A stretch of DNA of 64,000 bases from Pocillopora verrucosa (taxonomy: Eukaryota; Cnidaria; Anthozoa; Scleractinia; Pocilloporidae). The notes under the pieces are model-generated. The model was not told the origin of the DNA, ran no database searches, and saw only the letters and a list, made by a program, of their open reading frames with translations. The stretch covers positions 8,455,126-8,519,125 of the forward strand of contig NC_089313.1 in assembly GCF_036669915.1 (NCBI RefSeq). The letters run 5' to 3'. Every line of letters starts with the position of its first letter. The first letter of the stretch is position 1. This document shows positions 1 to 64,000 of this stretch, one piece after another. Made by a program: the position numbers and the translations under genes.

Positions 1-292
1 AAAACAGAACACCAAACGCGACGAAGTGACAAACGCCATCTTCGCGCGACCACTCGCCATTAAAACGCGACGTTATGAATGGAACATATTGAAAACAGGC
101 GATGCCCAGTCCTGCTAATGACAGCGCGCCAACGAAAAGATGCGGGATTTTCTTCAGCGAGGGCTTGCGAACTTTGACATAGGTATAATGAAGGGCTAGA
201 AAATTTAAGACGAGAGTAAAGGCAAACAAGATCACCACGATGGATCCAACAAGCTGGTCTCTCCATGTTATATTACTACCGCTCTTTGACAT
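1..292 (-). CDS. N-terminal part of a 7TM receptor-like protein, cut by window edge
   Basis: An open frame starts at the ATG read from 292-290 and runs off the window after about 97 codons. The protein begins MSKSGSNITW, so there is a possible N-glycosylation site (NIT, residues 7-9) on a short outer tail. A hydrophobic segment (about residues 14-37), a basic loop (KVRKPSLKK) and a second hydrophobic segment (about 50-71) follow. Next comes an outer loop with an acidic stretch and a cysteine near residue 88, where class A GPCRs carry the TM3 disulfide cysteine, and then the start of a third hydrophobic segment. The second segment lacks the usual LAxxD motif, so the receptor would be atypical. 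The spacing of segments suggests a 7TM protein; the subfamily is unknown. No intron is seen in this part. Confidence 0.55.
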   Translation of the reverse strand, partial: MSKSGSNITWRDQLVGSIVVILFAFTLVLNFLALHYTYVKVRKPSLKKIPHLFVGALSLAGLGIACFQYVPFITSRFNGEWSREDGVCHFVAFGVLF

Positions 293-3200
293 TTTCTTTA
301 GAGAGCACTTATTAAGGAAAACCCTTGTTTATCCGGCTTGATATCACAGCCAGAGACCGGTTCGACAGATCCTATTTTCCCGCTGGTCTTTTACTCATCG
401 AAACTGAAATTTCCCGGCGCCAAGAGTTTCCGTTGTAAATCAAAACTGATCCTCCCCGCCATAACGAACGCGCGCGAAGAGAAGAATGGTAATAACACTT
501 CACGCGACTTCAAGAAGAATTCATTCGTCTTGGCATCTTGTTTGGAATAGCTCACCCGACTAAAGTGTTTGGTGATAGCAGTTTTAAGGTTGTTACCCAG
601 ATTCACAGAATTTATTGGTAATGCGCACGCTTCCACTAACATTGACTGACGTGTCTCACTCCCACGCAAAGTCACATTAACATGAGTATTGTTCCATGCG
701 TCAGAATTTCAACAACACTCAATCTTTTAACAACAGAACTCAAGCAATCACAGTAGGTCTGATAATCAATTCAAATAAAAACTGGAGAAATATTGCAGCA
801 TTGCCCACCCAGACCGTTTTTTTTTTTTAATCCGATGTTTTGATCGAGAAGACAACATAAGACTTGATTCCATCAGAGAAAAGTTTCAAGATAAAGTAAA
901 TTAAAAAAAAAAACTAAGAATAAAGATTCAAAAATGTTTTTAGATATTAAAGCTAGAACACTTTGGTCGAAAGTCAAAACAGCCATACAATGGCACGTCA
1001 TTAAGTACACCACGATTCCCTTCAGATGTAACCGCAATTCAATTTGGAACACTTTTGCGAAACACAAAAACCATGCATAAAAGGCGAAGAAGTGAAAGGA
1101 CACCAGAATATTACTTGAACCCCAAAAGGTGTATTGTTTCGTACACGAGCACTACTTGGTCTTGATAAAGCATTATCATGCAAATTTTTTGTTCTCGATT
1201 ACAAGTTATGTTTGTACTTTCTCAAAGCGACATAAGAGGTGGGATCTTTCCCATCTATGCGACTCTTGCAGCTGCGAAAGAACAGGATTCCTGGGAAATA
1301 GCATTTCCCTTTCACTTTTCCCTTGTTTGGTGTCAGAACGGAAAACACTTTGAAATACATACCAGCGTATTTTCAACAACATCACGTATTTATTCACGGT
1401 CTTTTTCAAACAACGAAGTGAGATGAAACTGATGACATTTCAGGGAGCCTTTTTTTTTTCTCAGTCGAGGTAAGGCAAACCTTCTGCTTCGTAGGTACAG
1501 TGCTAATATGGAGAAATAATGGATTTTTAGAGTGTGAGTGGGCGGCGTAAAAAAATTATGAACTACATAATAACGCGAAATTGCTTAACTTTTTCGATCA
1601 TCGCAGTATGTACCTTTGCACTATAGTTAAAAATTGCTTTTTAAAACATAAACATCACCGACGTAGAGTGAAGATTATAATTTGACAGAGCGGTAAATTT
1701 TTCCCAGACTATTTCTTTTGGTAAACAATTGGCACAAAAACACCTCCGCAAACAGGCACAAATTACTTCCAGAAAAACAGCGCCAGGTGGAGTTTTTGGT
1801 TTCCAATTATTTTAGTTGTACGTTTTTTAGCTAATTTTTGAGACATTTTTTTTAATCGAGATTACTTTGCAAGGTAAATATCCTGTGGCTAAGATACCCC
1901 ACTTCAATAGGGAACAAACTTTCTAGCTGTAAATTCAGTTTTAGTCATTAAAGTTTAATGGTGTAGAAATATTCGAGTAAACAGATCGCAATCGGTAGTG
2001 CTGATTAAAACTCTGTATCTCTAGACCCAACAGATAACTTTGCTTTGTCCACATCCTCCTCTACTTGCAAATCGATCGCTATTAAACTTCGTTAACTGAC
2101 TAGAAAAAACACTGGTCAATTCAGAATCAAAAATAATCGGAAAAATCTATAACGCTTGTTAGTTTCTGATGTTGATGGAAACCACTTGCAAACCTAAACG
2201 AAATATAAATTACTGACAGAAAATACGTTTTATTAAGAGCAATCTGTTTTACTATTTCCTTCGTCTAGGAAACTAAAAATCCAACCTTTTTGGCCTACGA
2301 AAATCGAAACAAAAAAAAAAAGGAAAAAAATACATGAAGACAATACAACCCTGATTATCACATGGAAACAATAATCTTATTTAAATACTGGATTTTCGTA
2401 TCTCAGCCTTTGGGCAACGAGAATGATAAATATACCGACAGCTGCTATAACACGCCAAAATACATATACAGCATGTAGAAAAAAATATGAAAATGAGAAC
2501 AACTCCATTATGCACTTAACTGGTATTTTCGCAAAGTTCAGTGTTTTTGATGGGAAACGAAATCCTGCTGAGAAAACGCCATAAGTACGCAGGACCGCTC
2601 GCTGACCCATGATAAAAGTGATTCACTGCGTGTTAAAACTTGTAAAGTCTGTGGCCTTTTTCCGTAATCATACGGTAGGGCAGGGATTTTAGAAACACGT
2701 TTAGGATTTTCTTTTCGGATGTTCGTAAGAGAATATCGCTATGTTAGGCAAATGTCCAACACGGAAACAGTTGATAAGGCTTAGCAAGACTCCTATCGCC
2801 GATACACTGTTTTTGTGACAACAAATATGAAGCAACTCCTGAGATCGACCGATACATTTCAGTTCAACTTGTATTGACGCCTAAAACGATCAATGCAAGC
2901 TAATGATATTAACGAGGATAATTTTAGTGTTTACACACTTTTTTTAAGCAAGATTAATATTCACTTCTCGCATTGCTTCATTAAGAGGAATTCAAAATGT
3001 AGTCATCTTCAAAGAAACCGACACTACACAACTTCATTCGATTCTGTTGCCAAAAAAAAAAACATTCCGAGCAAGCCTAGCAACAGAGAGAAAGAAGTCA
3101 TGCTAAATAGTAGCTTTAAAGTGTCAAATTTCACTTTTCCTAATCCATGACTGATTTAACCATCATACATGGTAGGAAAAGAACAAAAGAGAGGAAAAAA

Positions 3201-4861
3201 ACGTCCAAAAAGCCTTTTGCAAGATCTGCAAAGCTTTCCAACCAAAAACATTTTACATCTATTCAAAACGAAGTTATTTCTAAAAGGATTATGAGCATTA
3301 ATCCCATTTTTTTTAATATGCCTGCAAGAAATTCATGTAATATTTTGAACATTTAATCTTTGAACGTCAAAAAAATTGGAATCAGTTTCAGATCGAACAA
3401 ATTCCCTTGTCATAGCTTTCAAAGAATTAAAAAGGTCTCATATTCTATGCAGCTTTTCTACTCCAAGTTGAGAACTTAATATTCAAAATGCAACATGCGG
3501 ATTACATGTAAAATTATTATTTTTGTCTTTCAGAATTTCATCTCAATAAATCTAAGACAGACTCTACACATAAACATGTTTGAACATATCGCGGTATTGG
3601 GTTTATCTGGCGTCGCAATTTCTTTTCTTTTTTAATTTTTCTTGAATAATTCGTACCTTCAAGATAACGTTTGCTTTAGCAAAAACTGGGGAAAGAACGT
3701 GAATTAAGTTCTAGAGAACCTCAGATGTAAGAAGAAGGAAATTTCCTACCACAACCAAAAGTGTTTTGTGCAATGTGCTAAGTTGTTTGATGCAAAATTG
3801 ACGATTGAGAGATACAATTGCGAATGCGAATAGGATATAAACTAATGAGAAGACCAACGATGAAAAAACGCAGCGAAAATTGCATGCAAAAAAAAAACCA
3901 AAAAACGATATCACAAGTGTTTGTGACCAACTGTTAGTTCCCATTGCGCGTGATTCATACATAGTCAACGACCGCAGATGTCAGCTTCGTTTTCAAGAAA
4001 AATCCGGGAAGTAAATCTATTTTTTTTTGTTATTCTTATCACAACCGGCATATCCATTTGGCTTTTACAAGGTAGTGAAAGTGATATGAAAACTGATACA
4101 TAACTTCTCTTTCATAACGTCTGCCTTATTTGCTGAGCTGTTATATCAAATTATTGCCATTACTTCAATAGTTCAGTATTCTGCAATATTCCAAACTATA
4201 ATCAATTTTTCATTATTTTATTTAAATCAAAATCATATTGAATTCAAAATCGTTTCAAAACTTTAAGGTTCGTGTAGGTTAGAAATGATTTAATGCACAA
4301 GACCGTGAAGTGTGACAGTTCGTTCTGGTAAGATCGTGCGGTATTATGTGGTGTTTCTGACCCTTAACGAAGGTGTTTGCATACACAAAACACCTGGAAT
4401 GAAAAAAGCCTGTAAAACGTCTGGACTCAACCGCTGGCAGCAAGGGAATAGTCAAGTTCACAGAGGAAAGTCAAGAGGGAGAAGCACTAGCGGGGAGCTT
4501 GTGTGAGGGCGTTTTGGCATACACCTAGGATAAACGAAAAGGATGCAAACGGAGATACGCCGTTGATATAAGGTTACTATTGTGATGTGAAAGAAGAATG
4601 CTCTTAATAGCGGGGTAAGAAATCGAAAAACAAAAGGCAATGAGGATGGGTAAGGAAAGGAAAGGAAATATTACAAGACACGGATTGCAAATGACAAAGT
4701 GGAACGATTTAACTCTGACTAAATTTATGCCACCTTTCATTGCGGTTCATTTTCCAGGTGTACCTTCAATGCTGACAATGGATACAAAAATTTCACGAAC
4801 ATCTTTCCGGATGGACAAAAAATAAAGTCCCACGAAATCCGCTCCTACACAATGCCTTCAG

Positions 4862-5433
4862 TAAACCCTCTCACTCCCAGGATCTAATTGTTAATTCTGC
4901 CCTCTAGCTGCGACACATTACCTTGTAAATTAAATTAGCAAGGATAATTTAGTGTTAGATCAAGATAACAGGGACTTTAAGCAGTCAGGACATCAACGCT
5001 AAGGAAGACTTCGATTAAAAAATGAATTTCCTTTAATTAGAATTTTAAAAATGGCTGCATGTGTTCACCGTCTCATACAGCGCCACACCTCAACTTCAGC
5101 ATAACGTATTAAAGAAGCGTTGAGTTTCGAATGGAAATTAAAATAATTCGCCGTCGCGGTTTCGGTTTGCAGACGACGCTAATTGTGGTGATTTCACTTT
5201 CTTGTTTTGCGTAAGGCGGCTAAGAAATGTACAAAGTTTTAAAACGTACGTGCTGAGCTATTGTTCTGCCAATTAGATCTTTTGTTTTTCCTCGTTGCCG
5301 TCGCCGTCGTGGTTTGCTTAAGGTCCCCAGCAACTTCCATAAGTCTGAGTATTCTCATTACCTGTTTGCTAGATAATGTATGGATGTTATAGGGAGAAGT
5401 TACATGCTGATCTGTTCCGAGTTAAAGGGTTAA
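4862..5433. mobile_element. Old MITE (TTAACCCTTTAACTC family) split by a later insertion
   Basis: The left part (about 4862-4970) and right part (about 5335-5433) match, in order, the intact copy at 22899-23109. Shared segments include the opening CCCAGGATCT..TTGTTAATTCT, the TTAGATCAAGATAA segment, GAGTATTCTCATTACCTGTTTG and the closing GAGTTAAAGGGTTAA. The two halves are separated by about 360 bp of unrelated sequence, which is the nested element listed separately. Confidence 0.6.
4971..5327. mobile_element. MITE with GGGACYTTAAGC ends nested inside an older MITE
   Basis: The insert begins GGGACTTTAAGCA and ends with the reverse complement GCTTAAGGTCCC. Just inside the right end is a run rich in CGTCGCCGTCG. 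It has no coding capacity. It interrupts the older repeat after its TCAAGATAACA segment, which shows the order of insertion. I could not define a target-site duplication with confidence. Confidence 0.55.
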
Positions 5434-6423
5434 GGTAAAGATTACAAGGACAAGAAGAAGTTGCACAAAGACTGCTGTGAATAAACAACGGAGAAACTGA
5501 CTAGTTCGATGAGAATTAGCATTTGAGATACCCAAAGTGTACAGCACACCTTTGCTAACAAAATATTTATTTACCAGCATTTGAATGCGACGCTTAACAT
5601 CAGTATACTACTGTTCAGTTCATAGCGTCGGTCTAGGAATAATCGTGTGACTTCTTTGACAGTAGCGCTCCTCAACAGCGATATCTTACAGCGCTCGGCA
5701 AAATAGTTATGGCGACCATGTAAGTGTGCAGAGCGAAGCGCACAGCTAACACATCGAATGCACTGAAATACTGAATAAAGAACTTTTCAGGTGGAAAACT
5801 TTTATGAAAAAGAACTTCTGTATCGACTTCTACCCATCTACACCAGTACAACATGTTTAGTTGAACCGAATTTAACCGAATGAAAATCAGAAACAGAAAA
5901 CTTAAAACCCAAATTTTCCATAAGATTCAAGTAGTCACCAGCTTGTACCTTCAAAGTGATAAATTTGAAGTAGACAAACATTGCTTTGATGCAGAAAACA
6001 ATTTTCAACCGTCTATAGCAAAACAGCTTTAAACATGTCTACGCTTTGGTGTGAATAGAGTATTAGAGGTATAACCAGAATGTAACAGAACACTGTAAAA
6101 CATAATGTAATTCCAACGAAATTTTCTAGTAAGCCTTAAAGCTAAGCGGGAGGTATGAATACAGTAACGGACGGCAACAGCACTTACATGATATGCGGTT
6201 ATCATTCCAAAATAAGACCCACTTTTTAATTATTCCGAGACATGATGCAGATATTCAAACTATCGTCGCTATAATATGTTTCCCTCAGCGCCTAAGAGCT
6301 GTGTTTCCTGATTCCTACTCTGTTAAAGGAACAAGACGTCCCGTGCACTCAAATGCCCCCTCGCTTGACTGACATCCAATACTCAGTGAGTAATGTGTTA
6401 TTTGCTGAGAAATCTAAGCGATA

Positions 6424-6429
6424 TTTATT
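6424..6429 (-). promoter_or_regulatory. Candidate poly(A) signal of HIRA
   Basis: AATAAA on the minus strand lies about 193 nt downstream of the HIRA stop codon (6624-6622). It is the nearest canonical signal noticed. Confidence 0.4.
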
Positions 6430-6621
6430 TTCGCCATTTTAAAGCGAAAGTCTTTCGAATATTACCCATTGTTGATCCTCCACACTTGACACTGGACGTC
6501 ACAGCATCCGTAACTTGAACTAACCCGTGCGTGACACTCATCTCGTCACGCCTCTTTGCACAGTTCAAACACTATTACGTTCACCTCTAAAGCAGTTCAT
6601 TCTTACAGAACCCGTCGTATG

Positions 6622-9600
6622 TCACCGCACGTTGAGTGCGTCTAGCTGCTCCCTGAACTCTGTAAAGAGCCTTTGTAGACGAATGTTTGTTCCTGAAAGA
6701 AAACGCGCCATAAATAAGTCCAGTGAAATAAATAACGATAACTGTAAGGAAGGTATGTGAAGCTTCGTTTATACAGTTCACCATATTCGTCGATCTAGCA
6801 TTTAGCCCTTTACACCCTACCATCAGTATGCATATTCTCCATACTGTTCTCTATACATTTTCCGAGGTGCTGACAAAGAGAATTTGCTTAACAATCTAAA
6901 GCTTCTTTCGTTTGTGATCATTTCCTTTATTCTCGTAACACTAATTGTGATTCAGGGGTTATATTTTAAGGAGAAATTAGACGCTAGTTGCTCACAGGGT
7001 CTAAAAGGTTGAAAGAACCCCATTATGAACTTACCAATATGAGGCAACAGTTCACGCAAAAGATTTCTTTTCTGGTGTCCCTAAAAATGGAAATATTTCA
7101 AACAATTAAGCACATTGACAAATTACCTATTATGCGAATTGTGTTACATGAAATGGAAAAGGAACGGTACCAAGCAAAACTGGCGTGCTACAAGGGCGCA
7201 TTTCGATCCAGTGAGAAAACCACAGTTATCAAAACAAACAATTAAAACAAGGGAAAAATCATCAGAGGTCTATGACAGTGGAAGTAAAAAGACGCAGACA
7301 TGTAACGCGTGTAACCAAGTCGCCATCTGTTTAGCTGCGCATCTATGCAATTCAATCCCCCATTACTTTCGACGCTTAGAACACTTTTCGATTGAGTGTC
7401 GTAAAACAAAACCAAAGTAATCACAACGGCCAATCAGAAAAAAAGAAAAATAGCCTGAAGAGCCAATGAGATATCAAAGTAAATCAAATAAACCACCTAA
7501 AGCGACCAAGTCGTGATGCTGTTATTTTTGCATCTGATGGGTTGAGAATGGTGCGAGTTTTCTAGACCAATCACAGAGCAAATAAAGAAAAACCAGTGTA
7601 ATCTCAAGTAACTTTCGACGCTCTAACGGTAAATTGCACTAACACCAATAAAATGACAAAAAATAAAAATTGAATACATAAATTCAAAAAAGGAAAAGTT
7701 GATTTGTCACATTTACCAGTATGGTAGGGTTCCAATTGACACTTTTGTCTTGTGCTCCTATTGTTCTATAAAAAAATAAGAACAAAATGTAAACAAACAA
7801 AAAATACAAACAACACAAAAACAAAAATTATATAACAATAACAAAAACAAAACAACAACAAATCAAAAACTAAAAGGACGTAAACCAAAAGAAAATTGAC
7901 TGTGACTGTCTTGAAAATCACAAATGAACGATCCTATGGGAGGTAAATGTTTAAATGACCGAGTTCATAGAACAAATAAACATGAAAAAGAATAAGCAGC
8001 CAGGAAACAGTGTAACCAATTAACTGACGAAAATTCACCAGCTACAATACAGAAAAAAATGGTGGTTAGCAGTTTTTTAAATTGTAAACTGACGAAACTC
8101 TAGACTGGGTTAACGTCAGTTTGTATTATGGAAAACACGAGCTCATTTAAAGGTGTGCTTAGTGAATTCAGTAACGAATTGTTTTTCTTTTCTGTGTTCA
8201 TTATTAATCTGGTTTCTTTACCTGTGTGGAGGTCCAAGTAGCTCCTCGCAAACTTCCCTTAATCGTGGTTCAAACCCTAAAAACACACATCTCAAGTTTT
8301 AAAACGACGTTTGGAAGAGTGGAAACATCTCGTTTACCCGAAGAACAAGGGAGGAAGGGGCAGACGAGGAAACTTTAGGTGGGGGTAAATCGCGGACGTC
8401 TTTAAACTTTTTTTGTAAACAAAACCCGTTTATTTCGCGACCCTGTTCAAGACATAAAATTGTGAAAATTGAGGTGTGTCAACAGGAAGAATCGTCAAAA
8501 TTAGAGATTGTTGGGACCACACATATAAATTGTGCCCCGAGACACTCTACTCAAGACTACATGATGCAACTGTACACCTTCAGGCCCCGAAAACTATAAT
8601 CTGTTTGAGAGTAGTTCCCTCGTCTGGCCAAATAAAGGAGTGCGTGTCCCCCCTTACGAAATGAGGAGTCAGAGTAGAAATAAGCTAGTTAATTGAAATA
8701 TAAAAAGGTTCACGAACCTGCCTGAGAGAGATACCGTACGTACGTTGTCAACCAAAAATAGTACTCTTTACCAGATCCCAAGGCGACGCAAGACGACAGT
8801 TGGTTCTTGAAAATAAATAAATGAACATAATAAATTTACACCTAAAATGACCAGATCACAAGGCCCAGCTTTCTCTTGGCATGACCGACAAGAAGCGTAA
8901 CTGCTCTATAGTTACTAATATCCTACTCAAATTCTCTCTGCTCTTGGCATGTAAGATGCATATTATAATATAACTTCCGTGGAATCGCATTGCATTAGCT
9001 CACGCGCCAGTGGGGGGTAAAAGTGGTGCTGCTGCACTTAAATGCCTCCTTCCCCCCCCCTCCATTCACGCGGAGGTTTGAGCATGTATTTCAAAATAAA
9101 TGCTAGTTCCTTGAATACACCAAAAATACGGAAAGGCTTGACAGAGATCTCACTGCAGATTCTATCTCAAGAATGATGTCACTGGGAATCAAATGAACTT
9201 CTGAGTAGTTGCGGCTTCTGACTAACCTCCAGATGAACTGCTGTAGCAGACTGTTGTCTCCCTGTATTTGACCGGAAGATTCTTGAGGACTGACGCCCGA
9301 TTCTGACACAATGAAAATCAAATTATTTTAAAATAAATTTTACACATCAATACTAAGACATGTTTTAGATGGATAAATTAAGCAACGCGTTTTCATAAAT
9401 GGCAATAGCCATTGTAAGTCTACTTTTGCCGTCTGCCCTCCAGTCGTTTGAGAAATAATGTGAGGTTTTTTACAGTTGTGGAAGAGGTCTTGAGCCAGAG
9501 TCTGAAGAGATTCGACAGCATTTAACTTAGCATGAAAAATGTCATAAATTTTCAAATCCTTAAGTTTTAAAACCAACAAAACTACTTTAAGACGCACCTC

Positions 9601-12600
9601 GAACTCTGCCCTTGTAGTTGAGCGAGAGGACCCTTCGCCTGAAGGGGATCTTGGGATGGCGCCACCGACTGATGGTCAGAGTTGACAGCCAGGAGGTCAT
9701 CAGCGTAAATAAGCTGCACCCTATAAACAACATATCTTATTGCATTCTTACTGCGCATTCTTTTAAGGGTGATTAGCGCTCCTTCACATCATCTTGGTCC
9801 ATGGAAACGCAACGAAAAAGGGGCTTGGAAAATTTCCAACTATCTTGACCGAACACGTTTGTCAACTAGACATTTATGGCGGGTATCAAATGTTATCACT
9901 CTCACGTGTTTCAATGAAATCTTCCTTAAGTGGCTACCCATCGTGCACTAGGTGCCTAGGCAGTAAGGCATAACCCAAACGCAAGAGCCTGCTTGCAGCT
10001 TGCCGGCTCAACAGACGGCGGTAAAAGGTCTTCTAGCCGGCGGTAGACCGCTGACCATCGGCTTTGATTGACACCCCAAGATTCTATTACGAAGGATAAT
10101 TCCTGAAACAAGTATCAAACATGTTGCACAAGTTCAAGCTATTAGCCTTAATAGAAAGGCCTTGAGTGAAGATCAGTTACAGCAAACTTCAAAGGATCAG
10201 TGGAAATTAGGACAAAGAAAACAGAGCCAGAGTTCACTTTTTTCCAACTGTACGTTACGCTTGAACCCATTTGTAATAACATGTTCTTACCACGCCCCTA
10301 CAGATGTGTCCAAGGAATAAGATGCGTGATTGGACAAGGTGATGATTGGAAATCCTCGTTCTGAAATCGAGGCTCGAGTAATCGTCACATCTGGACCTGT
10401 AGAATAACAGGTAAGCTCAGCGTTTGCAAATATTTGCTGCAAATCTTTTATGTATCAAATAATAAATGTATACATGTACATGTGTAACGTACCCGTAATC
10501 GCTAAAGGTTAATTTTTTCTTCCTCCAAATTTTACAACATACCTGATAGCAGTGGAAGCACTGATTCATTTTTTAGCACTGCGGTGACTCTCTTTGTGTC
10601 CCTGGGTAAAAAGAAAAACGTTTCTTAACCCTTTACACCCTTAAATCAGAATGCATATTCTCCACATTGTTCTTTTTAGTTATCCTAAGGTGTGGACAGG
10701 GAGAATTTGTTTAAAAATCAAGATTTTCTTAAGTTGGTGATCATTTTCTTAGTTCTTGTGACCCTAATGTTTTATTCAGAGTGATGTTGGAAGGAGAAAG
10801 TAGACGCGAGTCACTCTTAGGGGTCAAAAGTTTATACTTAAAACGTCGTGTTAACTAAATGTACTCTCTAACAGGTTTTCAAAGAAAACATCATAACAAA
10901 TACGAAACAAACAACTACGACAATTTTTCTTAGCAGAGGTTCCATAAAAAAAAAAGAGAAAACTTCAAAACCAAAGGACGTTTGTTGAATACTTACCAAA
11001 CAAACACTCCCCCAGAGGAGGTGACAAGCATGACATAATGACGGCTACACTGCAGAATGGAGGCTGGTGAGTCTAACACCATGGAAGGTAGGATTCTGTT
11101 CAATTATAATTCAAACATTTTTAGGAAATTCACGTGAGCGCTTCGCCACACGAATCCCAAAGTTCACACTATGGTGTAAATTGCATATAGAAACGACACT
11201 TGCTTACTTTCGTCCAGTGGAAGAAAACATGTCGATACTTCGGTTTTCACAAGCCACGGAGACCACTTGTCTTTACGGGGAATGAAAATCAGAGAAACAA
11301 AATGAAAGGAGATCACAAAGTTAAAAATCATTTGACAATTGACAAAAATACTTCATCTGCGTTTTTGCGTTGACTCATTGGGTCTCAAAATCATTGGCTC
11401 TGTTCTTTCCTTGTATCTCAAGCTTCTTGGATTTAGAGGAGAAATACAAATAATTTTACTCCTTCAGAATCTTTAGCGAGTCCACCCTAACTCACCGATT
11501 GCCAGCCAAGGCTATACCGGGACTTATAATCACAGTCTCCCACAAAGGTTTACCAGCAGCAGAACACTTCAAGATATGCGCTCTGGGCCCTAAAAAGAAC
11601 CAGTGGGATGAGTGAAAGAAACGTTGTGTCTAATCAAATTTATGAATTTGTACACTACCATTTATAAATCTTTCCTTCGATAACAAGACGTGACGGAATC
11701 GTTCAGCCTTGATTGATGAACTACATACACTTTCCTGCAAGGCACATAAGCAAAAAAAGGCTGCTTGGTGCTCTGCTAAAATAGCTACAAATTGTTATTC
11801 CTCCAACTAGAGACATCTCGTCAGGGAGCGAGCTACGATGGACCTTACATCTGTCCGAGAAAATCACTTTCTCATGCGAAGGTAACGATTTTCATCAACA
11901 TACACAATGAAAGTCTGCGGTGGTAGAGACCAACGTATTATTCAAGCGACTAAAAAATTAACTGGATGGTTGTAGAAACCTTGTTTACCTTGGTTGGCCA
12001 AGTTGTTCTCTAGGTCAAGTGTAAGGGCAGGCTCACCACCATTTCCTTTAATCTGCAAAGGAAGTGAAAGCACGTGTTATCACACATTACTCCTTTGAAA
12101 AGAAATTTCACGCCCCATAAGAAATGTCTGCTCAATAACATTGACATTTTAGATCACAAAGTTACCTGGACTGTGAGATTTTTCTGTGGGGTGGGGTAAG
12201 GAATAGCCACAGAATGCCTCACATGTAAAGAGGCGTCGACACTCTCCTCTTGATCTGTTCTATCTTCGCGCTGTTTAGACTAAGAAAACAAACAAACAAA
12301 CAAAAAAGTAGATAACTCTTAAGCGAACCCAAGCAGTACTCTAAAAACCCTTTTTACCCTGAAAAGGACAAGCAGAAGGATTTCAGCGCAGTGTTATAAA
12401 TTTCTTCTTCACATCATTTGATACCCTGAGAAACATGCTCTGTCGCATTCACGACGGGGAATACAGTTTTCAATCACTGTTAAGAAAGGTGCAGAACTGA
12501 GCTTGACTGACGGGTTTTACAGTTACTTACATTGCTAGAGCCACCTGCACTCTTTGAACCTGCAAAATACGGAAAGGTCAAAGTTTAATAGAAAAAAACA

Positions 12601-15600
12601 TTTAGTCAAGTGCATGTTGCTGGTGCTAGCCCTTAAGTGGAAACAGTGCCTGGGTGGAATCGCGATTTAAAGAGCGGAATTTCGAAGTGATGGGTAACGG
12701 ACGCTTATTTGGAGCTGAACTTATCTTGATTACAGTCGAGCTTTCCTGGAAGACCACTTGAAAGCGACCACTTTTCCAAGAGACAAAAATGATAGCTTTT
12801 GTTTTATTTATCAGCTTGTGATTGCAATCCTTAAAAAATTTCCAAGGCGAACCTGTTGTATGTGGCCAAACGGGATTGGCATTTTAGGTGTTAGCTTGTA
12901 AAAACGAAGTTCAACTGTATTGACTGTCATAGAGAGAGATATGTTTCGATGTTTGACACAAATTCCAGTGTTAATAGAGTAAATAGAGTGAAATATTTCT
13001 AACCTGGTCTACAAAAAAGTCTGTCTGCTTTTCTATCCGCACAAGGGACGCTCACAGCACTGCTGATTCTATGCATGTTGTATCTGGCTTTCGTATATGG
13101 CCTTAGTCACTTATGAGTTATCTGTGAATCGCTTTTAGAGCGTGGAACCGTCAGCTCCGAAGGTTTGAGGTTCGATTCTTCGTGAGGCTTTCTAATTTTA
13201 TTCTTTGTTTAACAATCGTGACACTCAGAATAATCATCTTCCTTTATAAATGCCATTGTTAAAAAAAAAAAAAAGCGCCATTTTCTTTGCAGTCATGGAT
13301 CCAACTAAATATTAAGATACAAAATACCTGAACTGCTTCCATCTTTCCTGGCTCGTTTAGACTGTGATGATGTGGGCGTATCTGATTTCCTCTTCACCGC
13401 AATAGTCGTAGCAGTAGTTGACGCAGAGGTCGAAGACACCGTTGTTGTGGGAGTTGAGGTAGGTTTGGTTGCTGTGATGGGCTTCATGGTGGCAGACACA
13501 GGTTTTACGGCGAGGATCTCTGCTCTCTCGGGTGTCTTGTCCTTTGACCTAAACACCAAAGAAGAACATTGAACAACAGACTTCAATAATTTTACAAGCT
13601 TTTTTTCGGCTGATGGTTACCCTAGTTAACCAATTCGCAAGCCCAGATTATTTGGCACCCAGACCCTTTCCCTTAGGGCCGGGCCAAACGCAAGTAACAT
13701 TTCAACGCAACCTCTTGGAACATTGTTGGATCGTGTTTTGAGATGTGGTAGAGGAGATGGCCAAACGTGCGCAAAATCTTGCAACAGTTTATTTCGTTGA
13801 CCTTTATGTACCTACTTTTGCTTCCATATCGCACACGCTGATACCAAGAGCGCCTTATAACAGTTCGTTCCCTTGTCTCTCTTGAGTGTTGCAACTTTGC
13901 GAATATGTTCTAAAGGCACGGACAATCCTCCAACGTGTCTAGCAACGACGTGGTCTCCATCTCAGTCCACATTCTTGGTGACCCGTGACCTGGGTATTAT
14001 TTGCTGTCATGTTTAAAGACGAAAACCTATAATTGCGCGCGTGCTCTGATGCAACTTGTTGCTAAAAGGTGGCCAATCGCGTGTAACACGGTGCGCAAAA
14101 CAATGTTGCAAGACGCTGCGTTGAAATGTTGCGTGCGTTTGGTCGGGCCATCATCCACTGCTTTTCCTTTTCTGGTTTAAAGAAGGGAAGGAAGTATTCA
14201 TTAACTAAATGGATGCTCGAAAGGGAGTATACCTATGTCTTACCAAAGGACACCTCACGATCACCCATCAGTAGAACTCGAATCCAGATCGTTTGATTAA
14301 TTGTAATAACATGACGCTACCGAGTCTTCCCTTCGGATCCTTTACAGATTACACTCAGGCCAACATGAAAATTGTACGGTGTAGGTACGTTTATTTATGA
14401 ATCAAATTAACTATTCTTACTTGCTTGTGAATCCTGTCGTTGCATTTTCACCGATTCTCGAGTCCAGTGCCACTAAATTCTAAATAGGAAAAATATTCAG
14501 TTCAACGTAAAGATACTTTTCCTGGAGAAACGTGTAACTCCACAGCCTGCGTGATAATTCTTTACACAGAGCAGTTTTCCAACGAATGTGAGAGGTAATC
14601 CGGGATATTACCTCTGGTAACGCACAGATAAGAAAAAGATGTGCAGTATTTACAAAAATGCTAGAAACCAGTTGTTGACGAGCTGGGGTATGAAGTAGGT
14701 TCAAGCGCCAGTATACTGCTCAGATAAGTCGTGTTTGTAAATGGATAAAAAAAGGTGGCAAATTTAGAGCTGGTTCGTCGAAAATAGGAGAATGTTATTC
14801 AAATGGAACGAGTGTGGGACAAACAAAATATCCAAATCCCACAAGAAACCTATGACCTAGGGAGACCGACATGACCCAAAGACCCAGCTTCAAATGTACT
14901 ATCTTCGTCAATCTACATGTAAACATCTTTTACCTGGGATGTGGCTGGAATGGAGTTCGACACCTGAGATGCGCCACTTGGGTTTGAATTTCCGGGGGGT
15001 GAAATAGCAGCTGAAGATCCTCCAAAAGGAACAGGCGAGTCACTGTGGAGCAGATGAGTACAAAGTATTTTGCAGCAAGACAAAGGCGGTCCGATTTGCG
15101 ATAGTCTACATCAATCAATGAAATTTTTCCATTTATCGCCCTGAAATTTTCCGCTATCGGACAGAGCATCGACGTTGCAAAGGTTTTCATTTCAAAACGG
15201 CAAGCGATGCTTTTTCTAACAAACGCATTTGCATTCTTAAAGCTAAAAAAAACTTCTAGGCGGCAGGAAATTCGGACTGCAAAGGCGATTCTTCGAATCG
15301 GAGATTTAAAAGGAATAGGAAAGCCTGTCAGGCATCGGCAAAAGCCCAAAGAGGATTAATATTTTCTTGGCCCAAGAGAAGTAATGTATAAGCCTTTTCC
15401 TCCCCTGCCTGACCTCGTGTCACCGAACGACATTCGAAAGTACAGCAAACAAGAAAATAAGAGAAAAGTGAAAATTTGCAAAGATAAAATGTCAAGAATA
15501 CTGCAGTATTTTCAAGAAAAGGAATAAGGACAGTAACCTTTACTTTACTTACCGTTACTGTTTTTTGAGTGTTGTAACACTCAAAAAAAATTGGGTTTTG

Positions 15601-18600
15601 CAGTTCTCGAATTTAAATGAACCAAATTTTCTAAAGGTATACGATTGAAAACAAACAAGGTTTTATGAACACAAGTACAACGTTGCTTCTATATAAGGGT
15701 CGTACAAGAAGAAAAAAACATAGCAAGCAGCACACCTCACTTCCATAGTTGAAACTAAGAGTGGAGTGATGCGGCGACGACCATCTTTGGTTCTGGTTTC
15801 CACTTGCTTTTCTAAAACATTCTACAGAGAAACAAAATCTGGCTTAATGAAAATAAATGGACATTACCAAATGCACGCGGTAGTTCTTCATTCACGGATC
15901 CAGGCCAAATTAGACCGTTCGAGACATTCAGTTAGTTAATTTTAAAAGCTAATTAGACAGGACGAATGCGTCCTAGTACTCTTAATTCTATCCAACTGAA
16001 TTGGGAAAGTTTGGTATTTCTGCAAAAGCAACACCTGAGAAACTAAAGCAACAAACTTAGCTCATATCGGATGCTGGGTTTTGGAAACAAACCTGGATAA
16101 CAGTGGTTGGAGGCCAGCGGTTTCACCATTGTGCTTTTCTGGCAATACAAGCTTAACCCTTAACACCCTGACATTATTAGTATTCATATTCTCCAAACTG
16201 TTCTCTTTACATTTCCTATGATACTGACGGGGAGAATTTATTTAGCAATCTGGGGCTTTTTTAATTGGAGATCAATTCTTTTATTCTCATGATCTTTGTA
16301 TTTGATTCAAGATTGATAATGTGAGGAGATATTAGAAGCCAGTGACTTTGGGAGAATAAAGGGTTAAAGGTTAAAAAAAAAATTGGATGTAAAGTTTATT
16401 ATCCAGTACGTATACGCATTTTAAAGGGCGAAATAAATCGAACATTTCCGCATGCGACATACATCAAATCAAAATTCCCAGTCTGTACTCACCACAGGAT
16501 CAATTGGGCTCCTTGTAACTGGACTGGTCAATGAATATGACGGACTCTTCATGGGAGTGCTGCCTGAAACACACAGAGAAAAATATAGAAGTCAATGAAA
16601 ACTCGTGTACTGTAATACCACCAGGTTAACAAAAGATGACGACTGGTACAAAGCTAAAGCTCGCAGAGCGAGCCTCCGTAAATATTAAGAAAAAAATGGT
16701 AACGTTGTGCCACTGGCGAAATATCAGGATTTTTCTGAGAATATTTAACATCGAAGAAAAAGGCAAGGGAACTAAAAACCAGTTTAACTATAGTAAATCA
16801 GCGTAAAAAAATACACAAGACTTAAAGGAACAAATAGAGAAGCGAGGTATATCGTAAGTGTGTTTTAATTCAAAACTATGGTTGACATTTTCATGTTAAG
16901 GATGCGATGGTTATCGGTGATATCGCCCTGATGCACGGTTGACCCAAGTTTCGTCGCCCCTTGATGTGGTTGTGTCGCCCTCAACTTTTGACCTTTAAGG
17001 GGGGCGACGAAACTTGGGGCGACCGTGCATGGGGACGAAGTCACCTGATACCGATGTGACGTTCATTCGGACACAATTCCTTACACTGTACTTCGCCTAC
17101 AGCGCAATACAGACATATTTTCATATTTGCTGACGAGGCACATTGAGCGAGCTTGGGCTGCCTATGGTACACCACGTTCTAAAAACACTTACCATTCATA
17201 GCTGACGAATCTTGCTTGGTTGGTGTTCCTGACGGAATCAACGGGGGAGGTGGAGCAGGAGGTTTGTTTGTGTTGGCCAGTGTCTGTTGTTTCATTGCGT
17301 GTCGTTGTTGAATCTTTAACATTTCGGGATTCTCAATAATGGCACTGGCTAAGTTCGTCTTGCTGCTGTTGATGCTAATGCCATAAACCTGTTTGTGGAA
17401 CTTTTCCTACAAAACAAACAAGGGAAAATGACGGTTGAATGGACAAATCCAAATTGAAATCTTAAATGCTGTACAGCAGTTAAGAATGACCTTCAATAAT
17501 CGAATTAAAACACTGACTGTGTGTGATTTAAACTCGACAACAACACATGATAATGTTGTAGAGAAACTACGTCGAGAACTCTACACTCTACTGTTAATAG
17601 TGCAAATTTTGTAATAGACATTAAATCGTGCCCAAAAAGGCACACAATCAAACGCTTTTTTAAGTAACATTCTTTAACCAAACGTTCATTTCAATTATTT
17701 CCTAACTTCATTTATTGCAGCATAATATTCTCCCATTTGTATTATCCTTCATACAAAAAGTGCAAAGATAATTATAATGTACTAAAAGACCATAAGTATG
17801 TATGTGGCATTTGGCAGACACTATGTCCACAAAATCTGGTCAGGGGAAAAAGTTTGGATTTCATGATTTGGCACCAAACACTAAGCTAGTTTAATTTAGA
17901 GATATTGAAATCTATTCCATCAGTTCTGTACGCTGATTACTTTTCAGTGTCTGGAAGGCCCTGCTTTCAGCAGATACTCTTTTAATGAAAAATGAGACTT
18001 AAGTGCATGACAACACATCTTTCTGATGATGTAGCTGCTCTACATGTATATCAATAACCAAAGCTGATTTATATTAATTCAGAGATTTCAGTAAAGAACA
18101 CACACCTTTTCCTCCTCAGTCATAGGCCTACCCAGTTCCTCAGCTGTGAAATCAGCATACGCCACAGATCCATCCCATGAACAAACCAGCAGCTGAAAAC
18201 CTGAATCACTCCTGCAAATTACAATTTTGCATGCTCGTTCACAATCATGTCAACAGCCATAACGTATTCCTTCAAGGTTTTCATGTTTTTAATTTCTAAG
18301 CAATTTCTAGGAGTGTGTAGGGTAGATATAATGTATTTATTTGTAAATATTTATTTGTGATACTGCCAAATTTCTTATGTCAAAAGTAGTTTAACATTAA
18401 CATGTACAGATTTTTGTCAAGAAGACTTACCAGGATACATCCATGATTGAGTGATTGAATAAGTCATGCATAACAACAAGAGGCCTCTTGAGGGATGTTA
18501 GCTGGTGTGGAGAAAGAGGGTTTCATCCAAAAATCAGTTTAGTTAAATTTGCAATTAAGGGAGTAACAGAGGACAGGGCTCATTTGAATGCAAGCTGTAA

Positions 18601-21600
18601 GTGCCTCTTTGACACCATTTCTTAGGGAGCCTTTTCTAAAATTTGACTCCACTGTGTTTAATTGAAATGTTTGCATTCTCATTATCAACTTCACCACTAC
18701 ATGATTGATCTAACCACTTTCAATAGCTTCTGTATACAATGTCACATATCTAGCACTGAATATTCAATCAGCAATATATATTATAAATTAAGTTATTCAC
18801 TGCATAGTCATGTCAAATTGTAGCTTGTAGTTTGCTTCAAAATTCAGGAAACATGTACATACCCACACTGAAAGAGACCTATCCCTGCTTCCAATTGCAC
18901 AACAAGAATATTGCTAAGGACAAAGATCAAACAATCATGTAAAAGGCATGTATATTTACATGTATACATGTACATTATACTATATGACAAAAATGAAATG
19001 ATCATAAATGATTTTGTAAATATGAACTCAAGGTACTTGTAAATGTTGAGTTTGGTTAGCAAATAAAAAGATAACTGATTCACTTCTCAAACACAGTCAC
19101 ATGTTACAAACTAAGAAAAAAAATTTTTAAAGTGGGTCTCTTTATCTATATGAAGATGCATTGAAGTCACTAAAATGTTTTCTGTAGCTAAGAGATGAAA
19201 CTGTAAAACTAGGGTCTGGGGTTCAATTCATAAGTCAGATTTTTGGTTTAAATTGTCCCAGGCTGGAAACAAATAAATAGCAATGCACTACAATAACGGT
19301 AACCAGTCAACTCGCCGACGGACCAACTCGCCGACGCCAACTCGCCGACGTATAAAATCGAGTAGAGACGTCGGCGAGTTGGTCGTCAATCCAATACAAC
19401 TTATTAGAAGTTAAACATACAGAAAAGTAAACGATATTTAGTAAAAAAACACTTGTGAACATTGGTGAACATCTAACAGAAGCTTAAACATTGGTGAACA
19501 TTGGTGAACATCACCAATGACTATAACAGCTTAAGACGCGAACGAGAAGTTATTGTGCGACAACAACACCGTAAAGACTCATCATGTCAATCGCTCAGAT
19601 TTTTCAACGAAAACTTGGCTTTCTAGACAAGATCTTTAGTAAAAAGCATTTCTTTTTATTTGCAAAAAAGTTTATAAGGATCTCAAGGCAAAAAAAGGGA
19701 AGTAAACATCACCAATGACTCAAACAGCTTCAAACTTTGAGTTTATAAGGATCTCAAGGCAAATTAACGTTAACATCGCCAATGAACAAAATTGGCTGTA
19801 GACGCCAATGAGTTGTGTGAGTCATTGGTGATGTTTACTTCGCTTTATTTGCCTTGAGATCCTTATAAACTTTGTTGCAAATAAAAAGAAATGCTTTTTA
19901 CTAAAGATCTCGTCTAGAAAGCCAAGTTTTCATTAAAAAATCTGAGCGATTGACATGATGTCGCACAATAACTCGTTCGCGTCTTAAGCTGTTATAGTCA
20001 TTGGTGATGTTCACCAATGTTCGCCAATGTTTAAGCTTCTGTTAGATGTTCACCAATGTTCACCAGTGTTTTTTTACTAAATATCGTTTACTTTTCTGTA
20101 TATTTAACTTCTAATAAGTTGTATTGGATTTGACGACCAACTCGCCGACGTCTCTACTCGATTTTACACGTCGGCGAGTTGGCGTCGGCGAGTTGGTCCG
20201 TCGGCGAGTTGACCGTAATTCACAATAATGTATGCCTTCATATAACAGTTAGGAAACACAAAAATAACTCCAGATTGCAAAGCCTCATCTTGAAAAAAAA
20301 AATCTGCTGTTGACATTATTGCAACATACAACAAAAATTTGATGATTAAAACGCAAGAATTCTCATTGATATAATCATGTAAATGTAAGCATCGAGGTTA
20401 CATGTATTTTAAATGTTACCTTGGGTCTAGATGATTCTTCACCAATTTTTTTTACAAATAGCTTTGGGTTGAATCTCTAAGAGTTAACAAATTCAGTGAA
20501 GTTAGTCTATAAAAGCCACTGTTGACTCTTGATTCTTGATTCCACTCTCCTAGCTCTACAGGACTACTTGTTGTAATATAAAGGTGACATTCACCAATTA
20601 AACTTTAGGTTTTAATCAACAGTCTCTTACAAAGTCACAGTAGAAAAACATGGTGGGTAGGTACTCTGAGTAAGCAATTCAAATGCAACTCAACACAGCA
20701 TTAGTTACACGACATTATGCTGTTCTAAGAACCTCCAAGTGCAAAAATATAAGGCATGTTAAATCACACAGTTCTAAGCACAAGTGTTTGGAATGTTAAA
20801 TTATACATCACTACTCTCGTGGAGCATAATCAGACAACATGATCAAAATCTGCTGTTATACAATTATTGTAGTTATACACAATTTTTTATTTTTCATCAT
20901 ATCAAATCTTACCACACATGTAATAGCTTTCCTGTGCCCAACAAAGTCCATTCTCATCTTCCAGCCATCCCGCTCAAGGATCTTTGCCACTGGGCCTGCA
21001 TTATTCATTGCATGTGCTGATACCACATAATGTCCATCAGGTGACCAACTGAGACGAAGAACGTGGGTGGTACCGCTGCATTCAGCAAATGGCTCAGTTA
21101 CTTCACTCTCTTGCTGCCAATCAGATGTTCGCCAAACCTTCAAAGTCTTGTCATCGGATTGAGAGGCAAGATATTTTCCAACAGGGTCCCAAGTGATGCC
21201 TTTGACCATACCACTGTGGCCCTTTAGTACAGTAACAACATCTGAAAAGAAATAAGATTTAAATAAGAGAAACAATATCATACAAGGTTGGGTCTCAAAA
21301 TAGTCTTTTAGATTGCCACAGCTTTAGCATTTCTTTGTCTATCAACTGAATTCATAACCTGGCCACCCTGGAGAGTTTCAAAACCTGATGTTTCTAGTGT
21401 GAAACCTTTATCATAATAAATTGACAAAGGGCTAGAGCTCAAAATATCAGCTTTAGAAACTCTCTTTAGAGGCCAACTTACATTACCAACTTATTTGATA
21501 AAAGCAAATTAACTCATAGTACAGCAGTTCATGAATCTCCCACAAATGCAACATCACAGTTTCTTTAGAAATTTACTCCCTTTTCCACATCTTAACCCTT

Positions 21601-24600
21601 TAACTCCCATGAGTGACCAAAACAGAATTTCTCCTTACAATATTGAAATAAAATCAAACAGACAAATGTTGAGAAAAAAATATCAATGATGGGACAAGTA
21701 ATTGATCTAATACCAGATTCGAAGCAGATAACGCTATCCAATGGATAAATCGCTATCTAGCAGATAAGTGATAGCAAAATGTATAGCGTTTTCCACCGAA
21801 TAGAGTTTTATCCAATGGATAGCGTTATCCAACTTTCAAACAACCGGTGCGTGAGTGAAAAGAGGTACATGTAACATGAGGCTGAAGTGTTTTGCTTAAG
21901 AACATAACACAATACACTTAACCAGCCAGGGCTCAAACTCTTGAGCTACAGATCTGAAGTCTGGCCAAACAACACTTCTGTTGTCACAACTACTCAATAG
22001 CACCCAATAATTATAAGCCCAAACATTCAAAATATCAAACTGTACATTGGTGTCTACTGGATGTTGTTCATTTCTTTGCAAGAGACATGTTTCAATTCAC
22101 AGTTTTGAGCAAGTTTGCACACACAAAAAAAAAATTTGACACTGCTACTGTCAGTAAAAGCTGAAATTGTGGCCACATACACTGTTCTTTTAAAATAATT
22201 TGAGAATTAGCCACTAACCTGGAAATCGTTGAGCATTCCAAATAGTGATGGTGTTGTCAACACTTCCTGATGCAAGGAAGCTGTCATCTGGAGACCATGC
22301 CAGATCCAACACATCTAACGCAAACACATGGGGTGAATGTCAAGAAAGAAGTGCTCATCAGCTTTATAACACAAGCTTACAAGGTTAAACCTTACACATT
22401 ACATACGCAAACTTGAAGACTGTTAATGCTAACAGTTCAAGTACAATTCAAACCTCTTACTAGCTAAGTTCCAAGTTGCATACTGTAAGTTCTGCACCAT
22501 GTTTTTTCCACTCAGAATTGTGGCTCAAGCATGAGAGCATGCAGGCTTTAAATCTGAGTAGCAAAAACAAACTTTCTTAACTAACAGTACCAATCAAAAA
22601 AACAAGATTACTAACTAAAGATACTTATTATATCTTTGGGTTCAACTAGGAAGGGAAGATTTTAATTCAAAAGAAACTTTTGAATTTTGTGGGCCTAACA
22701 GTTAAATATCACCTGATAATTAACCAATAAAAGCACATGCACTGACTGAGAAATATAACATGTTGCTTTCCACTGGCTAAGTGAAAAAGAGTAAGAGTGA
22801 AATTCTTAGTACAAAATTGTTCAGGCCTAAGAGTGGGTCATGTGACTTTCAGTGTGTATTTGTTTTTGTTGCATCCACCTTTTCTGATCTTTTCAGTCTT
22901 AACCCTTTAACTCCCAGGATCTGATTGTTAATTCTCCCTTCTAGCTGCTAGATATTTCCTTTAAACTAGTTGCAAGAATTTGGTGTTAGATCAAGATAAA
23001 AACTTTTACCTGATACATTTGAGTATTCTCATTACCTGTTTGATGGATAATGGATGGATATTGTAAGGAGAAGTTATATGCAAATCACTTCGGAGAGTTA
23101 AAGGGTTAATTTTTTCAAGATGTACACCTGTACATAAATGCATGGTTCTAAGTTTGCAGCTTGTAGTGGCACACATATACAAATATACAGGCATTAACCT
23201 GGCACAGCTAACAATAGTAGATGAGAAATAGTGCCAGTAAACAAATGTTAAAACCTTTGACCTTTGACCAGAGACTCACCTCCACTATGACCTCTTAGAG
23301 TGTTGACACATCTCCACTGCTCCACATTCAATTTACTGTTGTTTCCACCAAATACTGCTGCTGCTCCCATTATCCTGGTCCCAGTTCAAAGACAAATATC
23401 TACTATTAGAATAGCAGTTAGACTGTTTACATCTACTTGTGAGGATCAATTTGGCATGAGGTTTTCTCTGTTACCTTGCCATTTGCCAAATCATGATGAG
23501 TTTGTCATCTCCTCCAGTTGCAAGATATTTTCCACCACAAGACCATCTAACACAGTTCACACATGCTGAAAAATAATTCACTTATGATTTACAGTATTTC
23601 ATCAAACCTTTACACCCTAACATACAGTATATACATGTATATTCTCCATACTGTTCTCTGTACATTTCTTGAGGAGTTAACAAGGAGAATTTGTTTAACA
23701 ATCAATGCTCCCTGTGTCAGTGAACTTCCTTTATTCTCATGACCTAAATGTGTGATTCAGGGTCTTATTCTGGTGAAATATTACCATATTTATTCAGCTA
23801 TAAGCCAATCTCAGCTATGAGCCCAGACCCCAAACTTTGTACATGTAGACTTGGCATAACGAGAACCAAAAATAAATCTAAAACACCCAGTTATAAGCCA
23901 AGACCCATTCATTATTATAAGACTGAATTGTTACCTACGAAAAAACCTAACATTTTCAGAGAAAAAATCACATTAATTGTCATAAATGAGGCTTAGACAA
24001 TGGTGATTTATGGTAATTTAATATGCAAAGGACAAAAAAAGCTAACTATTCAATTGAAATGCAACAAATCATAACTCAGATAAATTAATGTGATCCAAAA
24101 ACTCAATTTAAAATTAACTTTCGGCTATGAGCCGAGACCCCTCTAGAGCCCAAATTTTAATTCACTTCAGATTTAATTTGTGTAAAAATCACTCAGCTTA
24201 TAGTTGAATAAATATGGTAGATGCCTGTCACTCCTAGGGATGAAAAGGCTAACGGGGAAACCCATCTACATAATGCTTTCAACACACAAAGCACATTCGT
24301 AACTCCTGCAGAGTTAAATGTTTGTTGTCTCTTGAACCTTATACACAGCAAAAGTAGATGGGATTGAAATGTTCAGCTGCCAAAACATAAGTAACATATT
24401 CATCTAAACAGAAAGTGCTAATATAATTGCACATGCGCAATGCACAAGTACATATTCAATCACTCAATTGATTGCACAACAACTCAATAAGATGCAGCCC
24501 ACCAAGATGATTGTCCATTTGGCACAATAACTTGGGAATATTTTCATTCATTTCATCTTCCTCATTTTTCACAGGAGCCATGTTCCAAATTGTGACTTTT

Positions 24601-26072
24601 CCTGAATCATCCCCTGAAAATTGTCAACATAAACATAAGAAAACATGCACTATGCATCCAGAAAAAGATACATGTAAGCAATTTCTAGATACTTTAAGAG
24701 TATAATATGCTAATGTGTTTAGAAAAATATATTTATTAACAATCAATTAACTCATTAAACCATCATGCATTGTGTCACTTGAATGTGAATGTGAAAATGT
24801 AGTTGACTGCAGCACATTAAAATAGATTCTTGATGCTCAGGTACACTTTTTTGAACACATGTTTTTGTTAATGCATGAGTATTACCTACAGGTTCAGGGA
24901 GGATGGCAATTGGTATACATGTGACAAGTGATTAAGGACAAAATTTATACATGACACATTTTTTTTTTTTAATGGTAAGCATAAGTTGTGAATTTCTGAA
25001 CCAGTGTGAGGAGTGACATGTGTGAGTGTGAGTGTGAGGAGTGACATGCCTCCTGAAATATATGTGACCCATGAATTTTCCCTTTCATTTTGTGAAAACC
25101 TCATGATTTTCTTGAAAGTTTGCACACTAGAAGAGCATTCTCAGGACCCACTTCCATATCCTCTTAGCACCTGCCACTTTTCACCAGATTCTTGTCCCCT
25201 TGTTTAGTCTAATTTCAGTTTACTAGCCACTAACAGCCCCAGCTGCAGCCCTTAATTTCCTATATTCACACTTCCACACTTTGCCTTCAATCTCATTCTT
25301 CTAAATCTTAATCTGGAGCAATTAAAAATCCAAATTGTTAAATATCAGCATGGAATAAGTCAATAACGATAAAAACAACATTTTGATTTCGTTGCAAATT
25401 TTAAGTACTTGCTGCTCTACAGGTGTTGTAGAGGTGTTGCCTACCATCAGCAAAATGTGCAAAACGAAAAAAACCGATAGAACATTGTTTTCTGCCTGGC
25501 AACTGCCTAGCTTACCAACGAGGTGGCGTGAGGGCCCTTAAAGCATTTTGACCGTTGCCAGCAGCAAGGACAATCTCACAAATTGTAAACTGTGTACATG
25601 TACACCACGTACCTTGGCCACCAATAGCAAATCGAGATCCATCTGGATGAATATCAACAGAAAATAGTGGTCTCCCTAGAAAAGAAAAATCAGCAAAGCC
25701 AATAACACTTTTCAATCGATTAGCAGTTTTTAACTAATCTCAGTTGACAACAATGTGGACGGGGCGCGTGTTCCAGATCAATTATGCGAGGTTCAAAGTT
25801 ACTCATACAAGGTTGGACACGCGCAAAAACCAAACAATTAAAACTCTTGAGTCGAATAAAAAAAGTTTAGAAATTGATTTTCAGAGAGATTCGTCAAGAG
25901 GTCAAAAGAATTTCCCAAGAAAACATGATTGAGGATTTGAACTGTCGCGCCAGAAGCTTAGATCACAGCTAGTTCCAAAGAAAACTAATTTTTTCTTCAA
26001 CCACTTACGTGTAAAATATTAATCTATAGTTTTACCTTCGTGTGAAACCCAGTTTGGTTTAAGGATTCGCAT
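6622..26072 (-). CDS. HIRA: HIRA, histone H3.3 chaperone subunit, 32 exons, 1000 residues
   Basis: HIRA deposits histone H3.3-H4 independently of replication, working in the nucleus with UBN1, CABIN1 and ASF1. Exons in transcript order: 26036-26072, 25613-25675, 24503-24613, 23475-23565, 23280-23374, 22219-22314, 20913-21241, 20420-20476, 18863-18913, 18431-18501, 18106-18211, 17193-17406, 16493-16563, 15736-15821, 14934-15042, 14421-14479, 13328-13548, 12531-12559, 12166-12279, 11989-12052, 11496-11589, 11208-11270, 10997-11095, 10543-10601, 10291-10396, 9598-9720, 9227-9302, 8718-8805, 8222-8276, 7717-7765, 7035-7080, 6622-6692. All introns are GT-AG, and phases agree throughout (3003 nt). 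Residues 13-369 are the WD40 propeller, with typical [18 protein letters not shown] and [18 protein letters not shown] motifs. The ASF1-binding B domain lies near 465-493 ([15 protein letters not shown]). A Ser/Thr-rich linker with a basic [17 protein letters not shown] patch follows, then the C-terminal Hira domain ending [17 protein letters not shown]. Length matches the vertebrate protein (about 1017). The start is the first ATG giving the conserved (K/R)xLKPNWV opening. Confidence 0.95.
6801..7010. mobile_element. MITE, CCCTTTACACCC family, in last HIRA intron
   Basis: This matches copies at 10625, 16153 and 23604: the opening CCCTTTACACCC, then GCATATTCTCCATACTGTTCT, GAGAATTTG, TTATTCTCGT and GGAGAAATTAGACGC. 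It ends in a degraded inverted copy of the opening. It sits between HIRA exons 31 and 32. Confidence 0.6.
10625..10830. mobile_element. MITE, CCCTTTACACCC family, in a HIRA intron
   Basis: It opens TTAACCCTTTACACCC and carries the family core ATATTCTCCACATTGTTCT and GGAGAATTTGTTT, closing near 10830 with a degraded inverted end. It lies between HIRA exons 23 and 24. Confidence 0.6.
13126..13190 (+). repeat. tRNA-derived SINE remnant
   Basis: A pol III B-box-like element (GAGGTTCGATTCTTC, about 13166-13180) lies 3' of AGAGCGTGGAACC, which resembles the tail of an A box. No cloverleaf closes, so this is a decayed SINE head, not a tRNA gene. It lies in the intron between HIRA exons 17 and 18. 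Confidence 0.35.
13677..14149. mobile_element. MITE with ~34-bp inverted ends (GGCCxGxCCAAACGC)
   Basis: The left end reads GGCCGGGCCAAACGCAAG then TAACATTTCAACGCA. The right end, reverse complemented, reads GGCCCGACCAAACGCACG then CAACATTTCAACGCA. Similarity continues inward (TTGxAACATTG). The element is about 473 bp with no coding frame of note, in the intron between HIRA exons 16 and 17. Confidence 0.7.
16153..16367. mobile_element. MITE, CCCTTTACACCC family, with both ends visible
   Basis: It opens TTAACCCTTAACACCC and closes AATAAAGGGTTAA, forming terminal inverted repeats. The core ATATTCTCCAAACTGTTCTC and GGGGAGAATTTATTTAGCAA matches the other copies. It lies between HIRA exons 13 and 14. 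Confidence 0.65.
16931..17030. repeat. GC-rich hairpin element in a HIRA intron
   Basis: The left arm ATGCACGGTTGACCCAAG-TTTCGTCGCCCCTT pairs with the right arm AAGGGGGGCGACGAAA-CTTGGGGCGACCGTGCAT, around a loop of about 30 nt. Weaker pairing continues outside to roughly 16912 and 17062 (TATCGGTGA against TCACCTGATA). It lies between HIRA exons 12 and 13. Confidence 0.7.
19294..20218. mobile_element. Foldback transposon, 919 bp, in HIRA intron 8, TAA target duplication
   Basis: The element (19297-20215) is an almost complete palindrome. Both ends start with CGGT and carry three tandem units of CAACTCGCCGACG. Next comes an inverted unit, and then arms of several hundred bp that match in reverse complement. 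Examples are the motif ACATTGGTGAACAT repeated on both sides, and TTTAGTAAAAAGCATTTCTT against AAGAAATGCTTTTTACTAAA. The centre near 19740-19830 is less symmetric. TAA flanks both ends (19294-19296 and 20216-20218), which fits a 3-bp target duplication of the PIF/Harbinger type; that superfamily assignment is inference. There is no transposase frame, so it would be non-autonomous. The left tip carries a few extra bases (AACCAG) missing from the right tip. Confidence 0.85.
21446..21580 (+). repeat. Dispersed repeat, copy 1 of 3
   Basis: Shares in order TATCAGCTTTAGAAACTCT, GGCCAACTTACATTA, TTGATAAAA and CACAGTTTCTTTAGAAA with 28655-28790, and in reverse orientation with 47311-47390. All copies are diverged. 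The parent element is unknown. Confidence 0.5.
21727..21830. repeat. Palindromic mini-element (GATAACGCTATCCAATGGAT)
   Basis: Left arm 21727-21750 and right arm 21807-21830 are reverse complements over 20 or more bases around a core rich in further CTATC/GATAG units. It can form a near-complete hairpin. It lies in the intron between HIRA exons 6 and 7. Confidence 0.65.
22899..23109. mobile_element. Intact MITE, TTAACCCTTTAACTC family
   Basis: About 211 bp, opening TTAACCCTTTAACTCCC and closing GAGAGTTAAAGGGTTAA, which are inverted copies. It has no coding capacity. It is the intact reference for the split copy at 4862-5433 and lies between HIRA exons 5 and 6. A partial related piece starts near 21593. 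Confidence 0.7.
23604..24252. mobile_element. MITE, CCCTTTACACCC family, split by a nested MITE
   Basis: The left part to 23781 carries CCTTTACACCCTAAC, ATATTCTCCATACTGTTCTC, GGAGAATTTGTTTAACAATC and TTATTCTCATGACC. The right part after 24219 carries GATGCCTGTCACTCCTAGGG, matching the ends of the copies at 6801 and 10625. The interruption is the element at 23782-24219. Confidence 0.6.
23782..24219. mobile_element. Nested MITE with CCATATTTATTC ends and TA target duplication
   Basis: The left end is CCATATTTATTCAGCTATAA (from 23784). The right end is its inverted partner TTATAGTTGAATAAATATGG (to 24217). TA flanks both ends, as expected for Tc1/mariner-type insertion. Inside, the motif TATGAGCC(C/G)AGACCC recurs. 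No transposase frame is seen. Confidence 0.75.
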
Positions 26073-27892
26073 CGTCTCAAATATTAAGAAAGATTATAAA
26101 AACAGCTGAGATGCGAACTTCAAACTGTCCATGCCACCATGTTTAATTACCAGCGTTTAATGTAGTAACCGCTGGACCACAATACCGCTGTTTACTCCCG
26201 CCCAGGTTACTTGCTCTTAAAGTTGCCATCTGTGTCGGTTTTAAAATAGGACCAAAGTAAGAAGCCAGGAAGCGTAAATTAACAAAACTAATTCAGAAAA
26301 ACTCATAGAAATATCCAAGCATTAAACTAGGGGAGATAAAAATTTCCGCTGTTTAACAACATTAATTCGGTTGTCGGTGTCTTATTATCTTTCTTTATAG
26401 AATAGGAAGCGACGTTGAAGAAACTTAAAAAATTAATTATTTCAAGGGTGATTACAGGCCTCTCTAAAGGATTTATATATTCTCTATGGAGTTGATCTCA
26501 TAGGTTCCCTTCACGCAAGGCTAGAGCTCTAAGAGGCTCTGTACGCGTGAGGCTTGGGACTGATGACGATTTTCCGTCCAAGCCTCGCGCGGCTTTGCCG
26601 CTAATTTTCGCGAACTAAAAATGCGTATAGACAATTAATGGCTAGCTGCTGAGTCATAATTACTGACCAGCTTTAGAAAAAACGCCTCGGGGTTATACGC
26701 GTTGAATTATAATGGACCAGCAAAGATTAACTCCTACAAATTAACAGCGACAGAAACTGCCCTGAACGCACCCACTTGATTAGTTCTTAGAACTATTTGG
26801 GTGTCCCAAACTCCACACAATTAACATAGTATTTAAACATTCTTTTCTACCTGTCCTTCTTTTATTTCTTAGATATCCTTAGTAACAATGAATCGAAAAT
26901 TATTTTGGTTTCTTTTTTCGTTTCCCTATTGCACTGTATTCTTTATATTAATATTTGTAACACTGCTGTACTAATTATCACCTCTAATACACTGTATTCG
27001 TGTGAGTTTAAATAAAATTGAAAAAATTAAAATTGAATTGAAGATTTGAATTGTATTCTTTCACAGCAGCACGCATTCGACATGAGACTTAATAAAACAA
27101 AAAAGGAAAAACTGCTTTTCCCCCTTTAGTTTTTTTTCTTTTCTACGAACTGGCAGTGTTATGCTCTCAATTAACAAAACCTTTATGCCGGCATAATCTT
27201 GTAACAAAACATCACCATGCCTCGGGGAGTTTGTTTTACTTTCATAATGATAAAATTAAACTAAACTTCTTTTGTAGCCAGTCACGTACACCATACACAG
27301 TGTAAACTTTCAATTTTTTTCGACGAATAAAAATACGGATAAAACAGCTCTTTTTCTACCGTCTTCATTCAGCTGACAGCTTTTAAGGTAAGTTTATCTT
27401 TAAAACATTTCAGTTCTTGTCCCTTGTAAAAGGCGAATACACTTTTGAAGATCAAATCAACTACGAATTGCATTTCTACAACCATAATAAAAACAAGGTT
27501 TAGGTAGAAATATCTGTTTCGATAAGTTTTTTTGCAAATGAAAAATATGATCGTTCTTAAAAACTTCAGTATTCTGTCGTAAGGTTACGTTCGCCATTCA
27601 AGCTCTTAAAGCGTTCAAACTTTGGTTTATTGGCTTACTGTCGCTAGTCTGATGGCAATAAAGCACCAAAATTTCCCGCCGTACCCCTCGCGAAGTCAGT
27701 CTAGAGGCAGGGATTATCCTATAGTTGCTGTACACATACATTAATGTGGCATTAGTCTCGCTTGGTTTAAACTAACTAAAGTGTGAGTAGTCTAGAGCAC
27801 TCAGTAACGCGGAATGGTTAGACGTTCAAAAAATGAAAAGGAAAAACAAGAACAAAACTTTTAAATAGCCTAGCCTCCCTCGATTCTGCCAC

Positions 27893-27965
27893 AGCTCAGT
27901 GGTAGAGCGTCCTACGGTCGTAGTTTCGAAACGGCCATAGGGAACCCTCGAAGTTCTTTTTTATC
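27893..27965 (+). repeat. tRNA-like SINE head (A box and weak B box)
   Basis: CAGCTCAGTGGTAGAGCGTCC is a near-canonical tRNA D-arm / A box. AGTTTCGAAAC about 20 nt later resembles the T-loop / B box. The acceptor stem does not pair and the anticodon arm is degenerate, so this is a SINE or tRNA relic. Confidence 0.45.
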
Positions 27966-28410
27966 GAGAATGTCTGAGTCATTCACTTTAACATCATCTG
28001 TCACTTAATCATGAGCATGTTCACCTCTTTCGTTAATTAATTCTTTCAAAAAGATCATTTATTTCAAGATGTTATGTAATTTTCTCAAACATCTCTTTGC
28101 CTCCGGACCAGCTGACTTTTAAACAGAAATCACTCAGCACCATTGATATGTAAAGTTAGTTGATTTGTGGCATGTCGTCGAGGTGCTTTTAATTCTTCCT
28201 TCTGCGAGTTTTACTAAACAGCCAGGTGCAAAATACGCAGGCGCAATAGCGGACGGAAATTTGATGTACTTATTTCGATGTAACTACGACTGAAAGAATG
28301 AACGTTTTAAGCAAGAGACTGGAGACAAGATTAAGTTGCGGACGGTTTCCTTTCCCTGTGTGAACATAAAATTTACTTAGAATCGGGAGAGGCAGAATAC
28401 ATGAAATGAT

Positions 28411-28459
28411 AATCGAGATCCATCTGGATGAATATCAACAGAAAATAGCGGTCTCCCTA
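28411..28459 (-). pseudogene. Stray copy of part of HIRA exon 2 with its splice acceptor
   Basis: These 49 bp match 25630-25678 at 48 positions: most of exon 2 plus the acceptor AG. The single difference is a synonymous CCA to CCG change. The copy stops inside the exon, so no splice donor follows. Flanking sequence does not match the exon 2 introns. It lies about 2.3 kb upstream of HIRA exon 1, on the same strand. Confidence 0.75.
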
Positions 28460-28654
28460 TGAATGGAAGGCAACCCATTAAATCGAATGTATGAAAAACT
28501 CTGAAAATGAATCATGTCAAAGTTTTTGAAAAAAAATTTTCCTTTTCGATTAGAGAGCAATCATCAGCTTCATTGAATTGCTTGAGATGATATCGATCGA
28601 CATCCGCCGATTTTCATCGACTGGCATGAATGAAAACTGACGAGTGGCTAACGC

Positions 28655-28790
28655 TCGAAGCATCAGCTTCAGAAACTCTTAACGGTGGCCGATTTACATC
28701 GTCAAATCGATTGATAAAACCTGATTATCTTGTTGTATTCCTCATCGACACGGCACAACAGATTCTTTAGAAACTTACCCCCAAAAATGA
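28655..28790 (+). repeat. Dispersed repeat, copy 2 of 3
   Basis: Contains CATCAGCTTCAGAAACTCTT, GGTGGCCGATTTACAT, TTGATAAAACC and CAGATTCTTTAGAAACTTA, matching copies at 21446 and (reverse) 47311. It is probably an end of a widespread coral retroelement, though the parent is not identifiable here. Confidence 0.5.
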
Positions 28791-30360
28791 TATAGGTCAT
28801 TTGAATACAGTAGTGAGTGAGCCTACAATAAAAAGTGTGATAGTTTTGAGCATTTGAGTCATGAAAATAAGCGGCGAAGCCGTGGGAGGAATGGAAATGT
28901 GTAGGAAGATTCGTCACTCATAGTAACGCCCGACATTTTCAACAAGCCCCCGAATAAACCTTCGGCTACGCCGGCCAAATACAAATCATCCTAGCATCAA
29001 GGGAGTCAGAAATACCAACCATTCAGGTAGAATTACGTTGCGACACTTTATGTTGAGGTTTACCTTACACTGGGGAATTAATCAGGCAAACAGATGATCA
29101 TAAGTGAATTTCCTTACCATGCAATTAATCCAAATGCACCATCTTCCTTTACATCCTTACTGCGCATAACTAATCTCTGTTTCTAAGATGAAGTGTTAAG
29201 TGTCACCCGAATTGGTTTGTTCCACTTTGATACTAATATTTCATACCGACGTTATCAAGGCCATATTCAGTTTGCCAGTTAGAGTGAAAAGGCTATACAT
29301 AACTATATCCTTACTGTAATATATAGATTTAGCTAAGCCTAAAAGCGGAGCTCGACTAAATTTATGAAACATTACCAGTGTAATTGATATTGAAGGACTG
29401 GACTTCTTATCGATGGACGCAAGACCTCTTTATTAATTATTCAAACTAGTGCAACATCAAGACAAGCGACTAGGTCCTGCTTGTGATGGGAAAAAAGATT
29501 GAGGGTACTCTTTAATTTGGCAACCAATATAGGATTTTTGGTTATGTTTTTGAAAAATGCCAAGTGAGTTACTCATCATCAAAAATAGGAAATTGGAGCA
29601 AGTTAAAACTTATGAGGTTTTTAACAATTTACCGAAATGACATTGCGAATCGGAGAGAGAAGTAACCAGTTTAAAATGAATTTCTATTCTAAAACGGCTT
29701 TATTTCCTGCAAACTTTAAATATTTATAATTAATATACCTTAATTTTATGGTAAAAGAAAGATATGAATTAAGCCTTCAGACGACTAGAGTCAGTCTGTG
29801 GTTAACCACTCTCGCCGATTGATGATTAAGAAGAAAACTAATCATTCATCCTCTCAACTGCACAGAAAATCATTAATTTCTACCTCATTACGGTAATATG
29901 AATGTAATATGTTTTTTATTAAACCATTCACCTGTGATGAAGTCAGAGCATCGAAAGGACAAAAAAAAAATTTTTCACAGCTACCAAATACGAGAGAATT
30001 ACTGTGAGATCTCTAAATTATCAGCGCGATAAAAGATATTTGTCGGAGAAATATATAGGACACCAGTGATTAAAAGAAGTATTAATGATTCGGTGAATTT
30101 AGACCACTGTTCAGAGCCATTTGAAAAGACACCTGTATAACATGTAATTAACCTAAGAAAAACAAGCTAATGTTTTCCTTTGAGATCATCAGTTTTTAAC
30201 AAGGCTATTCAACAACCAAGTATTTGAAGCAGGTGATGTTGGTTTGTTCATGCGCATTCAATTTACACCAGGCTAGTTATGAGTAGTACGAGGTTGAAGT
30301 CAGCTCAAATATAACACACCCACAACACCTTCACTTCTTCTCAGCAGCTTTCCTTATAGG

Positions 30361-31594
30361 ATGAACCTTCGCGTTTTTTTCTGTGTAACGGTCATTTTTG
30401 CTGCGGTTCTTGCCCATGTGACCGCGATGTCTGTGCGTGAAGCAAACGGGCCATGGCGAAGAAATGAAGGCAAGTTATTGTTTAAGTTGTATAAATTTCG
30501 AGGTTGGGGGCACGCTTATTTTCAAAAAAAAAAGTTGGTAAATCGACTCCTAAATTCACAAAGATATCGTTGTTGTTCCAACAAAGAAAAGAGGATCATT
30601 GGAAATCTTAGGAGTGGTAAATTACAAGATACGAAATACAGAACCAAATTGGTGGCGGTTACTCTAACATCGCGGATCGGTGTGTCCAAAAAACATTTTG
30701 CATTTATGAATATTCAAAGTCGAAATTCTTCAATTTGCTCGCAAGTAAGTTCCTTCAAATTTATGAATGTCTTTTATTGTAAAGCTTTGATCGGTGAAAA
30801 TATCTATGTTCAAGCCGCTATTTTCCTGTGAATTATCTCGAACTGGGAAACTATTTCACTCGCAATAAACGATAAAGATGCACAGTCATGAATTTGTTAT
30901 TTAGGTTGTTGATTTTTCTTTAATTTTTCCCGATGAGAAAAGAAAAAATGTCTTTGTCTTCTGGCCCTATTTCTACGACTACCGAATCTCATTGTCTCAT
31001 TGATGTGATCTCATTTCTTCCTCTTTATATCAATTTAGTAGGAGACTTGGATCTAGGGAAAAGAGGTTAGTAAGAGTTAAGACGTTCGCATTTTATTTTC
31101 TGTGAGGTAGTTTCCAAAGTGTTTATAGTCGAGTTTGCTCCAGCGTCTCGACCATGATATCAGTATTTTCATTGCCATACAATACTATATTTAATTGTGG
31201 TAGTTTTATTGCAATATCGTGGTGAAGTAAATGAAAAGACTGAAAAAACATCCCAACCAAGTTTTATCGTCATGGAAATATTAATTGGCCTCGTTAAGGC
31301 GTAAAAGGGGCAGCATAATTTCCCATTGGAGCGGAGATTCAGTTTGTTAATAAGCTTTTACTTCTAATTTGTGGAGCGATTCTCCACGACGGCGTCAATT
31401 GAAGTAATTCATCAAAAGAGATTATTGATAGTGTGCATGTTTTTAAAATTTTTAACGAATGATTTCCAGCCTGTCGGGATCGGTATCCAATTTGCAAGCA
31501 ACCAAGGTATGCCAAGATCTGTAGCCAGAGGAACAATCCGAGTCACGCTTTCGTTCAGATTCGATGTCGCAGAACATGTGGACTTTGCGGATGA
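30361..31594 (+). CDS. Secreted ShK-domain peptide precursor A (3 exons, 85 residues)
   Basis: Exons 30361-30469, 31042-31065 and 31470-31594 join in phase 1 each time (258 nt). Exon 1 encodes a signal peptide with a hydrophobic core (residues 4-20). Exon 2 is a 24-nt microexon ending in Lys-Arg, a likely processing site. Exon 3 encodes a six-cysteine domain with spacing C-x6-C-x8-C-x14-C-x3-C-x2-C and stop TGA, the ShKT pattern of cnidarian secreted peptides. The region between cysteines 3 and 4 lacks a Lys-Tyr pair. The first intron appears to begin GC (AAG/GCAAGT), a rare but valid donor. The plan matches gene B at 34896. The family includes potassium-channel toxins and non-toxic secreted domains; which applies here cannot be told from sequence. 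Confidence 0.85.
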
Positions 31595-31872
31595 GGTAAG
31601 AGAATCGCGAATTGATAACACATTATCTCTGTGGAAAAAGTCTGCGGTTATATAATCATATTACCTCAGCGACATCGTAAAGCGGCGTTTTTTCGAATTT
31701 GATATCAAGCAGCGGTCTCTTCGCCAGCCGGCGCCATCATATTTCACCAATCTGGTCACCGACATCGAGAGGAGAGCCCAGTTACTGGAGGCAGAGAAAG
31801 CCATTTTATCTTAGGCTATAGGAGGGAACAAAACATTCGTTAGATTTTCCTGTATAATGGGGCTGCAGGTGA

Positions 31873-31878
31873 AATAAA
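31873..31878 (+). promoter_or_regulatory. Candidate poly(A) signal, ShK gene A
   Basis: AATAAA about 280 nt after the stop codon of the first ShK-domain gene. Confidence 0.4.
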
Positions 31879-34800
31879 TGTGTTTCTGTTTCATCTTTAG
31901 GTAAACTGTGAGCTCGTCTCAAGACAAGAAAGGCTTGGTGTCATGTTATGAATAGCTGAAATGTAATCAGCACTTCGCGTAGCCATTTGGATAAAAAGAA
32001 TACTTATCATCTAAAATATTTCTTTAAGTTGCTCTAGGAAAACTAGTTTGAATTCTATTAAAGTACATTACCATTTACATCACCTAAATCAATGGTCTCA
32101 ATTGACTTTTATTTTTAACGATCATTTCCTAAATGTATTTTGTCTATCCTAAACCCAAATGATACTCTCCTTAAATAACAAAAGCTGAGGATACACTCGC
32201 TATTTTTGTTAACCTTATTACGGTCTGCATGATAATCCTCAGCATAAAATGTATCGCGCTACCTTTACTTTTGAAAGTAGAAGAATGTTCCTGCCGGCGA
32301 GGTCGAAGTATGGTGGCACTTGGGTGAATAATCATGAATGATAATACGGAGCTTTCGCTCGCTCCCTCAAAAGGATGTTTTGTCTAGTTTTACTTACATT
32401 CTATGCCCCCTGGATGTTTCAATTGTTTGATTAAAAAAGCTGTTTTAACTTTAACACCCACAGCCATTCCCTTTTAATATCTAAGTTGTCTTACCAAGAA
32501 CTCCTCACTGAGAAAAACACCACCCTCGCACAAAAACGACATTAGAAAAATAGAATTCGAGCAGAAAAATTGACAGGGCTCTTCTCAACGGGCTATGGAT
32601 GTCTTTCTATTTTGAGACTGACTAAAAATATAACCCGAATACTATAAAATATGTATGTAAGAGATAAAGAGAAATACAGATATGAAGAAGTGGTTCCTAT
32701 TTGCTCAGGTGATAATAAGCTTTCGATAGCTTTTCTCTCATGCGTCAAAGATAACGACAAAGAAAGATGTGGGTTAACATTTATGAGGAAAGCGAATGGT
32801 AATAAAGAATTCAACTTTTTATGCGCATCCTTAAATTTTTTGGCACGTCAGTAGTGGGTAGAAATTCTAAGCTTAAAAAAGATGGCGATGAAACTCAAAT
32901 GGGTTTAACTAGCTTCTTCCTGAATTTTCTCAACTGAACCGTTCTTGCTCGAGAAGCATTGTGGGGAATCCGATAGAGTACTTAAACGCCATGACAATTA
33001 GCTTGTTGATAAAACTACTCTAGAAGATGTAGTTTAGTGCCTGGGGATTACCAATAGGAAAAACACGGACAGGTAGACGCCTTGACGCATTTAGCATATG
33101 CGTTATAACCAAGTGCAAGCTGTGAGGTCGAGATAATTGAAAATTGGCTGAGTTTTCAACCTTTCCTTTTTTTGCGTTTGATGACGATGAGCGATTTTCT
33201 TATGGGAAAAAAACTGAATGAATTCGTGTTTCTTTCGTTTGACCCACTGTCTATATGTATTTGCGATGCGATTGCCATGGAAACTTCTAATGAACTAATT
33301 TGTTTATTACTTCAGATGGAGTTTTCTAGAAGGTTAGGAAGTCTGTTCTGAACCGGCTGCAAATAATGTTTTGTTCGGCAGGATCAAGCGGCCAATGTCA
33401 ATCAATCTTACCCACTCGTACAGGCGGAGTTAGCCCCATATAGAAAGGGAAGTTTACATCTAATGCGCTCGCCATGCACGAATATTTCTTTAAACAAACA
33501 TTATTATGTAGATTAGACTGATAATAAGTTACACGCTTCCCCTTTACACAACCGAATCGATTGTATGTGAAAAGAAATTCTTAAAAACTCTTTTGTTTTT
33601 TTCATCAAAATATTAGAAGAATCGGCTGTGGAAATAACTTGGCGAAGATGAAAATTTGAAAAGGGAGTCGCTGCGCAACCCAAAAAAATATTAACACCAT
33701 ATTCCTTATGTTTTGTCTACTTCCACTCGCAACACACACGCTCAGGGGCTCAATTCTATATATTTAGTGTACATAGTGAGGGTAAGCAATAACAAAAGGC
33801 ATGAACCACTTTAATTCACAGAGTAACAATGAGAATTTGGGTTTCCGGACTGCAAAGACGCTTTACCGACAAAAACTAAATTTTCCTTTTTTGAAAGATT
33901 TACTCGATAGATAATGGAAACAGACCCTTAGTCAACAGTTGGAGATGTTTGAATTAAAATAACAAAAAGAACTGTTCTTAAAGTTTATAAACAGACATGG
34001 CCAGGCTCGTTCCCCGTTGTCTTGTAAAACGGGAAGTTTTCCGTAAAGTTAACACTCTCTATGTTTCCCGACAAAGGCCTTGTCAAAATGATGTGAAAAA
34101 TGCGAAAAGAAGGCTGATAACAAACGATGGTGGTTATCCTGTAGAAATCAAATCGGCGAACAATCAAACGCTTCAAGACAGCGCAAAACAAATTGAAACT
34201 CAAATTCTCAGCGGGAATTTAAACCGCTTGTGAACGCATTTTTTTCAGAGCGTACAAAAATTATTACAATAATGATAATAAACATCTTCGGTCCACGCAC
34301 ACGATGATTCTATTGGTATGTAAAACGATAGGAAAACATATTATTTGGGTTATAGATAGACATCTCTGTTTTTTTTTTCATTTTTCTATACAGCCCTTGA
34401 AATTGTCGAAGTGATGTTTTTAACAATTTTGATTTTGATGCTGTCCTGTTTGCACCAGATGTTCGCGAAATAATCAACATAGTAGCCAGTAATTAGTCTT
34501 TTTACCTTTAGAGCCCTGCAGTCAATATACAAACTCTTGTTGTTGATCTTTACTCATTGCTTATTGTACCTTTTTGGTAATTTACGCCTTAAAAACTTTC
34601 TTTGATGTCGAACCGCGCCTATATCTCATCTTTTTATTACGTTTACGGTTCGTTATAGCAATTATAATTTTACCTTGATCGTGTCTGGTTGAGCCTTAAA
34701 TCAGGTAGATAATCAGAATTGTTTTGAATCTCAAGCCGTACACTTTCAGCAGGAGACGACACCAGTTGCGAACTGTAAATCTGAACACAGATATAATCTT

Positions 34801-34895
34801 TCCAATTAACTACATACCTGCAGTACTCTCACGATACACTTCACCACTCCTGCTCTGGCAAAGTTGCGTACTCCGTTCAGGTGCCTGTAATAAAG
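31879..34895. other. Intergenic DNA between the two ShK genes
   Basis: No gene is supported. I looked for a further six-cysteine exon or signal-peptide exon between the two copies and saw none. Short open frames at 32593-32854 and 33985-34233 overlap on both strands and are dominated by simple composition. Confidence 0.45.
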
Positions 34896-37850
34896 ATGAA
34901 AAGCCAAATAATTATTTGCGTTTTCATCTTGTTTGTGATCTCTGTGATGGATACAGTTGACAGCTCTTCAATAACACAAGAATTGAACGAAGGTACGATC
35001 ATAAATTCATTTTATTAAACTAATGCCATTAGGTTTGAAAATATAGAGAGTTCTTCGTTAATTACAAGTGAGGTGATAAGGTACGCAATCCACTGAAACA
35101 GGATCACATTTCTCTGTTTGAAATTTACTGAAACACCCTTTGGATTAGTTTTAGGGAAGAGAAAATCCGGCTAATGGTGGAATATTCGAAATTTTTTTTG
35201 TGGTATAAATTTTTAATCAGAGAGTAAAACTGACGTGACTCCACCTAATTCTACGATTTCCCATGTAAAGTTTTAATTGATTTTCAGTTCGACATCTTGA
35301 CACATTTTCTGGCTTCAGTCTACTTCTCTGTCATTCATTACAAATTTTTTATTCAAACAAATTAAAATTGCCGTCATCAACGAGGGATGTGTAGCCTGAT
35401 TCTGTAGACTGTAAATTAGAGATTGGAGTGGAGATTCCTGTGAAATCGAACAACTCAAAACAGAAATGTAGCCTTCACAAAGAGCGTTGATTATAACCTG
35501 TGCTTCAACTTGCGGATTCGATGATCGCGAAAAGATAGAAATTCAAATTCGTGTTTTCTCCTTCATCACATAACTAAATAGGGATACCTTCAGCCATGAT
35601 CAGGCAATTCGCGAATTAAAGTTACCCCGCCGATGTAGTTTTAAACTGGAGCAGTCGTTTGAAATCACAAACGACCCTCATAACAGAGCAAGAGTTACTC
35701 AATAATTTATGTCAAACCCTATTGCGGCTTTTTCCGCTTATCTTTCAGGGGAAAGTTGGCTGTCGAAACGTGGCAGAGGTGAGATGTAACTTTGGCCATC
35801 TTCTTACTTAATGTAATAGACCTTGTCATGGAAAGGTAATGTCAGAATGCGCTGATGAGAAATAGGGGCAGAGGGTTATAAATCTATCAGGATAAGCAAT
35901 TTCTCTCAGTTTCTTTGTATGTGCTGATCGATTAATGGAGATTTCTCTAAGGTATGCTCACAACACGATACTCCCCTAAAATTCATCTTATTCCACTTAT
36001 TTGCTCAATCAAAAATTTAAATGTGGAGAACTTAGAAAAAAAGAGATCTGTATTTAAAAAAGTACTATATATTTGTCGACCACCATGCTGAATTCTCCAA
36101 GATCATCTTTCAGAATAAATGTTGGAGTGATTGTGTGCACAAATTGACATTTTGCTATCATGATCAATTATAGGAAAAGTTTGAACCGATGAGGATTCGT
36201 TTATTTTTTTAATCTACCTTTCGCAAATTTAGTTCCCTGATGCCAGAACTTGTTAATATCTCGATCGAGTTCTAGAAAAGTTTATCATGAATGTCAGTCG
36301 AGCGACTGCCTGGGTAATCATCCTGAAAAATTCGTTATTTTTCAGGATTATTTTTCTAATATTTGTCCGTAATGTCTGGCATCGCTGAGACCACTTTTTT
36401 TCCGAAAGAAGGAACCAGAAAAGTGAAAAAAAAAAAAAAAAAAGAAGCCCAGCCACTGGCCTATCTAAGGGTGGGTTGCAAATGGCTCTGTATCTACGGA
36501 TCAGGGGTGTGGAGAGTATTTTTTTTTCTTATTTGAGTAGGGGGTTCTCTTTTCGAAAAAAATTGTACAGCGTGGTAGAGTTCTTTTTGGCCTTTGTTTT
36601 GTTTTTGTCCCACGAGTCATAGTCAGGCTCGTGCTTTGTGACAGCTCAGTTAGTGGATTAGATCACTGTGCCTGGGGTTGGGATGAGGGGAATTTTGAAT
36701 TTTCAAAGTGACTTTAAGTTTGCTGTTTCCTTGAAATGATATTAAATTTTTAAGACATGAACTTCATAACCACTAAAGAGTTATAAAGAATAAATCTTAT
36801 CTTTGTTCTCCACACACGTCAAGGAAACAGGAAATTTCTCTTTGAGAAATGAAGACTACTTGTCTTCCAACCCATGGCGATATTATGGGATCCAACATTA
36901 CTAATGAAAACTGATGATCCAGAGTACAATGCAGCTTACAGCTGCACAAACATAAACTATACAGTAACATCGCTACTCTTCCTGAATGGGATTTTAGCCC
37001 TCCCCCCCTCCACCAGCTCTATAGTTATTCAAGCTAATGCTCATGTTGACACACCTCTCTCAAGCAAGGCGAGCCTGATTCTTTTTCTCTAATTTTTACT
37101 CGCAAATTAAACCTCTTAACCTCGTTCTAGGATGAAATATATGTTATTTTATACAATTTCTAAAAGACAGGAAAGCTTATTTACACTCACACACAAGGGC
37201 AACATCTAATCTTTGTTTTTTTTGAGGTGCGGGTTTTGGAGATCACTGTACCTTAAGATTTTCTCTAAAGTGGGTTCAATGTTTCTCCACTGTTGTCCAC
37301 TGCCTCCTTTACAATAACAACAAATAAATATGCATTTGGTTAAAATGAAAATGGTATGGAACGCTATTTTTCCAAACGACGGCTAAACAACCGACCCTCC
37401 TCCAGAGAAAATTAAATCAATGACCCCTTTCAGGGCTCTGTCCCTCACCTTTCGATTTAAAGTCTAATGACCATAGAGAAGCTACAGTCTCTCGCAACGA
37501 AAACTGTTTGTATTGTCTGTTACAGAATGTGACCTCATACATGTAGCTAACAATGGACTGTGGAATTAATTAAATTATAACAAACGTTCCCAGATCATCT
37601 TCTTCCTTCGGGATTAACGTAGCTGACTCGTGTGTTCTTTGTGCAATCCATTTTTATTCCATCCTATCCCATCACGACGGAAGGAGCGAATTTAACGTTG
37701 TCTATATTTTTAAAACATTTATTTGCAGTATGCCGAGATCTTAGTCCCAAAAGATGTAAAGGGAAGCGATTGAAGTGTCTTCACAAACATTCGAAGTACT
37801 CTCGTATAATTCGAATGACATGCCCCAAAACCTGTGGACGTTGTTCCTAA
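34896..37850 (+). CDS. Secreted ShK-domain peptide precursor B (3 exons, 82 residues)
   Basis: Exons 34896-34992, 35749-35778 and 37729-37850 join in phase 1 (249 nt), with GT-AG introns. Exon 1 encodes a signal peptide (hydrophobic core residues 4-18). Exon 2 encodes a short propeptide with Lys-Arg followed by Gly-Arg. Exon 3 carries six cysteines spaced C-x7-C-x6-C-x14-C-x3-C-x2-C, one residue and a TAA stop. Exon order, phases and position of the dibasic site are the same as in gene A 4.5 kb upstream, so the two are tandem paralogs, although the mature domains have diverged strongly. The loop between cysteines 3 and 4 holds a Lys-Tyr pair, the feature tied to potassium-channel block in known ShK peptides. 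Function is inferred only. Confidence 0.87.
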
Positions 37851-38174
37851 GGTAGGTAAAATTACAGGCTTCTTACTTTAAATATAATTGCCGTATTAAA
37901 CCTCAGATATATGGAACGTGATGCTGCGTTCTGCCGATTTGCTGGTAGGTCACGTTAATCTCGAGGTATAATGAACACAAAATTAGGACTGTTAGAACTA
38001 AACAAACTTTCATCGAAAGTTTTTTTTCATAACGCGAGGAGTTCTTGAAACAACACCAAAGTGCCAAAAAATGTGCCTTTTAAGCTCAAGAGACTTACAG
38101 TGACTTTCCGAATGAGGAAAATGGTTTATAAGAAGAAGGAAACCTTAAAATCCATAGCTCTCAAAACAAGATGA

Positions 38175-38180
38175 AATAAA
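38175..38180 (+). promoter_or_regulatory. Candidate poly(A) signal, ShK gene B
   Basis: AATAAA about 325 nt after the stop of the second ShK-domain gene. Confidence 0.35.
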
Positions 38181-38389
38181 CAACCTTCCTTGTCAATAAG
38201 CACAGCTTAATTGTTTACTTTTTTTCTCACTCACCTGTTTCTACTTGGAACTTAAAATGTGCAGGGAGTCGATGAGGAAATCGTGGTTAACTTAGCTTCC
38301 TGGTTCACAACTTAACGTTTCTATTTTAATAATAATAAATAATCCTTATCAATTGACAATATTGCAAAATCAGGTAACTATTGAAATCT

Positions 38390-39560
38390 TTATGACATCC
38401 ATTTTAAGATCACATGTGATCCTTACAATCTGATTGGCTCCCATTGGTGCAATTTATTTACGAATCGGACCAGTTTTTGTCCTAAATATCATCCTTTTCC
38501 CATGTGGAACCTCTACTAAAACACAACAACAAATCAGATTTCAAGGCTTGTTTAAAGTAACCACTCAAGCTAGAGGAAAGCGAAAGACAACTTTTGCAAC
38601 TGTTAACAAACCAGCTCAGTATTGGACCACTTAAATATTTGTACATGCTAAAAAGTCTTGTATTTGAGGGATTGAATTTTGGAGTATCAAAATGGATGTA
38701 ATAAAGTGATAATTGAACTTCGTGTTGTGCAATTTTGGTGTGAAATCATACTGTCTTGTGATTACAATTAAACTCGCGCTGCGCGCTCGTTCAATGTAGA
38801 AATCACTCGTAGGATTTCAGACCTAATAATACACATGCAAAAATTTCATTGGCTGAGAACACGTCAATTAATCCTAAACAGTACAGAAAGTTGAAATTAA
38901 ACTGATTGTCGGGTAACTCGCAGAAGAACATTAAAACAAAATGGCGGATAGGACAGGAGAAAGTAAGAAGGGTTTAACTCAGAGTTTGAGGGAGAATGCT
39001 AAAACAAAACCAATCAACAAAGAAAAAACAATTGGCTAAAAGTCTGGCTTCCAAAAGTGGATATCAAAGTATGAACCAGAGGCCCTGAAAAAAATTCTCG
39101 AGGAGTTTTACGCGACAGTTCGCACAAAAGACGGGGAAATTTAGGAGCGTGATAGCTTTCGTGAAATGGTTACTGTCGTCGACCGATAGTTAGCAGAGAA
39201 AGAATACAGACGCTCAATTATTCTCGGGAGGGGTTTTAAAAGTTTAAAGCAGATTCTTGGAGAAAAAGCCCGATTACTCCGGCAACAAGGTAAATCAAAG
39301 GCAAGTGGCCGAACTAATGAGATACGGCACGAAATAGGGACAAATAAAAATAAAAACAGAGCCATACTATCAATTAGTAATCACGTGATTTTTCTCGTCC
39401 ATAAATTGCAGGATAAATCAGCACCCGTAAAATTTTCAAAGACTTCTAATTATACAGGCCCGTGCAATTTGGTTAGCCATTTAAAAATTTACTCGTGCCG
39501 TTTATCTTAAATTGCACTCGACATCTTGTGATTACTTGTACAAATTATACTCCGCTCAGC
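38390..39560 (+). mobile_element. Decayed mobile element around a recombinase-like pseudogene
   Basis: Both flanks carry related pieces: TTGTGATTACAATTAAACTCG at 38756 and TTGTGATTACTTGTACAAATTA near 39528, with GATCACATGTGATCC at 38409. Palindromic pieces such as AATCACGTGATTT (39380) also occur. Sequence between them holds the degenerate frame at 38941-39365. The ends are not precisely defined. Confidence 0.4.
38941..39365 (+). pseudogene. Broken reading frame of a tyrosine-recombinase-like (Crypton/KIAA1958-type) protein
   Basis: One frame from ATG 38941 reads as protein-like sequence: a Lys-rich start, then FQKWISKYEPEALKKILEEF, YATVRTKDGE, ERDSFREMV, then IILGRGFKSLKQILGEKAR. It is broken by stops at 39037-39039, 39142-39144 and 39187-39189. 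The Y-E-P-E-x-L-x-K-I-L-x-x-F and R-T-K-D-G-E..Y/E-R-D-S pattern is what I associate with the N-terminal part of Crypton-derived recombinases common in cnidarian genomes. That assignment is from memory. The catalytic region is absent. Confidence 0.6.
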
Positions 39561-42500
39561 TAAATTACCATCATAAATTAATGGTGTTGAATAAATAGGA
39601 CGTTGTTGAGAGGCTGGGAGGAGATAAAAACCAAACACATGCACGAAAGAGAGAATTAGTCAAGAAATGTTGAAGAAGGATAGCCTACAAAAAACATTGC
39701 AAAATCTAGTGCCAGGATACTCAATAGAGTTAGTTACCGTGACCTTGTCCCTTGCGTGTCCCTTATGGGTTCGAGATGATTCTGGACCATTGAATAGTTA
39801 TCGTGCATGTTAAGTATCTATCAGAGCACCTCCATATATATAAGTGGCGTGAAATGCCACTTGGTATTAATAAATTTACTAACAAGGCCCGGGTCGCAAT
39901 GTGTAGCGCTTTTTTTGTGTGTTTAAGTCTGAAAATCTGTCAACAAAATAGCGTAAACTAAGTGCGACCAGGAGCCCAGGAAAAACTTACCAACCTGTTC
40001 GCCAATTTTAAAAGACCCGATGTCCTGCCTTGAAGGCAAAATAAACATTCATGTTTTTTAACCATTTAGCTGCCATGATATGCAAGATGTGTGTGGATGA
40101 AATTTGGAAATTGCTCAAAATTTTGCCACTTTTTGGTTTGCGAACTGAAAAATCGGAAAATATTTGAATTCGATCTAGTGCGACCCGACACAAAGTCCGG
40201 TTTTAATTATTTGATTCGCTACAAGTTAAATGGACAATTGACGAAATAATAAATATTACCATTCCATTTGTGTTCAGTTAACTTGGATCTCTGCTTAGGG
40301 AATGTTTTTCGGAGAAAGAAATTGGGGAGTTTTATTATATTATTTATTTTTTATAGGGCTAAGAGAGAACAAGTTCAGACGGCCGTTATGGCTAATGAAA
40401 TTTTATCTTATCTTCAGAAACAGCCCAAGACTGCAAGATTTTGAAAGAAGAAAGGGCGACCTGAATGCTGCATATTTCTAATCTATAACCTCACTAAAGA
40501 ATTTGTTGTGTAAAATTCCCACCTTCTATACTTTTAATTTCAAAATTATTGAGTCAGGTACCGTCACAGATTATGCCATACGCAATTTATTAAAATGCAT
40601 ATTAAACCAAAGTATTGATCATATTTTTTGTCTCGCGTAAAAAGTCCTAACTACTAATAACTACTAATAACGCTTTCATGGCAAAATTTTCTCGTATTTA
40701 CAAAACAAACTCCAATTTTGCTATGGGTTCAACAGTAGGTTTGTACCAATTAGGGCGCTCGTAGTGTCTAGTTATTTTCTGAAAAGAAAAAGTAAACGAC
40801 GAAGGATATGGTTACTCTCGCATTTTCCGTGCTCTGGACATTTGCACCCAATCTTGAAACTGTCTGTCTGGACCGAAAAAAAGGTACCGGAATAACTACT
40901 GAGACAAGTCACCGCCAGTTAAAATTGCCTCAACCAGTAATAAACTGGTGCCGCTTCACGCTGCCGGTTTGGATAATCGGTAACAAGGTTGATGCTTGAA
41001 TTAATACTCCCTTGCCTCATCAACTACCACTTAGGGAGATAATTTTTAGCGAAAATTTGATTCACATGGGGTATAACTACTCAGGTAAGCTCTTCAGTTG
41101 CGAGTTTTACCAAAGTAGAATTTTAATCCCAATTGATATTTGAAATAAGTGATGTCAGTTGACTTGTGGCTGGAAAGGTGGCAAATTAATTCTCGTTGGA
41201 AAAGTGAAATAACAACTCCGTGAGGCACAGCTCGAAAAAATAAGGCTTGGAAGAGCTTTTTGGGAAAAGATTTTGAGGCACATCAATTCCAAGTATCTTG
41301 ATAACCAATACAAGAATATTTCCAACTTCCGATCTGACAACTGCGACACTTCAGAAGTACATTAAAAATTGCCAGCCAAATTTGCATACATTGCAGACAA
41401 GAAAAGCTATCTTAAAAATAAAGTTTTGTGTATCACCAATCATAATACGTATGAGCTGCATGTATTCATGACGGGGATTAGTGAAGAACATGGACAATGA
41501 AGTAACTAAGAGCATATTTGATGCGCACTGGAGAGACTATCACAGTTATTGAGAACAATCGGATTATATACTCACGTTCGAAATGGCCAACAACTGGAAA
41601 ACTGCCTGTATTTGACAGTTCCGTGCGCACCTGAGATTTAGTATCACCGCCCACCAAATGATTTTTTATGTAAATGAACTCATAACAACTTAACACGGCT
41701 AAAATATAAAGCACACCTGACTTAGTTGAGGTTTTATGGTTTTTGTTCCTCAATTTTCCAAGGTCAAGATGATCTTTTTCTTTCTCGATTCGCGAAGAAA
41801 GGATGTGAGATGGCAGACTTAGGTTGAGACAGATCGGCGTTAGAATCGATCAAAGGCCATCTCTAATGGAAGTTTATGCCTCATATTTACACAATATAAT
41901 TATTTGAGACGTGTATGTAAATATGGTTTGAATAAGGTGTTAGCTTAAACCATTGGACTATAAAGATGTCTTTCTTTCCAGAACTGTAGTTCATCACGAG
42001 TTGATATATCGTGCGGCAGAGCATAAAGTACTTAGACACTTCTCAAACAAAAACTAAGGTAGGTGATGATTTGCGCAGTGTAATTAAAATAAAAGTCTAA
42101 ATGGACTCGTGAAAGTAAGCATGCACAACATGACGTAGAAATGTTAATTCCTCTTTATATAGCACAATGTTATACCAAACGAGTGCGAAAAGCAAAACTC
42201 TACTTTTAAATTGGCAGCCTGTTAATTACGTCTCGTTCTCAAGTTCAGCTTTGGGAGTTCCCCGAAGACATTGGAAAAAAAACGTAATCTTATTCAGGCC
42301 ATAAGCTGCTCTGTACCAAATAGTGCTCGTATCTCATAATTGGAAAAAATACAGATCATCCAAGATGCAATGTTTAAAGAACTTTGCGTCCTAAATCAAT
42401 AACGACTATTTTTTAATATTTTTCTTGAGTTTTTATATCACTTTTTAAACATGTAGAGATCTATCAAAATTTTTAGTGCAACTATTTTTTTTTCGTAAAT

Positions 42501-42810
42501 GGTCATCGTCTGTCTAACAAAGAGAAGATTCACATTACAATAAAATCCAAAATACCCCATTTTCAAATCGTGTTAAGAATGAAAAGTATAGAAAATTGAG
42601 CTTGAGAAATTCCTTATTATTCATGCAGTGTTTTCGGCTTATTACAAATATTCAATACTTCTTAGGGGATTAAGAGGAACAGCCAATTGGTACGCGATGA
42701 GACTTAATAATTTGCATATCCTTATTAGGCATGTAAATTTTCGTCAAGCACGGGGCAGTGTAAGCCTATGATCGCTTTAGCTGGAGCGTAAAAGAAAACA
42801 CGAAATAAAA
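39561..42810. other. Intergenic DNA upstream of the GPCR
   Basis: No gene or named repeat could be supported. Open frames at 40808-40999, 41155-41349 and 41478-41753 have no recognisable motif. The last 600 bp before the GPCR start are very AT-rich and contain no clear TATA element at a convincing distance. Confidence 0.45.
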
Positions 42811-43863
42811 ATGACCAATTTCAGCGTGTCTGCGATGGAGGCATCAAGAAACTCAGATAAACAGGAATTGTACTTCGTAGTCATCACTTGTACACTGATC
42901 GCAATACTAATTATATTGACGCTCCTCGGAAACACTTTAGTGATGGTTGCGTTTTACCTCTGTAAAGAACTGCGTACAATTACAAACTATTTCCTTGTGT
43001 CGCTGTCTTTGGCTGATTTGCTGACAGCTTTACTAGCAATGCCAATCTTTTTGGTTTCTCGAGTTACATCGGATGGTACTATGTTCCCTGGGGGAGCCGT
43101 ATTCTACGATGTTTGGCGATCAATAGATATCCTTTGTGGCACGGCATCAATATGGAACCTGTGCTTGGTTAGTTTAGACAGATTTCTTGCAGTCGCATCC
43201 CCGCTTAAACACTTAGTGATACTCACGCCAACTCGAGCTAAGGGAGTTATTGTACTTGTTTGGGCAACCTCTCTCGGTCTCTCTGGAATTCTCCACGTAA
43301 ACTGGAACTACAAAGGAGTGTTTATCACCATTATCAGCTTTTTCCTACCACTTATAATAATCATTTTTTCCTACGCCAAGATTTACCAGGTCACCACAAG
43401 AACTTGCGTCTTACGGCGTAGTGGGGGTATGCAACTTAAAAGAGATATTCGCTCGGCTAAACAAATGGTTCTGGTTATCGGAATGTTTATTCTATGTTGG
43501 GTCGGGTTTTTTGTCTTGACACTTATCCTTTCCACGAAACGATCCACTTCTTCTTCGATAAATCCTGGCGTCTTGGACTTTGTTAAGTCTCTAACCTACC
43601 TGAACTCATGTATCAATCCTCTTTTATTTATTATGGTCAGTAGAACTTTTAAGAAAGCTATTCTCGATATTCTTCGTTGTAGGAGACCACGTGTAACGCA
43701 GGAAAGATGTAAGTTATTTGGAAGAAGACAAAAACGTTTTGGGTCATCTTTAGTTTCGTCGTTTTCAAGACGGTCGTCTGCTAGTTACAGACAAAATTCA
43801 GACACTGCAGGGCCATGTTGTCGAAAGGTTGTTACGTACGTTGAGAAAGAAACATGTGTTTAG
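42811..43863 (+). CDS. Class A (rhodopsin-like) GPCR, amine-receptor-like, single exon, 350 residues
   Basis: A plasma-membrane receptor predicted to couple to G proteins. Hydrophobic segments: TM1 20-49 (GNTLV, N41), TM2 57-82 (SLADL, D69), TM3 101-125 (D106 then DRF 123-125 in place of DRY), TM4 143-163, TM5 170-194 (P180), TM6 217-241 and TM7 255-277 (NSCINPLLF in place of NPxxY). WRSIDILCGTASIW around D106 resembles aminergic TM3, where this Asp binds the ligand amine. Odd points: no cysteine at the top of TM3 (Tyr99) and almost no second outer loop, so the usual disulfide is missing. TM6 reads CWVG instead of CWxP. The C-tail (293-350) is rich in Arg and Ser with several Cys. The ligand is unknown. 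A second Met at residue 9 is a possible alternative start. Confidence 0.9.
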   Translation: MTNFSVSAMEASRNSDKQELYFVVITCTLIAILIILTLLGNTLVMVAFYLCKELRTITNYFLVSLSLADLLTALLAMPIFLVSRVTSDGTMFPGGAVFYDVWRSIDILCGTASIWNLCLVSLDRFLAVASPLKHLVILTPTRAKGVIVLVWATSLGLSGILHVNWNYKGVFITIISFFLPLIIIIFSYAKIYQVTTRTCVLRRSGGMQLKRDIRSAKQMVLVIGMFILCWVGFFVLTLILSTKRSTSSSINPGVLDFVKSLTYLNSCINPLLFIMVSRTFKKAILDILRCRRPRVTQERCKLFGRRQKRFGSSLVSSFSRRSSASYRQNSDTAGPCCRKVVTYVEKETCV

Positions 43864-43912
43864 CATAACTGAAATATTTATAATAAGTGAAAACACATTG
43901 CGTTTACACCCT

Positions 43913-43918
43913 AATAAA
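43913..43918 (+). promoter_or_regulatory. Candidate poly(A) signal, GPCR
   Basis: AATAAA 50 nt after the GPCR stop codon. Confidence 0.55.
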
Positions 43919-45640
43919 ATTGAATGGATTTCTCACTCTGGTCTCGTGTTTTAAAAGAACAACTGGTGTTGTTGCGAGTATCTCAGTTTTTAAATTTATT
44001 GACGCTATTGTTCTATGAGGTCGAGACTTCATAAAGCTTATCGAAGCTTAAAACAATTTTGTCACTTTTCGTGTGGTAATTTTTATGAAGAATAAAGCAA
44101 ATCACGTATTTTCTTTTTTGTGGTCATGAATCCGTCACGGAATATCAGAAAACAGAGGCCCATAAATGGTAAACTTTGGCAAGCTTGGTAGAAAATTTTT
44201 ACCATTTGAGAAGAGAGACAAAGCGAAAAATACAACAATGAAGATTAACTTTGGTGCATGTTTTACAGAATATTCTACTGTCTGACAGAATATTCATTTC
44301 CATATTGAGAGCATTATGAAGTGTTTGACGACTAAGAAACCAAAAGGTAATAAATGAAAACTGATTGTTTACTTCTAAAGTTACTTGCCTGTGACATCAT
44401 TACAATAAAAGCGCGAAATTGTGTTAATTTTGTCAATATGCCACTCTAATAAAGGGAATCTTGGAAACCAAAAACCATTGGGTGGCAGCTCATCCATATT
44501 CATTCTTATCTTTTCCATTATACCTTTTTCTTCTTTCACTTATTCAGTTTTACATCAACATTTCAACTGCTTATATTTCGATATTATTTGAATGCCAGTG
44601 TATAGAGCACCTGTGAAGGTCGACTTTCAGTGTAATTTTAAAATGTATTTTCTTTTCATGCCGTTGAACAATTGTGCGGAAAGGATTTGCGGCAATCTAA
44701 GGCAATTTCACCGTGAATAAGCCTATCAGCTATTACCTCCTCAGCAGATGAGATTTAAGTTATCAACGAAGCGAGAAAACTTGGGCTTAATTTCCACTCA
44801 TGAATTACGCGCGCATTTCGTCTGAAAATTCAAACACGGACTTGAGATTTTCCTTTCATTTAAAAAAAAGAATATCAATAAAGGTGATAATAATGAATTT
44901 AAAGAAATTTTTTTGTCTTCAAATGTTTACAAGTTGATTTTTTTAAAGATGTGAATCAAATGAATTTGAGATGTTTTGGAACCTTTTGTTTTGCTGAAAA
45001 TTCAATATTTGGCTATGGTGTATTGATATATAAACTGTCAGAATATCGATTATATCTGACACACTGAGGTCAAACAATGATCTGACGAACATTTTGGCAT
45101 GATAAACAAAGTTGTTCAACGGTAATCTACCGACTTGATTGCTTTCTCCGCAGTTAGTAAGGTAATTGCATGTATCGTCAACTTTCTTACGCCGATAAGG
45201 TTTATCAAATAACCAGTCGGCCACGTTGCCATGGGAGACCAAGGCAAGTCATTTTCGGTAATCCAGCAGTAGGAAAAATACATAAATGAACATCTTGGGA
45301 ATTATTGCTGCCCAGAATAAACGTGCTACTCCGGAAATTTTTCCAATGGGACATTTAATCTTTATTTGGTATAGAAAAGCTCCATTGAACCTGAGTTCCT
45401 TGGATTAGCTGCTAAAAATATTTATTCTGCATAAAACGACAAAAGCAATCAGCCACCTTGGTTTCTATAAATTTGAACATTTTGTATTCAATAGGAATTG
45501 TCACTCATACATACAGAGGTTTTAATCATAGAGGTCTCTATAAAATTTGATATCCTTGTTTAATTGGTATGCCATTACTAGTATCATTATGACAGTCCTT
45601 CAAACATCAGTTTCGCTTTATCCGTGTTTCCTATCTCGTC
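43919..45640. other. Intergenic DNA, nothing recognised
   Basis: AT-rich sequence with no supported gene. The minus-strand open frame at 44943-45242 lacks recognisable motifs. Confidence 0.45.
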
Positions 45641-45643
45641 GTG

Positions 45644-46640
45644 TTAGATGGCCCATGTAGTCTTGATCAAGACCTTCCATTCGTGATTCTCTCCTAATTC
45701 TCTCTCGGCAACTTGTTCTGCCTTTGTGAATAAAGTCATTGCCTCATCAAAGATTCCTCTCTTCTTGTGACAAGCTGTGTAACTCTTCAAAGTCAGGATG
45801 TTATCTTTGCTTCCACCTTCGGCAAGACCGTCGAACATTTCTATGGCTGCATCACAATACTAAGGGGAAATTTTTAAATCGTCTTCTTTTTTTGTTTCTC
45901 CACCAAGAAAGAAACGGAGGTCTACAATGGCCTTCAGGGGTTCGGCGGTCATAAAATGTTTACCAAGGCACCATTCAAAGAGTTCTAACGCCTTTATTAG
46001 CATTTTAGTAGCTGTATCACGCTGCTTGCCGCGTTTGGCAATGATTTCTGAAAGAAGAAGAGTTGCTGCTATTTCTGGATGACGATCGCCCTGGCTTGCA
46101 CTACTAACAGCTAGAGCTGATTGAGTCTCTTGCTCAATTATTTGGTTTTCTTTGGGATCTTTTTAATCGGAAAGTAAGCGTGCATAACTGTTATGAAAGT
46201 AAACTTTTGATAACGGATTTTCTTCAAACTTTGCAGCATTCAGGAGGTAAATTTCTTCCATTCGCTGCATACTTTCTCTGTACTTCTTTTGGTCTTTTGT
46301 CCAAGAAGACATAAAAATTCTACAACACGTATTGGCTGAACATTTGAGTCAAATTTTTCCAGCAAACTTTTCAAGGAACTGAGCGTAATTCTTTGGGTAA
46401 AGACAGAGTTTGAGAGGGTTCCATAATTTTCTTTTCCTCCCTTCCTTCGGTGTAAATGCAAACAAAATGCTCAAAATTGTTCCTTTCCTTGATGAATGTA
46501 AAAAGGGATTCTTTGCAACTGCCTCTTCTCCAGTACTGATACGCCAGTACGCACTGATTCTTCTGCATGTCCATACAGACATCACATTAGATCTAGATGA
46601 CATAATTGACATCTATGTAAGAGAGTACCCAAGAAGAATG
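45644..46640 (-). pseudogene. Broken copy of the HEPN-NB-ARC-TPR gene (C-terminal TPR part)
   Basis: Read on the minus strand, pieces in several frames align in order to residues 575-897 of the intact protein at 51371. Examples: CKESLFTFIKERNNFEHF (46.5 kb), LLEKFDSNVQPIRVVEFLCL (46.35 kb), NPLSKVYFHNSYARLLSD (46.2 kb), AATLLLSEIIAKRGKQ (46.05 kb), GKHFMTAEPLKA (45.95 kb) and GIFDEAMTLFTKAEQVAERE (45.7 kb). Frameshifts separate the segments near 46.3-46.4 kb, and stops occur at 46165-46163 and 45862-45860. The HEPN and NB-ARC parts are missing. The copy is much more diverged than the palindrome pair, so it is an older member of the same cluster. Confidence 0.85.
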
Positions 46641-47039
46641 AAGCTATGAAATCCTATGGAAGGTGATTAGTCTGGGTAGGATAGCAGTAGGGTAGCAGCC
46701 TTGCGTTTCCTCTAGATTACACCATGATTTTTAATAGCGTAACAAATGGATAAAGAAGCCTAGAATTGGGACTGTTCGAGTGAAAGTCGTGGCGATCAAC
46801 AAGCCTAAGCTAATGCGTTAACACTAGAAGAATGAACTGAGTAAACATTAAAAGAATGAACACTTTCTTTCTTAAATTTCGTTTTCTCTTAGAACTGTAT
46901 CGCGTCATTAACAGTGATCATCAAGCTCAAGGAAAAGGAACTTTTTATAATTGTCCTGTCTTGTAGTTTGGCTATTCTCGGCTTGCACGCATCACGTTCC
47001 ACTTGTGCTGGTGTCTAAAGTGAAAATCAGGTTGGAGCA

Positions 47040-47400
47040 TTCGGCAAACTTTCTACCTTAACTATCACAGCAAACATAGTCCGAGCTGCAAAATCGTGTG
47101 TTTGGTGGGCAGCTGCCGAGCCTCAAGCTCAAGGTCTGGAATCGCCACTGGAACTTATGAGAGAATTCCTTGATCGTCACCCAGAGCTCAGCCGTGATCG
47201 TACTAGACCGTGCTTGCGTAGATGATGTTGACAGATAGAGACGCCTGACATGGTTTTTGTTTAGAAGCTGAAATACGACTGAAGTTTTAGCAGGGTCATT
47301 TAGCATTATCAACTGAGTTGATAACGTAAACTGGCCACCGTAAATAATTTCTAAGCTGACATTTCGAGCGTTAACTCTTCGAAAGAGCGAATGGAGAATT
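47040..47400 (-). repeat. Dispersed repeat, copy 3 of 3, plus attached sequence
   Basis: 47311-47390, reverse complemented, gives the AAACT..TTTACGGTGGCC-AGTTTACGTTATCAACTC-type core seen at 21446 and 28655. The adjoining 47040-47310 is open on the minus strand (84 codons with five Cys near the end) and may belong to the same retroelement. No conserved motif was recognised. Confidence 0.4.
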
Positions 47401-47416
47401 CGAGGTTTAGTAATAT

Positions 47417-47600
47417 TTAGATTTAGCCAAGCCTAAAAGCGGAGCTTGCATTTTTTTTCCTTCCACGTCTCAAGGGCACAACACCTTGCCTCGGCCAGGA
47501 CTAGAACCCGGGTCGTCCGACTCGGAACCCAGTGCACTGACCACTGGACTACTGGACAAAGCCGTGGCATCGGCGTGCCCGCGGTACAGTTAACCACGCA
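47417..47600 (-). mobile_element. tRNA-derived SINE
   Basis: The minus strand has an A-box-like TGGTCAGTGCACTGG and a B box GGGTTCTAGTCCTGG, about 30 nt apart, followed by GCCGAGGCAAGG. The tail end carries AGCTCCGCTTTTAGGCTTGG; the same unit on the plus strand (TTTAGCTAAGCCTAAAAGCG) occurs alone at 29327-29352. The head side abuts the octamer array. Confidence 0.7.
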
Positions 47601-47622
47601 TGTTAAAAGTAGTACCTCGTGC

Positions 47623-47742
47623 GGTCGTACGGTCGTACGGTCGTACGGTCGCACGGTCACACGGTCGTACGGTCGTACGGTCGTACGGTCGTACGGTCGT
47701 ACGGTCGTACGGTCGTACGGTCGTACGGTCGTACGGTCGTAC
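47623..47742. repeat. Tandem array of 15 octamers GGTCGTAC
   Basis: Fifteen units fill exactly 120 bp; units 4 and 5 are the variants GGTCGCAC and GGTCACAC, the rest are perfect. The unit contains the self-complementary CGTACG across its junction. Because 8 is not a multiple of 3, the array is open in several frames and gives spurious eight-residue repeat proteins; it should not be taken as coding. Confidence 0.97.
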
Positions 47743-50146
47743 ATCCAAATTTTTTCGGCTTGATGGGTTACTACTATTTTTGTATAATATTGTATTATGG
47801 AGCTACGCTCTGCGAGTTCCGCTATAAACTGTTTACGTTTATGCAAATAACGAGGTGATCCACAAACATATTAATGCAGTAAAGGCTATGATAGTCGAAT
47901 AGATAAGATTTCAATGATGTGTGACTTGTGAAACGTCCGATATAGTCGCTTCTATTTGGGTAAAATATCAGTTCATTTCGATACTTATTTCAGATCTCAT
48001 AACTTTTAAAACTATGGTAAATATCAAATGCTGCTATATTCAGTACGTTTCACATTCATTCTTAATCACGTCGGTTTAAGTTGGATTGAGTTTTAAGACA
48101 TCATGTAACTACTTCTATTCACAAAATATTTCTTCTATATGCGAAAGGGCTTCGTTCAGCATTCCTAGGATGAACGGCCTAACGAATTAGCTGTTTTGCA
48201 TGAAATACTTGGGCCATATCATGAGGATATTTGTCAGCGTGACTGCTTTAAATCTAAGTTACTGACTGTTAAAAACAATGCGAACGTTAATCTTGCGTAT
48301 AATTGGGTGGAGTAATGAGCCAGAACTGTATGCCTACCAAAAGCCCTTTACGATTCCCGTAGAGCAGATTATCCGCCTTCAATTACGTTTTCCTAGAAAA
48401 GCGGGAGCGACGATGAAGGATTCTTTGAAACTTTAGCAGTTTATTCCAATGTAAATGGGCGGGTTGATATTTGGATAAAAAAGGTTTTAAGATTGAAGAC
48501 GATTGAAATTGTTCACACCTTACTTAGCAGCGGTAAGACATTTCAGTTACGAACAGTACGAGCGTTAGCTTATAAGGAATGATATTGCAAGCAGAACTTA
48601 ATTCAAAAATTTTCCGGGATAGAATGTCTAATGCTTCATAACCTGAATATATTCAGTTATAACGGCAATGAAGTCGCGAATCAATTGATTGAGGCCATAA
48701 ACTTACTATGAAATTTGACAAGTGCATGCAAATTTGACTCGAAAATAAAAAATAATCCCGGGCTAGTAATCATATTGTCAAGAAAGTAGGAATCTCAAAG
48801 CGTTCCTTTGAGGCTTGCATATATTAAAAACTTAGAGTTTTCTCTCACGCAAGACATCGATTTATTGTGAATAAAGTCGCTATAGAATATGATCCATCCG
48901 TGTGTAGCAGTTCAAACGAAACTGCCAAAACAGTAGCACGAAGACTGGAGTGAACAGATTCAAACTCAACGCCCAGCACAGCAATACATTTATACATTAA
49001 CGGTTCCTGAAATTAATTTCCGTCTGATATATATCCTATACTATATATCCTTAACTTTCATGACTGTTTTCCTTAACCTTTGAAGTATTTTTCCTGGTTT
49101 CTCAGTTAACGTTTGATGTTGGTTTGCACTTAAAACCTTGCGTCACATCATGCTTGACGTTAACCCGTGGGAGGTTGGAGGCAACCTGATGCGTCATTAC
49201 TGCATTACTGTGCAGTTTTAAAGAATTTGTCGTCATAATAATTTTTTCCTACTCCATCAAGTTTCCGAGAAAAAACGCAGGAATTTATTGTGAAACACGA
49301 TCTCTCAGAGCCTTTTTTGTCTCGGCAAATACTGCACTTGATAACTGAATATTTTACTTCAGTCATTATTTTCGAATCCTGTGTTACTAAAAAAGACGAA
49401 CAACTAAATTTACATCAAAGACAAGAAGTAATTGTCTAAAGATTAGACATTAAAATTCATCTTAAATCTCCAACCGTCCATAACAGCTCATTGTTTCGGG
49501 AGACATCATTATGCAAAGTCGCTGTAGTATTGGCTTTCTCGGAAGACAGAAAGCAACTCTGTAGAAACTCCTAGAATTTAGGAGCACCGGTCTCGAGCGT
49601 CTGTGAAAAAGATAGCAATTTAGAGTGCTTCCCTAAAGACGTGATCTGGTTTGCCCAGAACAACTGCAAAGCTGAAGTCATCCTTCTATTCCATCTTTGA
49701 GACGAATTGTCTTCGAATACTTCGGAAGCAAGATATTCTGACGAAAGGAAACTTGAAAATCGTTTCTGCGTTAATTGTTAATGCACTATGGATATTTTCT
49801 CCCCTCTGGGAGGTTTTTTTAAACTTTTTGTATTTCAATAAATGTCGTGTACATGAAAATTGAGTATTCAGGATGACTGCGGCCAACCAGCTTAAAGGTG
49901 TCATGAATAGGTATTGTAATCACCACTAATAGACAGTGTCTAGTTTTTTCGGAGTAATGGTAGACTTAAGCGGGATTTTCCCTCAATCATCAAGATTGAT
50001 GCCAATTACAGGAGTAAAATCACTCAAACGAAACCAAAAATACAAAACCATCGTGCAATACATGTTTTGTTTGCGTCATTTAATTTTGACAGCTATATCC
50101 AAACTTGATCATGAGTAGTTTATTTGCCTAAGTTATTTAAGATCGA
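47743..50146. other. Intergenic DNA between the repeat cluster and the palindrome
   Basis: No gene supported. Open frames at 49651-49904 overlap on opposite strands and lack motifs. No mirror copy of this stretch is visible in the window, because its counterpart would lie beyond 64000. Confidence 0.45.
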
Positions 50147-50517
50147 TATGAGAATCTTACTATCTTCTTAACTTGAAACATTTCACGGAACCTTCTTGGA
50201 TTCCTAGAATCCTTACGGTCAATAAATTCCGGAAAACATGAATATTCCCCTAGATTTCCCAAAATAATATGGCGTCATGTCATGGCTCACATCAACAATT
50301 TTTCCGTTTCTATGCAAGCGCCTCTTCTAGCACGAGATTCCGACCAAATTGTGACGTGGAGCTAAATATGTCATAAAGGGATAATATCACATACCAGTGT
50401 ACTCAGAAGTCATTCCCAGAAAGTACCGATACATATTATTTCGACATCCACTATTTTAGCTTTATTTCGTCATTCAAGTTTCCGAGAAAATCCGCTCTGA
50501 TTTTTTTGTCAACATTG

Positions 50518-51070
50518 CAAAAATCTGTCTTATCTTATTTACGTAATTGAAAAATTACAACCGTTAATTAAATATATGACTTTATCATTATAATGACGAA
50601 TTCATCGAAAGAATAAGCAAGTGAAAAGGGACAGTAACTGAATTGCCTACCTGCTAACATCAAACAAAACATAGGTCCTTAATCAGCAGTTATGTATGGT
50701 TTGACTCTAAGTTGACAGGACAGGCTCATGCAAATTTTACACTGTAGACACGTGCTATGATCTTTCTCGAAAACCGTGGAAAATTATTCATCATCGTGTA
50801 TTTCTCGATGATTTATTCCTCAATAGTACAAAAATCTGTCTTATCTTTTTAACATAATTGAGAAATTACAACTGTTAATTAAAGATATGGCTTTATCATT
50901 AAAATGACCAATTTTAACGAAAGAATAAACAAGTGAAAAGGGACAGTAACTAAACTGCACCAGCTAACATCAAGCAAATCATAATTCCTTAATCATCAAA
51001 TATGCATGGATTGACAATCAAGTTGACAGGAAAGGCTCTTGCAAATTTAACACTGATCTTTCTCGGAAAT
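50518..51070 (+). repeat. Tandem ~311-bp duplication in the NLR upstream region
   Basis: CAAAAATCTGTCTTATCTT starts at 50518 and again at 50829. Each is followed by ATTACAACxGTTAATTAAA, then GAATAAxCAAGTGAAAAGGG, GCTAACATCAA and GATCTTTCTCG in the same order. The units are about 80-90 percent alike. Both units are also present in the mirror arm (about 63070-63680). The duplication therefore predates the palindrome. Confidence 0.85.
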
Positions 51071-51370
51071 AGGGGAAATTTATTCTTCATCGAGTATTTC
51101 CTAGAACTTGGTGGGAAATTTCCCTGTTGACTGGTTATAAAACTCGTGTCAATTGAAGATCGCAATTCGTGGTTATCTGAAGACAAGCTAACGTCCCTAT
51201 CCTTCTCAAAAGGAATTTGTTTTTAAAGAGCTTTATTGCGATCGTGAGTTCAACAAACGCACGCACGCATCGGTGAGGTAAGCTTATTCCGTTCCATTTT
51301 TCAAACGAAATTTCCACAAATACTTTTCCACCAAGACTTTTCCATCTCTCGAGTTAAAACAGAAAATATA

Positions 51371-54232
51371 ATGGCTGGCGCAGCCTCTTCTACTGTTTCT
51401 TCTGGATCTTCTGTGCTAAATGTATCAGAGGAGAAAACGAATGGCACGAAGCTATTACGGCTGCTGGTTGACAGAGGAAGACACGTCCTACGCAATTTAT
51501 TGCACTCTGTCTACCCAATGGATAAATTACAAGTCGTATTAAACAATAATAAGAAAAAGCTTCAACGGCTAAGGTCCGAAGATGTAATATTTGAAAACCA
51601 GTGGGAAATGTTATTTCCTGCCTCAGGCGATCCACCGGACTCGAAAACGTTCGACATTACACTTTTACATCTATTGCTTCGTGAAATTTGCCATCTTACG
51701 GCGCCTTCGACGGGATGGCACAACATGCCTGCAGAAGATGATGATAGTCTCGAAGCAAACATAACTCGCATCAAATATTTCCGAAATGAGCTTTTTCACA
51801 GCTTCTCTACCGGAATTCCAAACGCTGAATTCGAGTACAAGTGGAAGGAGATTGCATCGTTGTTAGAGGCAATTGATATTTATGTTCTACGAAAGAGGCA
51901 CGAAGAGGAAATGGAGGCGCTGAAGAATGATCCCACTGGTTACGATACAAAGCTACGTTTGGAGGAACTAGCAAAAGAATGGAACAAAATACAGGAACAA
52001 GAAAGGATTCACTCGTCAAGTTTTAGCCCTCGCAGCTGTCTACCGGACAGAATACCTGAAAAACGTGTATTTGGCCGCAACCAAGAAATAGAGCGTGTCA
52101 AGAAAATGGCCGTGGGTGGAGACGTCGCTGTCGTCCTGGTTACTGGTGGACCTGGATTTGGAAAGACGACTGTGGCCGAAAGAGTGGCTCATGAATTAGC
52201 AAAATCAGAGAAGGAAGCAACTGTGTTGTTTTGTAGTTTACTAACGAAGAAAAATTTCAAAGAAGTGGCCGAAGAAATAATTAACTCGTGTGGTACAATC
52301 AGCAGGCAAGTACCAGAGAATCCGGGACAGTGGCTAAGAGACTGGAGCAAACGAGTTCGAAACCAGGTCACGTTTGTTCTTGACAATGCAGATAGCGTCC
52401 TCGAGTCGAGCGATCGAGAATCATTTATAAGCATCTTATCTGACGTAAGAAGGTTATCGAGGCAAAAGGTAACATTTGTCGTAACTGCAAGGAAAACATT
52501 TGAGAATCCTGACTTGCAGTCTTGCGAAGTCAGGTTGGGCCCTTTGTCCGCCGAACAGGCAAGAAATCTCCTTATTTCTAGGGTGCAAGTCTATGAAGAT
52601 GCCCCGCAGAACCTTTGCAGGGCAGAATACATCGCCAGAAATCTATGTGGCTGCGTTCCTATGGCACTTTACATTGTTGGATCCTTGCTATCAGACTATT
52701 CTGAAGAAACACTCATAGAGAGCCTCGAAAAGGAACAATTAGCGGTTTTAGAGGACGACCAAGGATATGTTGAAAAGGCCGTAAAGACTTCCTTTGACCT
52801 TTTGACGAAACTCGAACAAGAAGCTTTCATTCTCCTATCTTTGTTCCAAGGTTCATTTGATCTAGATGCAGTCCAAGCTGTGACGCAGGCGGAATGTTCG
52901 ATCTCGAGCTCCGGCGCTTTACCTATCACCATCCTGCGCTCCTTAAAAAACAGATCTCTTGTGGAGAAGCCCTATTCGCGCAGATATCAGATGCATCCGC
53001 TCATTCAGTCATACGCAAAGAAGATGGGTCGAGATAAGTATGACAAACTTTTGGCAATGGGCGAAAAACTGGCTTGTGTACACTTCATGTCGCGCCTCGC
53101 GAAGAATGCTAATATTTACTGGAGTAAGGACACGTGCAAGGATTCCCTTGCATCATTTAAAGAAGACAAGTACAATTTCGAACATTTTCTTCAAATTTAC
53201 GCTCGAGGTAGGGAAGAACAAGATACAAAGATCGTGAACGGCTGTGAACTCCTTTTGGACAGTTTCCCTCAGAAATGCATGTATTTGGAAAGATGTCTTC
53301 ATCCAAGGTTCTACACTGAGCTCCTTGAAAGATTATTGAAAACTTTTGACTCTGGAATCCAACCAGTGTGTGTAGTAGATCTTTTGTGTCTTCTTGGTCA
53401 TGAATACAGGAAAAAAGGAGAACAAGAGAAGTACAAAGAGGTCATGGATGAAGCGCAACAAATTCGTTTGGTGAGTGATGCTGCATTTGCGATGAAACCG
53501 TTATCAGAAGTCTATTTTCACAACAGCAATGCTCGCTTCCTTTCTGATAAAAAAGATGTTAGAGTGAACAGACAGACTGAAAAGGAGGCTGCACTAGCTG
53601 TGAAAATATCCAGTGAACTGCTTCATGATCACCCGGAAAGAGCAGCTACTCTCCTCCTTTCAGGAAATATTACAAAGCGCAGTAAGCAGTTCGATGCAGC
53701 CAAAGAAATGCTCAAAGAAGCGTCGGAACTCTTTCAAAAGAGCCTTGGGCAACATTTTATGACTGCTGAAACCCTGAAGGCCACTGGAGACCTTTACTTC
53801 TTTCTTGATGGAAAGTCCGAAGTCGACTTTGAAATCTGCCTCAAGTATTATAAAGCTGCTTTGGAAATGTTCGACGACCTAGGAGTGGGTGAAAGCAAAG
53901 AAAGCATCTTGACGATAAAGAATTTTGGAATGTGTCACATGAAAAGTGGGAACTTTGACGAGGCAATGAATCTACTCTCGAAAGCAGAGCAAATTGCCGA
54001 ACGAGAATTAGATGAGGATCACACCTGGAAAGTCTTTATAAAGACTTCACTGGCCCTCTTGCATGAGAAGATGAATGAAGTTGAGCGGGCGATAGACGTA
54101 ATGCACGAGGGACTGGTGCTGGGCAAGAAATTGAATCAAACCATATACAGGATGGGAGAAAGATATTTGATTGGAGAATTTCTAGACCGGTATCCAGGGA
54201 AGTTCCCCGAGACTGAATTCCCAAGTAAGTAA
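51371..54232 (+). CDS. NLR-like immune receptor: HEPN - NB-ARC - TPR, 953 residues (left copy)
   Basis: A cytosolic sensor-type NTPase of the kind expanded in cnidarians. Residues 20-180 form a HEPN domain of the DZIP3 type (FDITLLHLLLREIC, IKYFRNELFHSF), with R138-x4-H143 fitting the HEPN RNase motif. A charged, probably coiled segment spans 172-212. The NB-ARC ATPase runs from about 230 to 420: Walker A GGPGFGKTT (259-267), Walker B FVLDNAD (335-341), TFVVTAR (368-374, sensor 1-like), CGCVPMAL (426-433), and MHP (541-543) where plant and animal NB-ARC proteins have MHD. TPR-like helices fill about 560-930, with FDEAMNLLSKAEQIAEREL the clearest. The frame is one uninterrupted exon starting at the first ATG. 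It ends at TAA inside CCAAGTAAGTAA, which is also a good splice donor, so the true C-terminus may differ. Confidence 0.9.
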   Translation: MAGAASSTVSSGSSVLNVSEEKTNGTKLLRLLVDRGRHVLRNLLHSVYPMDKLQVVLNNNKKKLQRLRSEDVIFENQWEMLFPASGDPPDSKTFDITLLHLLLREICHLTAPSTGWHNMPAEDDDSLEANITRIKYFRNELFHSFSTGIPNAEFEYKWKEIASLLEAIDIYVLRKRHEEEMEALKNDPTGYDTKLRLEELAKEWNKIQEQERIHSSSFSPRSCLPDRIPEKRVFGRNQEIERVKKMAVGGDVAVVLVTGGPGFGKTTVAERVAHELAKSEKEATVLFCSLLTKKNFKEVAEEIINSCGTISRQVPENPGQWLRDWSKRVRNQVTFVLDNADSVLESSDRESFISILSDVRRLSRQKVTFVVTARKTFENPDLQSCEVRLGPLSAEQARNLLISRVQVYEDAPQNLCRAEYIARNLCGCVPMALYIVGSLLSDYSEETLIESLEKEQLAVLEDDQGYVEKAVKTSFDLLTKLEQEAFILLSLFQGSFDLDAVQAVTQAECSISSSGALPITILRSLKNRSLVEKPYSRRYQMHPLIQSYAKKMGRDKYDKLLAMGEKLACVHFMSRLAKNANIYWSKDTCKDSLASFKEDKYNFEHFLQIYARGREEQDTKIVNGCELLLDSFPQKCMYLERCLHPRFYTELLERLLKTFDSGIQPVCVVDLLCLLGHEYRKKGEQEKYKEVMDEAQQIRLVSDAAFAMKPLSEVYFHNSNARFLSDKKDVRVNRQTEKEAALAVKISSELLHDHPERAATLLLSGNITKRSKQFDAAKEMLKEASELFQKSLGQHFMTAETLKATGDLYFFLDGKSEVDFEICLKYYKAALEMFDDLGVGESKESILTIKNFGMCHMKSGNFDEAMNLLSKAEQIAERELDEDHTWKVFIKTSLALLHEKMNEVERAIDVMHEGLVLGKKLNQTIYRMGERYLIGEFLDRYPGKFPETEFPSK

Positions 54233-54382
54233 ATATTGTGTTTAATACAGTGCTCGATGTACTTGTTAGTTAGCTGTCCCATATGAAGCAGCATTTACAG
54301 CTTCTGCCTTACCATGGAAGGATAGTTTCAAAATTATCCCCACTGTTTGATATGAGGGGGGAAGGATCTTGGCCTTACACTC

Positions 54383-54388
54383 AATAAA
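54383..54388 (+). promoter_or_regulatory. Candidate poly(A) signal, left NLR gene
   Basis: AATAAA 151 nt after the unspliced stop codon; conserved in the mirror copy at 59801-59806. Confidence 0.4.
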
Positions 54389-54750
54389 ATTGCAGAGGTA
54401 GCTTAAAAATACTCATAATTGAATTGGGAACGTATTATAGTTTATATTTTAAAGCTTCCTCTCTGGGTAAGAACTTAAACATCCATAGTAAAAGCCACCT
54501 GATCTGAATATCAACATTCTTTATGAATTAACGTGAAAAGAAACTTCTTTTAATCGCGCGCTTCATTTTCCTAAAAAATCCCTCTTACCTCTTTACGAGA
54601 TTGCAAGCTATCAATCAGAAGTTATGATTAAGTTTAGAAGCTTCTGAAGACAGCTTTAAGTAAAGTATAAGTTAGAGAGAAGTGTTACCCTTGTTAAATT
54701 GCACTGTGATGATTCACGGCATAATTTATACTGTGCTGTTAATCTTTCAG

Positions 54751-54864
54751 GGAGTGTTGTCAGTCGAACAAGCCATCGAGTCCAACAGCCCCACTGGAAG
54801 AGGAAAGCTGGCTTTGGAAGAGGATGGAATCATTGAGAAAACTAAGGAAAAGGGTTGTTACTGA
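54751..54864 (+). CDS. Possible alternative 3'-terminal exon of the left NLR gene
   Basis: A strong acceptor (AATCTTTCAG) is followed by sequence open for 37 codons in one frame (SVEQAIES, KLALEEDG) and for about 45 codons in the frame that a donor at AGTAA/GTAAAT would impose. The upstream ORF ends in overlapping donor-like CCAAGTAAGTAAAT. The exon is conserved in the mirror arm with one coding substitution. The reading frame joined in vivo is uncertain, and the piece could also be untranslated. Confidence 0.35.
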   Translation, partial: GVLSVEQAIESNSPTGRGKLALEEDGIIEKTKEKGCY

Positions 54865-56377
54865 TGGAGAGAAATTTAAATGATAGCTATGAAAAACTCG
54901 GAAACTACCAAAGTGAATCTTAGAGATGCGCAAACTATGATGATAAGGAACCAATCTTTGAAACGACCGCTGCAAATCGACTTTAAAATAATAGTTTTAT
55001 ATCTTACAAGGGAACATAACGATACAACAAGAGATAATAGGGATCTCTTAAATACAACCGATTCACTTCCGTGTAGTTTTTTTTTCTCAAATGTGAAAAT
55101 ATAACCAATTAAATCGTTCTGAAGCGAGAGGCAGATTACCGACGATTAGCAAATAACCAAATTCTGTCAGCGTGCCTCGCGCTAATTATTTTAACAAATA
55201 GATTCCATTGTGTACAAACCGAAAAGTGACAGAGCGTGTCGCCCATGTTTTTACCACATTTAGACATTAATTGTGGACTCTTACTTTACAGACTCACGAC
55301 AGCATGATGAAAAAAGGTGTCAATATTTTTATTCACTCTATTCAGAATTATTTTTTCACTTTGTGGAGGGGTAGTTTTAAAAGTGATTTTAGGAAATGTA
55401 ACTCTCTGATCAGTACATAGTGTAGACGTAGGCGAAAAAAAAAATGTCTTTGAGCACAATCAGTTACTCGCTATAGAAATTTGTTTCACTTCGTTCAAAT
55501 GGAAATGTGGCGAAGATTATAAGCATCAACGTGTTATCACTTTCACAAGCAATCTGTCAAGCTCACCAGGATGTTTAAATGTTTTTTAGGAAGGTATTAA
55601 GCGATTTTTACATTCTGTCCGCTTGATTATTATTGAGCTGTTAAATTTCGATTGATTTGCTGAAGATACATTTGAATAAAGTCTAATAATGAAAATGGAT
55701 ATCTTTACAAATCGCTGGTAGCGATGATAAGTAAATTAGTGAATAAAGATTCTATCAACGAATACATTCTGTGTTTGATGAGTAGGCGTAGTTTAATGAA
55801 GGAATGGGATATTGGTGCAAACTGTTACCGTAAACGCCTAGGAATGTTAAAAAAATAATGAAATAATAAAGAACAGATTTGCAGAAATACTTCTGTAAGA
55901 CTATAAAGCAAACCAAAAACACCATATTTATTGTAGACAAGTCCGAACTTTATCGTGGGAAAGTTGAAGACTGAAATGAAACCCTTAATGCTTCAATTTG
56001 TACGATGATTATTTTGATCGCGAGCCTTGGTTATTTTTTCTTATTCCAATGATAACCATGCATGAAATAGGAAGGGCACACATAATGCAGTGCCTTAAAT
56101 TCAATGGGTGAATTTCTTGGAAACACGATATCCTGGATAACTCTGTGTAATCATTTGTTAAATTTAGAACATTTCGTGGAAATTGCTTGGCTTCCAAGAA
56201 TCTTCAAGATCATTATATTCTAGACAACATGTATATCCGCTTTTAAAATCCAGAGTGAATTGGTTTCACATCATGGGTCACATCTAGCATCTTTTCAGTT
56301 CCGTAAAGACGGTTCTTGAAGTGTTTTTCAAATTTCATAAAAGCGTTTAAACTTTGACGAAGAAAAAAACCGTTGTT

Positions 56378-56616
56378 GAATACAACATAGATCGATTAAC
56401 CTTCTCAGAATTTCCCAGAACTTTTGTTCCTTCATCAACAAACAGTCTTGCCAGCCTTGTACCATTCGTCTTTTCTTCAGATACACCCTCTATTGAGGGT
56501 CCAGAAAGGCTCGCAGACGTTGTTGAGGCTGTTGTACTGGCTGCCATGACTCACAATCGAAGCCTTTTTATATTGAAATTTCCATTTGAGAAGGTTAATC
56601 GATCTATGTTGTATTC
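56378..56616. repeat. 29-bp perfect inverted repeat at the palindrome breakpoint
   Basis: 56378-56406 is the exact reverse complement of 56588-56616 (contains GATCGATTAACCTTCTC). The pair encloses the start of the truncated third NLR gene. The left copy touches the inner end of the left arm (56374). Confidence 0.92.
56407..56547 (-). pseudogene. Truncated third NLR gene, first ~46 codons
   Basis: The frame from ATG 56547-56545 contains VSEEKTNGTRLARLFVDEGT, which aligns with VSEEKTNGTKLLRLLVDRGR at residues 18-37 of the intact copies, and continues TKVLGNS before homology is lost. The open frame then runs into the 29-bp inverted repeat and the left arm and ends at 56347. It is a diverged paralog (about 60 percent over the aligned stretch), not another copy of the arm gene. 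Confidence 0.85.
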
Positions 56617-58436
56617 AGACAACCAGGAGTCGCAATTATTAATCGATACGAAGGAAAAGCTCAAAATTCTCGGAAAGATGCAATGATAACTGAATCTGTA
56701 ACTTCCAAGAAGGCTCATTTCCATTTACGCACAATGTGATGTCATAAAACTTCAACTGTCATGCGCTGTTGTAAAGCAAAATTTGCGTGGTATGTTTGTA
56801 CCTGATCACTTTCCATTAAACTATTAAAATTAGAAGTGTTTGGGAACTATTAAAATTAGAAATGTTCTAACTAAGTGTTTGGGAGTTGTTTAAATCATCT
56901 TGAAATCCTCGTGCGAGTCTTGTGAACCTTGGTTTGTCATGTGCAGTAAGACCACATATTCATTTTTACCTTTTGATTTGTCCTCGATCATTGTAATAGG
57001 GCTTAATTCTCGCACGATAATCGTAATCTTTAGTCGTGTTTGGGTTTGTCCTTAACCTTGCTTAGAGTCCTCGAGAGGAAGTTTAATTTAGGTTTCACTG
57101 AGTTCTCGAATATTGGTTTTTTTAAGTACTTTGTTGTTTATTTCGAATGTCTCGTGAAATTGTTTCAGTAAAGATTCAAAAATATATTTATTCCTCCAAG
57201 TCAGCTGTCCCGTAAGCCCGAACATGCTTACCGTTAGGATATTGTAGGAGCGTGCACTTAGGGCTGAATTGATAGAAGAGTGACAGAGTCTCAGAGGATG
57301 AATTAAAAGTGCTTGATCAGACTTCTGGTCATGGTTCCGTTGGCGCGAGTTGCTCAAGGTAGTTAAGTTCAGCAGTCCAATAAGATGAATATAGTGACTT
57401 CCAATTGACTTGCATTTTCTTCTTTAAGCAATATTTGCTGCTTCAAGAACAAAACAATTCAAGTCTGTGGTTAAAATTCTGATTTTATTATTCTTATTAT
57501 TCCGGATTTTCCAAGAAACTTGGAGGAAATGTAGATAGATAAATTATGGACTTCTTTCTCGGAATCATTGCTAAGTACACTTGATATGCGATATAATTCA
57601 TTTATTTTAGCATGCGAGGGCAAGTCCCACGTCACAGTTGGATCGGAATCCCGAGTTTTTACCAGAGATGTGCTCAGAGCTAAAATCTCGAGCTGAACGG
57701 TTTTTTTCTTCGTCAAAGTTTAAACGCTTTTATGAAATTTGAAAAACACTTCAAGAACCGTCTTTACGGAACTGAAAAGATGCTAGATGTGACCCATGAT
57801 GTGAAACCAATTCACTCTGGATTTTAAAAGCGGATATACATGTTGTCTAGAATATAATGATCTTGAAGATTCTTGGAAGCCAAGCAATTTCCACGAAAAG
57901 GTTCTAAATTTAACAAATGATTACACAGAGTTATCCAGGATATCGTGTTTCCAAGAAATTCACCCATTGAATTTAAGGCACTGCATTATGTGTGCCCTTT
58001 CTATTTCATGCATGGTTATCATTGGAATAAGAAAAAATAACCAAGGCTCGCGATCAAAATAATCATCGTACAAATTGAAGCATTAAGGGTTTCATTTCAG
58101 TCTTCAACTTTCCCACGATAAAGTTCGGACTTGTCTACAACAAATATGGTGTTTTTGGTTTTGCTTTATAGTCTTACAGGAGTATTTCTGCAAATCTGTT
58201 CTTTATTATTTCATTATTTTTTTAACATTCCTAGGCGTTTACGGTAACAGTTTGCACCAATATCCCATTCCTTCATTAAACTACGCCTACTCATCAAACA
58301 CAGAATGTATTCGTTGATAGAATCTTTATTCACTAATTTAATTATCGTCGCTACCAGCGATTTGTAAAGATATCCATTTTCATTATTAGACTTTATTCAA
58401 ATGTATCTTCAGCAAATCAATCGAAATTTAACAGCT

Positions 58437-58545
58437 CTAAGCAAAAGGGAAAGACTATATCATTCTTTTCAGTATATTTTGGTACGAAAAAAAAATAATT
58501 TGCAAAATTTCGAGAAGAGGAGGACATACCCAGACTGTTAAAATA
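58437..58545. other. ~100-bp insertion present only in the right arm
   Basis: Left arm has AGCTCAATAATAATCAAGCG (reverse complement, near 55620-55640). Right arm has AGCTCT, about 100 unrelated bases containing a poly-A run and GAAGAGGAGGACATACC, then AAAATAATCAAGCG. This accounts for most of the offset between outer and inner pairing. A further ~16-bp difference lies near 59520-59545. Confidence 0.75.
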
Positions 58546-59308
58546 ATCAAGCGGACAGAATGTAAAAATCGCTTAATACCTTCCTAAAAAACATTTAAAC
58601 ATCCTGGTGAGTTTGACAGATTGCTCATGAAAGTGATAACACGTTGATGCTTATAATCTTCGCCACATTTCCATTTGAACGAAGTGAAACAAATTTCTAT
58701 AGCGAGTAACTGATTGTGCTCAAAGACATTTTTTTTTTCGCCTACGTCTACACTATGTACTGATCAGAGAGTTACATTTCCTAAAATCACTTTTAAAACT
58801 ACCCCTCCACAAAGTGAAAAAATAATTCTGAATAGAGTGAATAAAAATATTGACACCTTTTTTCATCATGCTGTCGTGAGTCTGTAAAGTAAGAGTCCAC
58901 AATTAATGTCTAAATGTGGTAAAAACATGGGCGACACGCTCTGTCACTTTTCGGTTTGTACACAATGGAATCTATTTGTTAAAATAATTAGCGCGAGGCA
59001 CGCTGACAGAATTTGGTTATTTGCCAATCGTCGGTAATCTGCCTCTCGCTTCAGAACGATTTAATTGGTTATATTTTCACATTTGAGAAAAAAAAACTAC
59101 ACGGAAGTGAATTGGTTGTATTTAAGAGATCCCTATTATCTCTTGTTGTATCGTTATGTTCCCTTGCAAAATATAAAACTATTATTTTAAAGTCGATTTG
59201 CAGCGGTCGTTTCAAAGATTGGTTCCTTATCATCATAGTTTGCGCATCTCTAAGATTCACTTTGGTAGTTTTCGAGTTTTTCATAGCTATCATTTAAATT
59301 TCTCTCCA

Positions 59309-59422
59309 TCAGTAACAACCCTTTTCCTTAGTTTTCTCAATGATTCCATCCTCTTCCAAAGCCAGCTTTCCTCTTCCAGTGGGGTTGTTGGACTCGATGG
59401 CTTGTTCGACTGACAACACTCC
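59309..59422 (-). CDS. Possible alternative 3'-terminal exon of the right NLR gene
   Basis: Mirror of 54751-54864, with acceptor and open frames intact and a single coding difference (an AGC to AAC codon in the longest-open frame). Its use depends on the same donor choice at the end of the main exon. Confidence 0.35.
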   Translation of the reverse strand, partial: GVLSVEQAIESNNPTGRGKLALEEDGIIEKTKEKGCY

Positions 59423-59800
59423 CTGAAAGATTAACAGCACAGTATAAATTATGCCGTGAATCATCACAGTGCAATTTAACAAGGGTAACACTTCTCTCTA
59501 ACTTATACTTTACTTAAGGCTCGACATGCCTAAATGTTTCTTCAGAAGCTTCTAAACTTAATCATAATTTCTGATTGATAGCTTGCAATCTCGTAAAGAG
59601 GTAAGAGGGATTTTTTAGGAAAATGAAGCGCGCGATTAAAAGAAGTTTCTTTTCACGTTAATTCATAAAGAATGTTGATATTCAGATCAGGTGGCTTTTA
59701 CTATGGATGTTTAAGTTCTTACCCAGAGAGGAAGCTTTAAAATATAAACTATAATACGTTCCCAATTCAATTATGAGTGCTTTTAAGCTACCTCTGCAAT

Positions 59801-59806
59801 TTTATT
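59801..59806 (-). promoter_or_regulatory. Candidate poly(A) signal, right NLR gene
   Basis: AATAAA on the minus strand, mirror of 54383-54388. Confidence 0.4.
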
Positions 59807-59956
59807 GAGTGTAAGGCCAAGATCCTTCCCTCCTCATATCAAACAGTGGGGATAATTTTGAAACTATCCTTCCATGGTAAGGCAGAAGCTGTAAATGCTG
59901 CTTCATATGGGACAGCTAATTAACAAGAACATCGAGCACTGTATTAAACACAATAT

Positions 59957-62818
59957 TTACTTACTTGGGAATTCAGTCTCGGGGAACTTCCCTGGATACC
60001 GGTCTAGAAATTCTCCAATCAAATATCTTTCTCCCATCCTGTATATGGTTAGATTCAATTTCTTGCCCAGCACCAGTCCCTCGTGCATTACGTCTATCGC
60101 CCGCTCAACTTCATTTATCTTCTCATGCAAGAGGGCCAGTGAAGTCTTTATAAAGACTTTCCAGGTGTGATCCTCTTCTAATTCTCGTTCGGCAATTTGC
60201 TCTGCTTTCGAGAGTAGATTCATTGCCTCGTCAAAGTTCCCTCTTTTCATGTGACACATTCCAAAATTCTTTATCGTCAAGATGCTTTCTTTGCTTTCAC
60301 CCACTCCTAGGTCGTCGAACATTTCCAAAGCAGCTTTATAATACTTAAGGCAGATTTCAAAGTCGACTTCGGACTTTCCATCAAGAAAGAAGTAAAGGTC
60401 TCCAGTGGCCTTCAGGGTTTCAGCAGTCATAAAATGTTGCCCAAGGCTCTTTTGAAAGAGTTCCGACGCTTCCTCGAGCATTTCTTTGGCTGCATCGAAC
60501 TGCTTACTGCGCTTTGTAATATTTCCTGAAAGGAGGAGAGTAGCTGCTCTTTCCGGGTGATCATGAAGCAGTTCACTGGATATTTTCACAGCCAGTGCAG
60601 CCTCCTTTTCAGTCTGTCTGTTCACTCTAACATCTTTTTTATCAGAAAGGAAGCGAGCATTGCTGTTGTGAAAATAGACTTCTGATAACGGTTTCATCGC
60701 AAATGCAGCATCACTCACCAAACGAATTTGTTGCGCTTCATCCATGACCTCTTTGTACTTCTCTTGTTCTCCTTTTTTCCTGTATTCATGACCAAGAAGA
60801 CACAAAAGATCTACTACACACACTGGTTGGATTCCAGAGTCAAAAGTTTTCAATAATCTTTCAAGGAGCTCAGTGTAGAACCTTGGATGAAGACATCTTT
60901 CCAAATACATGCATTTCTGAGGGAAACTGTCCAAAAGGAGTTCACAGCCGTTCACGATCTTTGTATCTTGTTCTTCCCTACCTCGAGCGTAAATTTGAAG
61001 AAAATGTTCGAAATTGTACTTGTCTTCTTTAAATGATGCAAGGGAATCCTTGCATGTGTCCTTACTCCAGTAAATATTAGCATTCTTCGCGAGGCGCGAC
61101 ATGAAGTGTACACAAGCCAGTTTTTCGCCCATTGCCAAAAGTTTGTCATACTTATCTCGACCCATCTTCTTTGCGTATGACTGAATGAGCGGATGCATCT
61201 GATATCTGCGCGAATAGGGCTTCTCCACAAGAGATCTGTTTTTTAAGGAGCGCAGGATGGTGATAGGTAAAGCGCCGGAGCTCGAGATCGAACATTCCGC
61301 CTGCGTCACAGCTTGGACTGCATCTAGATCAAATGAACCTTGGAACAAAGATAGGAGAATGAAAGCTTCTTGTTCGAGTTTCGTCAAAAGGTCAAAGGAA
61401 GTCTTTACGGCCTTTTCAACATATCCTTGGTCGTCCTCTAAAACCGCTAATTGTTCCTTTTCGAGGCTCTCTATGAGTGTTTCTTCAGAATAGTCTGATA
61501 GCAAGGATCCAACAATGTAAAGTGCCATAGGAACGCAGCCACATAGATTTCTGGCGATGTATTCTGCCCTGCAAAGGTTCTGCGGGGCATCTTCATAGAC
61601 TTGCACCCTAGAAATAAGGAGATTTCTTGCCTGTTCGGCGGACAAAGGGCCCAACCTGACTTCGCAAGACTGCAAGTCAGGATTCTCAAATGTTTTCCTT
61701 GCAGTTACGACAAATGTTACCTTTTGCCTCGATAACCTTCTTACGTCAGATAAGATGCTTATAAATGATTCTCGATCGCTCGACTCGAGGACGCTATCTG
61801 CATTGTCAAGAACAAACGTGACCTGGTTTCGAACTCGTTTGCTCCAGTCTCTTAGCCACTGTCCCGGATTCTCTGGTACTTGCCTGCTGATTGTACCACA
61901 CGAGTTAATTATTTCTTCGGCCACTTCTTTGAAATTTTTCTTCGTTAGTAAACTACAAAACAACACAGTTGCTTCCTTCTCTGATTTTGCTAATTCATGA
62001 GCCACTCTTTCGGCCACAGTCGTCTTTCCAAATCCAGGTCCACCAGTAACCAGGACGACAGCGACGTCTCCACCCACGGCCATTTTCTTGACACGCTCTA
62101 TTTCTTGGTTGCGGCCAAATACACGTTTTTCAGGTATTCTGTCCGGTAGACAGCTGCGAGGGCTAAAACTTGACGAGTGAATCCTTTCTTTTTCCTGTAT
62201 TTTGTTCCATTCTTTTGCTAGTTCCTCCAAACGTAGCTTTGTATCGTAACCAGTGGGATCATTCTTCAGCGCCTCCATTTCCTCTTCGTGCCTCTTTCGT
62301 AGAACATAAATATCAATTGCCTCTAACAACGATGCAATCTCCTTCCACTTGTACTCGAATTCAGCGTTTGGAATTCCGGTAGAGAAGCTGTGAAAAAGCT
62401 CATTTCGGAAATATTTGATGCGAGTTATGTTTGCTTCGAGACTATCATCATCTTCTGCAGGCATGTTGTGCCATCCCGTCGAAGGCGCCGTAAGATGACA
62501 AATTTCACGAAGCAATAGATGTAAAAGTGTAATGTCGAACGTATTCGAGTCCGGTGGATCGCCTGAGGCAGGAAATAACATTTCCCACTGGTTTTCAAAT
62601 ATTACATCTTCGGACCTTAGCCGTTGAAGCTTTTTCGTATTATTGTTTAATACGACTTGTAATTTATCCATTGGGTAGACAGAGTGCAATAAATTGCGTA
62701 GGACGTGTCTTCCTCTGTCAACCAGCAGCCGTAATAGCTTCGTGCCATTCGTTTTCTCCTCTGATACATTTAGCACAGAAGATCCAGAAGAAACAGGCGA
62801 AGAGGCTGCGCCAGCCAT
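59957..62818 (-). CDS. NLR-like immune receptor: HEPN - NB-ARC - TPR, 953 residues (right copy)
   Basis: Same length, start, stop and domain order as the left copy. Nine residue differences are seen: T8P, K61T, K92N, Q210K, K782E, S859R, D881E, M901I and Q923L (left to right copy), about 99.1 percent identity. None falls in the HEPN R-x4-H, Walker A, Walker B or MHP motifs; five of nine lie in the C-terminal TPR region after 780. Both copies are fully open, so both may be functional. The gene is transcribed toward the palindrome centre, with at least 5 kb between the two 3' ends. Confidence 0.9.
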   Translation of the reverse strand: MAGAASSPVSSGSSVLNVSEEKTNGTKLLRLLVDRGRHVLRNLLHSVYPMDKLQVVLNNNTKKLQRLRSEDVIFENQWEMLFPASGDPPDSNTFDITLLHLLLREICHLTAPSTGWHNMPAEDDDSLEANITRIKYFRNELFHSFSTGIPNAEFEYKWKEIASLLEAIDIYVLRKRHEEEMEALKNDPTGYDTKLRLEELAKEWNKIQEKERIHSSSFSPRSCLPDRIPEKRVFGRNQEIERVKKMAVGGDVAVVLVTGGPGFGKTTVAERVAHELAKSEKEATVLFCSLLTKKNFKEVAEEIINSCGTISRQVPENPGQWLRDWSKRVRNQVTFVLDNADSVLESSDRESFISILSDVRRLSRQKVTFVVTARKTFENPDLQSCEVRLGPLSAEQARNLLISRVQVYEDAPQNLCRAEYIARNLCGCVPMALYIVGSLLSDYSEETLIESLEKEQLAVLEDDQGYVEKAVKTSFDLLTKLEQEAFILLSLFQGSFDLDAVQAVTQAECSISSSGALPITILRSLKNRSLVEKPYSRRYQMHPLIQSYAKKMGRDKYDKLLAMGEKLACVHFMSRLAKNANIYWSKDTCKDSLASFKEDKYNFEHFLQIYARGREEQDTKIVNGCELLLDSFPQKCMYLERCLHPRFYTELLERLLKTFDSGIQPVCVVDLLCLLGHEYRKKGEQEKYKEVMDEAQQIRLVSDAAFAMKPLSEVYFHNSNARFLSDKKDVRVNRQTEKEAALAVKISSELLHDHPERAATLLLSGNITKRSKQFDAAKEMLEEASELFQKSLGQHFMTAETLKATGDLYFFLDGKSEVDFEICLKYYKAALEMFDDLGVGESKESILTIKNFGMCHMKRGNFDEAMNLLSKAEQIAERELEEDHTWKVFIKTSLALLHEKINEVERAIDVMHEGLVLGKKLNLTIYRMGERYLIGEFLDRYPGKFPETEFPSK

Positions 62819-62872
62819 TATCTTTTCTGTTTTAACTCGAGAGATGAAAAAGTCTTGGTGGAAAAGTATTTG

Positions 62873-64000
62873 TGGAAATTTCGTTTGAAAAATGGAACGG
62901 AATAAGCTTACCTCACCGATGCGTGCGTGCGTTTGTTGAACTCACGATCGCAATAAAGCTCTTTAAAAACAAATTCCTTTTGAGAAGGATAGGGACGTTA
63001 GCTTGTCTTCAGATAACCACGAATTGCGATCTTCAATTGACACGAGTTTTATAACCAGTCAACAGGGAAATTTCCCACCAAGTTCTAGGAAATACTCGAT
63101 GAAGAATAAATTTCCCCTATTTCCGAGAAAGATCAGTGTTAAATTTGCAAGAGCCTTTCCTGTCAACTTGATTGTCAATCCATGCATATTTGCTGATTAA
63201 GGAATTATGATTTGCTTGATGTTAGCTGGTGCAGTTTAGTTACTGTCCCTTTTCACTTGTTTATTCTTTCGTTAAAATTGGTCATTTTAATGATAAAGCC
63301 ATATCTTTAATTAACAGTTGTAATTTCTCAATTATGTTAAAAAGATAAGACAGATTTTTGGACTATTGAGGAATAAATCATCGAGAAATACACGATGATG
63401 AATAATTTCCACGGTTTTCGAGAAAGATCATAGCACGTGTCTACAGTGTAAAATTTGCATGAGCCTGTCCTGTCAACTTAGAGTCAAACCATACATAACT
63501 GCTGATTAAGGACCTATGTTTTGTTTGATGTTAGCTGGTAGGCAATTTAGTTACTTTCCCTTTTCACTTGCTTATTCTTTCGATGAATTCGTCATTATAA
63601 TGATAAAGTCATATATTTAATTAACGGTTGTAATTTTTCAATTACGTAAATAAGATAAGACAGATTTTTGCAATGTTGACAAAAAAATCAGAGCGAATTT
63701 TCTCGGAAACTTAAATAACGAATAAAGCTAAAATAGTGGATGTCGAAATAATATGTATCGGTACTTTCTGGGAATTACTTCTGAGTACACTGGTATGTGA
63801 TATTATCCATTTACGACATATTTAGGCGCTTGCATAGAAACGGAAAAATTGTTGATGTGAGCCATGACATGACGCCATATTATTTTGGGAAATCTAGGGG
63901 AATATTCATGTTTTCCGGAATTTATTGACCGTAAGGATTCTAGGAATCCAAGAAGTTTCCGTGAAATGTTTCAAGTTAAGAAGATAGTAAGATTCTCATA
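62873..64000 (-). promoter_or_regulatory. Upstream region of the right NLR gene
   Basis: Mirror of the left upstream region, including both ~311-bp tandem units. It lacks about 40 bp that the left arm has at 50323-50362, just after GCAAGCGCC. No core promoter motif was recognised. Confidence 0.6.

Follow-up and report, generated by a model that had tools for sequence, protein, structure and literature searches.

The systems closest to the locus which we describe here are all of known kinds: fold-back inverted duplications, palindromes which carry genes, and the expansion of NLR genes in corals. Fold-back priming at breaks is a route to inverted duplications which has been studied in yeast, as described in PMC10622511. 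PMC10766186 reports that palindromic junctions are unstable and that longer spacers are gained by secondary rearrangement. In corals, gene conversion is held to be very rare in the account given by Noel et al. 2023 (PMC10236652). Among the titles listed by our literature searches, none deals with an NLR palindrome of a coral. The palindrome found in Pocillopora verrucosa is an unusually legible and well-preserved case of a known rearrangement.

The window is the whole stretch of 64,000 nt which has been analysed. It corresponds to C2:8455126-8519125, C2 being a contig of 20,182,140 bp in a genome of 353 Mb in 52 contigs. Inside the window the inverted arms appear as eight collinear pieces with 97–100% identity, and a chance origin is ruled out. 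The limits of the arms come from a BLAST self-comparison of a 134-kb stretch, formed by the window and fetched flanks. The full arms have 9.8 kb each (C2:8501672-8511499 and C2:8512821-8522642), separated by a spacer of 1,321 bp. In window coordinates, the left arm is found at 46547-56374 on the plus strand, with unbroken homology from 46550. The right arm, on the minus strand, is found at 57696-64000 and goes on to the equivalent of position 67517 (C2:8522642), so the window truncates the palindrome, whose right arm runs 3.5 kb beyond the window end. An earlier note had described near-identical inverted arms of at least 6.2 kb. They are present, and longer once the flanks are included; the start which it gave, 50147, is merely the mirror image of the window end at 64000. 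The outer flanks of the two arms show no mutual match in the 134-kb self-comparison.

Exact inverted matches of at least 20 bases, separated by 2 kb or less, form 12 rows in the 134 kb. Two of these rows are the arms, one is a 31-bp match in the centre, five belong to a single 908-bp fold-back element and four are found elsewhere. The fold-back element (19306-20213) is self-complementary, with 87.7% identity, and has minisatellites with a 14-base period at both ends. A different kind of repeat is found within the left arm, a TCGTACGG array with 15.8 units at 47617-47742. The right arm has a 96-column gap about opposite to it, which suggests that the array is probably shorter there.

The alignment of the arms contains 133 substitutions in 9,688 columns (1.37%) and 13 gap events, with sizes from 1 to 101 bp. 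A simple mirrored read is ruled out by these differences. The substitutions are distributed as follows: 93 of 4,684 positions (2.0%) in the outer non-coding part, 15 of 2,862 in the coding region and 25 of 2,142 in the inner part. The event had been called very young. A recent palindrome with twin intact NLR genes agrees with our results, "very young" being true only in a relative sense, given the divergence of the outer non-coding part.

Each arm contains one intact open reading frame of 953 residues, arranged tail to tail: gene L (51371-54232, plus strand) and gene R (59957-62818, minus strand). Both have the same domain architecture, HEPN_DZIP3 at residues 51-189, NB-ARC at about 237-476, and TPR. 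PF18738, PF00931 and PF13424 are above the curated Pfam cut-off in both proteins, in agreement with the twin HEPN-NB-ARC-TPR genes of the earlier note. Its figure of nine differing residues is also what we count, all of them outside residues 211-781. The proteins keep an intact GGPGFGKTT at 259, which we take to be the P-loop motif, and an intact HEPN Rx4-6H motif, RNELFH at 138, which has the Rx4H form. The latter is described in PMC3710099 as the mark of the predicted RNase site of HEPN domains. Judging from the domains, which is how we infer protein function here, L and R are presumably cytosolic STAND immune switches, with an N-terminal HEPN effector (a predicted RNase) and a TPR sensor. 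An AATAAA/ATTAAA hexamer is found 151 bases 3' of the stop in both genes. If it is used, transcripts are predicted to end far short of the centre, which would argue against a long hairpin RNA. An outside protein, P0003, is 98% identical and has 16 residues unlike both arms. At the nine residues which differ between L and R it agrees with L at five and with R at four, so each copy has changed independently.

A whole-genome search for DNA matches of the gene gives 21: L, R, 16 in an NLR cluster at C2:14.759-14.887 Mb, 6.2 Mb from the palindrome, a fragment adjoining the left arm, and two on contig C12. Some of the 16 cluster matches are two pieces of one gene. The closest match outside the palindrome has only 88% identity, thus L and R are mutual nearest relatives among the 21 matches. 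Gene R, the left-arm fragment and the whole set of 16 in the cluster share the minus strand; L alone is on the plus strand. The cluster contains a tandem repeat at C2:14763662-14848986, with about 52–55 kb between copies which are 94–98.5% identical. One of its gene types has an intact copy at 14788233 and copies interrupted by stops at 14804576 and 14841113.

Stylophora pistillata, Pocillopora, Orbicella, Desmophyllum and Oculina all have NLR proteins among the named relatives. The unrooted tree which FastTree gives for 21 NLR proteins has P0037 of Pocillopora verrucosa (a 93% match) and P0035 of P. meandrina adjoining two cluster genes. HEPN_DZIP3 domains are abundant in the genome, at least 150 being above the Pfam cut-off (150 scored of 267 candidates). 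They form arrays on C6, C5, C8 and C10, and many of the domains listed are on C6. The window also contains a reading frame of 350 residues for a Rhodopsin-family GPCR (42811-43863), which is 100% identical to P0123, from an ENA contig. Its nearest named relative, among 84 mostly nameless matches, is from Acropora palmata (65%). A tRNA scan and an Rfam scan at the gathering threshold gave no hits in the window. A tblastn search of plasmids gave only remote bacterial matches, below 60% identity, in 19 records.

The left arm is flanked by two pieces of NLR sequence, both on the minus strand and both matching the same NLR subclass of the cluster. The C-terminal piece (45591-46536, C2:8500716-8501661) has five in-frame stops and is 81.7% identical to C2:14774051-14775052. 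The N-terminal piece lies within the centre, at about 56408-56652 with its 5' region included (C2:8511532-8511775), and is 71.3% identical to 14776644-14776881; its coding remnant occupies 56408-56547. The middle 1.6 kb, which correspond to 14775053-14776643 in the paralog, are missing, and in the 134 kb they have only 68% matches, to L and R. Both pieces would once have formed one gene, which we call X. The best cluster copies differ between the pieces (14774051 for the C-terminal one; 14768222 and 14820167, with 74.3%, for the N-terminal one), so a single gene X is what we infer from them. The cluster shows a similar arrangement: the X-like gene at 14773942-14776785 is followed after about 11 kb by a gene at 14788227 which is R-like, as is its 3' flank, and this makes X beside R a plausible old order. 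At the left outer junction, the X homology ends in CCAGTAC and is followed by a 13-nt filler (46537-46549) which repeats CCAGTA, and then by the arm; the filler plus the next base repeats the last seven bases of X (CCAGTAC). Polymerase-theta end joining typically leaves templated filler of this sort.

These flanks bear on the alternative raised in the earlier note, an assembly artefact in which two haplotypes or mirrored reads are joined head to head. The arm divergence is compatible with such a join, as 1–2% could fall within the range of coral heterozygosity. Apart from L and R, none of the 21 matches is nearly identical to the gene, which leaves no second haplotype to compare. Nevertheless, if haplotypes had been joined, the outer flanks should be homologous and the structure symmetric, and neither is seen: the flanks do not match each other, and the left arm splits NLR pieces which share one orientation. 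A symmetric join is rejected on these grounds. The sequence is also gap-free, with no N in the 134 kb. Given the asymmetric origin of the structure, we regard an artefact of this kind as highly unlikely.

The best reading of the sequence is that the left arm would be an inverted copy of the right arm, placed into gene X. The junction between the centre and the right arm is spanned by six cluster matches, and the left inner junction by none. Four of the six have been aligned, and all of them run straight through. The left arm appears to be derived because cluster matches cross the right inner junction only and remains of X are found at both sides of the left arm; the right arm would then be the ancestral copy. 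Some observations speak against an ancestral right inner junction. The sequence there has the look of a dispersed repeat. One tandem duplication contains two of the four places which have been aligned, and at three positions of the cluster (14859070, 14876169 and 14877141) the inner end of the arm is matched from about 20 bp inside, without the spacer. As for the right outer junction, its ancestral status depends solely on an open frame which crosses it and has a weak hAT-dimerisation match (E 0.057, below the Pfam cut-off).

This hAT-like match at the right outer edge is also what would favour a transposable element with giant terminal inverted repeats. In that case, the left outer junction should not consist of filler and a deletion of X with no target-site duplication, and copies of the arms as a unit might be expected elsewhere. 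None is found in the 134 kb and the 160 kb which have been compared, the next copy of the gene having 88% identity. The transposon is rejected for the lack of a target-site duplication at this junction. A direct tandem duplication followed by local inversion would be another way to an inverted pair, and tandem NLR duplications do exist, as the repeat of about 52–55 kb at C2:14.763-14.849 Mb demonstrates. However, an inversion broken in X would leave the halves of X in opposite orientations. The orientations of the pieces agree, and local inversion is rejected as well. Taken together, duplication with inversion or a transposon would be a most improbable origin.

Returning to the proposed copying of the right arm into gene X, the inner end of the left arm may be traced in the centre. 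The centre had been described as unique, with a length of 1.3 kb. The length is correct; uniqueness does not hold, as the centre includes the N-terminal NLR fragment, a 31-bp remnant of the arm and sequence related to the NLR cluster. The remnant (56377-56407) is an exact inverted match to 56587-56617, that is, C2:8511502-8511532 and C2:8511712-8511742. Its order and polarity are those of a copied arm which continued to 8511712, for which reason we take it to be the old innermost end of the left arm. The sequence between both partners (56408-56586) would be the original palindrome loop, with 179 bp. The following 1,078 bp (56618-57695) are found only on the right side and were probably deleted from the left arm; GTT is common to both sides of the putative deletion junction. 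In the simplest account, the original palindrome would have had arms of 10.9 kb (8511712-8522642 on the right side) and the 179-bp loop, and the left counterpart of 8511743-8512820 would have been lost later. A partial, collinear remnant at the left inner junction is a further argument against a join of haplotypes.

The interrupted palindrome was probably produced by the repair of a break in gene X, through fold-back priming, copying, end joining and a later deletion; we hold this account with some confidence. Genes X and R would have been neighbours with the same orientation. After a break in X, the broken end on its N-terminal side would have folded back onto its own strand and primed synthesis about 180 bp away, within the 5' region of X. 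Copying would then have continued outward for about 10.9 kb, through gene R. End joining would have linked the new end to the far side of the break in X, adding the 13-nt filler at the cost of 1.6 kb of the gene. A subsequent deletion of about 1.1 kb in the left arm, beside the centre, would have produced the present 1.3-kb spacer. All the features would thus follow from a single event and a single later deletion. The outcome would be a second intact NLR gene, tail to tail with the first one, and a dead gene X. The geometry, the split pieces of X, the 31-bp collinear match and the cluster matches over the right inner junction are observed; the order of events, the polymerase and the joining pathway are a reconstruction. 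At the presumed annealing site of the fold-back we find only a short imperfect match.

The main rival of this account is the ODIRA model. Replication template switching (ODIRA, FoSTeS/MMBIR) would produce an inverted duplication or triplication, from which the present form would have arisen by a later collapse. Its product is of the same kind, and a short complementary sequence, judged by eye, is found near the loop. The ODIRA model, as presented in PMC10766186, includes secondary rearrangements which lengthen the spacer. The loops given there for ODIRA have 40–80 nt, and the 179-bp loop is longer than that. There is no third copy of the arm within 134 kb, and break repair would directly leave X disrupted, with sequence lost at a single site. 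We therefore consider template switching unlikely as the origin of the palindrome.

Another question is whether the arms exchange sequence. The longest run without substitutions between them has 1,135 bp and covers NB-ARC coding region (51999-53133 on the plus strand, mirrored at 61056-62190). Whole-arm permutations do not reach this length in any of 2000 cases, a null which ignores constraint. Within the coding region it is reached in 41 of 5000 permutations, and in 65 of 5000 when they are weighted by the divergence from three paralogs. Such a tract suggests that the arms have undergone gene conversion. On the other hand, synonymous divergence between L and R over the whole gene (6 of 616 sites) is not significantly below that of all non-coding sequence (P 0.094; 0.040 against the outer part and 0.42 against the inner part), which counts against conversion as the cause of the clean tract. 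The continuing gene conversion proposed in the earlier note has the tract in its favour and the synonymous sites against it.

Exchange among paralogs may also take place elsewhere. The identity between gene L and cluster gene c14788 is uneven, with values from about 92% down to 62% in different parts of the gene. Protein P0006, from an ENA contig which may be chimeric, has an NB-ARC region similar to L and R (residues about 226-375, 97–100% like the palindrome genes) in a c14788-like frame. Both observations suggest such exchange. A more ambitious reading would make the palindrome an active device, in which conversion between the arms might preserve an identical NB-ARC switch and let the receptors diverge at their HEPN and TPR ends, where the nine differing residues lie, and inverted pairs born from breaks might diversify coral NLRs. 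We regard this as doubtful, a speculation with little probability; if true, it would run contrary to the view of gene conversion as very rare in corals.

In summary, this animal immune-gene locus retains the filler at its left outer junction, the loop, and signs that sequence beside the centre was deleted later. It offers a concrete test of how an inverted gene pair arises and survives, and of gene conversion acting on coral NLRs. The yeast fold-back inverted duplications at double-strand breaks described in PMC10622511 are similar in that they start near the break, have a short loop and lose the sequence beyond the break. Unlike those duplications, the coral palindrome is interstitial, with the other end of the break rejoined, and it is apparently inherited, in an NLR locus, whereas those in PMC10622511 are laboratory clones. 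Palindromes of mammalian sex chromosomes, such as P8/VCY as presented in PMC6790999, also have arms of high identity, one gene copy in each arm and a spacer of a few kb, and conversion between arms is possible in both cases. The coral palindrome is not known to lie on a sex chromosome; its arms are about four times shorter and asymmetric in origin, and conversion between them is suggested rather than proven. The coral NB-ARC/TPR NLRs with a DZIP3-like HEPN described in PMC10236652 share the domain architecture and the clustered expansion. The duplications reported there are tandem; the palindrome is instead a pair in inverted orientation, in which one tract may reflect conversion.
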